From Actinomycetospora cinnamomea (GTDB taxonomy: Bacteria > Actinomycetota > Actinomycetes > Mycobacteriales > Pseudonocardiaceae): 64,000 nucleotides of DNA. Within the stretch, counting starts at the first letter, position 1; each line of letters opens with the position of its first letter. The stretch spans positions 930,001 to 994,000 of the forward strand of contig NZ_QEKW01000001.1 of NCBI RefSeq assembly GCF_003096675.1, read 5' to 3'. This document shows, piece by piece, positions 1-64,000 of the stretch. The notes below the pieces were generated by a model, which saw only the letters and a program-made list of their open reading frames with translations, did no database searches and was not told the DNA's origin. Position numbers and translations under genes: made by a program.

Positions 1-135
1 GGGGCCCTCGGGGTTGGCAGCCGTGTAGGGCGGCCACGACCAGGGCGACAGCGCCTCGGTCAACGACGCTGCGGCACCCGGAGGCAACGCGGCGATCTGC
101 TCGTCGACCGCATCGCTGGTCCGTACCTCGTACAC
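1..135 (-). CDS. RelE/ParE-like toxin, N-terminal part (cut by window edge)
   Basis: A minus-strand frame opens with GTG at 135 and stays open to base 1, giving 45 residues that begin VYEVRTSDAVDEQIAALPP and end in TAANPEGP. From memory this matches the N-terminal half of small actinobacterial RelE/ParE-superfamily toxins, which start YEVR and keep an ALPP helix and a Y..ANPDG segment. The start lies immediately after the TAG stop of the upstream antitoxin-like remnant, the usual antitoxin-then-toxin order. The family acts as an mRNA interferase or gyrase poison; which one cannot be told here. The catalytic C-terminal half lies outside the window. Confidence 0.55.
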   Translation of the reverse strand, partial: MYEVRTSDAVDEQIAALPPGAAASLTEALSPWSWPPYTAANPEGP

Positions 136-354
136 CTACATCCCGGCTTTGGCCCGCGTGACCGCCAGCGGCTCGTCCGGCGGAGATGACTGCCCAGTCA
201 CTTGCTCCGCTGCCCGCCGGGCCACTCGCGCGAACCACTGCGGGTCGGACTGCAGCGCCGCGATCCGCCGCCACTGCTCGAGCATCGTGAACAGCTCGGT
301 GAGGTCCAGGCTGGACCTTGTCGCCTCGAGCGCCGGGAACCAGCCGCCACGTCG
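136..354 (-). pseudogene. DUF6247-like antitoxin, 5'-truncated remnant
   Basis: The minus-strand frame is open from just after an in-frame TGA (355-357) to TAG at 136-138. Its product contains SSLDLTELFTMLEQWRRIA, then a DPQWFARVARRAAE helix and PPDEPLAVTRAKAGM at the C-terminus. I recall this as the C-terminal part of DUF6247 proteins, which precede RelE-like toxins in actinobacteria. About half of the usual N-terminus is missing: upstream is a stop and then the promoter of the divergent sigma-factor gene. The only ATG (285) would give 49 residues. I read it as a decayed antitoxin; a short functional protein from ATG 285 is possible. Confidence 0.5.
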
Positions 355-397
355 TCAGTTCTGGCAGCCCCTCGCACCGGTGGAAGGATCGACGACC

Positions 398-1405
398 ATG
401 ACCGACGCCGGAGCGCTGGGCGCCGACGAGGCCACGTTCATCGCGGCGGTCCGTTCAGGCGACGCGGGGCGGTTCGCACTCATCACGGAGCGCCACCGGC
501 GTGAGCTGCAGGTGCACTGCTACCGGATGCTCGCGAACTACGAGGACGCCCAGGACGTGACGCAGGAGACGTTCCTGCGAGCGTGGAACAAGCGGGAGTC
601 GTTCAAGGGCCACGCCGCGCTGCGGACCTGGCTGTACCGGATCGCGACGAACGCCTGCCTCGACTTCCTGGAGAAGCGCAACGACCGCACGCCGGTACCG
701 TCCGGGCTGCCCGACGTCGGCTCCGAGGTGCTGTACCTGCAGCCGTACCCCGATCGGATGCTGCCCGAGGACCCGCAGGAATCGGTGGTGGCACGGGAGA
801 CGATCGAGCTGGCGTTCATCGTCGCCGTCCAGCACCTGCCGCCGCGGCAGCGGGCGGTGTTCGTCCTGCGCGACGTCCTCGGTTGGCCGGCGTCGAAGGC
901 CGCCGACGCCCTCGATCTGACCGTCGCATCGGTGACCAGCGCTCTGCAGCGGGCGCGCGTGACGATGCGCGAGCAGCTGCCCGACCGCCGCCTCGACTGG
1001 CGGAGCCCCGCCACCCACGAGCTGTCGAGCGACGAGCGCGGCGTGGTGAGGTCGTACATCGATGCCCACGAGCGCAACGACCTCGAGGGTCTGACGTCCC
1101 TGCTGCGCGAGGACCTGCGCTTCGCGATGCTGCCCGAGCCGGGCACCGTGCTCACGACGGCCGAGGACGCGGTGGACGGCTGGGTCTCCGGTGGGCTCTT
1201 CCGGCGCGGCCACGACGACTGGCGCGGGACCACCACGACGGTCAACGGCATGCCCGCCGCCGCGCTGTACCTGCGCACCCCCGACGACCCGCAGTACCGG
1301 TTGTTCGCCGTCGCGGTCCTGCACGTCGTCGACGGGAAGATCGCCGAGCTCACCGGATTCGACGCCACCGACAAACCATGGCTGGGCCTGCCCCCGACAC
1401 TGTGA
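398..1405 (+). CDS. ECF sigma factor with SnoaL-like C-terminal domain
   Basis: Encodes 335 residues. Sigma region 2 spans about residues 20-90, with the conserved EDAQDVTQETFLRAW core-binding helix. Region 4 spans about 145-190 (LPPRQRAVFVLRDVLGW, then the HTH). A SnoaL/NTF2-like domain fills about 205-330. This is the architecture of ECF sigma factors (SigJ/SigX5-like) that lack a separate anti-sigma factor and use the C-terminal domain for self-control. ATG 398 is chosen because GGAAGG lies 11-16 bases upstream and the protein then starts just before region 2; the frame itself is open much further upstream. The convergent downstream gene encodes a RibD-C reductase, a frequent companion of such sigma factors. 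Confidence 0.85.
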   Translation: MTDAGALGADEATFIAAVRSGDAGRFALITERHRRELQVHCYRMLANYEDAQDVTQETFLRAWNKRESFKGHAALRTWLYRIATNACLDFLEKRNDRTPVPSGLPDVGSEVLYLQPYPDRMLPEDPQESVVARETIELAFIVAVQHLPPRQRAVFVLRDVLGWPASKAADALDLTVASVTSALQRARVTMREQLPDRRLDWRSPATHELSSDERGVVRSYIDAHERNDLEGLTSLLREDLRFAMLPEPGTVLTTAEDAVDGWVSGGLFRRGHDDWRGTTTTVNGMPAAALYLRTPDDPQYRLFAVAVLHVVDGKIAELTGFDATDKPWLGLPPTL

Positions 1406-1426
1406 TCAGAGCGTGCGGCCCCGTGC

Positions 1427-1990
1427 TCATCGCCTCGGCTCGTACCGGGTCAGCACCACCCCGCCGGGGAACGTCCGCGTCTCCACCAGGTCCAGGTTCA
1501 CCCAGCTGTCCAACGCGGTGAAGAATGGCGTGCCGCCGCCCACGAGGACCGGATGGGTGACGATCGCGTACTCGTCGATCAGCCCGACCCGCATGGCGGC
1601 CCCGGCGAGCGTTGCGCCACCGACCCTCATCGGCCCGCCGTCCTCGGCCTTGAGCCGGGCGATCTCGGCGATCGCGTCGCCGGTGGCCAGGCGCGCGTCC
1701 CCGTCGACCTCGTCGATCGTCGAGGAGAACACCACCTTCGGCGTGTCCCGCCAGTTCCGCGCGAACTCGACCTGCGCCGGGGTGGCGCCCGGCTGCTGGT
1801 CGCCGGTCGGCCAGTAGGCGCTCATGGTCTCCCACAGCCGGCGCCCGTACAGGAACAGGCTGATCGAACGCTCCTGATCGAGCCACCACTGGAACAGCTC
1901 GTCGCTCGGTGCGCTCCAGCCGAGGTCCTCGCCGGGCGCGGCGATGTAGCCGTCCAGGGTCGCGTTCATGCCGAAGATCAGTTTCCGCAT
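1427..1990 (-). CDS. Dihydrofolate reductase-like (RibD C-terminal) family protein
   Basis: 187 residues from ATG 1990. The N-terminus MRKLIFGMNATLDGYIA is the usual start of the stand-alone RibD-C/DHFR-like family. The NADPH-site loop is visible in MRVGGATLAGAAMRVGLIDEY and the late GG in VLVGGGTPFF. Members are NAD(P)H-dependent reductases of mostly unknown substrate; this copy is not folA or ribD, having no deaminase domain and no folate operon. It converges with the ECF sigma gene with a 21-bp gap. Substrate unknown. Confidence 0.8.
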   Translation of the reverse strand: MRKLIFGMNATLDGYIAAPGEDLGWSAPSDELFQWWLDQERSISLFLYGRRLWETMSAYWPTGDQQPGATPAQVEFARNWRDTPKVVFSSTIDEVDGDARLATGDAIAEIARLKAEDGGPMRVGGATLAGAAMRVGLIDEYAIVTHPVLVGGGTPFFTALDSWVNLDLVETRTFPGGVVLTRYEPRR

Positions 1991-2115
1991 CGTGCCGGCC
2001 TCCCGTGTCGATCTCACACGTACAGACGGGCGCGGCGCGGAAACCTCATCGGTGACCGACCGGGCAACGCACCTTCTCGATCGGCTTCCCCACCTCGATG
2101 CCGAGCGTCGAGACG

Positions 2116-2295
2116 TCACTCCGCGGGTGGCTCCGGGGGTTGCTGGTCCTCCGACTCCTCGGCACGAGCCGCCCGAACGCGCACGACGCCGCTCTCGAGG
2201 TCGAGCCCGACGACACGGCCGCGCTCACCGGTGTCCTCGGAGCCCTCGACGCCCTCGAGGTGCGGGGACCGGAAGATGCCACCGAAGGCCGTCAT
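2116..2295 (-). CDS. Small acidic hypothetical protein (59 aa)
   Basis: A short minus-strand frame starts MTAFGGIFRSPHLEGVEG and ends EDQQPPEPPAE. It is acidic, with a Pro/Glu/Gln tail and a central GRVVGLDLESGVVRVR strand pattern, and has no membrane segment. Third-position G+C is very high in this frame, supporting coding. It lies alone between the DHFR-like gene and the ECF42 gene. No strong ribosome-binding site precedes ATG 2295; a TATCCT hexamer lies 8-13 bases upstream, so a leaderless transcript is possible. I do not recognise the family. Confidence 0.5.
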   Translation of the reverse strand: MTAFGGIFRSPHLEGVEGSEDTGERGRVVGLDLESGVVRVRAARAEESEDQQPPEPPAE

Positions 2296-2338
2296 GGCGC
2301 CAGGATAGACATCGGCTCCGCAGCGGGTCTCCGCTCGC

Positions 2339-3496
2339 TCAGCGCCCCGTCCGCTGCCGCACCCGCGCCGCCTCGCGGGTGAGGTGGTCGCGCTCGGGCA
2401 CGCTGGTCGCGGCGCGGGACGCCTCGGCGTACAGGTCCGCGGCGCGCTCCAGGTCGCCGGCGCGCTCGTGCAGGTAGGCCGACGCCGCGGCGTGGCGCGG
2501 CACGCCGGGGTCCACCTCGGCGAGCGCCGCCAGGCCCGCGTGTGCGCCGTCGGCCTCGCCCACCGCCACCGCGCGGTTGAGCCGGACCACCGGGCTCTCG
2601 GTGAGGCGGAGCAGCTCGTCGTACCACTCCACGATCTGCACCCAGTCCGTCTCGGCCGCGCTCGGGGCGTCGGCGTGCAGGGCGGCGATCGCGGCCTGCG
2701 CCTGGTAGTCGCCCAGACGGTCTCGGGCCAGCGCCGCCTGCAGGATCGCCACCCCCTCGGCGATCAGCCCGGTGTCCCAGCGTGACCGGTCCTGCTCGGC
2801 GAGCGGCACCAGGCGACCTCCCGGCCCGGTGCGCGACACGCGCCGCGCGTGGTGGAGCAGCATCAGCGCGAGCAGCCCCGCGACCTCGGGCTCGTCGGTC
2901 AGGGCGGCGAGCTGGCGGGTGAGGCGGATGGCCTCGGCCGCGAGGTCGGTGTGGTCCGGGCTGTCCCCGCCGTAGCCCTCGTTGAACACGAGGTAGAGCA
3001 CCCGCAGCACGGTCGCGAGGTCGCCGGGCCGGTCGAGCGGCCGCCCCGCGATCCGCCGCTTGGCCCGGCTGATCCGCTGCGCCATCGTGGCCTCGGGGAC
3101 GAGGTACGCCTCCGCGATCTGCCGGGTCGTCAGGCCGCCGACCGCGCGCAGGGTCAGGGCCACCGCCGACGCCGGCGCCAGGTCGGGGTGTGCGCACAGG
3201 AAGTACAACCGCAGGGTGTCGTCGGCGGCGGCCCCCGGTTCGGCGGGCGGTTCGGCGTCCACCGCGACCTCGCGCCCGCGCCGCGACGCCTCGGCGCGCG
3301 TGGCGTCGAGGAACTTCCGCCACGCCACCGCGACCAGCCACCCCTTCGGGTCGTGCGGCGGGTCGTCCGGCCAGGTCTCGAGCGCCTTGATCAGGGCTTC
3401 CTGCACGGCGTCCTCGGCCGACGCGAAGTCCGCGCCGCGCCGGCCGAGGACACCGATCACCGCGGGGACGAGCTCCCGCAGCAGGGCGGAGTTCAC
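2339..3496 (-). CDS. ECF42-type RNA polymerase sigma factor (DUF6596, C-terminal extension)
   Basis: 385 residues from GTG 3496. Region 2 is at the N-terminus (DFASAEDAVQEALIKALETWP). Region 4 lies around 110-150 (GGLTTRQIAEAYLVPEATMAQRISRAKRRI, split here only for reading). About 200 residues of helical, TPR-like extension follow, as in the ECF42 group. The start is fixed by a GTGA overlap with the stop of the upstream DGPF/YCII gene, so the two are translationally coupled. ECF42 factors are known partners of DGPF proteins and activate their own DGPF operon; the promoter at 3950-3976 fits that. Signal and regulon beyond this operon are unknown. Confidence 0.85.
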   Translation of the reverse strand: MNSALLRELVPAVIGVLGRRGADFASAEDAVQEALIKALETWPDDPPHDPKGWLVAVAWRKFLDATRAEASRRGREVAVDAEPPAEPGAAADDTLRLYFLCAHPDLAPASAVALTLRAVGGLTTRQIAEAYLVPEATMAQRISRAKRRIAGRPLDRPGDLATVLRVLYLVFNEGYGGDSPDHTDLAAEAIRLTRQLAALTDEPEVAGLLALMLLHHARRVSRTGPGGRLVPLAEQDRSRWDTGLIAEGVAILQAALARDRLGDYQAQAAIAALHADAPSAAETDWVQIVEWYDELLRLTESPVVRLNRAVAVGEADGAHAGLAALAEVDPGVPRHAAASAYLHERAGDLERAADLYAEASRAATSVPERDHLTREAARVRQRTGR

Positions 3497-3900
3497 TCCG
3501 GCGATCCGGGCACGCCGGTGAGGAACGGGCGGACCTCGAGCCACTCGTGGATCGGCTCCCCACCCGCACCCGGCGCCGCGGACAGCTCCCCGGCCAGCTC
3601 GACCGCGCGGTCCCACGACTCCACGTCGACGATCATCCAGCCGGCGATGAGGTCCTTGGTCTCGGCGAACGGGCCGTCGGTCACCGGCGGGCGCCCCTCG
3701 CCGTCGAAGCGCACGAACGCGCCCTCGGCCGCGAGCGCCTGGCTGTCGACGAACTCCCCGGTCTCGACGAGGCGCTGCGCGAAGTCGCTCATGTACTGCA
3801 TGTGCGCGTCGACCTCCTCGGGCGTCCACTCGTCCATCGGCGCCCAGTCGACGGCCGGGGCCGGGCCGCCGCGGTAGTGCTTGAGGATGAGGTACTTCAC
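3493..3900 (-). CDS. DGPF (YCII-related) protein
   Basis: 135 residues starting VKYLILKHYRGG from GTG 3900, behind a strong GAAGGAGGA site. The family signature is visible as VTDGPFAETKDLIAGWMIVD, with the name-giving DGPF. YCII/DGPF proteins are small ferredoxin-like-fold proteins with no settled activity; many sit beside ECF42 sigma factors. Its TGA overlaps the GTG of the sigma gene by 4 bp. The divergent upstream neighbour is htpX. Confidence 0.88.
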   Translation of the reverse strand: MKYLILKHYRGGPAPAVDWAPMDEWTPEEVDAHMQYMSDFAQRLVETGEFVDSQALAAEGAFVRFDGEGRPPVTDGPFAETKDLIAGWMIVDVESWDRAVELAGELSAAPGAGGEPIHEWLEVRPFLTGVPGSPE

Positions 3901-3949
3901 GGCGTTCCTCCTTCGTCGTGGCGGCCCCCGTGGCCGCTCGTGCTCCGGG

Positions 3950-3976
3950 GACGGAGCCGGCGCCGCGTCCTCGACA
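3950..3976 (-). promoter_or_regulatory. Candidate ECF42 autoregulatory promoter
   Basis: On the minus strand TGTCGA (3976-3971) is followed after 17 nt by CGTC (3953-3950). I recall the published ECF42 consensus as TGTCGA at -35 and CG(A/T)C at -10, which this matches. The -10 lies about 50 nt upstream of the DGPF start codon. This would make the DGPF-sigma pair positively autoregulated. Confidence 0.55.
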
Positions 3977-4058
3977 TCGCCACGAGGAACACCCCGCCCA
4001 CCGTCCGCGTTGTTCCGGTGAACGGAAGTCCGGATCGATGCTGGAGGGAGACGTGGTC

Positions 4059-4937
4059 GTGGTGCGGGGCGTCGGCAACGGGCTGAAGACCGCGGTGTTG
4101 TTGGGTGGTCTGTCGGCGTTGATCCTGCTGGCGGGCCAGTGGATCGGCGGGACGACCGGGCTGCTGGTCGCCGGTCTGATCGCGCTGGCGATGAACGGGT
4201 TCTCGTACTTCTACTCGGATCGCCTCGCGCTGCGCGCGATGCGTGCCGTCGAGGTCGGACCGCGCGAGGCACCGGGACTCCACCGCATGGTCCGCGAGCT
4301 CTCCGCGCGGGCGGGCATGCCGATGCCGCGGCTCTACATCTCGCCGACCTCGGCGCCGAACGCCTTCGCCACGGGACGCAGCCCCGAGCACGCCGCGGTG
4401 TGCGTCACCGAGGGCATCCTCGGCCTGCTGAGCGAGCGGGAGCTGCGTGGTGTGCTGGGACACGAGATCAGCCACGTCGGCAACCGTGACGTCCTCATCG
4501 CCTCGGTGGCCGCCGGGCTGGCCAGCATGGTCATGATCCTCGCGAACCTCGCCCAGCTCGGCGCGCTGTTCGGGTTCGGCTCCGTCGACGACGACGGGCC
4601 GGGGCTGCTGGAGGTGCTGCTCTTCGCGCTGCTGGGGCCCGTGGCGGCGGGTCTGATCCAGGCGGCGATCAGCCGCTCCCGCGAGTTCGAGGCCGACGCC
4701 TCCGGGGCGCGGGTCACGGGCGACCCGCTGGCCCTGGCCGCCGCGCTGGCGAAGATCGAGCGGGCCGCCCGCGCCCGTCCGCTGGTCGCCGACGGCCGGA
4801 CCGCTCCGGTGAGCGCCCTGATGATCGCCAACCCGTTCTCGGCCGCGTCCGCCGCGCGGTGGTTCTCCACCCACCCGGACACCGCCGAGCGGATCGCCCG
4901 GCTGCAGGCGATGAGCCGGGGCGTCGCTCGCGTCTGA
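4059..4937 (+). CDS. htpX: HtpX-like M48 zinc metalloprotease
   Basis: Membrane-bound zinc protease that degrades misfolded membrane proteins. Two N-terminal membrane helices (AVLLGGLSALILLAG and TGLLVAGLIALAMNGF) precede the zinc motif HEISH at about residue 135. Two further hydrophobic segments lie near 150-200, and the third zinc ligand is in SREFEADASGA. At about 292 residues it is full length. The frame also contains ATG 4038, but GGAGGGAG at 4043-4050 is placed for a GTG in the cluster 4053-4062; I choose 4059 on 8-nt spacing. Transcribed divergently from the DGPF-ECF42 operon. Confidence 0.88.
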   Translation: MVRGVGNGLKTAVLLGGLSALILLAGQWIGGTTGLLVAGLIALAMNGFSYFYSDRLALRAMRAVEVGPREAPGLHRMVRELSARAGMPMPRLYISPTSAPNAFATGRSPEHAAVCVTEGILGLLSERELRGVLGHEISHVGNRDVLIASVAAGLASMVMILANLAQLGALFGFGSVDDDGPGLLEVLLFALLGPVAAGLIQAAISRSREFEADASGARVTGDPLALAAALAKIERAARARPLVADGRTAPVSALMIANPFSAASAARWFSTHPDTAERIARLQAMSRGVARV

Positions 4938-4942
4938 GATCG

Positions 4943-4961
4943 CGGTCCGAGGCCTGGACCG
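4943..4961 (+). terminator. Possible terminator hairpin after htpX
   Basis: CGGTCC and GGACCG form a 6-bp stem with a 7-nt loop just after the htpX stop, between htpX and the convergent glycosylase gene. There is no U-run, so it is a weak candidate. Confidence 0.3.
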
Positions 4962-5024
4962 GGCCCGTGGTGGTCGCCCTGGGGCGGTGGCCCCACAACT
5001 CAGGGAGGTGGCCGGCACGCGCCG

Positions 5025-5756
5025 TCAACGGCGCGCGCCCAGCTCCCGGGCCCGGTGGAGCACCGCGTCGAGCATCGACGGCGTGAGACGGCCGGTGGCC
5101 GTGTTCTGCGGGCCGGGGTGGTAGCAGCCGAGGAGCGCGAGGCCCTCCCGCGGCCCCGCCGCGACGACGTGCTCGGCGCCGTGCCCGAACCGCGGCCGCG
5201 GCCGCACGCCGGCCCAGGTCGCGGCCGCGTCCCAGGCGAAGCCGCCGAGGCACACCAGCACGCGCACCCGGCCCAGCGCGTCGACCTCCTCGGACAGCCA
5301 GCGCAGGCACGTGTCGCGCTCCTGCGGCGTCGGGCGGTGGTCGGGCGGCGGGCAGCGCACGGCGGAGGACATCCACGCCCCGTGCAACCGCAGCCCGTCG
5401 TCCACGTGGCGCGAGGTCGGCTGGTTCGCCAACCCCGTCCGGTGCAGCGCGGCGACGAGGACGTCGGCCGTGCGGTTGCCGGTGAAGGCGCGACCGGTCC
5501 GGTTCCCACCGTGCGGCGCCGTGGCCAGGCCGAGGACGTGGACCGTCGCGTCGGGGTCGCCGAACCCGGGCACCGGCCGCGCCCACGAGGTCGCGGCGGG
5601 CTCGGCCTCCCGGCGCGCGGCCACCAGCCGCGGACAGGCCTCGCAGTCGGCGATGCGGGCGGCGAGGTCGGCGAGGCGCCGCCCGCGCGGGTCGGTCAGC
5701 GCACCAGGAGCGAGCGACCGCGGCGGATCGCACGCCCGACCCGGAGCGGCACCCAC
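5025..5756 (-). CDS. Family 5 (UdgB-type) uracil-DNA glycosylase
   Basis: 243 residues if started at GTG 5756. The active-site loop GLATAPHGGNRTGR is the family 5 form of motif A; in UDGs it contacts the flipped uracil. The late His motif is CYHPGPQNT. Cysteines for a 4Fe-4S cluster include CEAC near residue 40 and further Cys later. The enzyme removes uracil and hypoxanthine-type lesions, important in GC-rich genomes. The start is uncertain: GTG 5756 overlaps the upstream Rieske gene by 61 bp and has no good ribosome-binding site. A CTG at 5699 overlapping that gene's TGA would fit a typical N-terminus (LTDPRGRRLADL). Confidence 0.85.
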   Translation of the reverse strand: MGAAPGRACDPPRSLAPGALTDPRGRRLADLAARIADCEACPRLVAARREAEPAATSWARPVPGFGDPDATVHVLGLATAPHGGNRTGRAFTGNRTADVLVAALHRTGLANQPTSRHVDDGLRLHGAWMSSAVRCPPPDHRPTPQERDTCLRWLSEEVDALGRVRVLVCLGGFAWDAAATWAGVRPRPRFGHGAEHVVAAGPREGLALLGCYHPGPQNTATGRLTPSMLDAVLHRARELGARR

Positions 5757-6064
5757 CGGGCGAGCACGCGCACGAGCTGCGTGTAGCCCGGCGTCGGTCC
5801 GACGTAGAAGGCGACGCCCTTCGGACCGCTGACCATCTCGCCGTTGCGCACGTCGTAGCGGGCCCCGTGCCAGGGGCAGACCAGGCAGCCCTCGTCGTCG
5901 ACGCGGCCGTCGGAGAGGTCGCGGAGCTGGTGCCGGCAGCGCCGCGTCACCGCGAACGGCTCGCCGCGGCTCTCCCCCACCGCATACCTGCCGACGCGAC
6001 GGACCCCGCCCGGCGGCGGGGCCTCGACCTCGGCCCAGCCCTGGGTGTCCTCGGCGTGCGTCAC
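5696..6064 (-). CDS. Rieske [2Fe-2S] ferredoxin-like protein
   Basis: 122 residues. The cluster ligands are plain: CRHQ (Cys-x-His) near residue 43 and CPWHG (Cys-x2-His) near 63, with YDVRNGEMVSGP following as in stand-alone Rieske proteins. There is no membrane helix and no oxygenase partner nearby. The C-terminus is basic (RAIRRGRSLLVR). Likely an electron carrier of unknown partner; its overlap with the glycosylase gene suggests a joint transcript but no shared chemistry is known. Start GTG 6064. Confidence 0.85.
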   Translation of the reverse strand: MTHAEDTQGWAEVEAPPPGGVRRVGRYAVGESRGEPFAVTRRCRHQLRDLSDGRVDDEGCLVCPWHGARYDVRNGEMVSGPKGVAFYVGPTPGYTQLVRVLARWVPLRVGRAIRRGRSLLVR

Positions 6065-6196
6065 GCTCCCGGCCCCCGTTCGTCGGGCGCCGGCGTCACG
6101 CCGCCGCCGGTGTGGTGGTCACCGCGGGGTCGCCGGAGCGGAGGACGGCGAAACGGCACGCGTTCCTCCCGCCGTACCGAACGTATAGCGCGGGAC

Positions 6197-6215
6197 GGGT
6201 CTTGCCGCAAGACCC
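6197..6215 (+). promoter_or_regulatory. Rifamycin-associated element (RAE)-like palindrome upstream of helR
   Basis: The 19-bp sequence GGGTCTTGCCGCAAGACCC has perfect 8-bp arms around a 3-bp centre. It agrees at 16 of 19 positions with the RAE as I remember it (GGGGCTTGCGGCAAGGCCC), and the length is identical. It lies 55 nt before the helR start and just after a -10-like TATAGC (6184-6189). In Streptomyces, RAEs precede rifamycin-inducible genes including helR. Confidence 0.65.
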
Positions 6216-6270
6216 GGGTCCTTCGGCACCATCACCCGCCGTCAGCGGCCACGACGACGTGAGGGGGCCC

Positions 6271-8478
6271 GTGACGGCGCGGGAGCACGACCAGGAACTG
6301 CGGGGCGAGCAGGCCTACGTGGCCGGGCTGTATGCGCGGCTCGACGCCGAGCGTGCACGGGTGCAGGGCGAGTACCGGACGGCCCTGCGGGGCACCGGCG
6401 GGACACCGCTGGAGCGCGACGACCGGGTTCGCGCCGCGGCGAAGCAGGTGCGGCGCCTCGACGTCGCGGACGACGGGCTGTGCTTCGGGCGGCTGGACGA
6501 CGCCGCGGGTGAGCGGTCGTACATCGGGCGGATCGGAATCCTCGACGAGGACGACGACTACGCGCCCCTGCTGCTCGACTGGCGGGCGCCGGCGGCGCGC
6601 CCATTCTACGTCGCCACCGGCGCGCATCCGGAGGGCATGCGCCGGCGCCGGCAGTTCCACACTCGTGGGCGGCGGGTCGTCGACTTCACCGACGAGCTGC
6701 TCGGTCGCCCGGACGGTGCGGGCAGCGACCCGGACGACGGCGACGCGGCGCTGCTGGCGGCGGTCAACGCTCCGCGGGGCGAGGGCATGCGCGACATCGT
6801 CGCGACGATCCAGGCCGAGCAGGACGAGATCATCCGGCTCGACCACCCCGGGGTGACCGTGATCGAGGGCGGGCCGGGGACGGGCAAGACCGTCGTGGCG
6901 CTGCACCGCGTCGCGTACCTGCTCTACACCCAGCGGGAGCGGATGGAGCGCCACGGCGTGCTGGTCGTCGGACCGAACCCGGCGTTCCTGCACCACATCG
7001 GGCGCGTGCTGCCGTCGCTGGGCGAGTCCGACGTGGTGTTCACGACCACCGGCGGCCTCGTGCCCGGCCTCCGCGTCACCGCCGAGGACACCCCGGACGC
7101 GGCGCGGCGGAAGGGGTCGCTCGCGGTGCTCGACGTGCTCGCGGCGGCGATCGCCGACCGGCAGCGCCTGCCCGCCGAACCGATCCCGATCCCCCTCGAG
7201 GACACCACGGTGCGGATCGACGCCGAGACCGCCGCGTGGGCGCGGGAGGAGGCGCGGGCGGGCGGGCTCGCCCACAACCCGGCGCGGGCGGTGTTCACCG
7301 AGATCGTCACCTATGTGCTCACCGAGCGGGCGACCTCGCGCATCGCCCGCGGCTGGCTGACCCGCGACGACCGCGACGCCTGGGAGCAGATCCGGGCCGA
7401 CGTCGGCGGTGAGCTCGCGGAGAGCGAGGCGCTGGCCGCGGCGCTCGACGCGCTGTGGCCGGTCCTCACGCCGGAGACCGTGCTGGCCGACCTGTACGCC
7501 TCGCCCGAGCGGCTGCGGGCCGCCGGCGCGGACGCGGCGCTGCACCGGGCCGACGGTGCGGCCTGGACGGTGTCGGACGTCCCGCTGCTCGACGAGCTGG
7601 TCGACCTGCTGGGGCCGTCGGCGCCGCCCGACCGGTCGGCCGAGCAGGAGCGCCGCGCGGAGGCCGCCTACGCCGCGGGCGTCATGGAGATCCTGGCCCT
7701 GGACCGCGAGGAGCTGGACGAGGACCTGGGCGTGGCCGTCGGGGACCTCATCCACGCCGAGGGCCTGGGCGAGCGGTTCGTCGAGCGCGACACCCGCGAG
7801 CTCGCCGAGCGTGCTGCCGCCGACCGCGACTGGACCTACCGCCACGTCGTGGTCGACGAGGCCCAGGAGCTCTCGGCGATGGACTGGCGGGTGCTCATGC
7901 GGCGCTGCCCGAACCGCTCGTTCACCGTGGTCGGCGACCTCGCCCAGCGCCGGTCGCCGGCCGGGGCGACGTCGTGGGGTGCCGTGCTCGACCGCTACGT
8001 GCCGGGCCGCTGGGTGTACCGCTCGCTGACGGTGAACTACCGCACCCCGGCCGAGATCATGGCGGTGGCGGCCGGGGTGCTCGCCGAGTTCGCGCCGGGG
8101 GTGTCGCCGCCGGAATCGGTGCGCGCGAGCGGCGTACGGCCGTGGGCGCGCCCGGTCACCGACGACGACCTTCCCGCCGCCGTCGAGGAGTTCGTCGCCG
8201 ACGAGGCCGGGCGGGAGGGCACGAGCGTCGTCATCGGGCCGCCGGAGGTGCCCGGCGCGGTCGCGGCGTCGGCGACGAAGGGCCTGGAGTACGACGCCGT
8301 GCTGGTCGTCGACCCGGCGCGCATCCTCGCGGACGGTGTGCACGGCGCCGCCGACCTCTACGTGGCGCTCACCCGCGCCACCCAGCGCCTCGGCGTGCTG
8401 CACCGCGACCCGCTGCCGGTCGCCCTGAGCGGGTTCGCGGAGGCCCCGGCGGGGGCCGGGACCGGTCAGGGGTGGTAG
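6271..8478 (+). CDS. helR: HelR-like helicase-fold ATPase acting on RNA polymerase
   Basis: 735 residues of UvrD/HelD superfamily. Walker A GGPGTGKTVV lies near residue 200, after an N-terminal coiled region of the HelD type (EQAYVAGLYARLDAERARV). Walker B is VVDEAQELSAMDWR, and later motifs include VVGDLAQRRSP and YRTPAEIM. HelD proteins strip RNA polymerase from DNA; the HelR branch displaces rifamycin from RNA polymerase and gives tolerance. Assignment to HelR rather than HelD rests on the RAE-like element just upstream. GTG 6271 follows GAGGGGG; earlier in-frame starts would read through the palindrome. It overlaps a small convergent gene by 13 bp. Confidence 0.8.
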   Translation: MTAREHDQELRGEQAYVAGLYARLDAERARVQGEYRTALRGTGGTPLERDDRVRAAAKQVRRLDVADDGLCFGRLDDAAGERSYIGRIGILDEDDDYAPLLLDWRAPAARPFYVATGAHPEGMRRRRQFHTRGRRVVDFTDELLGRPDGAGSDPDDGDAALLAAVNAPRGEGMRDIVATIQAEQDEIIRLDHPGVTVIEGGPGTGKTVVALHRVAYLLYTQRERMERHGVLVVGPNPAFLHHIGRVLPSLGESDVVFTTTGGLVPGLRVTAEDTPDAARRKGSLAVLDVLAAAIADRQRLPAEPIPIPLEDTTVRIDAETAAWAREEARAGGLAHNPARAVFTEIVTYVLTERATSRIARGWLTRDDRDAWEQIRADVGGELAESEALAAALDALWPVLTPETVLADLYASPERLRAAGADAALHRADGAAWTVSDVPLLDELVDLLGPSAPPDRSAEQERRAEAAYAAGVMEILALDREELDEDLGVAVGDLIHAEGLGERFVERDTRELAERAAADRDWTYRHVVVDEAQELSAMDWRVLMRRCPNRSFTVVGDLAQRRSPAGATSWGAVLDRYVPGRWVYRSLTVNYRTPAEIMAVAAGVLAEFAPGVSPPESVRASGVRPWARPVTDDDLPAAVEEFVADEAGREGTSVVIGPPEVPGAVAASATKGLEYDAVLVVDPARILADGVHGAADLYVALTRATQRLGVLHRDPLPVALSGFAEAPAGAGTGQGW

Positions 8479-8624
8479 TCGTTGGCCACCCGCTCGGCGG
8501 CGAGCAGAGCGGCGAGGTCGGGCTCGGCGGTGGGCGCCGGGGTGTGGTCGGGGGTCTCGTCCGGGGTCACGGCATCCGCCGTCCCGGGGGACGCCCCCTC
8601 CGGGGGTGTCGTCTCGGGGATCAT
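8466..8624 (-). CDS. Small Pro/Thr-rich hypothetical protein (52 aa)
   Basis: Starts MIPETTPPEGASPG and ends LLAAERVANDYHP. The first 35 residues are Pro/Thr/Glu-rich and likely disordered; the last 17 look helical. ATG 8624 has a clear AGGAGA site 6 nt upstream, which is the main support. The 3' end overlaps helR by 13 bp, convergently. I do not recognise the family. Confidence 0.55.
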   Translation of the reverse strand: MIPETTPPEGASPGTADAVTPDETPDHTPAPTAEPDLAALLAAERVANDYHP

Positions 8625-8702
8625 CCGCGTCTCCTCACCGCTCGCCGGATGTCCCAGCCTGCCCGATGCCCCGGGCCCGCGACAGGGGGACGAGCGCTGC
8701 GC

Positions 8703-9020
8703 TCAGCGCGCGCGGCGGCCCCGGCTGCACGTGGTGAGGGCCTCGAGCAACGGGGCGAGGCGGTGGCCCTCCGGCGTGAGCACGTACTCGGTACGCGGCG
8801 GTCGGGCGTCGAGCACGCGGCGCTCGATCAACCCCGCCGCCTCGAGGTCGGCCAGGCGCGCCGCGAGCGTCGCGGGCGGCACCTGACCGAGCGCCTGCTC
8901 GAACTCGGAGAAGCGGGCCGCCCCGAGGTGCGCGGCGTAGAGCACCGAGAGCGACCAGCGTCGCTCCAGCAGCGCCGTCAGCGCGCGCACCTCGGGCGGC
9001 ACGGGTTCCCGCGAGCACAT
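8703..9020 (-). CDS. HxlR-family winged-helix regulator
   Basis: 105 residues with the HxlR fold: LTALLERRWSLSVLYAAH helix, FSEFEQAL, a recognition region PATLAARLADLEAAGLIERR, a wing with EYVLTPEGHRL. Cys2 is in the place of the N-terminal cysteine that many HxlR proteins use as a redox or electrophile sensor. ATG 9020 begins one base after the lon stop (TGACATG), so translation is probably coupled to lon. HxlR regulators more often sit divergent from a reductase gene, so this placement is unusual. Target unknown. Confidence 0.8.
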   Translation of the reverse strand: MCSREPVPPEVRALTALLERRWSLSVLYAAHLGAARFSEFEQALGQVPPATLAARLADLEAAGLIERRVLDARPPRTEYVLTPEGHRLAPLLEALTTCSRGRRAR

Positions 9021-9021
9021 G

Positions 9022-11334
9022 TCAGACGGCCACCTCGAGGGCCGGCCCCTCGACGGACTCGGCAATCGGCTCGAGCGCGACGTCGAGGACCTCGCCGATC
9101 GTCATCGACGGGTGGAACTCGAGCTGCCCGGCCACGTCGGCGGGGACGTCGTCGAGGTCCGCGCGGTTGCGCTCCGGGACGACGATCTGCGTCAGGCCCG
9201 CCGCGTGCGCCGCCAGCACCTTCTGCTTGACCCCGCCGATCGGGAGCACGCGGCCCTGCAGGGTCAGCTCGCCGGTCATCGCGACCGTGTGCCGCACCGG
9301 ACGCCCGGTCAGCAGCGACACCAGGGCGGTGGCCATGGTGACGCCGGCCGACGGGCCGTCCTTCGGGATCGCGCCCGCGGGGACGTGCACGTGGAACGAG
9401 CGTCCCTCGAACGCGTCCTCGGCGATCCCCAGCTCCGCGGCATGCGCGCGCACCCAGGACAGCGCGATCCGGGCCGACTCCTTCATCACGTCACCCAGCT
9501 GACCGGTGAGCACGAGGCCCTCGCCCGGCATGGACGCCGCCTCGATGAACAGGACGTCACCGCCCGCGCCCGTCACGGCCATGCCGGTCGCGACACCCGG
9601 CACCGCGGTCCGCTCGACGGCCTCGGTGAAGAACCGCTGCCGGCCGAGGTGCCGGCGCACCACGTCGCTGTCGACGACGACCCCGCCGGAGCCGCCCGCC
9701 ACCTCCGTCGCGATCTTGCGGACCAGCTTGCCCAGCTCGCGGTCGAGCTGGCGGACGCCGGACTCGCGGGTGTACTCGGACACGACCAGACGCAGCGCCG
9801 ACTCGTCGGCGGTCACGTCGCCATCGACACCGCCGGTGAGGCCGGCGCTCGCGATCTGCCGCGGCAGCAGGTGGTCCCGCGCGATGGCGACCTTCTCCTC
9901 GACGGTGTAGCCGTCGAAGGAGATGACCTCCATGCGGTCGAGCAGCGGGCCCGGGATCGTCTCCAGCTGGTTGGCCGTCGCGAGGAACACCACCTGCGAG
10001 AGGTCGATCTCGACGTCGAGGTAGTGGTCGCGGAAGGCGTGGTTCTGCGCCGGGTCGAGGACCTCCAGCAACGCCGCGGACGGGTCGCCGCGCCAGTCGG
10101 CGCCGACCTTGTCCACCTCGTCGAGAAGGATCACCGGGTTCATCGTGCCCGCGTCGCGCAGCGCCCGCACCAGGCGGCCGGGCAGGGCTCCGACGTAGGT
10201 CCGCCGGTGACCGCGGATCTCGGCCTCGTCCCGGACGCCGCCCAGCGACATGCGGACGAACTCGCGGTTCATCGCCCGGGCGACCGACTCGCCGATCGAG
10301 GTCTTGCCGGTGCCGGGCGGCCCGACCAGCGTGAGGATGGTGCCGGCCCTGCGGTCGTCCTCGACGCCGCGGTCACGACGCAGCTTGCGGACGGCCAGGT
10401 ACTCGACGATGCGGTCCTTGACGTCCTCGAGGCCGGTGTGATCGGCGTCGAGCACGCCCCGGGCCGCGACGGGGTCGAGCTGCTCCTCGGAGCGCTCCGA
10501 CCACGGCAGGGCCAGCAGCCAGTCGAGGTAGGTGCGGATCATCGAGGACTCGCCGGACTGCTCGCCGGTGCGCTCCAGGCGGGCGAGCTCGCGCTCGGCC
10601 TGCTCGCGCACGTGGTCGGGCATGCCCGCCGCCTCGATCTTCGCGCGGTAGTCGTCGCCGCCGTCACCGGAGCCCTCGCCGAGCTCCTTGCGGATCGCCT
10701 CGAGCTGGCGGCGCAGCACGTACTCGCGCTGCTGCTTCGCCGCGCCGGACTCGACGTCCTCGCGCAGCGACTTGCGCACCTGCAGCTCCGCGAGCCGCTC
10801 GCGCTGCACGCCTACGGCCAGCTCCAGGCGCTCGCGAACGTCGAGCGTCTCGAGCAGGCTCACCTTCTCGTCGTAGGAAATCTCCGGCACCCAGCCGGCC
10901 GTGTCCGCCAGCGCGCCGGGCTCGTCGATGCCGCGCAGGAACGCGGCCACGCGGCCGTCGTCCTCGCGCAGCTCGAGGATCTCGTCCACCACCGCGCGAT
11001 ACGTGGATTCCAGCTCGCGGATGCGCCCGTCGCGCTCCGTGCTGTCCGGGTAGGGCGTCACCTCGACGCGCAGGTGCCCTGCGTCGTCGGGACTGCCCGT
11101 CCCGGCCTTCCCGCGGTGCACGCCGGTCAGCTGCACGGCGGTCACGCCGTTCGGCAGCCGGGTGCGGCCCGTCACGTCGGCGACGGTGCCGACCGCCGCG
11201 AACTGCCCCTCGTGGCGCGGGACGAGCAGCACCTGCTCGCCCTCCTCGGCGCCGACCTCGGCGGCCGGGACCACGACGGTCATGCCCGGGAAGATCACAT
11301 TGTCGTCGACGGGGACCAGCAGCAGCTCGGTCAT
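9022..11334 (-). CDS. lon: ATP-dependent Lon protease
   Basis: 770 residues, full length. The N-terminal substrate-binding domain occupies about 1-300 (LLLVPVDDNVIFPGM start). The AAA+ module carries Walker A GPPGTGKT near 340, then VILLDEVDKVG. The C-terminal serine-lysine protease has the catalytic Ser in KDGPSAG near 662 and Lys in GGVKQK near 705. Lon degrades damaged and specific regulatory proteins in the cytoplasm. Start ATG 11334. The upstream 118 bp hold no clear HAIR or ClgR box that I can call. Followed by the coupled HxlR gene. Confidence 0.95.
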   Translation of the reverse strand: MTELLLVPVDDNVIFPGMTVVVPAAEVGAEEGEQVLLVPRHEGQFAAVGTVADVTGRTRLPNGVTAVQLTGVHRGKAGTGSPDDAGHLRVEVTPYPDSTERDGRIRELESTYRAVVDEILELREDDGRVAAFLRGIDEPGALADTAGWVPEISYDEKVSLLETLDVRERLELAVGVQRERLAELQVRKSLREDVESGAAKQQREYVLRRQLEAIRKELGEGSGDGGDDYRAKIEAAGMPDHVREQAERELARLERTGEQSGESSMIRTYLDWLLALPWSERSEEQLDPVAARGVLDADHTGLEDVKDRIVEYLAVRKLRRDRGVEDDRRAGTILTLVGPPGTGKTSIGESVARAMNREFVRMSLGGVRDEAEIRGHRRTYVGALPGRLVRALRDAGTMNPVILLDEVDKVGADWRGDPSAALLEVLDPAQNHAFRDHYLDVEIDLSQVVFLATANQLETIPGPLLDRMEVISFDGYTVEEKVAIARDHLLPRQIASAGLTGGVDGDVTADESALRLVVSEYTRESGVRQLDRELGKLVRKIATEVAGGSGGVVVDSDVVRRHLGRQRFFTEAVERTAVPGVATGMAVTGAGGDVLFIEAASMPGEGLVLTGQLGDVMKESARIALSWVRAHAAELGIAEDAFEGRSFHVHVPAGAIPKDGPSAGVTMATALVSLLTGRPVRHTVAMTGELTLQGRVLPIGGVKQKVLAAHAAGLTQIVVPERNRADLDDVPADVAGQLEFHPSMTIGEVLDVALEPIAESVEGPALEVAV

Positions 11335-11452
11335 GCGTCACTCCATCACTCGTACTCGGTAGAAGCTACAAGTGTTGAAGTGGCTACGGTATTCCGTGCC
11401 GACGAGCGCCGGCCGGCCCGCACAGCTCGCGGCCCGGCCGGCGCTGCGCGCG

Positions 11453-12763
11453 TCAGCCGACCACGGTGTCGATCCCCTCGTGGTGCTTCTCGAACTTCAC
11501 GTAGTCGTCCTCCATGATCGCCCGCGGATTGAACATGGGGTCGGCGAGGACGCCGTGGACACGGCGGCGCTGCATGCCCATGTTCCCGCCGTCGTAGATC
11601 GGGAGCACCGCGGCCTCCCGGAGGATCTTGCCGAAGCCGTTCTTGGTCTCCAGGCTGTTGACGCCCACGATCTGCAGGCACTTGTAGACGCAGTCGAACA
11701 TCAACTCGGTGACCTGGATCTTGTTCATGGCACCCACGAGCTCGGCGTGCTGGTCGTGCTTGTCGAGGTAGTCCGCGGCGCGCCAGGAGAAGTACCGACC
11801 CATCTCGATCTTCGCGGCGACGTCGCCGAGCACGTAGCCGACGTTCTGGAAGCCGATGATCGGCCTCAGGGCACCGGCGGTGTTGCCCTTGGCGAACTCC
11901 AGGGCCATCTCGTAGGCCGCCCGTGCCATGCCGACGGCGGCGATGGCCGCGACCGGGCCGGACCACGCGAAGTTGCGGTTGATCACGAGGTCGCCGTTGC
12001 CCTCGGCGCCCGGGAGCAGGTTCGCCGCGGGGATGCGGGCGTCCTCGAAGACGATCTCGGCGTTCGAGGCGAGCCGGTGGCCGACCTTGTCGAGGTGCTT
12101 GTAGGTGACCCCGGGCGTCCCCCGCTCGAGGACGAGCGCCGAGAGCCCCTCGGTGCCGCCCTTCTCGGAGTCGGTGCGGACGATCAGCGTCCCGGCGTTG
12201 ACGCCCTGCTCGTCCCACCCGGCCGAGGACGGCCAGTACTTGCGCCCGTTGACGACGAACTCGTCGCCGTCGCGGACGGCGGTCAGCCGCACGCCGGCCG
12301 GTCGCGGCAACGGGATGTCGAAGTTGGCGGTGCCCGACGGGTTGCCGGGCGGCTCGCTCGCGGTCCAGCCCCCGAGGTACTCCCCCGCCGGGTCGGACGT
12401 CGCGGCCCGCAGGAAGCGCTCCTTCTGCTCATCGCTCCCGTACCAGGCGATCGGCATGAGCCCGAGCCCGTTGCACAGCACCGTGCACGCGAACCCGGGG
12501 TCGACGACACAGATCTCCTCCGCGGCGATCACCAGGTCGACGCAGGACACACCCCCGCCCCCGTACGCGGCCGGCAGCATGCACATCGCGATGCCCGCCT
12601 TGTACGCCTCGACGTAGGCCGGCTTGGTCATCTGGAAGCCCTTCAGCGGGTCGGGCTCCGCGTCGGCGTCGGCCACGACGGGCTTGAGGACGTTCTCGGC
12701 GAACGCCCGGACCTCGTGCTGCAGCTTCTTCTGCTCGTCCGACATCGTGAAGTTGACGGTCAT
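11453..12763 (-). CDS. Acyl-CoA dehydrogenase family flavoprotein (variant active-site motif)
   Basis: 436 residues from ATG 12763, preceded by GGAG. The family layout is clear: N-terminal helices, a mid beta-domain (GGWTASEPPGNPSGTANFD, FVVNGRKYW), and a C-terminal four-helix domain. The place of the catalytic Glu is altered: MCAD-like enzymes read YEGT..IQR, whereas this protein reads YDGGNMGMQR near residue 390, so by distance to QR the Glu is replaced by Gly, with Asp just before. It is clearly paralogous to the gene at 13652. It may be an atypical dehydrogenase, a non-catalytic partner, or use another base. Substrate unknown. Divergent from the NsrR-like gene. Confidence 0.85.
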   Translation of the reverse strand: MTVNFTMSDEQKKLQHEVRAFAENVLKPVVADADAEPDPLKGFQMTKPAYVEAYKAGIAMCMLPAAYGGGGVSCVDLVIAAEEICVVDPGFACTVLCNGLGLMPIAWYGSDEQKERFLRAATSDPAGEYLGGWTASEPPGNPSGTANFDIPLPRPAGVRLTAVRDGDEFVVNGRKYWPSSAGWDEQGVNAGTLIVRTDSEKGGTEGLSALVLERGTPGVTYKHLDKVGHRLASNAEIVFEDARIPAANLLPGAEGNGDLVINRNFAWSGPVAAIAAVGMARAAYEMALEFAKGNTAGALRPIIGFQNVGYVLGDVAAKIEMGRYFSWRAADYLDKHDQHAELVGAMNKIQVTELMFDCVYKCLQIVGVNSLETKNGFGKILREAAVLPIYDGGNMGMQRRRVHGVLADPMFNPRAIMEDDYVKFEKHHEGIDTVVG

Positions 12764-13128
12764 GGTGACGCTCCTGCTCTCGGTACATCTCCCGCCACGT
12801 GCGAGCGGGATCAGAGGTATCCGCCGTGCGTCTTCTCCTCGACACGGCGAGCCGGAGGGTCGCGCCGTGCCCGGTGGCTGCGGAAGCCATGCGGCACGGA
12901 CGACCCCACATCGGTCACGAGTGGCGGATCCGGTGTCACGAGCGGCGTCAGGGCCGTCCGGCGGTGTCCTCGCCGGCCGGACGAGAACTAGCATCCGCGA
13001 TACTCCTTCCGAGGCCCGCGAGGACAGCCCGATGACCCAGGACGAGCACGGCCCGGCGATCGGCCCGGTGGTCTCCCGGACGCGGCGCGGGCGCGAGCCG
13101 ACCCGGGCCCGATCGAGACGAGCAGGTC
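12764..13128. promoter_or_regulatory. 365-bp divergent control region with helically phased direct repeats
   Basis: This gene-free stretch separates the acyl-CoA dehydrogenase gene from the NsrR-like gene. It holds two copies of TCACGAG(T/C)GGCG at 12915-12926 and 12936-12947, start to start 21 bp, two helical turns. Near 12985-13010 is an imperfect dyad with arms like AGTATC and GATGCT. An ATG at 13032 opens a frame with Arg-rich, shadow-like composition, which I do not call. Confidence 0.45.
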
Positions 13129-13575
13129 ATGAGGCACACGAGCCACGCCGACTTCGCGCTGCGGGTCCTGCTCTACCTCCGCGTGGCACCCGGCCGCCGG
13201 GGCTCGGTCGGCGACATCGCGCAGGCCCACGACATCTCTCGTCACCACCTGCTCAAGGTCGTGCAACGGCTGGCCGGTGCCGGCCTCGTCACGACCTCAC
13301 GGGGTCGCGGGGGCGGTGTCCGGCTGATCCGCGACCCGTCCTCGATCAGCGTCGGCGAGGTGATGCGGGTGATGGAGAAGGACTTCGCCGTCGTCGAGTG
13401 CCTGGGGCCGGCACGCTTCTGCCGCGTCGCGGGCGTCTGCGGGGCCCGCAGCGTCTTCAGCCGTGCCCTCGACGCGTACTTCGAGGTCCTCGACCGGGCG
13501 ACGCTGGAGGACATCGCGGCCAACGACCTCGGTCTGCGGGGTGCCCTGGGGCTGGTGCCCGGGGCCGGCCGGTAG
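13129..13575 (+). CDS. Rrf2-family regulator, NsrR-like
   Basis: 148 residues. The N-terminal winged helix starts MRHTSHADFALRVLLYL and includes GDIAQAHDISRHHLLKVVQRL. The effector region has three cysteines (ECLGPARFC and CRVAGVC) spaced as in NsrR, which binds a nitric-oxide-sensitive Fe-S cluster. NsrR usually represses NO-detoxifying genes; none is adjacent here. Its neighbours on both sides are acyl-CoA dehydrogenases, so the local targets are probably those genes. Start ATG 13129. Confidence 0.85.
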   Translation: MRHTSHADFALRVLLYLRVAPGRRGSVGDIAQAHDISRHHLLKVVQRLAGAGLVTTSRGRGGGVRLIRDPSSISVGEVMRVMEKDFAVVECLGPARFCRVAGVCGARSVFSRALDAYFEVLDRATLEDIAANDLGLRGALGLVPGAGR

Positions 13576-13651
13576 TCCCGGCGCCGTCGACCGAGGCCCG
13601 GCACCGCACCCCGACCGGGATCCATGACGACGGCGGCCGGGAGGACGCACG

Positions 13652-14956
13652 GTGCCCATCGACTTCTCCCTGACGGCCGAGCAGAGGAAGCTGAAGGCCG
13701 ACGCCCGGGAGTTCGCCCGGGAGGTCCTGCGCCCCGTGGCCGAGCGCGCCGACGCCCTGCCGGACCCGCAGGACGCGTTCCGGGCGATGAAGCCGGTCTA
13801 CGAGCAGGCGGCCGCCCGCGGGTACACCAGCATGTTCCTCCCGGAACGGTACGGCGGCGGCGGCGCGTCGATGGTCGACTTCCTCCTCGCGATCGAGGAG
13901 CTGTGCGCGGTCGACCCGGGCTTCCCCACCGTCCTGCTCGTCAACGGCCTCGCGCTCATGCCGCTGCTCCGCCACGGCACCGAGGCCCAGCGCGAGAAGT
14001 GGATCGGGCGGGCGGCCGCGGACGTGCGCGGCGACTTCCTCGCCGGATGGGTCGTCAGCGAACGCGGGGGCACGGCGAACTTCGACCACCCGAGCCCCCG
14101 CGCCGGCATCCAGCTGGTCGCCGACCACGACCGCGCCCGCGGGGAGTACGTCCTGCACGGCGAGAAGCACTGGCCGTGCAACGCCGGGGGCTGGGACCTG
14201 CAGGGCGCCGACGTCAACCTCTGCGTCGTGCGCACCGACCGCGCCAAGGGCGGCAAGGACGCCCTCAGCGCCGTGCTCGTCGAGCGCGGCACGCCGGGGG
14301 TCGAGTACGCCGTCATCGACAAGATGGCCCACCGCACGTGCCAGAACGTGACCATGACCTTCCGCGGCGTGCGGGTCCCCGCGGAGAACCTCCTCGCGGA
14401 GGGGGACGGGGACCTGCTCGTGAACCGGAACTTCACGTGGTCCGCGCCGATCGCGGGCATGGCGGCCGTCGCCGTCGCCCGCGCCGCCTACGACTTCGCG
14501 CTGAAGTGGGCCAAGACCTACACCGGCGGCGGCTCCGGCCCGATCATCGACCACCAGGCGGTCGGGCACCTGCTGGCCGAGGTCGCGGCCAAGATCGAGG
14601 CCGGCCGGTACCTGTGCTGGAAGGCCGCCCACGACCTGGACGCGTGCGACGGCGAGGCCCACGCGATCGGCGGGATGAGCAAGACGTTCTGCGGCGACCT
14701 CATGCAGAGCGTGGTGTTCGACTGCATGCGGATCGTGGGCGTGAACGCCCTCGACCGGAAGTTCCCCATGGCCAAGCTCTTCCGGGAGTCGATGGTCTTC
14801 CCCCTCTACGACGAGGGCAACCTGGCGATGCAGCGGCGCCGGACGTGGGGCGTCATGGCCGACCCGTCGTTCTCCCCGGACACCGTCGTCGACGGTGAGC
14901 GGCTCACGTTCACCAAGTCGATGGAGGGCTACGGAGTGATCTCGGAGGTCCGCTGA
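13652..14956 (+). CDS. Acyl-CoA dehydrogenase family flavoprotein
   Basis: 434 residues from GTG 13652 behind GGGAGG. Paralogue of the gene at 11453-12763: shared features include PERYGGGG, GGTANFDHPSPR, GEKHWPCNAGGWD and DCMRIVGVNALD. The active-site segment reads YDEGNLAMQR near 386-395; counted back from QR, Glu388 occupies the catalytic base position of MCAD-like enzymes. So this copy keeps the base that its paralogue lacks. The substrate cannot be inferred. The next gene, a LytTR regulator, starts one base after the stop, so the two are probably co-transcribed. Confidence 0.88.
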   Translation: MPIDFSLTAEQRKLKADAREFAREVLRPVAERADALPDPQDAFRAMKPVYEQAAARGYTSMFLPERYGGGGASMVDFLLAIEELCAVDPGFPTVLLVNGLALMPLLRHGTEAQREKWIGRAAADVRGDFLAGWVVSERGGTANFDHPSPRAGIQLVADHDRARGEYVLHGEKHWPCNAGGWDLQGADVNLCVVRTDRAKGGKDALSAVLVERGTPGVEYAVIDKMAHRTCQNVTMTFRGVRVPAENLLAEGDGDLLVNRNFTWSAPIAGMAAVAVARAAYDFALKWAKTYTGGGSGPIIDHQAVGHLLAEVAAKIEAGRYLCWKAAHDLDACDGEAHAIGGMSKTFCGDLMQSVVFDCMRIVGVNALDRKFPMAKLFRESMVFPLYDEGNLAMQRRRTWGVMADPSFSPDTVVDGERLTFTKSMEGYGVISEVR

Positions 14957-14957
14957 C

Positions 14958-16343
14958 GTGGACACGTCCGCACCTCCCTCGCGCTCGTTCGACCGGGCCT
15001 TCTCCCGTACCTACGCGGCCTGGGAGCGGTTCGCCTCCGGGAGCGGCGACGCCTCCGGGGTGCCGCGCTCCATCGCCCTGTCGTGGCACCGGTGTCGCGA
15101 CGTCTACCGGATCGACCCGACCACCGCGCAGGCCGAGGCCGTCCGCGGCGCTCCCGCCGGCCCCGTGCACGGCCGCGTCCTGGCCGAGCTGGGCGCCCTC
15201 GCCGCGTCGTTCATGGCCGGCGCGGAGAACCGGTTGGTGGCGGTGTCGGACGGGGCGGGCGCCGTCCTGGCGGCGTGGGGCTCCGGTCCGGCGGGCCGTC
15301 GCGCACCGGACACCGGCTTCTTCCCGACCATGCGCTGGTCGGAGGCCGTGACCGGCACCAACGCCATCGGCACCACGATCGTGCAGCGGCGGGTGTGCTC
15401 GGTCTGCGGACCGGAGCACTGGAGCACGGTCCTGCACCCGTGGAGCTGCACGGGCGTCGCCGTCCCGGACCCGGTGACCGCCGCGCCCCTGGCGACGCTG
15501 ACGGTCGCGAGCTGGCGGGAGATGGTGTCGGTCCGGCCGAGGGACCTCCTGCTCGCGACGGAGCCGCTCGTGACGGCCCTGCACGAGGCGGCCGCGCGTC
15601 ACCGCCGGCTGATCGCGGAGGCGTTCGTCGACCTCGACCGACGCAGTTCGGGTGCGGTCGTGGCGCTCGACCTGTCGGGCCGCGTCGTCGCCGCGAACGA
15701 CGCGGCCCGCCGGCGCGGAGCCGTCCCCGGGGAGCACGCCGTCGAGCGGCCGGTCACGTCCCGGCACGACATCCGCAGCCTCGGCCACCTCGTCCACGAG
15801 GTCCGCGAGCGTGTCCGCGAGGACCCCGGCTGGCAGGGCACGGTGTCGCTGTGGTCGGCGCTCACCGCCGACGACGAGACGTATCGCGTCGTGCCCGTCG
15901 TCGCCGGCGCCGACCCGATCGCGTTCCTGGCGTGTACCGACGCCCGCGTCGGGGCCGGAGACCCGCTCGATCGTCTCGTGGCGACCCCGGACCGTCCGCG
16001 CCACCCGGCCCCCCGCGTGCCCGCCCTCGGCGCGGGTGGACAGCTCGTGGTGCTCCATCCCTCGGAGGTCCGCTACGCGCGATCGGACGGCCACGCCGTG
16101 TGGCTGGTCACCGATCACGGGCCGATGCGCGCCACGACGCGGGGCATCGACCAGGTCGAGCACGAGCTGTCGCCGCTCGGCTTCCTCCGCGTGCACCGCA
16201 GCTACCTCGTCAACGTCGGCCGCGTCCGGGACATCGCCTCCGTCAAGGACCGGCTCGTCCTGAGCACCGCGCCCGGTGAGGACGAGCGCATCCCGGTCTC
16301 CCGGCGGTACGTGCCGGTGGTGCGACACGCCCTGGGCCTGTGA
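14958..16343 (+). CDS. GAF-type sensor with C-terminal LytTR DNA-binding domain
   Basis: 461 residues. The N-terminus has SWHRC and a GAF-like domain (residues about 60-230) with the MRWSEAVTGTNAIGT motif of AcoR/DhaR-type activators. A PAS-like section follows (about 230-330). The last 100 residues form a LytTR domain: RYARSDGHAVWLVTDHG, FLRVHRSYLVNVGRV, IPVSRRYVPVV. AcoR-type sensor modules normally join sigma-54 AAA+ domains; coupling to LytTR is the actinobacterial alternative. It likely senses a metabolite related to the acyl-CoA dehydrogenase pathway just upstream. GTG 14958 is one base after the previous stop. Confidence 0.82.
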   Translation: MDTSAPPSRSFDRAFSRTYAAWERFASGSGDASGVPRSIALSWHRCRDVYRIDPTTAQAEAVRGAPAGPVHGRVLAELGALAASFMAGAENRLVAVSDGAGAVLAAWGSGPAGRRAPDTGFFPTMRWSEAVTGTNAIGTTIVQRRVCSVCGPEHWSTVLHPWSCTGVAVPDPVTAAPLATLTVASWREMVSVRPRDLLLATEPLVTALHEAAARHRRLIAEAFVDLDRRSSGAVVALDLSGRVVAANDAARRRGAVPGEHAVERPVTSRHDIRSLGHLVHEVRERVREDPGWQGTVSLWSALTADDETYRVVPVVAGADPIAFLACTDARVGAGDPLDRLVATPDRPRHPAPRVPALGAGGQLVVLHPSEVRYARSDGHAVWLVTDHGPMRATTRGIDQVEHELSPLGFLRVHRSYLVNVGRVRDIASVKDRLVLSTAPGEDERIPVSRRYVPVVRHALGL

Positions 16344-16385
16344 CACCGCGTGGACCTTCCCGGGGAACCCGGGCGGTGGTGCACT

Positions 16386-16799
16386 GTGCCGGTGACGCAC
16401 ACACGCCCGGGGACGGCACCGTCCGCGCCGGTGCCGGGCTGGCGGGCCCTCAGCGCGGTGTTCCTGCTGGCGATGGGCGGCATCCACCTCTACCTGGTGT
16501 TCAACGGCACCGGCGGCGTCCTCGGCGACCTGTTCGTGCTCAACGCGATCGGGGGCCTGGTGCTCGCCGTCGCGATCCTGGCCGCGCGCGGGCGGCTGGT
16601 GCCGGTCGCCACCGTGCTGGGGCTGCTGTTCCTCGGGGGGTCGTGGCTGGCGCTCGTGCTCGCCCTGACCGTCGGCCTCTTCGGCATCCGCTCGAGCCTG
16701 GACTACGACCTCGCGCCGACCACGTTGGTCGTGGAGACGATCGGCACGGTGGTCCTGGCCGTCACCACGGTCCTGGTCCTCCGGCGGCGGTCGGGCTGA
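16386..16799 (+). CDS. Small integral membrane protein
   Basis: About 137 residues with four hydrophobic segments: ALSAVFLLAMGGIHLYLVF, LFVLNAIGGLVLAVAILAA, VATVLGLLFLGGSWLALVLA and LVVETIGTVVLAVTTVLV. No domain I recognise; the pattern resembles four-helix DoxX-size membrane proteins. GTG 16386, GTG 16392 and an earlier GTG 16350 are all possible starts and none has a strong ribosome-binding site. It lies between the LytTR gene and the flavoprotein operon. Confidence 0.6.
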   Translation: MPVTHTRPGTAPSAPVPGWRALSAVFLLAMGGIHLYLVFNGTGGVLGDLFVLNAIGGLVLAVAILAARGRLVPVATVLGLLFLGGSWLALVLALTVGLFGIRSSLDYDLAPTTLVVETIGTVVLAVTTVLVLRRRSG

Positions 16800-16855
16800 C
16801 GGAGCCCTCGCGTCCCCTCGTTGCCCGGACCGCACGAACGTGTTCGGATTCCGGC

Positions 16856-18019
16856 GTGGGACCGGGCGACGCAGGAGCGTTCGACGTCGTGGTCGTCGGC
16901 GCCGGGTTCGCCGGGCTGGCGGTGCTGCACCTGCTGCGCGAGCGGGGGCTGCGGGTCCGCGCCTTCGACGCGGCGGGCGACGTCGGCGGCACGTGGTGGT
17001 GGCACGCCTACCCCGGCTCGCGGCTGGACACCGAGTGCGACCTCTACCAGTACTCCTTCTCCGAGTCGCTCTACCGCGACTGGGGCTGGAGCGAGCGCTA
17101 TCCCGCGGGCTACGAGGTGCAGCGCTGGTTCCGCTTCGTGGCCGACCGGCTCGACCTGCGGCGTGACATCGCGCTGTCGACCACCGTCACCGCCGCCCGC
17201 TACGACGACGGCGCCTGGACCGTGCGCACCGACCGCGACGACACGGTCCGCACGCCGGTGCTCGTCACGTGCACCGGGCGGCTCCCCGTGGAACCGGGCC
17301 TCGGCACGGGCGGCTTCAGCGGCACGGTCCTGCGCACGGCGTCCTGGCGGGAGGACGGCCACGACCTGGCCGGGCTGCGTGTCGGGGTGGTCGGGACGAC
17401 GGCGGCGGCGATCCAGCTGGTCCCGGCGGTGGTCGACCGGGTGGCCGGGCTGACCGTCGTGGCGGACCGGGCGCGCGACGTCGTCGCGCGGTCCAACCCG
17501 GTGTACGGCTGGCGCGAGCGCGAGGACTACCGGGCACGGTTCGCCGAGCTCCGCGACGCCCAGGCACCCGCCCCGCCCGCATCCGACCGGGCGGCGATGC
17601 GCGCCCGGCTCGGCGACGAGCGGCTCGCCGAGGTGCTGGTGCCCCACGGCGGGCCCGGTCCGGTCGCCCGGGACTCCGGGTGGCTCGAGGCCTTCGGCCG
17701 GGACCACGTGCGCCTCGTCCGGTCCGAGGAGGTCGCGCGCGTCGGGCCCACGGGCCTCGAGCTCACCGACGGCGCGGCGACCGAGCTCGACGTCCTCGTC
17801 GTCACCGACGACCCCGACGCCGGCCCGCCGGCACGCGAGTACCTCGGGCTGCCCGCGCGCCACCCGGCGCTGTTCACGGTGACCGCATCCGGTGCGGCGC
17901 CCTGCCGGCAGCTCGAGCGTGACGCCACCCGCGTCGCCGGGGCCGCCGCCGACCTGGTCGCCACCGGCCCGGGTCCGGCCGCCCCCGCCGTCCCCACCCC
18001 CGAGCTCCAGGAGCGATGA
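16856..18019 (+). CDS. Baeyer-Villiger-type flavin monooxygenase homologue, shortened and degenerate
   Basis: 387 residues from GTG 16856. FAD motif GAGFAGLAVLHLL sits near residue 14, followed by the DVGGTWWWHAYPGSRLD block typical of BVMOs, keeping the Asp. The BVMO fingerprint FxGxxxHxxxW reads FSGTVLRTASW, so His is Arg. The second nucleotide motif is VGVVGTTAAAIQLVP rather than GxGxxG. At 387 residues it is roughly 120 shorter than typical BVMOs. It may be a reductase or oxidase derived from the family, or an inactive copy. Its stop overlaps the MOSC gene start (ATGA). Confidence 0.7.
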   Translation: MGPGDAGAFDVVVVGAGFAGLAVLHLLRERGLRVRAFDAAGDVGGTWWWHAYPGSRLDTECDLYQYSFSESLYRDWGWSERYPAGYEVQRWFRFVADRLDLRRDIALSTTVTAARYDDGAWTVRTDRDDTVRTPVLVTCTGRLPVEPGLGTGGFSGTVLRTASWREDGHDLAGLRVGVVGTTAAAIQLVPAVVDRVAGLTVVADRARDVVARSNPVYGWREREDYRARFAELRDAQAPAPPASDRAAMRARLGDERLAEVLVPHGGPGPVARDSGWLEAFGRDHVRLVRSEEVARVGPTGLELTDGAATELDVLVVTDDPDAGPPAREYLGLPARHPALFTVTASGAAPCRQLERDATRVAGAAADLVATGPGPAAPAVPTPELQER

Positions 18020-18846
18020 CCGTGCGTGTGGCCACGCTGACCCGCTACCCCGTCAAGTCGATGCTCGGCGAGCGGCTCGAGCAGGCCGACCTCGACGCCG
18101 CGGGCCTGCCGCTCGACCGGCGCTACGGGCTGCTCGACGCCACCACCGGCTTCGTCGCCACCGCCAAGCACCCGCGGCTCTGGCGCCGGCTCCTGCAGTA
18201 CTCGGCCACGACGGCCGACGACCGGGTGCGGGTCACCGCGCCGGACGGGCGCACGCGCGACGTCGACGACCCGCGCCTCGTCGACGAGCTCACCGCGGAC
18301 CTGGGCCGCGCGGTCACCGTCGCGGCGAGCCGCGCCGCCGGGTCGGCGGTGGAGCGCCCCGACCCCGAGGACGTGCTCGAGCACGGCGTGGAGGCCACCG
18401 TCGCCGCGCCGACCCTGGAGATCGCCCAGGGCAGCGCCGCGGACACGTTCGTGGACTACGCGCCGGTGCACCTGATCACCACCGCGACACTCGACCGCAT
18501 CGGCGTGGACCCCGTGCGCTACCGCCCGAACCTCGTCCTGGACACCGGGCCCGACACCGCCACCGACACCGAGGCCGACGCCGCGCCGTTCGCCGAGACC
18601 GACTGGGTGGGCCGGGAGCTGGCCGTCGGCGACGCGGTCCTGCGGGTCGTGCTGCCCACCCCGCGCTGCTCGGTGCCGACGCTCGAGCACGGCGACCTGC
18701 CCCGCGCCCCCGAGGCGCTGCGGCCGCTGCTGAGCGGCAACCGCATCGAGGTGCCCGGCTTCGGCGTGCTCCCGTGCGCGGGCGTCTACGCGGAGGTCGT
18801 GCGGGGCGGCACGGTGCGGCGGGGGGACGCGGTGACCCTGCGGTGA
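18016..18846 (+). CDS. MOSC-domain molybdenum-cofactor protein (mARC/YcbX-like)
   Basis: 276 residues. The N-terminal MOSC_N barrel starts VATLTRYPVKSMLGERL. The MOSC domain covers about residues 125-270, with FVDYAPVHLITTATLDRIG, RYRPNLVLD and PTPRCSVPTLEHG, where the Cys would bind molybdenum in mARC-type proteins. mARC/YcbX enzymes reduce N-hydroxylated compounds. Overlaps ATGA with the flavoprotein upstream and GTGA with the molybdopterin oxidoreductase downstream, so all three products are probably made together. Confidence 0.85.
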   Translation: MTVRVATLTRYPVKSMLGERLEQADLDAAGLPLDRRYGLLDATTGFVATAKHPRLWRRLLQYSATTADDRVRVTAPDGRTRDVDDPRLVDELTADLGRAVTVAASRAAGSAVERPDPEDVLEHGVEATVAAPTLEIAQGSAADTFVDYAPVHLITTATLDRIGVDPVRYRPNLVLDTGPDTATDTEADAAPFAETDWVGRELAVGDAVLRVVLPTPRCSVPTLEHGDLPRAPEALRPLLSGNRIEVPGFGVLPCAGVYAEVVRGGTVRRGDAVTLR

Positions 18847-21242
18847 CGGTCCACGGAGCGCCCATCCACGGAGCGCCCATCCACGGAGCACCCATCCACG
18901 GAGCACCCATCCACGGAGCACCCATCCACGGAGCACACTGGGGCACCTTCCGGCCGCGCGTCGAGGACGGCCGTCTCGTCGCGGCGGTGCCCTTCGAGCA
19001 CGACCGCGACCCGTCGCCGCTGCTGGGCTCGCTGCCCGGCGCCGTGCACGCCGCCGGTCGCGTGACGCGCCCCGCGGCGCGGGCCCCGTGGCTGCGCGGC
19101 ACCGGGGGCCGGCGCGGGGCGGACCCGTTCGTCGAGGTCTCCTGGGACACCGCGCTCGACCTCGTGGCCGGGGCCCTGGCGGGGACGCGCGAGCGCCACG
19201 GACCGGAGGCGATCTTCGGCGGGTCCTACGGCTGGGCCAGCGCGGGGCGGCTGCACCACGCGCGCACCCAGCTCCACCACTTCCTGGCCTGCCTCGGCGG
19301 GTTCTCCGGCCAGGTGTCGAACTACAGCTACGGCGCGGCCGACCGGATCCTGCCGCACGTCGTCGGCGACGCCTCGGCGGTCACCGGCCAGGTCGCGACG
19401 TGGGACGACATCGCCGCCGAGACCGACACGTTCCTCCTGCTCGGCGGCGCGCCGGCCAAGAACGTGCAGATGGAGTCCGGGGGCACCGGCGACCACCTCG
19501 CGCGCGACGGCCTGGCGCGCGTGCTCGCGGCCGGGACGCGGGTCGTGAACGTCAACCCCGTGCGCGGCGACGCCCCCGACCATCCGGGGGTGCAGTGGGT
19601 GCCGATCCGCCCCGGCAGCGACACCGCCCTGCTGCTGGCCCTCATGCGCTGCCTGGACGCCGACGGCGCGGTCGACGAGGGCTTCGTGGCACGCGCCACG
19701 GTCGGCGACGCGCGGCTGCGCGCCTACCTGCGCGGCCACGCCGACGGCGTCGACAAGACCGCCGCCTGGGCCGAGGCGATCACCGGCGTCCCGGCGGAGA
19801 CGATCACCGACCTGGCGCGGCGGCTGCGCTCGGGCCGCACGCTGATCACCGCTACCTGGGCGCTGCAGCGCGCCGAGCACGGCGAGCAGCCCTACTGGGG
19901 CGTGATCGCGCTCGCCGCCTATCTGGGGCAGATCGGGCTGCGCGGCGGCGGGTTCGGCTTCGGGTACGGCTGCGTAGGGCGCACCGGCGGCACGTACCGG
20001 CCGTTCGGCACCCCGGCGTTCCACCCGCGGCCCAACCCGTGCCCGGTCCGCGTGCCGGTCGCGCGGCTCGCGGACATGCTGCTGCAGCCCGGCGAACCCT
20101 ACGACTTCGACGGCGCCGTGCACCGCTACCCCGACGTGCGGCTCGTGTACTGGGCCGGGGGCAACCCGTTCCACCACCACCAGGACCTCAACCGGCTCGC
20201 CCGCGCCTGGCAGCGCCCGGAGACGGTCGTCGTCCACGAACCGTGGTGGACCCCGACCGCGCGCATGGCCGACGTCGTCCTGCCCGCCACGACGACGCTC
20301 GAGCGCGACGACATCGCCGCCACCTCCGGCGACCCGTGGCTCGTGGCGATGAAGGGCACGGTCGACCCGCCGGGCGAGGCCCGCAACGACCGGACCATCC
20401 TCGCCGCGCTCGCCGAGCGCCTCGGAGTCGCCGACGCCTACACCGGCGGGCGGGACGACGCGGCGGCGCTGCGCGCGATGTACGAGGAGGCGCGCCGGTC
20501 CGCCGCCGGGCGCGGCCACCCGCTGCCCGCCTTCGACGCGTTCTGGGCGCACGGGCACCACCGCTACGACCTCCCCGCGCCCCCGCCCCCGCTCGCCGCG
20601 TTCCGGCGCTCCCCCGCCGACGCCCCGCTGGGCACGCCGTCGGGGCGCATCGAGCTGTTCTCGGCCACCGTCGACGGCTTCGGCTACGACGACTGCCCGG
20701 GCCACCCGACCTGGCTCGAGCCCACCGAGTGGGCCGGCACCGCGACCGCCCGCACGCCGATCCACCTGCTCTCGCCCCAGCCCGGGACGCGGCTGCACAG
20801 CCAGCTCGACATGGCGGGGGTGAGCGCGGCATCCAAGATCGCCGGCCGCGAGCCGTGCGTGGTGAGCCGGCGCGACGCGCAGGAGCGCGGCGTCGCCGAC
20901 GGCGACGTGCTGCGGGTGTGGAACGCGCGCGGTGAGACCCACGTCGGCGCCGTGGTGTCCGACGGCGTCGTCCCGGGCGTCGCGCTGCTGGCCACCGGCG
21001 CCTGGTGGACGCCCCTCGACCCCGGCGCGGACGACAGCCCCGAGCTGCACGGCAACCCCAACGTCCTGACCCGCGACGTCCCCGCCTCGCGGCTCTCGCA
21101 GGCCACGGCGGCGCAGTCGGTGCTGGTCGCGATCGAGCGTGTGGCCGCGCCGGTGCCCTATCGCGACCCCCACGCGCCGCCGGCGTTCGCCGATCCCCCG
21201 CCCGCCGATCCCCCACCCGCCGATCCCCCGCCCTGGCCGTAG
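18843..21242 (+). CDS. Molybdopterin oxidoreductase, TorA/BisC (S-/N-oxide reductase) type
   Basis: 799 residues. After the HGAPI repeat the family begins properly at HWGTFRPRVEDGRLVAAVPF. The Mo site region is FGGSYGWASAGRLHHARTQ with Ser as the expected Mo ligand (SYGW), as in biotin sulfoxide and TMAO reductases. Molybdopterin-binding parts include WAGGNPFHHHQDLNR, the C-terminal LLSPQPGTRLHSQLD, and HGNPNVLTRD. There is no N-terminal 4Fe-4S motif and no Tat signal, so it is cytoplasmic. It probably reduces sulfoxides or N-oxides such as methionine or biotin sulfoxide. GTG 18843 overlaps the MOSC stop. The tail ADPPPADPPPADPPP is repetitive and overlaps the convergent aldolase gene by 85 bp. 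Confidence 0.88.
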   Translation: MTVHGAPIHGAPIHGAPIHGAPIHGAPIHGAHWGTFRPRVEDGRLVAAVPFEHDRDPSPLLGSLPGAVHAAGRVTRPAARAPWLRGTGGRRGADPFVEVSWDTALDLVAGALAGTRERHGPEAIFGGSYGWASAGRLHHARTQLHHFLACLGGFSGQVSNYSYGAADRILPHVVGDASAVTGQVATWDDIAAETDTFLLLGGAPAKNVQMESGGTGDHLARDGLARVLAAGTRVVNVNPVRGDAPDHPGVQWVPIRPGSDTALLLALMRCLDADGAVDEGFVARATVGDARLRAYLRGHADGVDKTAAWAEAITGVPAETITDLARRLRSGRTLITATWALQRAEHGEQPYWGVIALAAYLGQIGLRGGGFGFGYGCVGRTGGTYRPFGTPAFHPRPNPCPVRVPVARLADMLLQPGEPYDFDGAVHRYPDVRLVYWAGGNPFHHHQDLNRLARAWQRPETVVVHEPWWTPTARMADVVLPATTTLERDDIAATSGDPWLVAMKGTVDPPGEARNDRTILAALAERLGVADAYTGGRDDAAALRAMYEEARRSAAGRGHPLPAFDAFWAHGHHRYDLPAPPPPLAAFRRSPADAPLGTPSGRIELFSATVDGFGYDDCPGHPTWLEPTEWAGTATARTPIHLLSPQPGTRLHSQLDMAGVSAASKIAGREPCVVSRRDAQERGVADGDVLRVWNARGETHVGAVVSDGVVPGVALLATGAWWTPLDPGADDSPELHGNPNVLTRDVPASRLSQATAAQSVLVAIERVAAPVPYRDPHAPPAFADPPPADPPPADPPPWP
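18851..18937 (+). repeat. 15-bp tandem repeat at the 5' end of the BisC-like gene
   Basis: Five full 15-bp units (CCACGGAGC[G/A]CCCAT) at 18851-18925 plus a sixth partial unit to 18937. The first two carry G, the next three A at the one variable site. They encode HGAPI repeated from codon 4, directly after the GTG start at 18843. Unit length is a multiple of three, so copy-number change would not shift the frame. Confidence 0.9.
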
Positions 21243-21859
21243 CCGCCGAACGCGACCCGCGCCCGCTCCAGCTGCTCGGCGTCGAGGAGGCGGGGCTCGC
21301 CGAGCGCGCGGGCCTGCGCGTAGAGCCGGCAGAGCCACTCGAGCAGGACGCCGCGCTCGTAGGCCTGGGCCAGGTCGTCGCCGTACGTCGTGGCCCCGTG
21401 GTTCGCCAGCAGCACCGCCGAGCGCCCCGCCAGCCCCTCGACCCCGAGGCGCGCGAGCTCCTCGGTGCCGTACGGCGCGTAGGGCGCGACGCGGACCGGA
21501 CCCCCGAGCAGCACGACCATGTAGTGGATCGGCGGCAGCTCGTCGAGCAGGGTCGACAGGGCCGTCGCGTGCACCGGGTGCGTGTGCACGACGGCGCCGG
21601 CGTCGGTGCCCCGGTAGACCGCGGTGTGCATCGGCACCTCCGACGACGGCCGCAGGCGGCCCTCCACCGGCGTGCCGTCGAGGTCGACGACGACGACGTC
21701 CTCGGCGGTCAGGACGTCGTACGGGACGCCGGTCGGGGTGATCGCGACCAGGTCGCCCGCCCGCGTCGAGAGGTTGCCCGACGTCCCGACCGCGAGCCCG
21801 TCGGCGGCCATCCGCCGGGCGTGGGCCACGACGGCCTCGCGCTCGGCGCGCAGCCTCAC
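21158..21859 (-). CDS. Class II aldolase/adducin family, probable deoxyribulose-phosphate-type aldolase
   Basis: 233 residues. Metal and substrate motifs of class II aldolases are clear: GTSGNLSTR, SSEVPMHTAVYRG with the acidic base, the zinc pair HTHPVHATALS, and a late His in LANHGATTYG. The last 28 residues are a Gly/Ser-rich tail encoded within the overlap with the convergent oxidoreductase. It lies 7 bp after the MtnA-type isomerase, so the pair should act in sequence: isomerise a 5-substituted ribose-1-phosphate to the ribulose form, then cleave it to DHAP and an aldehyde, as in the 5-deoxyribose / methylthioribose DHAP shunt. Exact substrate unproven. Start GTG 21859. Confidence 0.85.
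   Translation of the reverse strand: MRLRAEREAVVAHARRMAADGLAVGTSGNLSTRAGDLVAITPTGVPYDVLTAEDVVVVDLDGTPVEGRLRPSSEVPMHTAVYRGTDAGAVVHTHPVHATALSTLLDELPPIHYMVVLLGGPVRVAPYAPYGTEELARLGVEGLAGRSAVLLANHGATTYGDDLAQAYERGVLLEWLCRLYAQARALGEPRLLDAEQLERARVAFGGYGQGGGSAGGGSAGGGSANAGGAWGSR
21189..21233 (+). repeat. 15-bp tandem repeat in the shared 3' ends of two convergent genes
   Basis: Three units of GCCGATCCCCC[G/A]CCC at 21189-21233. On the plus strand they encode ADPPP at the end of the BisC-like protein; on the minus strand they encode GGGSA in the tail of the aldolase. Both reading frames stay open through all copies. Confidence 0.85.
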
Positions 21860-21866
21860 GACAGGC

Positions 21867-22883
21867 TCACGGGACGGGCACCGGGGTCTCGACCGTCCAG
21901 GCGCCGTGGCGGAACGTGGCCGCCTCGGTCACGACCGCGGCGAGCAGCCGGGCCGGGGTGACGTCGAACGCCGGGTTGTAGACCGGGGTGTCGGGCAGCG
22001 TCGTCGGTACGCCCGCGACCGTGCGGACCTCGTCGGCCGCCCGCTCCTCGATGACGATGTCGGCGCCCGAGGCCGTGGCGTGGTCGACGGTCGAGTCGGG
22101 CGCCACCACGACCACGGGGACGCCGCTCTGCGCGGCGGCGCAGGCCAGCGCATAGGTGCCGATCTTGTTGGCGGCGTCGCCGTTGGCGGCCACCCGGTCG
22201 GCGCCGACGACCACGGCGTCGACGAGCCCGCGCGCGATCGCCGAGGCGCCCGCGGAGTCGACGCACAGCCGGTGGGCCACGCCCATCTCGTGGAGCTCCC
22301 ACACGGTGAGGCGCGCGCCCTGCAGGAGCGGGCGGGTCTCGCACGCCAGGACCTCGTCGACGAGCCCGCGCTCGGCGAGCTCGCGCACCGCTCCCAGGCC
22401 GGTGCCCCACGCGACCGTGGCGAGCGCCCCCGAGTTGCAGAGGGTGAGCAGGCGCAGGGGGCGTCCCGGGCACAGCTCGGTGAGGAGGTCCGCGGCCCGC
22501 CGCGACAGGCGACGGTTGGTGGCCTCGTCCTCGTCGAGCACCGCGCGTGCCTCGGCGACCACCGCGTCCGTGCCGTCGTCGAGCCGCCGGAGCGCCCGCT
22601 CGACACCGCGGCGCAGGTTCACCGCCGTCGGGCGGACCGCCGCCACCCGCTCCGCCTCGGCCCGGACACGGTCCGGGTCTCCCGGGTGGGCGCGGGCGGC
22701 GAGAGCGACGCCAAGCGCCCCCGACGCGCCCAGCGCGGGCGCGCCCCGGATCGTGAGGTCGGCGATCGCCGCGACCAGCGCGTCCACCGTGCCGAGGCGC
22801 AGGACGCGGAACTCGGCCGGCAGCGCGCGCTGGTCGATCGCTGTGATCACCCCGTCGTCGTCCCAGTCCACCGTGCGCGCCAT
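21867..22883 (-). CDS. mtnA: Methylthioribose-1-phosphate / deoxyribose-1-phosphate isomerase
   Basis: 338 residues of the eIF2B-alpha-like MtnA family. Family marks are LTIRGAPALGASGALGVALA, the catalytic Cys in LTLCNSGALAT, and the catalytic Asp in GADRVAANGDAANKIGTYA. MtnA converts the aldose-1-phosphate from methylthioadenosine or 5'-deoxyadenosine salvage into the ketose. No mtnB/C/D genes of the full methionine salvage pathway follow; the partner is a class II aldolase, which favours the DHAP-shunt type of disposal. ATG 22883; 47 bp downstream of the cupin regulator on the same strand. Confidence 0.88.
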   Translation of the reverse strand: MARTVDWDDDGVITAIDQRALPAEFRVLRLGTVDALVAAIADLTIRGAPALGASGALGVALAARAHPGDPDRVRAEAERVAAVRPTAVNLRRGVERALRRLDDGTDAVVAEARAVLDEDEATNRRLSRRAADLLTELCPGRPLRLLTLCNSGALATVAWGTGLGAVRELAERGLVDEVLACETRPLLQGARLTVWELHEMGVAHRLCVDSAGASAIARGLVDAVVVGADRVAANGDAANKIGTYALACAAAQSGVPVVVVAPDSTVDHATASGADIVIEERAADEVRTVAGVPTTLPDTPVYNPAFDVTPARLLAAVVTEAATFRHGAWTVETPVPVP

Positions 22884-22930
22884 GGCCCCACTCTCGCCAC
22901 CACCCGCCGGCGGCGCCAGCCCCGGTGTCG

Positions 22931-23629
22931 TCAGGCGTGGCCCGCGTCGTGCGCGGCGTCCTCGGGATGGGCGTGGGCGACGACGGACAGGAAGCGGATG
23001 GGCAGGGTGAGCAGCTCGCGCGGCCCGTGCACGCCCTCGCCGTCGAGCTGCAGCGCGTCGCCGGGGTGCAGGGTGTAGCTGGAGGAGCCGTGCCCGTAGA
23101 CCATCGAGCCCTCGAGCACGTAGAGCAGCTCGGTACCCGGGTGCTGGAACAGCGGGAACACCTCGCTGCGCTCGGTGAGGCTGACGAGGTGGGCCTCCAT
23201 GCGCTGGTGCGGGCCCCGCAGGCCGCCGAGCAGCGTGTAGTCGTGCCCCATCCGCGTGCCCCGGGCGACGATCCGCGCCCCGGCGCCGGCCGGCGTGTGC
23301 ACCGCCTCGCGCGGCCCCTCGGCGCCGCGGAAGAACGAGGTGACGGGCACGTCGAGCGCCTCCGCGAGCCCGGCGAGCGTCGTCAGGCTGCAGGAGATCT
23401 GCGCGTTCTCGATCTTCGACAGGGTGGCCTTGGAGATCCCGGCGCGCGCCGCGACCTCCGCCACCGTCGCCCCGCCCAGGCGGCGCAGCTCCCGCACGCG
23501 CACGGCGATGGCCCGTTCGAGCCAGCCGCGGGAGTCGACCGGGCCGGTGATCTCGCGGGCCGCGGGACCGGGCGGAGGGGTCTCCTGGGGCTCCCCCTCG
23601 TTCGCCGCGTCGTTCGCCGGCCGGCTCAC
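22931..23629 (-). CDS. XRE-family regulator with C-terminal cupin sensor
   Basis: 232 residues. A helix-turn-helix lies at about 45-100 (VAEVAARAGISKATLSKIEN, AQISCSLTTLAGLAEAL). A cupin domain covers about 150-225 (HPGTELLYVLEGSMVYGHG, TLHPGDALQLDGEGVHG). Such proteins (PuuR-like) sense small amines, amino acids or related metabolites. It sits 35 bp after mgsC and 47 bp before mtnA on one strand, suggesting it is transcribed with the N-methylglutamate synthase genes. GTG 23629 follows GGTGGG; about 25 residues before the HTH are low-complexity. Confidence 0.82.
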   Translation of the reverse strand: MSRPANDAANEGEPQETPPPGPAAREITGPVDSRGWLERAIAVRVRELRRLGGATVAEVAARAGISKATLSKIENAQISCSLTTLAGLAEALDVPVTSFFRGAEGPREAVHTPAGAGARIVARGTRMGHDYTLLGGLRGPHQRMEAHLVSLTERSEVFPLFQHPGTELLYVLEGSMVYGHGSSSYTLHPGDALQLDGEGVHGPRELLTLPIRFLSVVAHAHPEDAAHDAGHA

Positions 23630-23664
23630 GACCCCACCGTAACGCGGTGCACCCGGGCGGCCGG

Positions 23665-24981
23665 TCAGCTGCCGGGGATCCAGGACGTGCCCGCCAGCGG
23701 CACCCGGGCCATCGCGGCGGACTCCACGGTGAGCGCCACGAGGTCCTCGGGTTCGAGGTGCTGCACGTGGGCCTTGCCGCAGGCGCGGGCCAGCGTCTGG
23801 GTCTCCATCGTCAGCACCCGCAGGTAGTTGGCGAGCCGGTGACCGGCCTCGACGGGGTCGAGCCGGGCGGCGAGCTCCGGGTCCTGGGTGGTGATCCCGG
23901 CCGGGTCCCGCCCGTCCTGGAAGTCGTCGTAGTAGCCCGCGGCCGAGCCGATCGCCTCGTACTCGGCGGCGAAGCGCGGGTCGTTGTCGCCGAGGGCGAT
24001 GAGCGCGGCGGTGCCGATCGCCACCGCGTCCGCGCCCAGCGCCAGCGCCTTGGCGACGTCGGCGCCGGTGCGGATGCCGCCGGAGACGACGAGCTGCACC
24101 TTGCGGTGCACGCCGAGCTCGCGCAGCGCCTGCGCCGCCTGCGGGATGGCCGCGAGGATCGGGATGCCGACGTGCTCGATGAACACCTCCTGCGTGGCGG
24201 CCGTGCCACCCTGCATCCCGTCGACCACGACGACGTCCGCGCCGGCGGCCACCGCCAGCTTGACGTCGTAGTAGGTCCGGGTGGCGCCGACCTTGACGTA
24301 GACCGGCTTCTCCCAGTCGGTGATCTCCCGCAGCTCGCCGATCTTGATCGCGAGGTCGTCCGGGCCCGTCCAGTCGGGGTGGCGGCAGGCGGAGCGCTGG
24401 TCGATGCCGGGCGGGAGCGTGCGCATGTCGGCCACGCGATCGGAGATCTTCTGCCCCAGCAGCATCCCGCCGCCCCCGGGCTTCGCGCCCTGGCCGAGCA
24501 CGACCTCGATGGCGTCCGCGGCCCGCAGGTGGTCCGGGTTCATCCCGTACCGGCTCGGCAGCAGCTGGTAGACCAGCGTCTTCGACTCGCCGCGCTCCTC
24601 GTCGGTCATCCCGCCGTCGCCGGTGGTCGTCGACGTGCCGACCTCGCTGGCCCCGCGTCCCAGCGCCTCCTTCGCCTGCGCGGAGAGCGCGCCGAAGCTC
24701 ATGCCGGCGATGGTCACCGGGATGTCGAGGTGCAGCGGACGGGTGGCGTGGCGGTCGCCGAGGACGACGTCGGTGTCGCAGCGCTCGCGGTAGCCCTCGA
24801 GGGGGTAGCGCGACATCGAGGCACCGAGGACGAGCAGGTCGTCGAAGTGGGGCACGGCGCGCTTGGCGCCCCAGCCGCGGATGTCGTAGACGCCGGTGCG
24901 GGCGGCGTGCTGGATGGCGGCGATGGTGGCGCGGTCGAACGTGGCCGACTCCCGCAGCCCCCGCTCGGCGGGGTCCTTCAT
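23665..24981 (-). CDS. mgsC: N-methylglutamate synthase subunit C (glutamate-synthase FMN domain)
   Basis: 438 residues corresponding to the central FMN/Fe-S domain of the glutamate synthase large subunit: MSFGALSAQAKEALGRGA, GTSTTTGDGGM, IEVVLGQGAKPGGGGMLLG, VVDGMQGGTAATQEVF, VVSGGIRTGADVAKALALGA. In MgsABC the large GOGAT polypeptide is split into three genes and transfers the methylamine group of gamma-glutamylmethylamide to 2-oxoglutarate, giving N-methylglutamate. Overlaps mgsB by ATGA. The alternative, a true ammonia-type glutamate synthase, is less likely because gmaS and mgd genes are next door and no gltD is present. Confidence 0.82.
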   Translation of the reverse strand: MKDPAERGLRESATFDRATIAAIQHAARTGVYDIRGWGAKRAVPHFDDLLVLGASMSRYPLEGYRERCDTDVVLGDRHATRPLHLDIPVTIAGMSFGALSAQAKEALGRGASEVGTSTTTGDGGMTDEERGESKTLVYQLLPSRYGMNPDHLRAADAIEVVLGQGAKPGGGGMLLGQKISDRVADMRTLPPGIDQRSACRHPDWTGPDDLAIKIGELREITDWEKPVYVKVGATRTYYDVKLAVAAGADVVVVDGMQGGTAATQEVFIEHVGIPILAAIPQAAQALRELGVHRKVQLVVSGGIRTGADVAKALALGADAVAIGTAALIALGDNDPRFAAEYEAIGSAAGYYDDFQDGRDPAGITTQDPELAARLDPVEAGHRLANYLRVLTMETQTLARACGKAHVQHLEPEDLVALTVESAAMARVPLAGTSWIPGS

Positions 24982-25646
24982 CCGTAGCTCCCGTGGTCGC
25001 CCGTGAAGTGGTAGAGGGTCCGCGCCGAGCCGTACCGGCGGAACTCCTCGGGCCGGTGGTCGAGACCCGCCGCCGCGAGGAGCTCGGCGAGCTCGGCGCG
25101 GTGCTCGTCGCGCATCTCCTTCTCGACGCAGTCCGCCCCGAGCGTGCCGGTCCTGCCGCGGACGTAGAGCCGCGCCTCGTAGATCGAGTCACCGAGCCCG
25201 TCGCCCGCGTCGCCGCAGACCACCAGCCGGCCCGCCTGCGCCATGAACGCGCCCATCGCGCCGATGTCGCCGCCGACCACGATGTCGCTGCCCTTCATCG
25301 AGATCCCGCAGCGCATCGACGCCCGGCCCTCGATCACCAGCAGCCCACCGCGGCCCGTGGCGCCGGCGGACTGCGACGCGTCGCCGCGCACCCGCACCGA
25401 GCCCGACATCATGTTCTCGGCGACGCCGTTGCCCACCGAACCGTCGACGACGACGTGCGCGCGCTGGTTCATCCCCGCGCAGAAGTAGCCCGCATGGCCG
25501 CGCACGCGGACGTCGATCTCGTCGTGGACGCCCGCCGCGATCGAGTGGGCCCCGGCGGGGTGGAGCACCTCGTAGGACCGCGCGGTCGGGGCGTGGAGCT
25601 CGGCGTTGAGCGCGCGGACCCCCACCTCGTGCAGGTCGACCGTCAC
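24978..25646 (-). CDS. mgsB: N-methylglutamate synthase subunit B (GXGXG domain)
   Basis: About 222 residues forming the right-handed beta-helix GXGXG domain found at the C-terminus of glutamate synthase: repeats such as VVVDGSVGNGVAENMMSG, VRVRGDASQSAGATG, IVVGGDIGAMGAFMAQAG and LVVCGDAGDGLGDSIYE. It is a structural subunit with no catalytic residues of its own. Start uncertain: GTG 25646 leaves a 38-bp gap to mgsA, whereas GTG 25697 would overlap mgsA by 13 bp and has AAGG upstream. Its stop overlaps the mgsC start. Confidence 0.8.
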   Translation of the reverse strand: MTVDLHEVGVRALNAELHAPTARSYEVLHPAGAHSIAAGVHDEIDVRVRGHAGYFCAGMNQRAHVVVDGSVGNGVAENMMSGSVRVRGDASQSAGATGRGGLLVIEGRASMRCGISMKGSDIVVGGDIGAMGAFMAQAGRLVVCGDAGDGLGDSIYEARLYVRGRTGTLGADCVEKEMRDEHRAELAELLAAAGLDHRPEEFRRYGSARTLYHFTGDHGSYG

Positions 25647-25684
25647 CGCCGGGGCGGGGTCCCGCTCCCCGGCCTCGGCCCGGC

Positions 25685-26578
25685 TCAGCGCTGCCACGTG
25701 TAGACCTTGCCGGGATCCGGCTCGAAGATGCGGGCCTCGCCGATGCCGGGCAGCTCGGCCAGTGCCCGGAACTCCGAGGCCATGGCGACCCAGCGCGGGT
25801 GCTCGGCGATCACGGCCGGCTTGCAGGCGATCTCGTCGCGGACCACCGCGAAGCCGTCGGCGGTCGTGACGAGCAGCGTGTAGAAGCCGTCGAAGGTCTC
25901 CCCGAGGCGCAGCAGGGCCTTCTCGAGGTCGTCGCCGTCGGCGAGGCACGCCGCGACGAAGCGGGCGCCGACCTCGGTGTCGTTCTCGGAGTCGAAGGTG
26001 ACGCCCCTGCGCTCGAGCTCCCGGCGGATCGTGGCGTGGTTGGAGAACGACCCGTTGTGCACCAGGCACTGGTCGGGCCCCACCGAGTACGGGTGGCAGC
26101 CCTCCGGGTTGATCGCGGACTCGGTGGCCATGCGGGTGTGGGCGAGGCCCTGCCAGCCGCTGACCTCCCGCAGGCCGTAGGTCCGGGCGAGGTCCTGCGG
26201 GTGGCCCGCGCCCTTGTAGACCACGACGTCGTCGCCCCGCCCGACGACGAGCGCCTCGGGAGCGGCGGCGGTCACCGCGGCGGCGAGCGTCTCCCCCGTC
26301 ACCGGTGCGGTGAGCACGGTGGTGTCCCCCGCCCGGCTCGCGGTGACGTCGGGTGTCCCGGGCAGCAGCGCGGCCACGGAGCGGTCGAGATCGCCGGGAG
26401 CCCGCAGGACCGACACGGCGGCCTGGCCCCCCGGGTTGCGACGGTCGTCGCCGTACACGGCGACGCCCACCGAGTCGGGCCCGCGCTCGGACACGCCGCA
26501 CAGCATGTCGTCGAGGAGGCGGCCGAGCATCGGGTGCAGCTCGGGATCGCGGAGGTGGAGACCGATGATGCCGCACAC
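25685..26578 (-). CDS. mgsA: N-methylglutamate synthase subunit A (class II glutamine amidotransferase)
   Basis: 297 residues of the Ntn glutaminase family. The start is fixed by chemistry: the nucleophile must be Cys2, and GTG 26578 gives M-C-G-I-I-G-L, with AGGAAGG about 11 nt upstream; GTG 26587 would put three residues before the Cys. Other family marks are HTRMATES, VHNGSFSNHATIRREL and SENDTEVGARF. It should release methylamine from gamma-glutamylmethylamide, or ammonia from glutamine, for transfer by MgsC. First gene of the minus-strand mgsABC run; a 21-bp palindrome lies 116 nt upstream. Confidence 0.82.
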   Translation of the reverse strand: MCGIIGLHLRDPELHPMLGRLLDDMLCGVSERGPDSVGVAVYGDDRRNPGGQAAVSVLRAPGDLDRSVAALLPGTPDVTASRAGDTTVLTAPVTGETLAAAVTAAAPEALVVGRGDDVVVYKGAGHPQDLARTYGLREVSGWQGLAHTRMATESAINPEGCHPYSVGPDQCLVHNGSFSNHATIRRELERRGVTFDSENDTEVGARFVAACLADGDDLEKALLRLGETFDGFYTLLVTTADGFAVVRDEIACKPAVIAEHPRWVAMASEFRALAELPGIGEARIFEPDPGKVYTWQR

Positions 26579-26693
26579 GGGGCTCACCTTCCTGCGTCCA
26601 AGGAGGACCGGGTCGGAGTACTACCACGAAACTACGTTGCGCCGTACGAAACGTCGAGGCCTCCCCGACGCGGCGTCGCGGGTGCACCCGATT

Positions 26694-26714
26694 TTGGTCT
26701 GAAAGGCAGACCAA
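26694..26714. promoter_or_regulatory. Perfect palindrome, candidate GntR/FadR operator upstream of mgsA
   Basis: Arms TTGGTCTG and CAGACCAA are exact inverted repeats around a 5-nt spacer. The arms match the TTGGTC..GACCAA pattern common for FadR-subfamily regulators such as PdhR and LldR. The site lies between the mgsA start (26578) and the stop of the gntR gene (26775). Confidence 0.65.
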
Positions 26715-26774
26715 GACGAACGGCAACGATAGGAGTCCCACCCCACACCGTGTCCAGGCCGTGGGCGGCGTGGC

Positions 26775-27506
26775 TCAGCTGGCGGGCCACTCCGCGTCGT
26801 CCACCCCGTCCTCGTCGGCGCCGAAGACGATGATCCTCAGCTGGCGGCGCGAATGCTCCAGGTGCGCGCGCATCGCCTCGGCCGCACCGTCGGCGTCCCC
26901 CCGGCGGACGGCGTCGAGGACGGCCTGGTGATCACGCAGGGTCTCCTCGACCGGCTCCCGGAACGGCAGGAGGTCCCGCGGGCTGAAGAGCTCCCCGCGA
27001 GCCGTCTCGACGGCCTCCTCCAGCCGCTCGTTGCGGGCGGCCCGGGCGAGGGCGATGTGGAAGCGGGAGTCGGCCTGGCGGAAGGCGGTCCGGCCGATGA
27101 CGTCGTGCAGGGCCTCGACCGCCTCGCGCACGGGGACCAGGCTGCTCTCGGTGTGCCGGCGCGCGGCGAGCACCGCGGTCTCGGTCTCCAGCGCGATCCG
27201 GAAGTCCAGGATGTCGTCGATCTCGCCCACCTGTGCCCGCATGCGCGCCCGCCACGCCTCGGCCGGCCGGCGGAGCTCGGTGACGTAGGTGCCTCCGCTC
27301 GAGCCGCGTCGGACCTCGACGTAGCCGTCCTCGCGCAGCTGGCGGATGGCCTCGCGCAGGCTGATGCGGGCCACACCCAGCTGCTCGGCGAGCTCCCGCT
27401 CCGCAGGCAGGCGCTCTCCCGGGCTGACGTCACCGCGGTGGATCCGCATCCTGAGGTGGTCGGCCACCGCCTGCGCCAGCGTGGTGGACGTGACCTGGCG
27501 GGCCAT
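26775..27506 (-). CDS. GntR family (FadR subfamily) regulator, probable regulator of the NMG genes
   Basis: 243 residues. Winged helix in the first 75 residues (LRMRIHRGDVSPGERLPAER, LGVARISLREAIRQLREDGY, RRGSSGGTYV). The C-terminal FCD all-helical effector domain covers about 95-230, with the metal/ligand residues D..R of ILDFRIALE, HIALARAARN and DHQAVLDAV. It lies between mgsABC (same strand) and gmaS (divergent), and GGTC/GACC palindromes occur in both promoters. It is therefore the natural candidate repressor of the methylamine pathway. ATG 27506. Confidence 0.85.
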   Translation of the reverse strand: MARQVTSTTLAQAVADHLRMRIHRGDVSPGERLPAERELAEQLGVARISLREAIRQLREDGYVEVRRGSSGGTYVTELRRPAEAWRARMRAQVGEIDDILDFRIALETETAVLAARRHTESSLVPVREAVEALHDVIGRTAFRQADSRFHIALARAARNERLEEAVETARGELFSPRDLLPFREPVEETLRDHQAVLDAVRRGDADGAAEAMRAHLEHSRRQLRIIVFGADEDGVDDAEWPAS

Positions 27507-27571
27507 GAGCCGGAGGGTACCGCGAGCCGTCACCCTGCGTGATCCACGCGCGAGCGGCGGGTGTGACGGGG

Positions 27572-27611
27572 TTGACACTCCGCCCCCGGCCCGGTTGCCT
27601 GACCAATGGTC
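27572..27611 (+). promoter_or_regulatory. gmaS promoter region with second GACCA-A-TGGTC operator
   Basis: A -35-like TTGACA at 27572-27577 is followed by an 11-bp palindrome GACCAATGGTC at 27601-27611. Its half site GACCA/TGGTC is also present in the palindrome upstream of mgsA. The -10 hexamer is not obvious. The site is 60 nt before the gmaS start, so a bound regulator could block the promoter. Confidence 0.5.
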
Positions 27612-27671
27612 CTAAGTCCACACCTTGCAGGCCCGACGAGGTCGTCGGTCGTCGCGACGGAGGAGGCCGCC

Positions 27672-29024
27672 ATGGGTGACGCACGGAGCGATCTACGGGA
27701 ACGCGCCGAGGCCGACGGCATCGAGTTCTTCCTGGCCATGTTCGTGGACCTCCACGGCAAGCCGTGCGCCAAGGCGGTCCCGTTCTCGTCGTTCGACCTG
27801 CTCATGGACGGGGGTGCCGGCTTCGCCGGGTACGCCGCGGGCGACCTCGGGCAGTCCCCGGCCGACCCGGACGTGCTCGCCGTCCCGGACCCGAGGTCGT
27901 ACACGCCCCTGCCGTGGAAGCCCGGTGTCGCGGTGCTGCACTGCGACCCGCACGTCGACGGCCGCCCGTGGCCCTACGCGCCCCGGGTGATCCTGCGCCG
28001 CCAGCTCGACGAGCTCGCCGAGAAGCGCGGCTGGATCCTCAACACCGGCACCGAGCTCGAGTACAGCCTCCTGCGCCGCCGCGAGGACGGGACCCTGGAG
28101 ATCGCCGACCCGCACGACACCGCCGCCAAGCCCTGCTACGAGGTCAAGGGCCTCACGCGCATGTGGGACCACCTGTCCACCGTGTCGAAGCACCTGAACA
28201 CGTTGCAGTGGGGCAACTACGCGAACGACCACGAGGACGGCAACGGCCAGTTCGAGAACAACTGGCACTACGCGGACGCGCTGACCACCGCCGACCGCAC
28301 GATCTTCTTCCGCTACATGATCCACATGCTGGCGCACGACGCCGGCATGGTCGCGACGTTCATGCCCAAGCCGTTCAGCCACGTCACCGGCAACGGGCTC
28401 CACGTGCACCAGAGCCTGTGGACGCAGGACGGCACACCGCTGTTCGAGGACACGTCGGACGCGCTCGGCCTGTCGCCCCTCGCGTACCACTACCTGGGCG
28501 GGCTGATCGAGCACGGCCGGGCGGTCGCGGGCGTCATCTGCCCCACCGTCAACTCCTACAAGCGCATCGGCGTCGGCGCCCCCACCTCCGGCTCGACCTG
28601 GGCGCCGGCCTACGTCGCCTACGGCGGCAACAACCGCACGGTGATGCTGCGCGTGCCCGAGGGCGGGCGCATCGAGCACCGGGGGGTCGACGGGTCGGCG
28701 AACCCCTACCTGGCCGCCACCGCGCTGCTCGCCGCCGGCCTCGACGGCATCGACCGGGAGCTCGACCCGGGCGCGGTCACCGACGACAACCTCTTCGCCC
28801 TGCACCCCGACGAGGTGCGCGCCCGCGGCATCCAGCACCTGCCGCGCACGCTCGACCGGGCCGTCGAGGAGCTCGTCGCCGACGACGTCCTGCGGGCCGC
28901 GTTCGGCAAGACCTCGGGCGGCGACTTCATCGACTACTTCGCCGCGGTCAAGCAGCAGGAGTTCGACGAGTACCACGCCTCCGTCTCGGACTGGGAGGTC
29001 CGGCGGTACCTGACCCAGGCGTGA
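27672..29024 (+). CDS. gmaS: Gamma-glutamylmethylamide synthetase (type III glutamine synthetase-like)
   Basis: 450 residues from ATG 27672, behind GGAGGAGG. Glutamine synthetase motifs: NTGTELEYSLL (metal Glu), NGQFENNWHYAD, GNGLHVHQSLW (metal His), NSYKRIGVGAPTSGSTWAP and NRTVMLRVPEGGRIEHRG. The N-terminal GAGFAGYAAGDLG and PDPRSYTPLPWKPGVAVL are of the GlnT/GmaS kind, not housekeeping GlnA, which also lacks such neighbours. GmaS joins methylamine to glutamate with ATP. First gene of the plus-strand operon with mgdABCD, 32 bp ahead of mgdA. Confidence 0.85.
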   Translation: MGDARSDLRERAEADGIEFFLAMFVDLHGKPCAKAVPFSSFDLLMDGGAGFAGYAAGDLGQSPADPDVLAVPDPRSYTPLPWKPGVAVLHCDPHVDGRPWPYAPRVILRRQLDELAEKRGWILNTGTELEYSLLRRREDGTLEIADPHDTAAKPCYEVKGLTRMWDHLSTVSKHLNTLQWGNYANDHEDGNGQFENNWHYADALTTADRTIFFRYMIHMLAHDAGMVATFMPKPFSHVTGNGLHVHQSLWTQDGTPLFEDTSDALGLSPLAYHYLGGLIEHGRAVAGVICPTVNSYKRIGVGAPTSGSTWAPAYVAYGGNNRTVMLRVPEGGRIEHRGVDGSANPYLAATALLAAGLDGIDRELDPGAVTDDNLFALHPDEVRARGIQHLPRTLDRAVEELVADDVLRAAFGKTSGGDFIDYFAAVKQQEFDEYHASVSDWEVRRYLTQA

Positions 29025-29056
29025 GACCCCGGACCGGAACGGACTGGAGGACCTCG

Positions 29057-30367
29057 GTGTCCACCTCGCACGGCACAGCCCGCACGAACGGCAACGGGCA
29101 CGCGCGCACCAGGTCGGGGCTGCGCGGCTACTCGGCCTGGAGCCTGCTGCGTCACGGGCTCTCGCGGTCCGGGTGGCCGCGGGCGTGGCGGGAGCACGAG
29201 CTGCGCGACCGCTACGACGCGGTGATCATCGGTGGCGGGGTGCACGGTCTGGCGACGGCCTACTACCTGGCGCGGGACCACGGCATGCGCCACATCGCGG
29301 TGCTCGAGCGCGCCTACGTGGGCAGCGGCGGGTCGGGGCGCAACACGGCGATCCTGCGGTCGAACTACCTCACGCCGGAGGGTGTGCGCTTCTACGACCG
29401 GTCGATCCAGCTCTACGAGCACCTGGCCGCGGACCTGAACTTCAACGTGATGTTCTCCCAGCGCGGGCACCTGACGTTGGCCCACAACGACGCCTCGTTG
29501 CGCACGATGCGCTGGCGCACCGAGGTCAACAAGCTCCAGGGCGTGGACTCCGAGGTGATCGGCCCGGACCGCATCGGCGAGCTGGTGCCGTACCTGGACA
29601 CCTCGGCCGAGACCCGCTATCCGATCCTGGGGGCGCTGTACCACCCGCCGGGCGGGATCGTGCGCCACGACGCGGTGGTGTGGGGCTACGCCCGCGGGGC
29701 GGACGCGCACGGGGTGCACATCCACCAGCAGACCGAGGTCACCGGCATCGACGTCGAGCACGGCCGGGTGCGCGGGTTACGCACGAACCGGGGACGGATC
29801 GCGACCCCGGTGGTGCTCAACGCCACCGCGGGCTGGTCGAGCCTGGTCTCGCACCAGGCCGGGGTCGAGATGCCGGTGCAGACCTTCCCGCTGCAGGCCG
29901 CGGTGACCGAGCCGGTGCGCCCGTTCCTCGACACCGTCGTGGTCTCGGGGACGCTGCACGTCTACGTGTCCCAGACCGACCGCGGCGAGCTGGTGTTCGG
30001 CGCCTCGGTGGACCCGTTCGCCTCGTACTCGATCCGGGGGTCGCTGGAGTTCACCGAGGGCATCGCCGGGCACGTGCTGGAGCTGATGCCCGCACTGCAC
30101 CGGATGCGGCTGCTGCGTCAGTGGGCCGGGTTGTGCGACATGACCCCGGACTACTCGCCGATCATGGGCCCGACCCCGGTGGAGGGGTTCTACGTCGACG
30201 TCGGGTGGGGCACCTACGGCTTCAAGGCCGGCCCGGTCTCCGGGGAGGCGATGGCCGCCTGCATCGCCGACGGCAAGCCGCCCGAGATCATCTCCGCGTT
30301 CGGGCTCGACCGCTTCGCCGACGGACGTCTCGTCGGCGAGAAGGGAGCGGCCGCGGTGGGCCACTAG
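29057..30367 (+). CDS. mgdA: N-methylglutamate dehydrogenase subunit A (sarcosine oxidase beta-like)
   Basis: 436 residues from GTG 29057 after GGAGG. FAD-binding IIGGGVHGLATAYYLARDHG begins near residue 56, and GSGGSGRNTAILRSNYLTPEG is the SoxB block after it. The C-terminus holds the DAO-fold closing motif GWGTYGFKAGPVSGEAMA. The leader YSAWSLLRHGLSRSGWPRAWR is the usual SoxB N-terminus. In the heterotetramer this subunit oxidises the N-methyl group. It is assigned to N-methylglutamate rather than sarcosine because gmaS is directly upstream and no glyA or serine-cycle gene is nearby. Confidence 0.8.
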   Translation: MSTSHGTARTNGNGHARTRSGLRGYSAWSLLRHGLSRSGWPRAWREHELRDRYDAVIIGGGVHGLATAYYLARDHGMRHIAVLERAYVGSGGSGRNTAILRSNYLTPEGVRFYDRSIQLYEHLAADLNFNVMFSQRGHLTLAHNDASLRTMRWRTEVNKLQGVDSEVIGPDRIGELVPYLDTSAETRYPILGALYHPPGGIVRHDAVVWGYARGADAHGVHIHQQTEVTGIDVEHGRVRGLRTNRGRIATPVVLNATAGWSSLVSHQAGVEMPVQTFPLQAAVTEPVRPFLDTVVVSGTLHVYVSQTDRGELVFGASVDPFASYSIRGSLEFTEGIAGHVLELMPALHRMRLLRQWAGLCDMTPDYSPIMGPTPVEGFYVDVGWGTYGFKAGPVSGEAMAACIADGKPPEIISAFGLDRFADGRLVGEKGAAAVGH

Positions 30368-30418
30368 CCCGACTCCCGCCGACCCGCCCCTTCCCGTGCC
30401 CTTCCCGAGGTGATCACT

Positions 30419-30706
30419 GTGATGCTGCTCCCCTGCCCCTGGTGCGGGCCCCGCCACGCGGGAGAGTTCCGGTTCCACGGCGCGGCCGGGACCCGACCCG
30501 ACCCCGCCACGACCACGCCCGAGCAGTGGCGGCGCTACCTGTACGTCCACGACAACCCCCGCGGCTGGCAGACCGAGTCCTGGTACCACTCCGCCGGCTG
30601 CCGCCGATTCCTCACCGTCGAACGGAACACCCTCACCCACGAGGTGCGCTCGGCCCGCGACACGCAGCTGGACGCAGCGCCGAACGCAGCGGAGGACGCC
30701 CGATGA
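30419..30706 (+). CDS. mgdB: N-methylglutamate dehydrogenase subunit B (sarcosine oxidase delta-like)
   Basis: About 95 residues. The zinc-binding start LLPCPWCGPRHAGEFRF and the later YHSAGCRRFLTVERNT are the SoxD family marks; W in DNPRGWQTESWYHSAGC is typical. Small structural subunit that holds a zinc ion in the heterotetramer. GTG 30419 and ATG 30422 both suit the CGAGG site; an earlier GTG 30410 is also in frame. Its TGA overlaps the mgdC ATG by 4 bp. Confidence 0.82.
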   Translation: MMLLPCPWCGPRHAGEFRFHGAAGTRPDPATTTPEQWRRYLYVHDNPRGWQTESWYHSAGCRRFLTVERNTLTHEVRSARDTQLDAAPNAAEDAR

Positions 30707-33573
30707 GCATCCTGCCCACCAGCCGGCGCGCCCGATCCGCCACCGGCGCCGGTGGGGCCGGTGGTCCCGCCCCGATGCGGCTCGCGCCCCGCGAGGGCGA
30801 GGTCATCGACCGGAAGCGCAGCGTGGAGTTCCGCTGGAACGGCACCCCCTACACCGGCCACCCCGGCGACACGATCGTCTCGGCGCTCGCCGCCGCCGGG
30901 GAGCGGGTGTTCTCGCGCAGCTACAAGTACCACCGGCCGCGGGGGGTGCTGACCGCGAGCTACCTCGACCCCGGCGCCATGGTGCAGGTCGGCGACGAGC
31001 CCAACGTGCGCGCCGCGCACCGGCTGGTCGCCGCCGGGATGGACGTGCGCTCGCAGAACACCTGGCCCTCGCTGCGCTACGACGTCAAGGCGGTCAACGG
31101 GCTCGTCGAACGCTTCCTGGCGACCGGCTTCTACTACAAGACCTTCATCAAGCCCGAGCCGCTGTGGCCGCTCTACGAGAAGGTGCTCCGCACGTTCGTG
31201 CACGCCGGGGAGATCCCGCCCGACAGCGCCCCGGGCTGCTACGACCAGCGCTACGCCCACCCCGACGTCGTCGTCGCGGGCGGCGGCCCCGCGGGCATGG
31301 CGGCCGCGGTGGCCGCCGCGCGGGCGGGAGCGACGGTGATGCTGGTCGAGGAGGAGCACCAGCTCGGCGGGCACCTGCGCTTCGGCGGGCCGGCCGAGCG
31401 GGCGCGGCTGCGCGAGCTGGCCGCCGCGGTCGCCGCCCAGCCCGGCATCGAGGTGCTCACCGACGCGGTGGTCGAGGCGCGCTACGACGACAACTGGATC
31501 CCGATCGTGGCGCGCAGCCTGCCCGGGATCGACGAGCGGCTGATCAAGGCCCGCGCCGGCACCCTGGTGGTCGCCCCGGGCCTCGTCGAACGGCCCTACG
31601 TCTTCGCCGGCAACGACCTGCCCGGGGTGATGCTGTCCACCGCCGCCCGCCGGCTGATCAACCTCTACGCGGTCAGGCCCGGCCACCGGGCGGTGGTGCT
31701 CACCGCCAACCCCGAGGGCGACGCCGCCGTGGCCGACCTCGAGTCCGCGGGGGTCGAGGTCGCCGCGGTGGTGGACGCCCGCCGCGGCGAGACCGTCACC
31801 GCCGCCCACGGCCGCCACGGGGTGCGGGCGGTCGAGCTCGGCGACGGGCGCCGCGTCGAGGCCGACCTGCTGGTCACCGCGGTCGGGTGGACCGCACCGA
31901 CCTCACTGCTCAACCAGTCCGGCGACCAGCCGGTCTACGACCCGCGCGCCGCGCGGTTCCGGCCCGACCCCGCCCGGATGCCCGACGACGTGCTCGCCGC
32001 CGGCGGCATCGCCGGCGACGGCGACCTCGACCAGCTCGTCGCCCACGCCGACGCCGTCGGCCGCGAGGCCGCCCGCCGTGCGGGTGCCGCGGGTGGCGCG
32101 GGTGCCGGCTCGGCGGTCGCGGTCCCCTCACTCGCCGTGGACGAGCACCCCGAGCTGTTCTCGGCCGGCACCGGCGGCTTCGTCGACCTGTCCGAGGACG
32201 TCTCGGCCAAGGACATCACCACTGCGGTCGCCGAGGGCTACGACTCGGTCGAGCTGGCCAAGCGCTACACCACCGCCACCATGGGCCCCACCCAGGGCAA
32301 GCTCGAGACCGTCAACACCGTCGCGATCCTCGCCGCCGCCACCGGCCGCAGCATCGCCGAGACCGGCACCACCACCTGGCGCCCCATGTACGCCCCGATC
32401 ACCCTCGGCGCGCTGGCCGGACGCCCCCACCAGCCCGTGCGGTACTCCCCGATGCAGCCCTGGCACGAACGCCACGGCGCGGTCCCGCTCGTCGCCGGGC
32501 AGTGGATCCGCCCCGAGCACTACGGCGACCCCGCCGCCGAGGTGACCGCCGTGCGCACCGGCGTGGGGATCATCGACGTCACCCCGATCGGCAAGCTCGA
32601 CCTGCAGGGCCCCGACGTGGCGAAGCTGCTCGAACTGCTCTACGTCAACAAGTGGCAGAAACTCGGCATCGGCCGGGTGCGCTACGGGGTCATGTGCGCC
32701 GAGGACGGCGTCGTGCTCGACGACGGCGTCACCGGGCGCCTCGGCGAGCAGCACTACCTCATGTCCACCACCTCCTCCGGGGCGGCGACGGTGTGGGAGT
32801 GGGTCGAGAACTGGCTGCAGACCGCGCACCCCGACTGGCGGGTGCACGTCACCCCGGTGACCACCGCCTACGCCAGCATCAACATCGCCGGCCCCCGCTC
32901 CCGTGACCTGCTCGCCCGCCTCACCACCGACGTCGACCTCTCCGCCGAGGCGTTCGGCTACATGAACGTGCGCACCGGCACCGTCGCCGGCATCGCCGAC
33001 TGCGTCCTCTGGCGCATCGGGTTCACCGGCGAGCTCTCCTACGAGATCCACGTCCCCGCCTCCTACGGCCTGCACGTGTGGCAGCGCCTCCTCGACGCCG
33101 GCGCGGACCTGGGCGTGCGGCCCTTCGGCGTCGAGGCCCAACGCGTCCTGCGCCTGGAGAAGGGCCACGCCATCGTCGGCCAGGACACCGACGGGCTCAC
33201 CCAGGCGTTCAGCGCCGGCGTCGACGAGCTCATCAAGCTCGACAAGCCCGACTTCCTCGGCAAGCCCGAGCTCGTCTGGCAACACCAGCGCGGCACCCAC
33301 CCCCGCCTGGTCGGCCTGCAGCCCCTCGACGGGTCGATCGTGCCGCCCGAGGCCAGCCAGATCCTCGACCGCGCGGGAGGGATCGCCGGGCGCGTGACGT
33401 CGAGCCGCATGTCCCCGACCCTCGGGCGCGCGATCGGGCTGGCCCAGCTCGACCCGGAGCTCGCCGTCGTCGGCACCCACGTCACGGTCCGGCTGCCCGA
33501 CGGCAGCGACGTCACCGCCGAGGTCACCGAGCGCGTCCACGTCGACCCCCAGGGGGAACGCCAGCGTGTCTGA
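30703..33573 (+). CDS. mgdC: N-methylglutamate dehydrogenase subunit C (sarcosine oxidase alpha-like)
   Basis: 956 residues, normal for SoxA. Order of parts: ferredoxin-like fold without Fe-S cysteines (about 35-130, VEFRWNGTPYTGHPGDTIV), a Rossmann NAD/FAD domain (VVVAGGGPAGMAAAVAAARAG near 188, then LVVAPGLVERPYVFAGND), a linker, and a C-terminal GcvT-like folate domain (about 590-950, with YMNVRTGTVAGIADC and FTGELSYEIHVP). The folate domain would take the C1 unit as methylene-tetrahydrofolate. ATGA overlap with mgdB, and an 8-bp overlap with mgdD. Confidence 0.83.
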   Translation: MSILPTSRRARSATGAGGAGGPAPMRLAPREGEVIDRKRSVEFRWNGTPYTGHPGDTIVSALAAAGERVFSRSYKYHRPRGVLTASYLDPGAMVQVGDEPNVRAAHRLVAAGMDVRSQNTWPSLRYDVKAVNGLVERFLATGFYYKTFIKPEPLWPLYEKVLRTFVHAGEIPPDSAPGCYDQRYAHPDVVVAGGGPAGMAAAVAAARAGATVMLVEEEHQLGGHLRFGGPAERARLRELAAAVAAQPGIEVLTDAVVEARYDDNWIPIVARSLPGIDERLIKARAGTLVVAPGLVERPYVFAGNDLPGVMLSTAARRLINLYAVRPGHRAVVLTANPEGDAAVADLESAGVEVAAVVDARRGETVTAAHGRHGVRAVELGDGRRVEADLLVTAVGWTAPTSLLNQSGDQPVYDPRAARFRPDPARMPDDVLAAGGIAGDGDLDQLVAHADAVGREAARRAGAAGGAGAGSAVAVPSLAVDEHPELFSAGTGGFVDLSEDVSAKDITTAVAEGYDSVELAKRYTTATMGPTQGKLETVNTVAILAAATGRSIAETGTTTWRPMYAPITLGALAGRPHQPVRYSPMQPWHERHGAVPLVAGQWIRPEHYGDPAAEVTAVRTGVGIIDVTPIGKLDLQGPDVAKLLELLYVNKWQKLGIGRVRYGVMCAEDGVVLDDGVTGRLGEQHYLMSTTSSGAATVWEWVENWLQTAHPDWRVHVTPVTTAYASINIAGPRSRDLLARLTTDVDLSAEAFGYMNVRTGTVAGIADCVLWRIGFTGELSYEIHVPASYGLHVWQRLLDAGADLGVRPFGVEAQRVLRLEKGHAIVGQDTDGLTQAFSAGVDELIKLDKPDFLGKPELVWQHQRGTHPRLVGLQPLDGSIVPPEASQILDRAGGIAGRVTSSRMSPTLGRAIGLAQLDPELAVVGTHVTVRLPDGSDVTAEVTERVHVDPQGERQRV

Positions 33574-34219
33574 GGAAACCGTCCCGCTCGCCCGCAGCCC
33601 GATCGCCACGGACCCGACGGTCGTCGTCGCCGGGTGGGAGGTCTGCGCCCGCGTGTCCACCGCACCGCTGACGCTCTCCGACGAGACCCCGCTGGCCAAG
33701 GTGCTCGTGCGCGCCCCGTTCGGCGGGGCCGCGCGGGACGCCCTGGGGGTGTCGTTCGGCCGCACCGCGCGTGTCGGCCTCGGGACGGCGGGCGAGGTCC
33801 TGCTCGTCGGCTCCGCGCCGGGCGAGTGGCTGGCGCTGGGCGCCCCCGGCACAGCGGCCGCGATCCGGGCGGCGCTCGAGGAGCGCCTCGCCGGCACCGG
33901 GGAGTTCGTCTCGGTCCTCGACCTCACCCACGGCCGGGCCCTCGTGCGCCTGCACGGCGCGGCCGCGCCGGTCGTGCTGGCCGGGGTCTGCGGGATCGAC
34001 CTCGCGGACCACGTCACCCCCGACGGGACGGCGCTGCGGACATCGGTCGCCGCGGTGGTGACCGACCTCGTGCGCGACGACGACGGCGGCGTCCGGTCCT
34101 ACCTGCTGCACTGCGAGCGCTCGTCGGGTCAGTACCTGGTCGACGCGCTGCGGGACGCCGGGTCGCCGTCGGGGCTCGAGGTCACCGGGTTCCGCGGGCT
34201 GGTCCCGTCGTCAGCGTGA
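33566..34219 (+). CDS. mgdD: N-methylglutamate dehydrogenase subunit D (sarcosine oxidase gamma-like)
   Basis: 217 residues from GTG 33566, inside the end of mgdC, with GGGGGAA upstream. The SoxG fold is seen in GTAGEVLLVGSAPGEWLALG, VSVLDLTHGRALVRLHG and CGIDLADHV. It closes the conserved soxBDAG order, which is also the mgdABCD order. Helps form the folate-binding face of the complex. A TetR gene converges 33 bp downstream. Confidence 0.78.
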   Translation: MSEETVPLARSPIATDPTVVVAGWEVCARVSTAPLTLSDETPLAKVLVRAPFGGAARDALGVSFGRTARVGLGTAGEVLLVGSAPGEWLALGAPGTAAAIRAALEERLAGTGEFVSVLDLTHGRALVRLHGAAAPVVLAGVCGIDLADHVTPDGTALRTSVAAVVTDLVRDDDGGVRSYLLHCERSSGQYLVDALRDAGSPSGLEVTGFRGLVPSSA

Positions 34220-34252
34220 CCCCTCAGCCGGACCGTCATCCTGACCGCGGCG

Positions 34253-34912
34253 TCACGGCTCGCGCGGCACGCCTCCGCAGGCGGCCCACACCATCGCGGC
34301 CGTGCGCCGGGCCCAGTCGCCGGTCATCGGTTCGCCGCGTACCGCGTGCGCGAGCCACGACCCAGTGAGCAGGTCCTCGGCCATCGCGTAGTCGGTCCGG
34401 CCGCGCAGCGCGCCGGCCTCGACCCCCGCCCGCAGGCACGCGCGGAAGCGCCGGTGCCGGGGCTCCACCACGTGGCGGCGGAACTGCTCGCGCACCCGCG
34501 GGTCGGTGCCGTCGAGCAGGGCCGTGGCCGCGAGCGCGGTGGCGTCCGACTCGACGACGAAGTCGCGGAACCGCGCGAGCTCGGCGACGAGGTCGGCGAA
34601 CGGGTCCCCGGTGGGCTCCGGCGGCACGTCGTGGCCGATCGTCCCGATCGCTGCGATCGCGAGCTCGGTGCGGCCCGCCCAGCGCCGGTAGACCGCGGCC
34701 CGCGTGGTGCCGGCCTCCTCGGCCACGGCCGCCACGGACAGCCCCTGCAGACCGGACGCCCGCAGGTGCCGCAGCGCCACCGCGAGCACCGTGCGGTCGA
34801 TCTGGGCGTTGCGCGGACGACCCGCGACCGTCACGGGCCCGTCGGCGGTCGCGACCCGCTGCGCCCGCGGCGCGCCCGGCCCGGAGGCGATCTCGTCGGC
34901 GGGGTGCACCAC
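34253..34912 (-). CDS. TetR-family transcriptional regulator
   Basis: About 219 residues. The TetR helix-turn-helix is at about 45-90: LAVALRHLRASGLQGLSVAA then EEAGTTRAAVYRRWAGRTEL. The C-terminal ligand domain has VREQFRRHVVEPRHRRFRACL. GTG 34912 or GTG 34909 is the likely start; the frame is open upstream but the extra residues look non-coding. Divergent from the hypothetical gene at 35171, with a 9-bp palindrome ACACGGTGT at 34944-34952 just upstream that could be its own operator. The ligand is unknown. Confidence 0.8.
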   Translation of the reverse strand: MVHPADEIASGPGAPRAQRVATADGPVTVAGRPRNAQIDRTVLAVALRHLRASGLQGLSVAAVAEEAGTTRAAVYRRWAGRTELAIAAIGTIGHDVPPEPTGDPFADLVAELARFRDFVVESDATALAATALLDGTDPRVREQFRRHVVEPRHRRFRACLRAGVEAGALRGRTDYAMAEDLLTGSWLAHAVRGEPMTGDWARRTAAMVWAACGGVPREP

Positions 34913-35027
34913 GGCAAGGTGTCCAGCGGGCGGGACGGGACAAACACGGTGTCTCACCGCGTGGTGCGGTGTCGTCACGCTCGCGGTACCCGGGAGTGCT
35001 CGCCCTGGTGGGCCGTCCGTGTGAAAA

Positions 35028-35044
35028 CCCGGCCGAAGGCCGGG
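35028..35044. other. Strong stem-loop between divergent genes
   Basis: CCCGGCC-GAA-GGCCGGG: a perfect 7-bp G+C stem with a GAA triloop. It lies in the 258-bp region between the TetR gene and the gene at 35171, 127 nt upstream of the latter. A plus-strand transcript would carry it in its leader; no U-run follows, so a simple terminator is not clear. Confidence 0.4.
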
Positions 35045-35110
35045 GGTCACCTCTCGTTTCGATACCGAGCGTGTTGCTCCCCGGTGGCGGACCGGCTACC
35101 GTCGCTGTGA

Positions 35111-35137
35111 TCCGATACACACCTGATCCGTATCGGA
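35111..35137. promoter_or_regulatory. 27-bp inverted repeat upstream of the gene at 35171
   Basis: Arms TCCGATAC and GTATCGGA are exact inverted repeats separated by 11 nt. A related half site, TTCGATACC, occurs near 35058. The repeat ends 33 nt before the GTG at 35171, so it probably is an operator in that promoter; the nearby TetR protein is the first candidate to bind it. Confidence 0.55.
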
Positions 35138-35170
35138 GCTGCGCCCAGGACCTCGCGAAAGGGGAGCCTC

Positions 35171-35512
35171 GTGATCACCAATCGCGACCTGGACCTCATC
35201 GCCCCCGGGGTGATCGCCACGCCTGCGTCCGACGCGCCGATCGAGTACGTGCTCGTCCGCGAGGAGCTCCCCGCCCCCGAGGGCTGGTCGCTGCAGTGCG
35301 TGCGCCGCGGACGGGTCGCCGCGGCGATCCCGCTCGCGCCGCGCGGTGCGGCGCCGCGGGTGCGCGCCGCGGTGGCCCAGGCCGTCGCCGTGCGGGTGCT
35401 CGCCGAGCGCGGGGTGTTCGTCAGCGGCTGGAACCAGCTCGACGACGGTCCGCCCGCGGCCGCGCGCTTCCTCGCCCGCTGCCCCCGCGGGGTCGACGCC
35501 CTGCCGGTCTGA
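35171..35512 (+). CDS. Hypothetical protein (113 aa)
   Basis: Starts [18 protein letters not shown] from GTG 35171 with a clear AAGGGGAG site. It is a soluble alpha/beta-like protein with an Ala/Arg-rich helix ([17 protein letters not shown]) and a C-terminal [10 protein letters not shown]. No domain recognised. Its promoter carries a long inverted repeat, so it appears to be individually controlled. Confidence 0.7.
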
Positions 35513-35567
35513 GGGCACCCGAGCGGCCGGCTCCGTCGACCACGCCGACGCGTGCCAGGCTGATGCC

Positions 35568-36131
35568 GTGGGCGCGGAGGTGTGGGTCGTCGCCGGCGCG
35601 CCGGGGGCGGGCAAGAGCACCGTCGCCGACCGGCTGCTCGCCCTCCGGCGTCCCGTCCCGGCGTTGCTCGACAAGGACACGCTCTACGGCGGGTTCGTCG
35701 CGGCGACGCTCGCGGCCGCCGGGCGTCCCGACGGACAGCGCGAGGGACCCTGGTACGACGAGCACGTCAAGGTGCACGAGTACGCGGGGATGACGGCCGC
35801 CGCGCGCGAGATTCGCGAGCGCGGGTGCCCGGTGCTGCTCAGCGCGCCGTTCACCGGACAGATCCGCGACCCGGAGCGCTGGCGCGCGTGGGTCGACGAG
35901 CTCGGCGGGGAGCCGGTGCGCCTGGTGTGGGTCTCGTGCGATGCCGCGACGCTGCGGCGGCGACTCGAGGTCCGGGGGCGGGCGCGGGACGTCGGCAAGC
36001 TCGAGGACTTCGACGCGTTCGTGGCACGGATGCGCCCCGACGTCCCGCCGCCGGTGCCGCACCTCGTGGTGGACACCGCCTCGGGCACGATCGACGGCCA
36101 GCTCCGGCGCGCTCTGCGGCAGCAACGGTGA
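35568..36131 (+). CDS. P-loop AAA/kinase family protein (zeta-toxin/CPT-like)
   Basis: 187 residues from GTG 35568. Walker [10 protein letters not shown] is at about residue 10-18. [11 protein letters not shown] follows as the acceptor-binding segment, then [23 protein letters not shown] as the lid with Arg residues, as in small-molecule kinases (chloramphenicol phosphotransferase, zeta toxin, gluconate kinase-like). There is no antitoxin gene next to it. A small-molecule kinase of unknown substrate is the safest call. Confidence 0.72.
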
Positions 36132-36223
36132 GCGCGACGACGACGGCGGTGCTCGGTTGCGGCGGCGATCGATAAGCTCGAGTCCGCCTTGTGCTGCGAC
36201 TCATCACGCCGCACGATGAATCG

Positions 36224-37159
36224 GTGGAGCTGCGCCAGCTCGTCTCCCTCGACGCCGTGGTGCGGTACGGCGGGTTCAGCCGGGCCGCCGAGCACCTGGG
36301 CACCGCCCAGCCCGCGATCTCGGCCCAGGTCCGACGGCTGGAGGACGAGCTCGGCGTGCGCCTGCTCGCCCGCACGACGCGACGGGTCGGGCTCACCGAG
36401 GCGGGCGAGCTCTTCCTCGCCCGCGTGCGGCGGGTGCTCACCGAGCTCGAGACCGCCCGAGACGAGGCCGCCGACCTCGCCGGCGCGCTGCGGGGACAGG
36501 TGGTCCTGGGCGCGGCGCCGGTGCTCGGCGGGCTCGACCTCGCGGCGGCCCTGGCCGATTTCGCCGCCCGCCACCCGGGCGTGCTGCTGACCGTGCGCTC
36601 CGGGAGCGTTGCCGCCCTGCTGGCCGACCTCGCCGTCGGCGAGGTGGACCTCGTCCTGGGTCCCGTCCACGACGACCTCCCCCGCGGCCACACCACGACG
36701 CCGCTGCTCGAGGACGCGCTGGTGCTGCTGACGCCGCCGGGACACCGGCTCGGACGGTCGGCGCGCATCGACCTCGCCGACCTGCGCGACGAGGCGTTCG
36801 TGTGCCTGCCGCCCGACAGCGATCTGCGCCGCGCCCTCGACGCGGCGGCCGCCGACGCCGGCTTCCGCCCCGACGTGCCCTTCGAGGCGGCGACGCCCGA
36901 GGCCGTCCAGGCGTTCGTCGCGGCGGGCCTCGGCGTCGCCGTGCTCGCCGCGTCGACCGTCCGGCACCCCGGTCCGGCGGTCGGCCTCCACCGGGTCCGC
37001 CCCGCGCTGCACCACCCGCCCGTCGGCCTGGTCCACCGCGGCGAGCGGCACCTGTCGCCCGCCGCCCGGGCCCTGCACGCCCACCTCGAGCAGGCGCCGG
37101 AGGGCGGGGGCACCGGCGGCCGGCCGGACGGGGGAACGCGCCATCATCAGGGCCCATGA
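36224..37159 (+). CDS. LysR-family transcriptional regulator
   Basis: About 311 residues. The N-terminal HTH is VELRQLVSLDAVVRYGGFSR then AAEHLGTAQPAISAQVRRLE. The co-inducer domain runs from residue 90 to 290 (GQVVLGAAPVLGGLDLAAAL; GHTTTPLLEDALVLLTPPGH). GTG 36224 puts the HTH at the usual place; GTG 36191 would add 11 residues. Its TGA overlaps the ATG of the VOC gene downstream, so the pair is coupled; the VOC protein may act on the inducer. Confidence 0.85.
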   Translation: MELRQLVSLDAVVRYGGFSRAAEHLGTAQPAISAQVRRLEDELGVRLLARTTRRVGLTEAGELFLARVRRVLTELETARDEAADLAGALRGQVVLGAAPVLGGLDLAAALADFAARHPGVLLTVRSGSVAALLADLAVGEVDLVLGPVHDDLPRGHTTTPLLEDALVLLTPPGHRLGRSARIDLADLRDEAFVCLPPDSDLRRALDAAAADAGFRPDVPFEAATPEAVQAFVAAGLGVAVLAASTVRHPGPAVGLHRVRPALHHPPVGLVHRGERHLSPAARALHAHLEQAPEGGGTGGRPDGGTRHHQGP

Positions 37160-37515
37160 GCAGCTCTCGTCCCCTCGCCGTGGCCGTCGACGCGCGCGAC
37201 CCGGAGGCGCTGGCCGCCTTCTGGTGCGCGGTGCTCGACACGTCGGTGGTGCAGCGGTGGACCGACGCCCACGGCACCGACTACATCGGCGTCGGGCTGG
37301 TCGGGGACGTCGTGCTGCTGTTCCAGGCCGTGGCCGACCCGACGCCGGGCAAGAACCGCGTGCACCTCGACGTCGCGGCCACGGACGACCAGCGGGCCGA
37401 GGTCGAGCGCCTCGTCGGACTCGGTGCGCGCGTGCTCGACGAGGCGCCCGATCACCCCTGGGTCGTGCTCGCCGACCCGGAGGACAACGAGTTCTGCGTG
37501 CTGGCGCCGCGGTGA
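37156..37515 (+). CDS. VOC (glyoxalase-like) family protein
   Basis: 119 residues of the short actinobacterial glyoxalase-like type: AVDARDPEALAAFWCAVLD at the start, GKNRVHLDVAATD in the middle and DPEDNEFCVLAPR at the end. The conserved metal His of true glyoxalase I is not evident at the N-terminus, as is usual for this branch. ATG 37156 overlaps the LysR stop. Confidence 0.8.
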   Translation: MSSSRPLAVAVDARDPEALAAFWCAVLDTSVVQRWTDAHGTDYIGVGLVGDVVLLFQAVADPTPGKNRVHLDVAATDDQRAEVERLVGLGARVLDEAPDHPWVVLADPEDNEFCVLAPR

Positions 37516-37527
37516 CCCTCCGCCGAC

Positions 37528-38577
37528 CTACGGGTCGACCGCGTCGTCCGCCTTCGCCGCGCCGCGGATGCCCATCGGCTGCGGCTCGCCCCTGGTCGTG
37601 TCCCGCTCGGTCTGGTACTCGGCCTCGGAGTTGATCTCCGCCCCCAGCAGCACGATGTAGCTCGTGAGGTAGAGCCACAGCAGGAACACCACGATGCCGG
37701 CGAGGGCGCCGTAGGTCTTGTTGTAGCTGCCGAAGTTGTCGACGTAGAAGCTGAAGGCGATGCTGCCGACGATCCAGAGCACCGTCGCGAGGAACGACCC
37801 CGGCGTCACCCAGCGGAAGCGGGGCGCGTCGCGGTCGGGCGCGACGCGGTAGACGACCGCCAGACCCAGGACGACGAGCCCGACCAGCAGCACCCACCGC
37901 ACGACCTGCCCGAGGACGCGCCCGGTCGTCCCGAGCGCGTCGAGCACGACCGGCGCGACGGCGACGAGGACGATCGACACGACGACGAAGACGACCGCCC
38001 CGGCGGTGAGCAGGAGCGCGATCGCGCGCAGCTTCACCGCGCCGCGGCTCTCGGTCTCGTCGTAGGCGATGTTGATGGCCGCCATGAGGTTCTGGGTGCC
38101 GCTCGAGGCGCTGAACAGTGCGGCCAGCACCGAGATGACCAGTCCGGTGGTGAGGCTGCCGGTACCCGCGCCGACGACCGCGCCGATCTGGTCGGCCACG
38201 AGTTGCTGCGCGCTCTCCGGCAGCGCCTCGCTCAGGCCCTCGATCGTCGCCGCGACCTGGGCGGGGTCGGCCACGAGCCCGTAGAGCGACACGAGCGCGA
38301 TGAGCGCCGGAATGATCGCCAGGAACCCGAAGAACGCCACGCCGCCGGCGAGCATGCTGACGTTGTCGGCGCTGCTCTCCTTGAACGCGCGGCGCACGAT
38401 CTGCCACCACCCGCGGGCCGGCACCTGCGCCGGGGTCCCGGCGCGCGCGCCCGGGACACCGGTGCCCTGGCCGGCCAGCGGGTCGGACCGCCGTCGCGGC
38501 GGGGCGTCCGCGTCGCGGCCCTGCACGACGGAACGGACGACGAGCAGGGCGGAGAGCAGTCGGACGACGACACCCAC
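37528..38577 (-). CDS. YihY/BrkB-family integral membrane protein
   Basis: 349 residues with at least six membrane segments: MLAGGVAFFGFLAIIPALIA with the family start DNVSMLAGGVAFFG, then segments near 150, 190, 225, 260 and 300. The family was once called ribonuclease BN; its function is unclear and may be lipid or solute transport. The N-terminal 60 and C-terminal 35 residues are hydrophilic. GTG 38577 with GAGGAGA upstream. Confidence 0.85.
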   Translation of the reverse strand: MGVVVRLLSALLVVRSVVQGRDADAPPRRRSDPLAGQGTGVPGARAGTPAQVPARGWWQIVRRAFKESSADNVSMLAGGVAFFGFLAIIPALIALVSLYGLVADPAQVAATIEGLSEALPESAQQLVADQIGAVVGAGTGSLTTGLVISVLAALFSASSGTQNLMAAINIAYDETESRGAVKLRAIALLLTAGAVVFVVVSIVLVAVAPVVLDALGTTGRVLGQVVRWVLLVGLVVLGLAVVYRVAPDRDAPRFRWVTPGSFLATVLWIVGSIAFSFYVDNFGSYNKTYGALAGIVVFLLWLYLTSYIVLLGAEINSEAEYQTERDTTRGEPQPMGIRGAAKADDAVDP

Positions 38578-38745
38578 GATCGGTCTCCTCGGGTCGGCTG
38601 CCGGCGCTGGTACCCGATGCGTGCCCTCCCCATCACCGCCTCGGAGGCCGAGTCCCCGCAGCCGCGGGCGGCGACCGCGTGCGGGTCGGGCGCGAGTGCG
38701 GCCGGGCCGAGGCCCCCGCCCGCCCTCTCGACCCCGGTCCGGCCG

Positions 38746-38907
38746 TCAGTCGGGCACCAGCTCGATCCACCCGCGCACCACGTCCGGGGTCACCTGGCCG
38801 ACGAGGTCGGGGTGAGCGCTCCGCACGTGGGAGAGGACCTGGTCGACGACCTGTCCCTCGGCCGCGCCCCGCGCCTCGAACCCGCACTCGCACGTCACCT
38901 GGTTCAT
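38746..38907 (-). CDS. DUF1059 small protein
   Basis: 53 residues: MNQVTCECGFEARG, then VVDQVLSHVRSAHPDLVGQV. Two Cys and a His in CECGF and HVRSAH suggest metal binding, as in the DUF1059 family of short actinobacterial proteins. ATG 38907 has GGGGAG upstream. Function unknown. Confidence 0.75.
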   Translation of the reverse strand: MNQVTCECGFEARGAAEGQVVDQVLSHVRSAHPDLVGQVTPDVVRGWIELVPD

Positions 38908-39059
38908 CGCCCTGCTCCCCTCGTCCGGTGCTCCGCCACCGAGCAGCCTCCCGGGACGGCGTTGCCGGAACCTTGTCGTCGGACGGTCGTCACGACGGTC
39001 CTCGGCCGCGGCCGGCCGCACTAGACTCCGGGCCGTCCACGCGGCACGGGGGAACTGTC

Positions 39060-39821
39060 ATGGCGGAGACCGACGGCCCTCCCCCGGTGCGGGTCCAGCT
39101 GCACGGCCGGTTCGCCCTCGCGGTGGAGGGACGGGGCGTCGAGCACCTGCTGCCCGGGCGTCGCGCCCGTCTCCTCGTCGCGGTGCTCGCGCTCTCGCAG
39201 CGCTGCGCGGTCGAGCGGTCGACCCTGATCGACGTGCTGTGGAGCCCCGCCCGCCCCGGCGAGGGCGCGTCCGGGACGTTCTCGGCGCTGCTGTCGAAGG
39301 TGCGCACGGTGCTGGCACCGGCCGAGATCCGCGGTCGGCGCAGCCTGCAGCTCGTCCTGCCGCCCGGGTCGATCGTCGACGCCGTCGTGGCGGCGGGCGC
39401 GTTGCACGCCGCCGAGTCGGCCGCGGCGCACGCCGACTGGCCGCGTGCATGGACCGACGCCCTCACCGCGCTCTTCGTGACCCAGCGCGGGCTCCTCGGC
39501 GACTTCGACGACCCGTGGAGCGAGGAGCGGCGCCAGGAGGCGGCGCACCAGCACCGCCGGGTCCTCGCGTGCTACGGCGAGGCGTGCCTGCACCTCGGAC
39601 CCGGGGAGCTCGCCGGCGCCGAGCGCAGCGCCCGCGCCCTGGTCGCACTCGATCCCCTGTCCGAGACGGGCTACCGGCTGCTCATGCGGGCCCACCTCGC
39701 GCAGGACGACCGGGCTGCCGCCCTGGCGGTCTACGAGCAGATGCGCCGGGCGCTGCGCGAGCAGCTCGGCGTCCTGCCCAGCCCGACGACCCAGGAGCTC
39801 CACGCGGAGCTCCTGGGGTGA
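39060..39821 (+). CDS. BTAD-domain regulator (SARP/AfsR-type)
   Basis: 253 residues. An OmpR-like winged-helix domain occupies about 10-100 (VRVQLHGRFALAVEGRGVEH, LIDVLWSPARPGEGASG). The bacterial transcriptional activator domain follows at about 105-250, ending with AALAVYEQMRRALREQLGVL, the usual BTAD closing helix. Stand-alone proteins of this size activate secondary-metabolite or stress genes, but no biosynthetic cluster lies here. ATG 39060 follows GGGGGAA. Convergent with the hydrolase gene. Confidence 0.85.
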   Translation: MAETDGPPPVRVQLHGRFALAVEGRGVEHLLPGRRARLLVAVLALSQRCAVERSTLIDVLWSPARPGEGASGTFSALLSKVRTVLAPAEIRGRRSLQLVLPPGSIVDAVVAAGALHAAESAAAHADWPRAWTDALTALFVTQRGLLGDFDDPWSEERRQEAAHQHRRVLACYGEACLHLGPGELAGAERSARALVALDPLSETGYRLLMRAHLAQDDRAAALAVYEQMRRALREQLGVLPSPTTQELHAELLG

Positions 39822-39824
39822 CGA

Positions 39825-40631
39825 TCAGCCGTCGAGGAACGTCGTCACGACGTCGAGCACGAGCGCCGTGCGGGCGAGGCCGAAGAAGTGCGTCGTCCCC
39901 GGCAGCACCGCGAGCTGCGACGTCGGGACGCCGGCGAAGTCGCCGTTGACGTCGCCGCCGCGCAGGCGCAGGAAGCGCACCGCGTGCTCCAGGCGCACCG
40001 CGTCGCAGTCGCCGACCGTGATCAGGGTCGGCGCCGCGATGCCCTCGATGTCCGCGTCGCTCCAGCCCGGACCGTCGTCGAACGCGCCGAGCTTGTCCAG
40101 CAGCCCCTGCAGACCCTCGGGGTGCGGCGACTTCGCGCGGTAGGAGTCCGCCATCGGCGTCCCCTCGATCATGTCGACGGTCATGGCCGCCACGGCCTCG
40201 GCGTTCTCCGGACGCATGCCCTCGGGGTGGAACGACACCGACGACACCACGAGCTTGCGCACCAGCTCGGGGTGCGTGATCGCCAGGTGCAGCGCGACCG
40301 CGCCGCCGATGCTGAAGCCGAACACGTCGACCTGCTCCAGGCCGAGGTGGCGCAGCAGCCCGACGACGTCGTCGGCGAGGGCCGCACTGCTCAACGGGCG
40401 GTCGAGGTCGTTGGTGCGGCCGTGCCCCTGGAAGTCGGCGGCGACGACCCGCCGCCCCGCCGACAGGCCGGGCAGCAGGGCCCCGAACTGCAGGTCGATG
40501 TCGAACAGGCCGCCGTGCAGGAGCAGCAGCGGGGTGCCCTCCGCGTCGTCGGCGCCGTGGACCTCGTAGTACATCCGCAGGTCGCCGACGGGGGCGTAGC
40601 CGGTGCGGCGGGCGATCGTCTCGGTGCTCAT
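39825..40631 (-). CDS. Alpha/beta hydrolase
   Basis: 268 residues. Oxyanion motif LLLLHGGLFDIDLQFG near 40, nucleophile elbow GFSIGGAVAL near 107, an Asp in LITVGDCDAVRLEH, and the catalytic His in LPGTTHFFGLA. Complete triad, so probably an active esterase or related hydrolase. ATG 40631 with GGAG upstream. Divergent from the CoxL-like gene and shares its 132-bp control region. Confidence 0.85.
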   Translation of the reverse strand: MSTETIARRTGYAPVGDLRMYYEVHGADDAEGTPLLLLHGGLFDIDLQFGALLPGLSAGRRVVAADFQGHGRTNDLDRPLSSAALADDVVGLLRHLGLEQVDVFGFSIGGAVALHLAITHPELVRKLVVSSVSFHPEGMRPENAEAVAAMTVDMIEGTPMADSYRAKSPHPEGLQGLLDKLGAFDDGPGWSDADIEGIAAPTLITVGDCDAVRLEHAVRFLRLRGGDVNGDFAGVPTSQLAVLPGTTHFFGLARTALVLDVVTTFLDG

Positions 40632-40730
40632 GGCGGGGCTCCGTCCGGGGCTCGGGTGGCTCTGCCCGGGCGTCGAACGGCCGTGGCGGTCTTCGACACG
40701 ACCTCGCAGAGAATTCTCGGGCGGCTTGCA

Positions 40731-40746
40731 TTCGAGCGCGCTCGAA
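40731..40746. promoter_or_regulatory. Perfect 16-bp palindrome upstream of the CoxL-like gene
   Basis: TTCGAGCGCGCTCGAA is its own reverse complement over all 16 bases. It lies 18 nt before the GTG start at 40764, next to a TTGCAT/TAGCGT pair that could be a promoter with a 19-bp spacer. Likely a repressor-binding site controlling the CoxL-like gene and perhaps the divergent hydrolase. Confidence 0.6.
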
Positions 40747-40763
40747 GTCCTAGCGTCACCGAC

Positions 40764-43136
40764 GTGCCTGGCTCGATCATGGGAACGGCCGTGCGCCGTG
40801 TGGAGGACCCCGAGATCCTCCGCGGTCGCGGGACCTACGTCGACGACCTCGTCCCGGACGGGGCGCTGCACTGCGTCTTCGTCCGCTCGCCGCTGGCGCA
40901 CGCGCGCCTGGGCACCGTGGACACCGCCCCGGCGCGCGCGGCGCCCGGCGTCGTCGCGGTGCTCTCCGGCGAGGATGTCGCCGACGTGGGAGACCACCGC
41001 CCCTTCATGGTGCTCAACGACGCCTGCGCGCGTCCGCTGCTGGCGCGCGGCAAGGTGCGCTTCGTCGGCGACATGGTCGCCGCCGTCGTGGCCACCACCC
41101 GCGTCGCGGCCGTCGACGCCGCGGAGCTCGTCGAGGTCGACTACGACCCGCTCGACCCCGTGGTCGACCCCGAGGCCGCGCTCGCCGACGGGGCACCGCT
41201 GCAGTTCGAGGAGCTGGGGACGAACCTCGCGGCCGGGTTCCGCGACCCCGACGACGTCGCCCCGTTGGCGGACGCCGACGTCGTCGTGCGCGCGCGGATC
41301 GTCAACCAGCGCCTCGCCGTGGCGCCGATGGAGGGGAACTCGGTCACCGCCGCGCCGGGCGACGGCATCCACGACATCACCGTCCACGTCTCCACGCAGA
41401 TGCCGCACGGGCTGCGCGACCAGGTCGCGCGGCAGTGGGGGTGGGAGCCCGAGCGGGTGCGTGTGATCGCCCCGCACGTCGGCGGCGGCTTCGGCGGGAA
41501 GGCCGGGCTGGCGCCGGAGCACGCGGTGGTCATCGAGGCCGCCCGGCGCCTGGGGCGTCCGGTGACGTGGACCGAGACGCGCTCGGAGAACCTCACGGCG
41601 ATGCCGCACGGGCGCGGCCAGGTGCAGTACGGCGAGCTCGGGCTTCGCCGCGACGGCACGATCGTCGGCCTGCGGGCGCGGGTGGTCGGCGACGCCGGGG
41701 CCTACGCGGGGTTCGGCGGCGCGCTGACCCTCGGCCCGACCCGGAGCATGGCGCAGGGCGTGTACCGCATCCCGACCGTCGCCTACGACGGCGCCGCCGC
41801 GCTGACCACGACGACGCCGATGGGCGCGTTCCGCGGCGCCGGGCGCCCGGAGGCCGCGGCGATGCTCGAAAGGCTGGTCGACATGGCCGCGGCGGAGCTC
41901 GGCACCGACCCCGCGGCGCTGCGCCGGCAGAACTTCCTGCAGCCCGAGGAGTTCCCGCTGACCACGCGCACGGGGGCGTCGTACGACTCCGGCGACTACG
42001 GCAGGGCGCTGGACGAGGCCCTCGAGATCGCCGGGTACGAGGAGCTGCGCCGGGAGCAGGCCGCGCGTCGCGAGCGCGGCGACCGGGTGGCGCTGGGCAT
42101 CGGGCTCGCGGTGTACGTGGAGGTCACGGCGGGTGGCGGTGGGCAGGAGTACGGCGCGGTGCGCCTCGATGCCGACGGCGGCGCGACGGTGTCGGTCGGC
42201 ACCTCGGCGCACGGCCAGGGGCACGCGACCTCGTTCGCAATGATCGTCGCCGACCGCCTGGGCATCGCGATGGAGCAGGTGCGGTTCGTGCAGTCCGACA
42301 CCGCGGCCGTCCCGCGTGGCGGCGGCACCGGCGGCTCGCGCTCGCTGCAGCTCGCGGGCTCGAGCGTGCTCGTCGCCGCGGACACGGTGCTGGCGCGGGC
42401 GCGCGAGGTGGTGGCGACCGCCCTGGAGGCCGACCCCGACGACGTCACCGCCGTCGACGGCGGGCTGGGCGTCGCCGGCGTCCCGGACCGGGCGTTGACG
42501 TGGCACGAGGTCGCCGCGGCCGCCGACGCGCAGGGCGTGTCGCTGGCCGCGGCCCGCGACGAGTCCCAGCCCGGCGCCACCTACCCCTTCGGCGCGCACG
42601 TGTCGGTGGTGGAGGTCGACCTCGACACCGGCCGGGTCACGCCGCTGCGCCATGTCGCGGTGGACGACTGCGGCACCGTGCTCAACCCGGTCCTCGTCGC
42701 GGGCCAGCAGCACGGCGGGCTCGCGCAGGGCATCTCGCAGGCGTTGTGGGAGGGCTTCGGCTACGACACGGACGGCAACCCCACGTCGGCCTCGTTCGCC
42801 GCGTACCTCCTCCCCACCGCGGCCGAGCTGCCGAGCTACGAGGCGGCGAGCACCGAGACCCCGACGCCCCACAACCCGCTCGGCGCGAAGGGGATCGGCG
42901 AGGCCGCGACGATCGGCTCGACGCCCGCGGTGCAGAACGCCGTCGTCGACGCGCTCGCGCCGCTGGGCGTGCGCCACCTCGACATGCCGCTCACGCCCGA
43001 ACGGGTGTGGCGGGCGATCCGCGACGCCGAGGCCGGGACGCTCGCCGACCCGTGGACCGAGCCGCCCGCGTTCTTCGCCACGCTGCCGGTCCGCGGCGCC
43101 ACCGCCGACCCGGAGGCGGCGTCGGTCGACGTGTGA
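40764..43136 (+). CDS. Xanthine dehydrogenase/CoxL-like molybdopterin-binding large subunit (orphan)
   Basis: 790 residues of the xanthine oxidase superfamily large subunit. Start MGTAVRRVEDPEILRGRGTY, Mo-pterin motifs VGGGFGGKAGLAPEHAV and GTSAHGQGHATSF, active loop MGAFRGAGRPEA (form II CoxL-like rather than the CO-specific AYxCSFR), and the catalytic Glu in GAKGIGEAATIGS. Such enzymes need a FAD subunit and a 2Fe-2S subunit, but neither gene is present on either side. They may be encoded elsewhere. GTG 40764; ATG 40779 is an alternative. Substrate unknown, probably a heterocycle or aldehyde rather than CO. Confidence 0.85.
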   Translation: MPGSIMGTAVRRVEDPEILRGRGTYVDDLVPDGALHCVFVRSPLAHARLGTVDTAPARAAPGVVAVLSGEDVADVGDHRPFMVLNDACARPLLARGKVRFVGDMVAAVVATTRVAAVDAAELVEVDYDPLDPVVDPEAALADGAPLQFEELGTNLAAGFRDPDDVAPLADADVVVRARIVNQRLAVAPMEGNSVTAAPGDGIHDITVHVSTQMPHGLRDQVARQWGWEPERVRVIAPHVGGGFGGKAGLAPEHAVVIEAARRLGRPVTWTETRSENLTAMPHGRGQVQYGELGLRRDGTIVGLRARVVGDAGAYAGFGGALTLGPTRSMAQGVYRIPTVAYDGAAALTTTTPMGAFRGAGRPEAAAMLERLVDMAAAELGTDPAALRRQNFLQPEEFPLTTRTGASYDSGDYGRALDEALEIAGYEELRREQAARRERGDRVALGIGLAVYVEVTAGGGGQEYGAVRLDADGGATVSVGTSAHGQGHATSFAMIVADRLGIAMEQVRFVQSDTAAVPRGGGTGGSRSLQLAGSSVLVAADTVLARAREVVATALEADPDDVTAVDGGLGVAGVPDRALTWHEVAAAADAQGVSLAAARDESQPGATYPFGAHVSVVEVDLDTGRVTPLRHVAVDDCGTVLNPVLVAGQQHGGLAQGISQALWEGFGYDTDGNPTSASFAAYLLPTAAELPSYEAASTETPTPHNPLGAKGIGEAATIGSTPAVQNAVVDALAPLGVRHLDMPLTPERVWRAIRDAEAGTLADPWTEPPAFFATLPVRGATADPEAASVDV

Positions 43137-43137
43137 G

Positions 43138-43162
43138 GGCCCCGCTCCGGGGTGGTGGGGCC
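43138..43162. terminator. Likely bidirectional hairpin between convergent genes
   Basis: GGCCCC (43138-43143) pairs with GGGGCC (43157-43162) immediately after the CoxL-like stop and before the stop of the convergent small gene. Confidence 0.4.
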
Positions 43163-43164
43163 GA

Positions 43165-43422
43165 TCAGTCGTGGGCGCGCGGCGCCGGCGCCACGGCGCG
43201 AGGGGTGCAGACGCCGCAGAGACGCCGCTGGGCGTCGGGCTCCGCGCCGGCGGCCCACGCGCGCACGACGTCGAGCGCGTGCGACCGGCGGTCGTCCGGC
43301 ACCTCCTGCGGCGGGTGGTGGTGCAGGGAGCCGTCGGCGATCGCCCGGCGCAGACGCGCGACGCCGTCGCGGACGCGGGCGGTGTCGGGGCGGTCGGACG
43401 CGAGGTCGGGAGAGACGGTCAT
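43165..43422 (-). CDS. Small hypothetical protein (85 aa)
   Basis: Starts MTVSPDLASDRPDTARVRDG and contains DGVARLRRAIADGSLHHHPP and a C-terminal RRLCGVCTPRAVAPAPRAHD. The CGVC pair could bind metal. No recognised domain. ATG 43422 has only GGGA upstream; codon use fits coding. Confidence 0.5.
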   Translation of the reverse strand: MTVSPDLASDRPDTARVRDGVARLRRAIADGSLHHHPPQEVPDDRRSHALDVVRAWAAGAEPDAQRRLCGVCTPRAVAPAPRAHD

Positions 43423-43590
43423 GGTCCCGACAACGTCAGGACACGCCCGGGACTCGATCCCCCACATGGTGCGGACCCGCTCGTCTCGTCCGTCCGGGCG
43501 CGCCTGTCACACAGGGTCTCGCCCCCGGGGCCGCGGAGCGTCATCATCAGAGGTGTGCGCCGTCAGGTGCCGGTGTGACGGGAGGTGCGG

Positions 43591-43986
43591 ATGCACGCGG
43601 AGCTGCTGGCCCAGCGCGTGGTCGACCTGATCGAGGGCGCGTCCTTCCCGTACCTCGACCCGGGAGCGGTCGTGGGCGTCATCGCCCTGGTCCTCGCCGG
43701 CGCCGGGCTGGTGATCGTGCGTGACTACGCCCTCGGCGGCGGCGACGTCCTCCCGCTCCTCGTCGCCGAGCCGTTCCCGCGCGTCGAGGCGTCGATCGGC
43801 GTCGTCCCCGCGCTCGAGGGCGTGACCGAGCCGGTGCTGCGGCAGCTGGCCCGCCACGCCCAGCACCCCGCCGTCGACTCCCTCGTCGTCGTGGGGTCCG
43901 GGGCCCTCGCCACGCCGCTCCCCCGTCGCGTCGGCGGGGTGCCCCTGCGGCTGGCCGTGGCCGGAGCGCGGGCCACGGCCACCTGA
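43591..43986 (+). CDS. Hypothetical protein with one membrane segment (131 aa)
   Basis: A hydrophobic stretch VVGVIALVLAGAGLVIV lies near residues 29-45, after an N-terminal amphipathic part. The rest, with FPRVEASIGVVPALEGV and repeated Val-rich strands, looks soluble. No family recognised. ATG 43591 sits 5 nt behind GGAGGT. Confidence 0.65.
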   Translation: MHAELLAQRVVDLIEGASFPYLDPGAVVGVIALVLAGAGLVIVRDYALGGGDVLPLLVAEPFPRVEASIGVVPALEGVTEPVLRQLARHAQHPAVDSLVVVGSGALATPLPRRVGGVPLRLAVAGARATAT

Positions 43987-43992
43987 GGCCGC

Positions 43993-44826
43993 TCAGTCGC
44001 CCAAGAGCTCCATCGCCCCGTTGAGCGTCGGGAGCAGCAGCGAGCGCGGGGCGAGCCGGCCGCCGAGAGCGCTGAGCTGGTTGACCAGGCCAGGGGTGAC
44101 GCTGCGGTGCCCGGCGGCCATCGCCGCCACCCCCGCCTCGGCGACGTCGGCGGCCTCCCCCACGACGAGGTCAGGGGCCCGGTCGAAGGCGTCGGTGCCG
44201 GCTGCGTCGGCGAACCCGGTGCGCGTGAGCCCGGGGCTCAGCGTGGTGAGGGTGATGCCGGTGCCCGAGAGCTCGGCGTGCACGGCCTCGGAGAACGACT
44301 GCACGAAGGCCTTGCTCGCCGCGTAGCTCGCCGCGCCGGGCAGCGGCTGGAACGCCGTGATCGACGAGACGTTGAGGATCGCCGCGGCGTGCCCGCCGCG
44401 CTGCACCCGCCGGGTGAACGCTGCCACGGCCGCGAGGGTCAGGTCGTGCAGCGCCAGGACGTTGAGCCGCACGAGGTCGTCGAGGGCCTCGCGCTGGGCG
44501 TCGTCGGCGACGAGGTCGGCGACGCGACCCGTCCTCCCGAAGCCCGCGGCGTTGACCAGCCCGACGACGCGCTCGTCACGCCGGACGATGTCGCGGACCG
44601 CGGCGAGGCCGCCGTCGGTGCCGAGGTCGGCGACGTGCACCTCCGCCGCGAGCCCGGACAGTCCGCGCAGCTCCCCGGCGAGGTCCGCGAGCGCGTCGGC
44701 CCGGCGGGCGACGAGCAGCACGGGATGGCCACGCGTCGCCAGGACCCGGGCGATCGCGGCGCCGATCCCCGACGAGGCACCGGTGACGAGGACGTGGCTG
44801 TCGGGGCCCGGCGGCGGCAGCGGCAT
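43993..44826 (-). CDS. Short-chain dehydrogenase/reductase
   Basis: 277 residues. Cofactor motif TGASSGIGAAIARVLATRG starts near residue 13; NAAGFGRTG follows; the catalytic Ser is in LNVSSITAFQ and the YxxxK pair in SYAASKAFVQSF. Classical SDR of the DltE/YqjQ-like group; substrate unknown. ATG 44826 chosen because the Rossmann fold then starts at the normal distance; an upstream GTG 44859 is in frame. Confidence 0.85.
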   Translation of the reverse strand: MPLPPPGPDSHVLVTGASSGIGAAIARVLATRGHPVLLVARRADALADLAGELRGLSGLAAEVHVADLGTDGGLAAVRDIVRRDERVVGLVNAAGFGRTGRVADLVADDAQREALDDLVRLNVLALHDLTLAAVAAFTRRVQRGGHAAAILNVSSITAFQPLPGAASYAASKAFVQSFSEAVHAELSGTGITLTTLSPGLTRTGFADAAGTDAFDRAPDLVVGEAADVAEAGVAAMAAGHRSVTPGLVNQLSALGGRLAPRSLLLPTLNGAMELLGD

Positions 44827-44877
44827 GGCGGGCCAGTACCCCACCGGGCCCTCCGGCACCCGCCCCCGACCCGCTGA

Positions 44878-45666
44878 TCAGGGCCGGCGGCGCAGGAGCG
44901 CGAGCTCGGCGAGGTCGCGGCGGGTGAGGACGAAGTCGGTGATGTCGAGGTTCTCGCGCAACCGCTCCGCGCTCGACGCCTTCGGGAAGACGATGAACCC
45001 GTGCTGCAGGTGCCAGCGCAGCACCACCTGCGCCGGCGTGCGGGCGTGCCGGTCCGCGACCCGCCGCACGATGCGGTCGCGTGTCAGCGTCCCCTCCCGC
45101 AGGGGCGCCCAGGCCTCCGTCGCGATGCCCCGGCGTCGGTGGTACCGGCGCAGCGGTCCCTGCGGGCTGCGGGGGTTGAGCCGGACCTGGTTGACCGACG
45201 GCACGACACCGGTCGCCTCGACGAGGCGGTCGATGCGGCGCGGGTCGAAGTTGGACAACCCGATCGAGCGCGCCCGGCCGTCGGCGCGCAGCGCGGTGAA
45301 CGCCCGCCAGGTGTCGACGTCGTCGCCGTCGCCGGGCCGGTGGATGAGGTAGAGATCGACGTAGGACGTGCCGAGACGCTCCAGGCTCCGCTCGAGCGCG
45401 GCGATCGCTCCGTCGTGGGTGTGCCCGGGGTCGTCGAGCTTGGTGGTGATCCAGACGTCCTCGCGCGCGACACCGGCGTCGCGCAGCCCTTGCCCGACGC
45501 CGGCCTCGTTGCCGTACGCCTGTGCCGTGTCAACGTGCCGGTAGCCGAGCTCGAGCGCCGTGCGCACCAGTCCCGCGGTGTCGTCGGGCGGGACCTGGTA
45601 GACCCCGAGCCCGAACTGCGGGATCGCCGTGCCGTCGTTCAACGTGACCTGCGGGACCGTGACCAT
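44878..45666 (-). CDS. Aldo/keto reductase
   Basis: 262 residues, a TIM-barrel NADPH-dependent reductase. Tetrad visible: Asp and Tyr in DTAQAYGNE, Lys in TTKLDDPG, His in LIHRPGDG. NADPH-binding GLSNFDPRR and FPKASSAERLRENL follow. Of the 2,5-diketo-gluconate reductase-like group that reduces aldehydes and alpha-dicarbonyls. ATG 45666. Divergent from the DUF1275 gene. Confidence 0.9.
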   Translation of the reverse strand: MVTVPQVTLNDGTAIPQFGLGVYQVPPDDTAGLVRTALELGYRHVDTAQAYGNEAGVGQGLRDAGVAREDVWITTKLDDPGHTHDGAIAALERSLERLGTSYVDLYLIHRPGDGDDVDTWRAFTALRADGRARSIGLSNFDPRRIDRLVEATGVVPSVNQVRLNPRSPQGPLRRYHRRRGIATEAWAPLREGTLTRDRIVRRVADRHARTPAQVVLRWHLQHGFIVFPKASSAERLRENLDITDFVLTRRDLAELALLRRRP

Positions 45667-45746
45667 CCCCCGAGTTCCTACCCGCCGCGCGCGACGCCGT
45701 GCGGAGAGGGTGGCCGGGAGGCCCCTCTGGCCGGTGTACTCGGCAC

Positions 45747-46481
45747 GTGACCACCCAGGACGGGCCGACCGAACGGCGGGGGCTGCGCCGCGCCCTGGTC
45801 GACGACCGCGACGGGCCGCTCCCCGCGATGCTCCTGGCGTTCACGGTGCTGGCCGGCGTCGTCGACGCGACGAGCATCCTCGCGCTCGACCACGTCTTCG
45901 TCGCCGCGATCACCGGCAACATCGTCTTCCTGGGGCTCGGGGTCGCGGGGACGGGCTTCTCGGTGGTGTCGCCGGCCGTCGCGGTCGGGGGGTTCATGGT
46001 GGGTGCCGTGGTCGGCGCCCGCGTCTGCCGGCGGCCCGGGGGACACCACCGCGGACGGGCGGTGCGCGACACCGCGATCGGGAAGACGGTCCTCGCGGTG
46101 CCCGTGACCGTCGCCGTGATCGCCGTCGAACCCCTCACCGCGGACGTCCGCCTCGCCGTCACGGCCCTGCTGGCCGCCTCGATGGGCCTGCAGCTGGCGC
46201 TGATCCGCTACCTCAAGGTGCCCGACATGGTCACGACCGTGCTGACGCTGACCGCGGTCGGCGTGCTCACCGAACGGGGCAGCGGCCGGCACGACCCGCT
46301 GGTGCTGCGGCGGGCGCTGGCGCTGTCGGCGTTCGTCGTCGGCGTCGTCGCGGGCGGCCTCCTCGCGCACCACGTCTCGCCGGGCGCCGCGCTGGCGCTC
46401 GGCCTCGCGATCATCCTGGCCGTCGGCGCCGGCAGCCAGGCGGTGGCGCACGTCGACGCGCCCTGGGCGACGCCCCGCTGA
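45747..46481 (+). CDS. DUF1275 (YoaK-like) membrane protein
   Basis: 244 residues. The family start is seen in FTVLAGVVDATSILALDHVF and ITGNIVFLGLGVAG; six membrane segments are spread over residues 28-235. YoaK-type proteins have no proven role. GTG 45747 is the in-frame start before the first helix; 80 bp separate it from the aldo/keto reductase on the other strand. Confidence 0.82.
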   Translation: MTTQDGPTERRGLRRALVDDRDGPLPAMLLAFTVLAGVVDATSILALDHVFVAAITGNIVFLGLGVAGTGFSVVSPAVAVGGFMVGAVVGARVCRRPGGHHRGRAVRDTAIGKTVLAVPVTVAVIAVEPLTADVRLAVTALLAASMGLQLALIRYLKVPDMVTTVLTLTAVGVLTERGSGRHDPLVLRRALALSAFVVGVVAGGLLAHHVSPGAALALGLAIILAVGAGSQAVAHVDAPWATPR

Positions 46482-46622
46482 GGCTCGAACACCGGATCGG
46501 ACCAGTCGCCGACGCGAGATCGTTACACGGAGCGAGCCACCGGGCGGACAGATCCCTTGTCCCCCTGCACCTCCCGCGCCCATGCTGACGCAGAGTCACC
46601 ATCACACCGGCAGGAGGCCGTC

Positions 46623-47219
46623 GTGCAGAAAGCCGCCGTCTTCCTGGGCTTCGTGCCCTGGATCGTGTTCTCCGTGGTCGCGGGACCGAGCACCTGGGAG
46701 TGGGCGGCGCTCGCGGCGCTGATCTGCTCGTTGGTCCTCGCGGTGCCCGACTGGCGGCGGAGCCGGTCGATCAGCCTCCTCGACGCCGCCGCTCTCGTGT
46801 TCTTCGCCGTCATGCTGGTGCTCGCGCTCGTGCTCGACCGCGCGGCGCTGCAGCCGATCGAGGACCGCGCCCAGCTGCTGTCGAGCGTCGTGATCGCGCT
46901 CGTCGCGTTCGGCTCGCTCGCGGCGGGCCGGCCGTTCACCGAGTTCTACGCGAAGCGGGAGGCCCCACCGGAGGTCTGGGACACCCCGACCTTCAAGAGG
47001 GTCAACCGCGTGCTCACCGCACTCTGGGGCGGCGTCTTCGTCATCAACGCCCTCTGCGACCTCGCGGTGGCCGGCGGCGCCAGCCCCGACCTCTTCAACT
47101 GGGTCGTGCCGATCGTCGTCATCGTCGTCGCCGTGAAGGTCACCGCCTGGTACCCGGAGCACGTCCGCAGCCGCGTGCGGGGTCACGGCTCCCACGAGGC
47201 CCCGGCCCAGCCGGCCTGA
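46623..47219 (+). CDS. Integral membrane protein, unknown function
   Basis: 198 residues with about five membrane segments: AAVFLGFVPWIVFSVVAG, WAALAALICSLVLAV, AAALVFFAVMLVLALVL, LLSSVVIALVAFGSLAA, and near the C-terminus VVPIVVIVVAVKV. The middle PFTEFYAKREAPPEVWDTP is a recognisable hydrophilic loop in a family of bacterial intracellular-septation-size proteins, but I cannot name it. GTG 46623 follows GGAGG. A 42-residue gene begins 10 bp later. Confidence 0.72.
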   Translation: MQKAAVFLGFVPWIVFSVVAGPSTWEWAALAALICSLVLAVPDWRRSRSISLLDAAALVFFAVMLVLALVLDRAALQPIEDRAQLLSSVVIALVAFGSLAAGRPFTEFYAKREAPPEVWDTPTFKRVNRVLTALWGGVFVINALCDLAVAGGASPDLFNWVVPIVVIVVAVKVTAWYPEHVRSRVRGHGSHEAPAQPA

Positions 47220-47229
47220 GGAGGACGCG

Positions 47230-47358
47230 ATGACGACCACCCCGCGCCCCGGTCCTCCGCCGCCCGTCGACGCCGGCCACGACCCGCACCTGTCCGGCGT
47301 GTTCGAGCCGGTGATCCACGACGGACAGCACGGGGCGTGGCTGCCGACCGAGGAGTGA
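47230..47358 (+). CDS. Small protein (42 aa), possible carotenoid-oxygenase N-terminal remnant
   Basis: Starts MTTTPRPGPPPPVDAGHDPH and ends HDGQHGAWLPTEE. The ribosome-binding site GAGGAGGA is strong and the gene lies 10 bp after the membrane-protein gene. The stretch DPHLSGVFEPV resembles the N-terminal NPYL.G.F.PV of carotenoid cleavage oxygenases, but the frame then stops and a terminator hairpin follows, so it is either an independent small protein or a leftover of a deleted oxygenase. Confidence 0.5.
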   Translation: MTTTPRPGPPPPVDAGHDPHLSGVFEPVIHDGQHGAWLPTEE

Positions 47359-47363
47359 GCGAA

Positions 47364-47400
47364 GGACACCCCGGCTGCCACGTGCGCAGCCGGGGCGTCC
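47364..47400. terminator. Strong bidirectional terminator hairpin
   Basis: Fourteen-base arms (GGACaCCCCGGCTG and CAGCCGGGGcGTCC, one mismatch) around a 9-nt loop, placed between the stop of the 42-residue gene and the katG stop. Confidence 0.7.
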
Positions 47401-47420
47401 CTCGCTCGAAACGAGCTCGA

Positions 47421-49673
<2,253 letters not shown>

Positions 49674-49882
49674 TCAATGCGGTGGGGCACGGCCGGGGCC
49701 GGGCGGTGACGCGGACCGCAGTGTGCACCCCTTTTCTGGAAGGGATCAAGTTTCGGGGCCGGGGCGTGCAGCATCTGCCGGGCCCTCGGGTTGCCGCACC
49801 CCCCGCACGCTCCTACCGTCGACGCGTCGGTTGACCACCTCAGCCCTCACACCGTCACCGGCACCCTGGGGGCTCCGTCGCG

Positions 49883-51661
49883 ATGTCGACCACCTCTGAC
49901 AGGCCTGCGCCCGCCACGCCCGCGGCGATCACGACGCCGCCGCACCCTCCCCGCCGGACGCTGCGGGGCTCGCTCGTCGGGCGGATGCTGCGGACGACGG
50001 ACCCCAAGGACATCGCGATCCTCTACATGGTCACGTCGTTCGGGTTCTTCCTGATCGGCGGGCTGATGGCGCTGCTCATGCGCGCGGAGCTCGGGCAGCC
50101 CGGGCTGCAGATCCTGTCGGTGGACCAGTACAACCAGCTGTTCACCATGCACGGCACGATCATGCTGCTGCTCTACGCGACCCCGATGGTCTTCGCTTTC
50201 GGCAACTACATCCTGCCGCTGCAGATCGGTGCCCCCGACGTCGCGTTCCCGCGGCTGAACGCCTTCTCGTACTGGCTGTTCCTCTTCGGCGGCACCATCG
50301 TCGTCTCCGGGTTCTTCACCCCGGACGGCGCCGCCTCGGCGGGGTGGTTCGCCTACACACCCCTCTCGACCGAGATGTACACCCCCGGGATCGGGATGAA
50401 CCTCTGGATCGTCGGCCTGGCGGTGTCCGGCCTGGGCACGATCCTCGGCGCGGTCAACTTCACGACGACGATCGTCTGCCTGCGTGCCCCGGGCATGACG
50501 ATGTTCCGGATGCCGATCTTCACCTGGAACATCCTCATCACGATGATCCTGGTGCTCCTGGCGTTCCCGATCCTCACCGCCGCCCTGTTCGGCCTCGCCG
50601 CCGACCGCGTGCTGGGCGCGCAGATCTACGCCCCCGAGGCGGGCGGCGCGGTCCTCTGGCAGCACCTGTTCTGGTTCTTCGGGCACCCCGAGGTCTACAT
50701 CGTCGCGTTGCCCTTCTTCGGCATCGTCAGCGAGATCCTCCCGGTGTTCAGCCGCAAGCCGATCTTCGGCTACAAGACCCTGGTGTTCGCGACGATCGCG
50801 ATCGGGGCGCTGTCGGTGGCGGTGTGGGCGCACCACATGTACGCGACCGGGGCGATCCTGATGTCGTTCTTCGCGTTCACCACGTTCCTCATCGCGGTGC
50901 CGACCGGCATCAAGTTCGTCAACTGGATCGGCACGATGTGGCGCGGGCAGATCACCCTCGAGAGCCCGATGCTGTTCTCGATCGGCTTCCTGCTGACGTT
51001 CGTGCTGGGCGGGGTGACGGGCGTCATCCTCGGTGCCCCGGCGCTCGACTGGCACCTCTCGGACACCTACTTCGTGGTCGCGCACTTCCACTACGTGCTG
51101 TTCGGCACGATCGTGTTCGCGACCTATGCCGGCATCTACTTCTGGTTCCCCAAGATGACCGGCCGGATGATGGACGAGCGGCTCGGCAAGCTCCACTTCT
51201 GGGCGACGTTCATCGGTTTCCACCTGACGTTCATGGTGCAGCACTGGCTGGGCAACGAGGGCATGCCGCGCCGTTACGCCGAGTACGCCGCGACCGACGG
51301 GTTCACCACGCTGAACACGATCTCCACGATCGGTGCGTTCCTCCTCGGCGCGTCCACGCTGCCGTTCCTGTGGAACGTGTTCCACAGCTACCGCTACGGG
51401 CGCCCGGTCGACGTCGACGACCCGTGGGGCTTCGGCAACTCCCTGGAGTGGGCGACCTCGTGCCCGCCGCCGCGGCACAACTTCACCGAGCTGCCGCGCA
51501 TCCGCTCCGAGCGGCCGGCGTTCGAGCTGCACTACCCGCACGTGGGCGAGCGGATGCGCATGGAGCAGCACGTGGGGTCGCACGCGCCGAGCGTCGGGGA
51601 GGCCGCCGCCGGGCGGACCGGCCAGGAGGGCATCCCGGGCTCGGACCCCCGCAACCGCTGA
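49883..51661 (+). CDS. ctaD: Cytochrome c oxidase subunit I (aa3 type)
   Basis: 592 residues with twelve membrane helices. Heme a His in [14 protein letters not shown]; CuB His-Tyr pair in [16 protein letters not shown]; CuB HH in WAHHMYATG; heme a3 and a ligands in [11 protein letters not shown]-channel residues in the same helix are intact. It is an orphan: no ctaC, ctaE or ctaF gene is near, so it must assemble with subunits encoded elsewhere, as extra ctaD copies do in other actinobacteria. The C-terminal 40 residues are hydrophilic. ATG 49883. Confidence 0.94.
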
Positions 51662-51758
51662 GGTTCCGACCACCGGGACTGGTCCGCGCGCCTCCTCTCG
51701 GCCACCCTCTCGGGGTCGGCGTCTGACGGCGCCGGGGGACCCCGTCGGCGGAGGAAGC

Positions 51759-54437
<2,679 letters not shown>

Positions 54438-54505
54438 CCGCCGGCCGGACGTGCTCGCCGCAGCCGCTCGCGGTACCGGCGGTACCTGATAGATAGGCTC
54501 GGGTG

Positions 54506-56056
54506 ATGGCCTCCCCGGACCGCGGCACGGTGCACCGCGACCTCCGGTTGAGCACCAAGGCGCTGGTCGGCGCGCAGGTCATGGCGTCGAACCTGGTGGG
54601 CGCGAGCACCGTGCTCTTCCTCGCCGGCTACGTCCTGCCGACCCAGTCGCTGGTGTCCGACCTCGACGAGGCCCTCGAGTGGAACCTGGCGGCGTTCACC
54701 TACTACGTCGCGATCGCGGTCGTCGTCGGGCTCGTGTGGGGCTGGGCCTGGGTGCGGGTGCCGTCGCCCCCGACGGCGGATGCTCGCGAGGAGGCGTGGC
54801 AGCGACACCGGCGGTCCGCGCGTCACGCGGTGCTCTCCATGCCGCTCCGCATCAGCGTCATCCAGGCCGTGCCCTGGCTCGTCGCCGTCGCGCTCTTCGC
54901 CTCGATCAACGCCATGTTCTCCTTCACCGTCGCCCTCACGGTGGGCTGCGTGGTCGCCCTGGGCGGGATCGCGACCGTCGCCGTCGGCTACCGCCTCAGC
55001 GAGCTCGCCCTGCGCCGCGAGGTCGCGCGAGTCCTGTCCGAGGACCCGCCGACCCGTATGGGGCTGCTGCCCGGGATCGCCGCCCGCTCGCTGGGCGCCT
55101 GGGTGCTCGGCACCGCGGTGCCGCTGCTCGGCGTCGCGCTGGCCGGGGTGGCGGCGCTGCTGTGGGACGACTACTACACGGTGACCCAGCTGGGGTGGGT
55201 CGTGCTCGTGCTCGCCGTCGTCGCCCTCGGCGTCGGTCTCCTGCTCACCGCGCTGACCTCGACCTCGCTGGCCGCCCCGGTCATGTCGGTGCGGCGGGCG
55301 CTGCGGCGCGTGCAGGACGGCGATCTCGACGTGACGCTCGAGGTCACGGACCCCACCGAGCTCGGCGTGCTCCAGGCCGGGTTCAACGAGATGGCCGCCG
55401 GACTGCGCGAGCGCGACCAGATCCGCGAGCTGTTCGGGCGCCACGTCGGCCAGGAGGTCGCGCGGGCCGCGATGGACGGCGACCTCGAGCTGGGCGGCGA
55501 GGTGCGCGAGGTCGCCGTGCTGTTCGTCGACCTCGTCGGTTCCACCGAGATGGCGTTCGACCGCCCGCCCCAGGAGGTCGTGGCCGTGCTCAACGCGTTC
55601 TTCGCCGAGGTGGTCGACGTCGTCGAGAGCCACCGCGGCTGGATCGACAAGTTCGAGGGCGACGCCGTGCTGGCGGTGTTCGGCGCACCCCACGACATGG
55701 TCGACGCGGCCGGGGCCGCGCTCTCCGCCGCCCGCGCTCTCGCCGACCGGCTCGATGCGCCCGAGTCCCCCGCCAGGGCGGGCATCGGCGTCTCGGCCGG
55801 CCCGACGGTCGCGGGCAACATCGGCGACGCCCGCCGCTACGAGTACACGGTGATCGGCGACCCGGTGAACGAGGCCGCGCGCCTCTGCGACGTGGCGAAG
55901 GGCCTCGACGGGCGCGTCGCGGCCTCCGGGGCCGCGATCGACCGCGCCGACGACGGGGAGGCCGCCCGGTGGACCGAGGTCGACGTCGTGCGCCTGCGCG
56001 GGCGGCAGCGCGCCACCCACGTCCACGCGCCGCGGGAGCGCGCCGGCACGGGCTGA
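54506..56056 (+). CDS. Membrane-bound class III adenylate cyclase with HAMP domain
   Basis: 516 residues, of the mycobacterial Rv1319c/Rv3645 type: six membrane segments in the first 255 residues, then HAMP (about 255-310, TSLAAPVMSVRRALRRVQDG), then the cyclase domain (about 330-500). Catalytic parts: VLFVDLVGSTEMAF (metal Asp), DKFEGDAVLAVFGAP (Lys and metal Asp) and YTVIGDPVNEAARLC (adenine-selecting Asp, and Asn/Arg of the transition state). All key residues are present, so it should make cAMP. A GTG at 54503 directly precedes the ATG. The upstream GATAGG lies only about 15 nt away, so a leaderless start is possible. Confidence 0.9.
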   Translation: MASPDRGTVHRDLRLSTKALVGAQVMASNLVGASTVLFLAGYVLPTQSLVSDLDEALEWNLAAFTYYVAIAVVVGLVWGWAWVRVPSPPTADAREEAWQRHRRSARHAVLSMPLRISVIQAVPWLVAVALFASINAMFSFTVALTVGCVVALGGIATVAVGYRLSELALRREVARVLSEDPPTRMGLLPGIAARSLGAWVLGTAVPLLGVALAGVAALLWDDYYTVTQLGWVVLVLAVVALGVGLLLTALTSTSLAAPVMSVRRALRRVQDGDLDVTLEVTDPTELGVLQAGFNEMAAGLRERDQIRELFGRHVGQEVARAAMDGDLELGGEVREVAVLFVDLVGSTEMAFDRPPQEVVAVLNAFFAEVVDVVESHRGWIDKFEGDAVLAVFGAPHDMVDAAGAALSAARALADRLDAPESPARAGIGVSAGPTVAGNIGDARRYEYTVIGDPVNEAARLCDVAKGLDGRVAASGAAIDRADDGEAARWTEVDVVRLRGRQRATHVHAPRERAGTG

Positions 56057-56105
56057 TCGGACAGCGGGTGCGGAGGCCGTCGGGGCGACGTGCTTCGCTG
56101 ACGGT

Positions 56106-57350
56106 GTGGTGCACGCGAGCGACCCGGACGGAGACGCGGGCTCGGACACGCGCCGCCGCCCCTCCCCCGCCCTCGCCGCCGGGGTCGTCCTGGTCCTGCT
56201 CGCCGCGGCGGCGGCGTTCGTCCTGCTCGCCGCGCTGACCGCGCTGATCCCGGGGTCGGCGCTGCTCGGCGCGACGATGTCGCCGGTGGTCGTCACGGTG
56301 TGGGGCCCGCTGCTGGTGGTCCTCGGGCTCGTCACGACCGTCGTGACGTGGCTGCTGCGCCGCGCGCACCGGCGCCTCGCCACCGCCGTCACCGCCACCG
56401 CCGCGCTCGGGACGCTGGCGCTGGCGGGCGCGGTCGCTGCGGTGGTCGCGGCGACGCTGGGTGCCGGCGGCAGCGTCGACCCGCTGCGCGCGATCGCGCT
56501 GACCGGCGGGGGCGGCAGTGCCCGTGACGGGGCCCCCGACGCACACCCGGTCTACCTGACCACGCCCGGGGGCCAGGAGCTGCACCTCGCGGTGACGCGG
56601 CCGCGCGGCGCCGCCGCCGATCGGCCGGCGCCGGTGTTCGTCTGGGTGCACGGCGGCGGGTGGGCCACCGGTTCGGAGCTCGACCGCGCCGCCGACCTGC
56701 GCCGGCTCGCGGAGGCGGGCTGGCTCGTGGTGTCGGTGGAGTACACGCTGTCCGCGCCCGGACGCCCGACGTGGGACGTCGCCGGACCGCAGGTCGCGTG
56801 CGCGCTCGCCCGCGTCGCCGAGCGCGCGGGCGGGTACGGCGGCGATCCGGGGCGGATCGTGCTCGCCGGCGACTCCGCCGGCGGCCAGCTCGCGACGTCC
56901 GTGGGCTACCGCGCCGCGTCCGGCTCCCAGGGCTCGGCGTGCACGACGCCGGTGCCCGTCCCGGTCCCCCGCGCGATCGCCACGCTGTATCCGGCGGTGG
57001 ACCTGGCCGACACCCACCGCCGCGGCGAGGGCGCCCAGGCGTTCGCGGTCGGCTACACCGGCGGCACGCCCGACCAGGTGCCCGAGCGCTATCGGGCCGT
57101 CTCCGGCATCGACGTGATCACCCCCGCCGCGCCGCCGACGCTCGCCCTCGTCCCCACGCGCGACCAGCTCGTCCCGCCCGCCGGCGCGGAGCGGTTCGTC
57201 GACGCCGCGCGGGTAGCGGGCGTCGCGGTCGAGCGCGTCGACGTCCCGTTCGCCGACCACGCCTTCGACCTCGGGCCTGCGGGCTCGCTGGGTCACCAGA
57301 CGGCGTGGTCGGTGCTGGAGCGCTGGGCGGGCGAGCAGGTGAGCGGGTAG
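56106..57350 (+). CDS. Membrane-anchored HSL-type esterase
   Basis: 414 residues. Three to four hydrophobic segments in the first 125 residues ([59 protein letters not shown]) precede an alpha/beta hydrolase with oxyanion motif HGGGWATG near 183, nucleophile GDSAGGQLA near 259, Asp in [11 protein letters not shown] and His in FADHAFDLG. The hydrolase domain is probably extracellular. GTG 56106. Followed after 9 bp by the next gene, same strand. Confidence 0.85.
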
Positions 57351-57359
57351 CCCGCCGTC

Positions 57360-57992
57360 GTGCAGACGGATCGGTTCGACGGGTGGATCGCCGGCGTGGG
57401 GACGGCGGCGGGGCTGCGGGTGGTCATCGGGCACTGGCCCCGCTCGCCCTTCGGCGCGTTCACCGACGTCATGGTCGAGCGCCCCGACGGCCACCGGATC
57501 CTGCTGGCGCCCGACGAGCGCGTCGCGGACTTCGTCTCCTCGACCTACACGTTCGACGAGACGCGCCTGGGACCGGTGACGCACTCCGGTTCCGGCGCGG
57601 AGCACCACGTCACCACCGTCGAGCTCGACCTGATCCTGCGCGTCGGCGGTCGGCCCGCGCTGGGGTGGCTGCTGCGCGCCGTCCCCGCCCGGCTGGCCAC
57701 GGCGCCGGCCTGGATCGCCACCGTCGACGCGATCGCCCGTCGGGTGCTGCCCGGCGTGCGCACGACGGGCAGTGCCGGTGGCGGGCGCCGCGAGTACTAC
57801 GGCGCCCGCGACCTGCACCGCGTCGAGCACGCGGTGACGCGATGGGAGGGCGAGGACCAGGGCGCGCTCGCGCCCGTCGACCCGCCGGTGCGCTTCGGCT
57901 TCGGGTCCACGCCGCGGGTGCCGTCGCTCGTGCGCATCACGACGCTGGTCAGGAGTACCGATCGGTCGTCGCGGTTAGCCTCGGATCCATGA
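57360..57992 (+). CDS. Hypothetical protein (210 aa)
   Basis: Starts [20 protein letters not shown]; other features are [20 protein letters not shown] and [15 protein letters not shown]. Soluble beta-rich protein conserved, in my memory, among actinobacteria, without an assigned function. GTG 57360. Its TGA overlaps the selO ATG by 4 bp, so it is coupled with selO; the last 15 residues are Ser/Arg-rich. Confidence 0.68.
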
Positions 57993-59473
57993 CCGTCACG
58001 GACGCCCGGCCCCTCGCCCTGGACGACTGGTTCGTCCGCGACCTCGGCGGGCTCTACCGGCCGTGGCAGGCGGCGCCGTCCCCCGCACCCGAGCTCGTCG
58101 CCCTCAACGACGGCCTCGCCGCGGAGCTCGGCCTCGACGCGAGCGCCCTGCGCAGCCCGGAGGGCGTCGCGGTGCTCGCCGGCGCGGCCGTCCCGGCCGG
58201 GGCGACACCCGTGGCGATGGCCTACGCCGGCCACCAGTTCGGCAACTACTCCCCACGCCTCGGCGACGGGCGCGCGCTGCTGCTCGGCGAGATCACCGAC
58301 AACGCCGGGCGGCACCGCGACCTGCACCTCAAGGGCTCCGGGCGCACCCCGTTCGCGCGCGGCGGCGACGGCAAGGCGCCGCTCGCGCCCATGCTGCGCG
58401 AGTACGTCATCGGCGAGGCGATGCACGCGTTGGGCATCCCGACCACCCGCGCGCTGTCGGTCGTCACCACCGGCGAGGAGGTGATCCGCGAGACGGTGCA
58501 GCCCGGCGCGGTGCTCGCCCGCGTCGCGTCGAGCCACCTGCGCGTCGGCACGTTCCAGTACGCGGCCGCCACTCAGGACGCCGACCTCCTGCGCCGGCTC
58601 ACCGACCACGCGATCACCCGCCACCACCCCGAGGCCGCGCAGGCCGAGCGCCCGGCGCTCGCGCTGCTCGAGGCGGTCGTCGAGGTGCAGGCCTCGCTGG
58701 TGGCGCAGTGGATGGCGGTCGGGTTCGTCCACGGCGTGATGAACACCGACAACATGACGATCTCCGGCGAGACCATCGACTACGGACCCTGCGCGTTCCT
58801 CGACGCCTTCGACCTCGCGACCGTGTTCAGCTCCATCGACCAGGGCGGGCGCTACGCGTACGGCAACCAGCCGCGGGTCGCCGCGTGGAACCTCGCACGC
58901 TTCGCCGAGTCGCTGCTGTCGCTGATCGGCAGTGAGATCGGTGGGGACGCCGAGCGCGCGGTCGAGCTCGCGAGCGAGGTCGTGTCGTCGTTCGGCGAGC
59001 GCTACACGCGGCACTGGTCCGCCGCGCTGCACGCCAAGCTCGGGCTGACGGGCGAGCACCCGCAGCTCGTGCAGGACCTGCTCGAGCTGATGGCGGGCCA
59101 GCACCCCGACCACACGCGCTTCTTCCGGGCGCTGTCCGCGGCGGCGCGCGGGGACGCGGGGCCGGTGCGCGACCTGGTGATCGACCGCGAGGCCGTCGAC
59201 GCGTGGGTCGAGCGGTGGCGCGCGGCGCTGGCCGAGCAGGACCGGCCGGTCGAGGAGTCCGCCGCGGCGATGGACCGGGTCAACCCCGTGTACGTCCCGC
59301 GCAACCACCTGGTCGAGGCGGCGCTGGCCGCCGCGGTCGCGGGCGACCTCGACCCGTTCCGCAGGCTGGTCGACGTGCTCGCCGCGCCGTTCGAGGAGCG
59401 ACCGGGTCTGGAGGAGTACGCCCGCGCCGATCCCGCGGCCACCACCCCCTACGTCACCTACTGCGGGACCTGA
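57989..59473 (+). CDS. selO: SelO protein adenylyltransferase (pseudokinase fold)
   Basis: 494 residues. SelO/YdiU marks are complete: [37 protein letters not shown] (nucleotide Lys/Arg), [20 protein letters not shown] then DYGP (metal Asn/Asp), and the C-terminal TYCGT. SelO transfers AMP to Ser/Thr/Tyr of target proteins and helps in oxidative-stress response; the terminal Cys is non-selenocysteine here, as in bacteria. ATG 57989. Convergent 16-bp overlap with the monooxygenase gene. Confidence 0.94.
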
Positions 59474-61083
59474 GCCGGCGCGCCCGTGATCGTGGCCAGG
59501 TGCGCGGCGAGCGCCGGCTCGGAGAGCGGACGGGCCGTCCACCCGACGTAGCCGTCGGGCCGGACGAGCACCGCGTCGCCGCCGCGCATGCCGTAGGCGG
59601 CCGCGAGGTCGCCCGCGCCGTCGACGAGGCACGGCTCGTCGGCCTCCGCGAACGCGGCGGCGAGCGCCGGCGCCACCACGGCGTGCACGCGCAGCGGCAA
59701 CCCGGACGACGTCGCGAGTGCGCGCACCGCACCGATCTCGGTCAGCTGGGCGGCGTCGTCGACGTAGCAGAGCAGGGCGAACTCGGTGGCGGCGAGCACG
59801 GCGTGCAGCCGCAGCGGGTCGGTGGCGGCCTCGCGACGCAGGCCGCGGGCGTCGGGCGCGCGGTCACCGGGGCGCACCGCGAGGGCCTCGCCGTCCGCAC
59901 CGACGATCGGGCTGTCCGGGTAGCCCACCAGCAGCTGCGCCTCGCGCCGCAGCATCGTCGCCGGGTCGTCGGCGTCGAACCCCTCACGGGCGTGGCGCAC
60001 GGTGCGCCCGACGACCTCCTCGCCGATCGGGTGGCGCTCGGCGTGGTAGCTCTCGAGCAGCGCGGGCGCGGCGTGCCCGTCGACGACCAGTGCCAGCTTC
60101 CAGGCGAGGTTGAGCGCGTCCTGGATGCCGGTGTTCATGCCCTGGCCGCCGGTGGGCGGGTGGATGTGCGCCGCGTCGCCGGCGATGAACACCCGCCCGA
60201 CGCCGTAGCGGTCGGCGAGGCGGTGGCTGATGCGGAACACCGACGACCAGCGCAGGTCGGACACCGTCGTCGGTTCGGGAGCCAGGCGGTCGACCACGGC
60301 CTGGAGGTCGGCGAGCTCGGGAGCGCGGCCGGACTCGAGCCCGTGGGCGATCCCGTCACCGGCCCCGTCGACGGGCCGGGTGTGCAGCTCCGGCGGGGCG
60401 AGCATCGAGATGCGGTAGCGGCCGTGCTCCGGCAGCGGGACGGCGACGAGGACGTCGTCGGGGGCGCCGGGCACCGCGCGGGTGATGCGCACGCCGTACC
60501 CGGCGGGCAGGGACCAGCCGAGCACGACGTCGCCGAGCATGTACTCCTCGGCGAAGGCGTCGCCCTCGAAGCCGATCCCCAGGCCCTTGCGCACCACGCT
60601 GTGGGCGCCGTCGGCCCCGACGAGGTAGGCGGTCCGCACGGTCCGGTCGCCCGCGGGCGAGCGCAGCTGCAGCGTCACCCCGTCGGCGTCCTGCGCGAAG
60701 CTCACCAGCGTCGTCCCGCGCTCGACCGCCCCGCCGTGGCGGTGCAGCTCCTCGGCGAGCAGGCGTTCGGTCGTGTACTGCGGCAGCGTCGTGAAGCCGT
60801 AGGGCACGTCCGGGGGCAGGGCGAGCTCCAGGCGCGCCGCCTGCGCGCCGTCGCGGTACACGATCTGGCCCCGCATCGTGCGCACCTCGTCGAGCGCGGC
60901 GGTGAGCATCCCGGTGCGCTCCCAGTGCTCCAGCGTGCGCGGCTGGAGCCCGACGGCCTTGGCGTAGTGGCGCGGCTCGTCGAGCTGGTCGATCACGAGC
61001 GGGCGGATGCCCCGGCGGGCCAGCTCGGTGGCGGCCGTGAGGCCGACCGGGCCGGCCCCCACGACGACGACGTCCAGGTCCAC
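59458..61083 (-). CDS. FAD-dependent aromatic monooxygenase (PheA/TfdB/MhpA type)
   Basis: 541 residues from GTG 61083, behind GAGAGGAG. FAD motifs complete: [17 protein letters not shown] near residue 9, [16 protein letters not shown] (DG motif), and [19 protein letters not shown] (GD motif). The thioredoxin-like C-terminal third ends GAPAQVPQ. Such group A enzymes hydroxylate phenolic or polyketide rings with NAD(P)H. A rifamycin monooxygenase is conceivable given HelR in the same window, but the sequence does not look like Rox and no RAE-like palindrome precedes it. The MarR gene lies 115 bp upstream on the same strand. Confidence 0.87.
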
Positions 61084-61198
61084 GGCCGACTCCTCTCCGT
61101 CACCGTCGGAGCGGTCCTGACGGCGGTTGGTCACCTGTCCGGCCCAGGATCGAGATCCTTCCAGCCACCACGAGTAGAGCGCACCCATCTTCGCGCCG

Positions 61199-61660
61199 TC
61201 AACGGCCGGCGATGCGGGCCCGCACCTCGTCGGTGACCCCGATGAGGGCGTCGACCTGCTCGGAGGTCAGCCCGTCGAACACGAGCTCGCGGACCGCGGC
61301 GACGTGTGCCGGGGCCGCCGCCTCCTGCGCGCGCCGACCCGCCGCGGTGAGGACGACGAACGCGCCGCGCGCGTCGTCGGGACAGTCCTCGCGGGCCACC
61401 AGGCCGCGGCGCTCCATCCGCGCCAGGTGGTGGGACAGCCGGCTCTTCTCCCACTGCAGGAGCGCGGCCAGCTCCCCGGCGCGGACGGGCTCGCCCCCGC
61501 GGTCGGTGAGGGCCACGAGGACGTCGAAGTCGGCGAGCGAGAGCCCGGCGTCGGCCTGCAACCGCCGGTGCAGCGTCGCCTGCAGCTGGGCCTGCATCGC
61601 GAGGTAGCCGCGCCACGCGCGCTGCTCGCGGGCGTCGAGCCAGCGGGGCTCTTCCTCCAT
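61199..61660 (-). CDS. MarR-family transcriptional regulator
   Basis: 153 residues. Winged helix at about 35-105: LSLADFDVLVALTDRGGEPV, LAALLQWEKSRLSHHLARME, RRGLVAREDCPDDARGAFV. The dimer helices flank it. The single Cys in EDCPDDARG lies in the wing, a common spot for redox control. The regulator is divergent from the luciferase-like operon and upstream of the monooxygenase gene, and the shared promoter has palindromes of the right size for MarR dimers. ATG 61660. Confidence 0.87.
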   Translation of the reverse strand: MEEEPRWLDAREQRAWRGYLAMQAQLQATLHRRLQADAGLSLADFDVLVALTDRGGEPVRAGELAALLQWEKSRLSHHLARMERRGLVAREDCPDDARGAFVVLTAAGRRAQEAAAPAHVAAVRELVFDGLTSEQVDALIGVTDEVRARIAGR

Positions 61661-61681
61661 GCGTCGAGGCTACCGGAATAG

Positions 61682-61729
61682 TTGACGCGTCACCCAACGT
61701 TCGGCACGATGCACGTTGAAGGTTCAACG
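61682..61729 (+). promoter_or_regulatory. Promoter with two palindromes in the MarR / luciferase-like intergenic region
   Basis: A TTGACG (61682-61687) and CACGAT (61705-61710) pair with a 17-bp spacer is a plausible promoter for the plus-strand operon. TGACGCGTCA (61683-61692) is a perfect 10-bp palindrome over the -35. CGTTGAA-GG-TTCAACG (61714-61729) has exact 7-bp arms and lies 16 nt before the start codon. Either suits a MarR dimer. Confidence 0.55.
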
Positions 61730-61745
61730 AGATGGAGTGAGGGTC

Positions 61746-62840
61746 ATGCAGTTCGGTGTCTTCTCGGTCAGCGACATCACGCCCGACCCCACGACGGGCC
61801 GCACGCCCACCGAGGCCGAGCGCCTCCAGGCCGTGCTGCGCATCGCGGAGAAGACGGAGGAGGTCGGCCTCGACGTCTTCGCGCTCGGCGAGCACCACAA
61901 CCCGCCGTTCTTCTCGTCCTCGCCGACCACGACGCTGGCGTACATCGCGGCCCGTACCCGGCGCCTGCAGCTCTCGACGGCGACGACGCTGATCACCACG
62001 AACGACCCGGTGAAGATCGCCGAGGACTACGCGATGCTGCAGCACCTCGCGGGCGGCCGCGTCGACCTCACCCTGGGCCGCGGCAACACCGGACCGGTCT
62101 ACCCCTGGTTCGGCCAGGACATCCGCCAGGGCCTCCCGCTGGCGGTCGAGAACTACGCGCTGCTGCGGCGCCTGTGGGACTCCGACGTCGTCGACTGGGA
62201 GGGACGCTTCCGCACGCCGCTGCAGGGCTTCACGTCCACGCCGCGCCCGCTGCACGGAGTCGCACCGTTCGTGTGGCACGGCTCGATCCGCAGCCCCGAG
62301 ATCGCCGAGCAGGCCGCGTACTACGGCGACGGCTTCTTCCACAACCACATCTTCTGGCCGGCCGACCACACCCGGCGGATGGTCGACTTCTACCGCCGCC
62401 GCTTCGAGCACCACGGGCACGGCAACGCCGACCAGGCGATCGTCGGTCTGGGCGGCCAGGTGTTCATGCGGAAGAACTCGCAGGACGCGGTGCGGGAGTT
62501 CCGCCCGTACTTCGATGAGGCGCCGGTGTACGGCCACGGGCCGTCGCTGGAGGACTTCGCCCGCGAGACGCCGCTGACGGTCGGCAGCCCGCAGCAGGTC
62601 ATCGATCGGACGCTGGGCTTCCGCGACTACGTCGGCGACTACCAGCGTCAGCTGTTCCTCATCGACCACGCGGGCCTGCCGCTGAAGACGGTGCTCGAGC
62701 AGCTCGACCTGCTCGGCGAGGAGGTCGTGCCGGTGCTGCGTCGCGAGTTCGCGGCCCTCAAGCCCGCGCACGTTCCCGACGCCCCGACCCACGACACGCT
62801 CGTCGCGGCCCGCAACGCGCAGCAGGGGGTGGCGGCCTGA
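61746..62840 (+). CDS. LLM-class (luciferase-like) flavin monooxygenase, CE1758 type
   Basis: 364 residues. Bacterial luciferase fold: MQFGVFSVSDITPDPTTGRT, VFALGEHHNPPFFSSSP, VDLTLGRGNTGPVYPWFGQD. It uses FMNH2 supplied by the reductase downstream, whose ATG overlaps its TGA by one base. The pair plus a VOC protein is a known three-gene set; substrate unknown, possibly a quinone, sulfur compound or other xenobiotic. ATG 61746 with GAGG upstream. Confidence 0.88.
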   Translation: MQFGVFSVSDITPDPTTGRTPTEAERLQAVLRIAEKTEEVGLDVFALGEHHNPPFFSSSPTTTLAYIAARTRRLQLSTATTLITTNDPVKIAEDYAMLQHLAGGRVDLTLGRGNTGPVYPWFGQDIRQGLPLAVENYALLRRLWDSDVVDWEGRFRTPLQGFTSTPRPLHGVAPFVWHGSIRSPEIAEQAAYYGDGFFHNHIFWPADHTRRMVDFYRRRFEHHGHGNADQAIVGLGGQVFMRKNSQDAVREFRPYFDEAPVYGHGPSLEDFARETPLTVGSPQQVIDRTLGFRDYVGDYQRQLFLIDHAGLPLKTVLEQLDLLGEEVVPVLRREFAALKPAHVPDAPTHDTLVAARNAQQGVAA

Positions 62841-63451
62841 TGACCACCCGCACCCTCGCGGTGGTCAGCGCCGGGTTGTCGACGCCCTCGTCGACCCGGC
62901 TGCTGGCCGACCGACTCGCCGACGCGGCGGTCGCCGCACTGGCCGAGCGGGGTGCCGAGGTCCGGACCGAGACGATCGAGCTGCGCGAGCACGCCCGCGA
63001 CCTCGCCGACCACCTCGTCACCGGCTTCCCGAACGCGGGCCTGCGCCCGGTGCTCGACACCGTCGCCGGCGCCGCCGGGCTCATCGCCGTGACTCCGATC
63101 TTCTCGGCGTCCTACAGCGGCCTGTTCAAGACCTTCGTCGACGTCCTCGACCGCGACGCGCTGTACGGCACCCCGGTGCTGCTCGGCGCGACCGCGGGTA
63201 CGGCGCGCCACCAGCTCGCGCTGGACCACGCCATGCGCCCGCTGTTCGCGTACCTGCACGCCGCGGTCACGCCGACCGCGGTGTTCGCCGCGTCCGAGGA
63301 CTGGGGCGCCGGCGGCGCGAGCCACGAGCTGGGCGAGCGCATCATCCGGGCGGGCGGTGAGCTCGCCGGACTCGTCGCGGCCCGCCCGGCGAGCAGCACC
63401 GCCGACCCGTTCGCGGACGTCCCCGACTTCACGACCCTGCTGTCCCGCTGA
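62840..63451 (+). CDS. NADPH-dependent FMN reductase, CE1759 type
   Basis: 203 residues of flavodoxin fold: VVSAGLSTPSSTRLLADRLA at the phosphate-binding loop, TPIFSASYSGLFKTFVDVLD for flavin, and ALYGTPVLLGATAGTARHQ. It supplies FMNH2 to the luciferase-like oxygenase upstream, with which it shares the overlapping TGATG. Confidence 0.88.
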   Translation: MTTRTLAVVSAGLSTPSSTRLLADRLADAAVAALAERGAEVRTETIELREHARDLADHLVTGFPNAGLRPVLDTVAGAAGLIAVTPIFSASYSGLFKTFVDVLDRDALYGTPVLLGATAGTARHQLALDHAMRPLFAYLHAAVTPTAVFAASEDWGAGGASHELGERIIRAGGELAGLVAARPASSTADPFADVPDFTTLLSR

Positions 63452-63476
63452 TCGTGCTACCGGAGGAGGACCAGCC

Positions 63477-63983
63477 ATGAGCAACACCCCGGCCGTCGAC
63501 ACCACGGGCGTCGAGAACCGCCGCGCCGAGATCCGTGACCGCTACCTGCGTCCCGTGGACGAGCGGCCGGCGTCGACCGCGCGCGGCCTGCACCACACGG
63601 CGCTCGTCTCGAGCGACGTCGAGCGCACCGTGCACTTCTACCAGGACGTCCTCGGCTTCCCGCTCACCGAGCTGATCGACAACCGCGACTACCCCGGCTC
63701 GTCGCATTTCTTCCACGACATCGGCAACGGCAACCTGCTGGCGTTCTTCGACTTCCCGGGGCTCGACCTCGGGCCCTACGCCGAGGTCCTGGGCGGCCTG
63801 CACCACGTCGCCATCAGCGTCGACCCCGAACGCTGGCAGGAGCTGGTGGCACGCCTGGAATCGGCGGGCGTGGAGCACGAGGTGCACAGCGGTGTCTCGG
63901 TGTACTTCCGCGACCCCGACGGCGCGCGCATCGAGCTCATCGCCGACCCGCTCGGTGAGATGTACGGCCACCAGGTGCTGTAG
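63477..63983 (+). CDS. VOC-family dioxygenase/glyoxalase-like protein
   Basis: 168 residues. Typical extradiol/glyoxalase pattern with likely metal ligands His in GLHHTALVSSD, His in GGLHHVAISVD and Glu in RIELIADPLG; FYQDVLGFPLTEL is the family helix. ATG 63477 with GGAGGAGG. Third gene of the luciferase-like operon, 25 bp after the reductase; may act on the oxygenase product. Nothing further is seen in the last 17 bases of the window. Confidence 0.85.
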   Translation: MSNTPAVDTTGVENRRAEIRDRYLRPVDERPASTARGLHHTALVSSDVERTVHFYQDVLGFPLTELIDNRDYPGSSHFFHDIGNGNLLAFFDFPGLDLGPYAEVLGGLHHVAISVDPERWQELVARLESAGVEHEVHSGVSVYFRDPDGARIELIADPLGEMYGHQVL

Positions 63984-64000
63984 TCCTCGAACGCTCTCCC

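Follow-up and report, generated by a model that had tools for sequence, protein, structure and literature searches.

We analysed a window of 64,000 nucleotides, the whole stretch of DNA under study, in which the eight structural genes of the N-methylglutamate (NMG) pathway stand together at one locus. Between positions 23665 and 34219, mgsC, mgsB, mgsA and a gene for a GntR-family regulator lie on the minus strand, and gmaS-mgdABCD on the plus strand. The features, with their predicted functions, are:

22931..23602 (5' end approximate), minus strand: XRE-family regulator with a C-terminal cupin, adjoining mgsC
23665..24981, minus strand: mgsC, FMN-domain subunit of N-methylglutamate synthase (PF01645, 309.5 bits; tree)
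24978..25697 (about), minus strand: mgsB, GXGXG subunit (PF01493 on 24978-25655, 33.1 bits, cut-off 32.5)
25685..26578, minus strand: mgsA, class-II glutamine-amidotransferase subunit (PF13522, PF13537)
26775..27578 (true start perhaps near 27506), minus strand: GntR-family regulator, divergent to gmaS
27572..27626, plus strand: putative gmaS promoter/operator (TTGACAC and AATGGTCCTAAGTCCACACC; alignment)
27672..29024, plus strand: gmaS, gamma-glutamylmethylamide synthetase (TIGR03105, tree, residues)
29057..30367, plus strand: mgdA (soxB-type), substrate-oxidising flavin subunit of NMG dehydrogenase (PF01266, 238.9 bits; tree; motif columns)
30410..30706, plus strand: mgdB (soxD-type), small subunit (TIGR01374, 100.6 bits, cut-off 116.5)
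30703..33573, plus strand: mgdC (soxA-type) (PF13510, PF07992, PF17806, PF01571, PF08669; TIGR01372, 846 bits, cut-off 1164)
33566..34219, plus strand: mgdD (soxG-type) (TIGR01375, 54.1 bits, cut-off 143.95; PF04268, 22 bits, cut-off 21)

This layout agrees with the first-pass annotation, which had described a gmaS-type synthetase followed by genes in soxBDAG order with ATGA and 8-bp overlaps, and a three-gene split glutamate synthase on the opposite strand. TIGR03105 and Pfam matches put the synthetase and the sox-like genes where it had placed them, the soxD-type and soxA-type genes share an ATGA at 30703-30706, the soxA-type and soxG-type genes overlap by 8 bp at 33566-33573, and PF13522, PF01493 and PF01645 mark the amidotransferase, GXGXG and FMN subunits of MgsABC. 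A 4-bp overlap also joins mgsB and mgsC (24978-24981); the start codon of mgsB is a predicted one, and the gene overlaps mgsA. Because the gene order was found again in relatives, chance is excluded. The absence of gltD, glyA and folate-pathway genes, likewise claimed before, holds for the ORFs tested, which span about 9 to 43 kb of the window. HTH_3 and Cupin_2 matched the C-terminal portion of frame 22931-25192; this XRE-cupin gene sits just outside the low end (23665) that had been given to the locus.

The gmaS product scored 601 bits against TIGR03105 (cut-off 469.6), and its best solved relatives are 7cql and 9qur. In a quick tree built without bootstrap, GmaS-like rows were parted from GlnA by a long branch (0.87, SH-aLRT 100), and the window protein grouped with the solved GmaS enzymes and not with glutamine synthetase. 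The ammonium-site Asp of glutamine synthetase is Ala in this protein and the flap Glu is Trp. The catalytic residues are retained, and RhGmaS residues Lys30, Ala48, Tyr147, Asp177, Glu179, Glu186, Asn188, Trp300 and Arg312, with roles as given in the accessible part of PMC7948447, are all conserved. The full methylamine-pocket set of RhGmaS is not kept, however: Gln175, at the ATP/methylamine site, is Ala, as in the GlnA rows. Ala also occupies this position in motif-matched rows of the actinobacterial GmaS clade, which are largely mgs-linked, and the strictly conserved pocket residues named in the accessible part of PMC7948447 are only Arg312, Asp177 and Glu186, most others being highly conserved; we therefore did not take Gln175 as defining. 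The idea that its replacement marks an odd enzyme was dropped, since Ala is common to the actinobacterial clade and is the GlnA residue, and it is kept as a caveat only. The start of gmaS is most likely at 27672, because an upstream ATG at 27606 falls inside a conserved intergenic element.

The N-terminus of MgsA reads (M/V)CGIIG. The 22 residues of MgsC that precede GITTQDP contain no Cys, whereas a paralogue has C-x2-C-x4-C there; in the alignment, Y-F-D takes the place of the paralogue's three cysteines, positions that we take to be the Fe-S site of the FMN subunit of NADPH-dependent glutamate synthase. Some NMG-type loci, for example L192, keep all three cysteines, so their loss is not diagnostic. 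No GltD partner was found among the ORFs tested near the locus.

The tree of the mgd genes was built for MgdA only, and placed it in a clade of 20 rows (100/100) apart from the SoxB proteins of 2gag and 3ada and from the SoxB of its own genome. A gmaS gene lies in the sampled stretch of all 20 rows, accompanied by further mgd or mgs genes in 19, the exception (L055) being a 3.1-kb contig. The residue before the GFK motif is Tyr or Trp in 20/20 rows of this clade and Gly in 4/4 SoxB rows. MgdB carries CxxC and H-x4-C, and MgdC has 2Fe-2S, FAD/NAD and tetrahydrofolate (GcvT) domains. In the NCBIfam scan, which covered mgdB, mgdC and mgdD (mgdA was assigned by Pfam), all three fell below the sarcosine-oxidase cut-offs, which says little because the genome's own SoxA, in two pieces, also scores under them. 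That genome has a separate sarcosine-oxidase-type locus on contig C26 beside glyA (identified through the glyA annotated in L190, which it matches), and no sarcosine-oxidase-style operon with glyA and serine/folate genes was found among the ORFs tested at the window locus. Identity with heterotetrameric sarcosine oxidase was rejected on the 100/100 branch between MgdA and authentic SoxB. The two clusterings that the first-pass annotation had named as speaking against its own reading, GmaS with glutamine synthetases and MgdA with authentic sarcosine oxidase beta subunits, were not seen, and the glyA-linked Sox locus is a separate one.

We conclude from gene content, domains, trees, residues and synteny that the locus very probably encodes a complete NMG route, an identity proposed at first pass and now supported by the GmaS and MgdA trees, the residues and the domains. 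GmaS would combine methylamine and glutamate, with ATP, into gamma-glutamylmethylamide. MgsABC would convert this to N-methylglutamate, probably in a redox-neutral exchange, given that the Fe-S place of MgsC is free of cysteines and that no GltD was found nearby. MgdABCD would then oxidise the N-methyl group, transfer the methylene to tetrahydrofolate and regenerate glutamate, for a net yield of ammonium and a C1 unit for FolD/PurU; both PurU and FolD are encoded elsewhere in this genome. Methylamine is likely to serve as a nitrogen source; the substrate, the direction, the regulation and the view that supplying nitrogen is the chief role are inferred. Contig C12 also carries a gene for a copper amine oxidase (PF01179, 544 bits), which could oxidise methylamine directly, so that the NMG locus may not be the sole route.

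The NCBIfam names point elsewhere: 'type III glutamate--ammonia ligase' for gmaS and 'sarcosine oxidase ... family' for the mgd genes. The Ala at position 175, too, is GlnA-like. On these grounds the locus might combine an ordinary glutamine synthetase III and glutamate synthase, for ammonium assimilation, with an adjacent sarcosine oxidase operon for glycine-betaine catabolism. We consider this highly improbable. Neither ordinary GOGAT/GS nor sarcosine oxidase fits the GmaS and MgdA trees, an MgsC without cysteines at the Fe-S place or a GmaS in which the ammonium Asp and the flap Glu are gone, and both were rejected; moreover, neither gltD nor glyA is among the ORFs tested, and the genome's sarcosine-oxidase-type locus beside glyA lies elsewhere. 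The same chemistry could instead act on another small amine such as ethylamine, in a gamma-glutamyl-alkylamide pathway that is not methylamine-specific. The change of Gln175 to Ala alters the amine pocket as delimited in the accessible part of PMC7948447, and an enzyme that glutamylates 1-naphthylamine has been published (PMC11335346). The coupling to a sarcosine-oxidase-type partner with a THF domain, however, together with the purU/folD genes that some relatives have in their clusters, points to a product that is N-methylated and makes this very unlikely. Full methylotrophy, in which methylamine supplies both carbon and nitrogen, would add to the NMG route rather than oppose it; FolD, PurU, Tmm and Tdm are all present in the genome, and we regard it as unlikely. 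The carbon use suggested as possible at first pass should accordingly be read with more reserve.

The NMG locus is likely regulated by its GntR and XRE-cupin proteins. The GntR frame matched GntR-family NCBIfam models, all of those shown below their own cut-offs, and type I loci across the genus have a GntR regulator next to gmaS; an XRE-cupin homologue lies near many relatives' loci, of both cluster types. TTGACAC and a close version of AATGGTCCTAAGTCCACACC occur in 11/11 genus loci aligned (window included), which suggests that the intergenic element acts as the gmaS promoter/operator; the twelfth row of the alignment, L077, is not homologous there. An APC permease is present in 8 of the 11 type I clusters. 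The window cluster has none, the nearest in the genome being 32% identical, and methylamine uptake is for this reason unexplained.

A gmaS-type gene was found in 17 of the 18 genus genomes searched. The genus has two cluster types, with the synthase in common and with different ligases and demethylases; in the other type, a single FAD oxidase replaces mgdABCD. The window locus is a mosaic by sequence grouping: gmaS-mgdABCD goes with the lineage of L077, whereas mgsABC goes with the FAD-oxidase clusters found in the genus to which the window belongs. In G007, one of the 11 type I genomes and 84% complete, gmaS is not followed by mgd, and relatives with the same cluster as the window add purU (L061, L071, L072, L075) or folD (L077). 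This mosaic make-up is what is new here, and the two cluster types of the genus show that halves of the NMG pathway recombine.

Elsewhere, the genome has a TMA monooxygenase (Tmm) and a TMAO demethylase (Tdm). The DmmABC marker PF11927 (catalytic subunit) had no match in this genome, which is 97% complete. This marker was chosen after the gene order of a Paracoccus plasmid had been checked: behind DmmA come a PDR/VanB reductase and a DUF3445 protein, DUF3445 presumably being PF11927. The DmmA domain PF22290, at 21.7 bits here (cut-off 33), was dropped as a dimethylamine-monooxygenase marker for being unspecific, with matches in 32 of 61 relatives, 16 of them over the cut-off. Contig C12 carries a second paralogous set, GlnT2-Mgs2-Fad2, which also occurs in SAR11 between tdm and gmaS. 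TMAO demethylase was found in 28 of 80 genomes searched, a sample of GmaS-bearing genomes and not a random one; among the 28, GlnT2 occurs without the monooxygenase marker in 18 and the marker without GlnT2 in 8, while 1 has both and 1 neither. SAR11, which are not known to have DmmDABC, nevertheless grow on TMAO nitrogen, their dimethylamine step being a published gap. We tentatively hypothesize, rating this as possible though somewhat short of probable, that the window NMG locus forms the final part of a route from trimethylamine with glutamate-bound intermediates, in which GlnT2-Mgs2-Fad2 handles dimethylamine without a monooxygenase. GlnT2 would turn dimethylamine into gamma-glutamyl-dimethylamide, Mgs2 would convert this to N,N-dimethylglutamate, and Fad2 would demethylate the latter to N-methylglutamate, leaving MgdABCD to finish. 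If true, the set fills the dimethylamine gap.

The proteobacterial NMG pathway (gmaS, mgsABC, mgdABCD; Latypova 2010, Methyloversatilis, as cited in the accessible part of PMC3160333) is like the window locus in all eight structural genes, in their domains and in the soxBDAG order, and some relatives also have APC permeases and regulators of the XRE or GntR family close by. Here, however, the gmaS-mgd operon is divergent from mgsABC, and the clade of the window MgdA is separate from that sample's nine alphaproteobacterial Mgd rows. A plasmid cluster of Acidithiobacillus caldus (L192) holds purU, soxB-, soxD- and soxA-type genes, gmaS, three glutamate-synthase-type genes and folD together, but all on one strand, and its MgsC retains three cysteines. 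Heterotetrameric sarcosine oxidase (2gag, 1vrq/3ada) shares the subunit set, the domains, the R-S-N-Y and GFK motifs and the RHD/KHD region, whereas the window MgdA falls in a separate clade with an aromatic residue before GFK, and no glyA was found adjoining.

The first-pass annotation knew of no detailed characterisation in this lineage, and that novelty stands only in part: the pathway was already proposed, for methylamine oxidation, in Mycobacterium sp. 141 and 155 (McTaggart 2015, PMC5023230). An actinobacterial gma-mgsABC is common to both, but in the accessible part of that paper mgdABCD is unlinked, at a separate locus, whereas the window has all of the genes together. The named mycobacterial loci L109, L110 and L186 have a single FAD oxidase after mgsC. 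The named-genome scan covered the best 80 of 593 candidates, and absences in it carry no weight. With the window locus, a well-defined pathway is extended, its eight structural genes in one place, to a genus that appears from its nearest named relatives to be actinobacterial.

The gene set that the first-pass annotation had described at 23665-34219 was confirmed, and the overlaps it gave between genes are exact. The locus and its surroundings comprise:

18930-21242, plus strand, BisC/TorA-family molybdopterin S/N-oxide reductase
21158-22883, minus strand, class II aldolase and MtnA-type isomerase pair
just beyond the low end of 23665-34219, XRE-cupin regulator
23665-34219, minus strand, mgsC, mgsB, mgsA and a GntR regulator
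23665-34219, plus strand, gmaS, mgdA, mgdB, mgdC and mgdD

The start of gmaS is best put at 27672, because an upstream ATG at 27606 falls inside an intergenic element (TTGACAC, then AATGGTCCTAAGTCCACACC) that is conserved in all 11 aligned genus loci, window included; the twelfth alignment row, L077, from outside the genus, is non-homologous there. About 2.4 kb from mgsC, the reductase scores 873 bits against TIGR00509, below the cut-off of 1017.55, and is possibly a TMAO or DMSO reductase. The aldolase-MtnA pair, perhaps for 5-deoxyribose or methylthioribose salvage, adjoins the NMG cluster, as MtnA also does in L061, L063, L066 and L075.

The window GmaS scores above the TIGR03105 cut-off, and its nearest solved structures are 7cql ('Type III glutamate--ammonia ligase') and 9qur ('Glutamate--methylamine ligase'). 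We infer that 7cql is the GmaS of Rhodovulum sp. 12E13 (RhGmaS), as its residue numbering fits PMC7948447. In a quick phylogeny (94 rows, hand-thinned from 148; the chosen outgroup did not form one side of a branch), the protein belongs to a 38-row actinobacterial clade (SH-aLRT 98) inside a GmaS-like group, parted from GlnA by a branch of 0.87 (SH-aLRT 100). It has Ala at glutamine synthetase's ammonium-site Asp, Trp at the flap Glu and Ala for Gln175, and retains Asp177, Glu186 and Arg312.

MgdA likewise separates from authentic SoxB. A 34-row tree (two PDB chains plus those 32 of 41 collected rows with ≥40% identity to the window) places it in a 20-row clade with 100/100 support, apart from SoxB of 2gag and 3ada and from a SoxB-type protein adjoining glyA on contig C26 of the same genome. 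The clade is also apart from nine alphaproteobacterial rows, all gmaS- or mgs-linked; because the root is unknown, we do not claim separate origins for the two groups. Tyr or Trp stands immediately before the GFK motif in 20/20 rows of the window clade, and Gly in 4/4 SoxB rows (one, L191, included by annotation and weakly placed in the tree), and 8/9 alphaproteobacterial rows read GWCYGGFK, the ninth being cut. MgdA retains the R-S-N-Y Arg and the GFK Lys; by analogy with monomeric sarcosine oxidase, we take both to bind the alpha-carboxylate. The genome's true sarcosine oxidase locus is likely L100 (G000:C26:1-20000), with a glyA gene, soxBDA-type genes and a GcvT-domain protein. Together, the GmaS and MgdA trees, the GmaS residues and the gene set support the original functional reading, and we consider it highly probable that the locus is an N-methylglutamate (NMG) pathway by function, with nitrogen supply a more likely use than carbon.

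In MgsC, the FMN subunit of the NMG synthase, the 22 residues preceding GITTQDP include no Cys. Its own-genome paralogue, MgsC2, carries C-x2-C-x4-C at the presumed position of the GOGAT Fe-S site, with a first-Cys spacing that differs from that of GOGAT. Scored at these three columns, 58 of 89 aligned rows, window included, lack Cys altogether; of the others, 22 carry all three, eight carry two and one carries one. The lack of these cysteines in MgsC, together with the finding of no GltD near the NMG locus, would fit an exchange with no net change in redox state; the missing cysteines are not proof of it, since some NMG-type loci keep them.

With an E-value limit of 1e-120, gmaS-type matches were found in 17/18 same-genus genomes (own included), in 2/19 other genomes drawn from the family and in 22/396 drawn from the phylum. 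Eleven of the 17 have the window's cluster type (type I) and six have type II, in which gmaS (54-56% identity) and mgsABC are followed by a single FAD oxidoreductase 27-30% like MgdA. At L062:13397-14578 and its type II equivalents, this lone DAO-family enzyme replaces mgdABCD after mgsC. A Streptomyces plasmid has an FAD oxidoreductase at the same place, unmatched by the type II query at the threshold used, and then S-(hydroxymethyl)mycothiol dehydrogenase, a neighbor that suggests a formaldehyde-releasing N-methylglutamate oxidase. The mgd genes lie downstream of gmaS in 10/11 type I loci, two of them (G004, G013) cut by contig ends; L066 (G007:C30) has no mgdABCD after gmaS despite 7 kb of remaining contig.

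Judged from sequence, the gmaS-mgd and mgs halves of the window locus have different histories. L077 is the closest outside the genus to the window GmaS (76%) and MgdA (79%), whereas MgsC is 88-90% like genus type II MgsC and 68% like that of L077; the GmaS tree and a quick MgsC tree (67 of 88 rows) agree with this split. Between mgsA and gntR in 8/11 type I loci (L061, L063, L066, L067, L069, L070, L071, L075) lies a candidate methylamine importer, an APC permease from the ethanolamine-permease group. Neither the window nor L064 has it there, and L072 is truncated at this point; the nearest APC permease in the window's genome has 32% identity.

Contig C12 of the same genome carries, among other genes, a second ligase-synthase-oxidase set, GlnT2-Mgs2-Fad2:

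L197 (G000:C12:128000-147900), 3-17648, trimethylamine monooxygenase (tmm), TMAO demethylase (tdm), two ammonium-type transporters (amt), folD and GlnT2-Mgs2-Fad2
G000:C12:153834-155045, copper amine oxidase

The monooxygenase scores 805.6 bits (cut-off 675) and the demethylase 1186.3 (cut-off 1100), and PurU is on C12 too. Beside GlnT2 are an amidotransferase, MgsC2 with its three Cys and the DAO-family oxidase Fad2; the GXGXG subunit, not called, would sit in a gap about the right size for it. In 12/13 rows GlnT2 matches the RhGmaS residues at nine columns and has Val at the ammonium-Asp column, the thirteenth row lacking two columns, and Fad2 has R-N-N-Y and GYK motifs in 9/9 rows. PF11927, the dimethylamine-monooxygenase marker, is absent from the genome.

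The DIMETHYLAMINE lead, upstream, is that GlnT2-Mgs2-Fad2 might form a glutamate-bound dimethylamine route feeding the window's NMG pathway, which we rate at somewhat under even chances; a literature search found no published proposal of such a route. We searched 80 of 88 GmaS-bearing genomes for its components. TMAO demethylase (E up to 1e-120) occurs in 28, 22 of them above the family cut-off, GlnT2 in 23 (25 matches at the limit used, less two at 40-43% identity) and PF11927 in 27. Among the 28, 18 have GlnT2 only, eight PF11927 only, one both (G475) and one, the 83% complete G004, neither (Fisher exact p = 2.5e-5, relatedness ignored); both states are represented in Alphaproteobacteria and in the window's phylum, where G395 is the single PF11927 case. 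GlnT2 also associates with TMAO demethylase (p = 2.8e-8, relatedness ignored), lying ≤20 kb from tdm in 16/19 genomes with both. Against the route count four GlnT2 genomes without TMAO demethylase (G374, G461, G466 and G470, the last with GlnT2 at a contig end) and 18 such PF11927 genomes. The copper amine oxidase on C12 (PF01179, 544 bits), which shares that contig with tmm and tdm, may oxidize methylamine directly.

Five SAR11 loci (L128, L133, L135, L136, L150) have the order tdm-fad2-glnT2-mgsA2-mgsC2-amt-gmaS, at 55-71% identity to the C12 set; the remaining SAR11 loci either are truncated or differ. SAR11 is reported to be without dmmDABC (PMC5520151); strain HTCC1062 can use TMAO as its only nitrogen source, and the dimethylamine step is ascribed to a supposed unknown isoenzyme (PMC8918994). 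Three further observations weigh against the dimethylamine route. In the parts examined of these five loci and of L143, the only Mgs set accompanying the two ligases is Mgs2, so its role may extend to methylamine. Relatives of Fad2 adjoin NMG clusters in G169 and, without GlnT2, in G305, so N-methylglutamate could be a substrate of Fad2. Within the genus, GlnT2 is in 3/17 gmaS-bearing genomes, TMAO demethylase in 4/17 and PF11927 in 5/6 type II and 0/11 type I, which leaves most type I genomes without either upstream route.

Our search of the open-access literature found no characterization of an actinobacterial gmaS or NMG pathway in this lineage. McTaggart 2015 (PMC5023230) proposed the pathway for two genomes of Mycobacterium in which gma-mgsABC is not linked to mgdABCD, and a figure legend of PMC8262859 lists its genes for Binatota. 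The NMG pathway is thus already known, and what this locus adds is a further member with a mosaic history.
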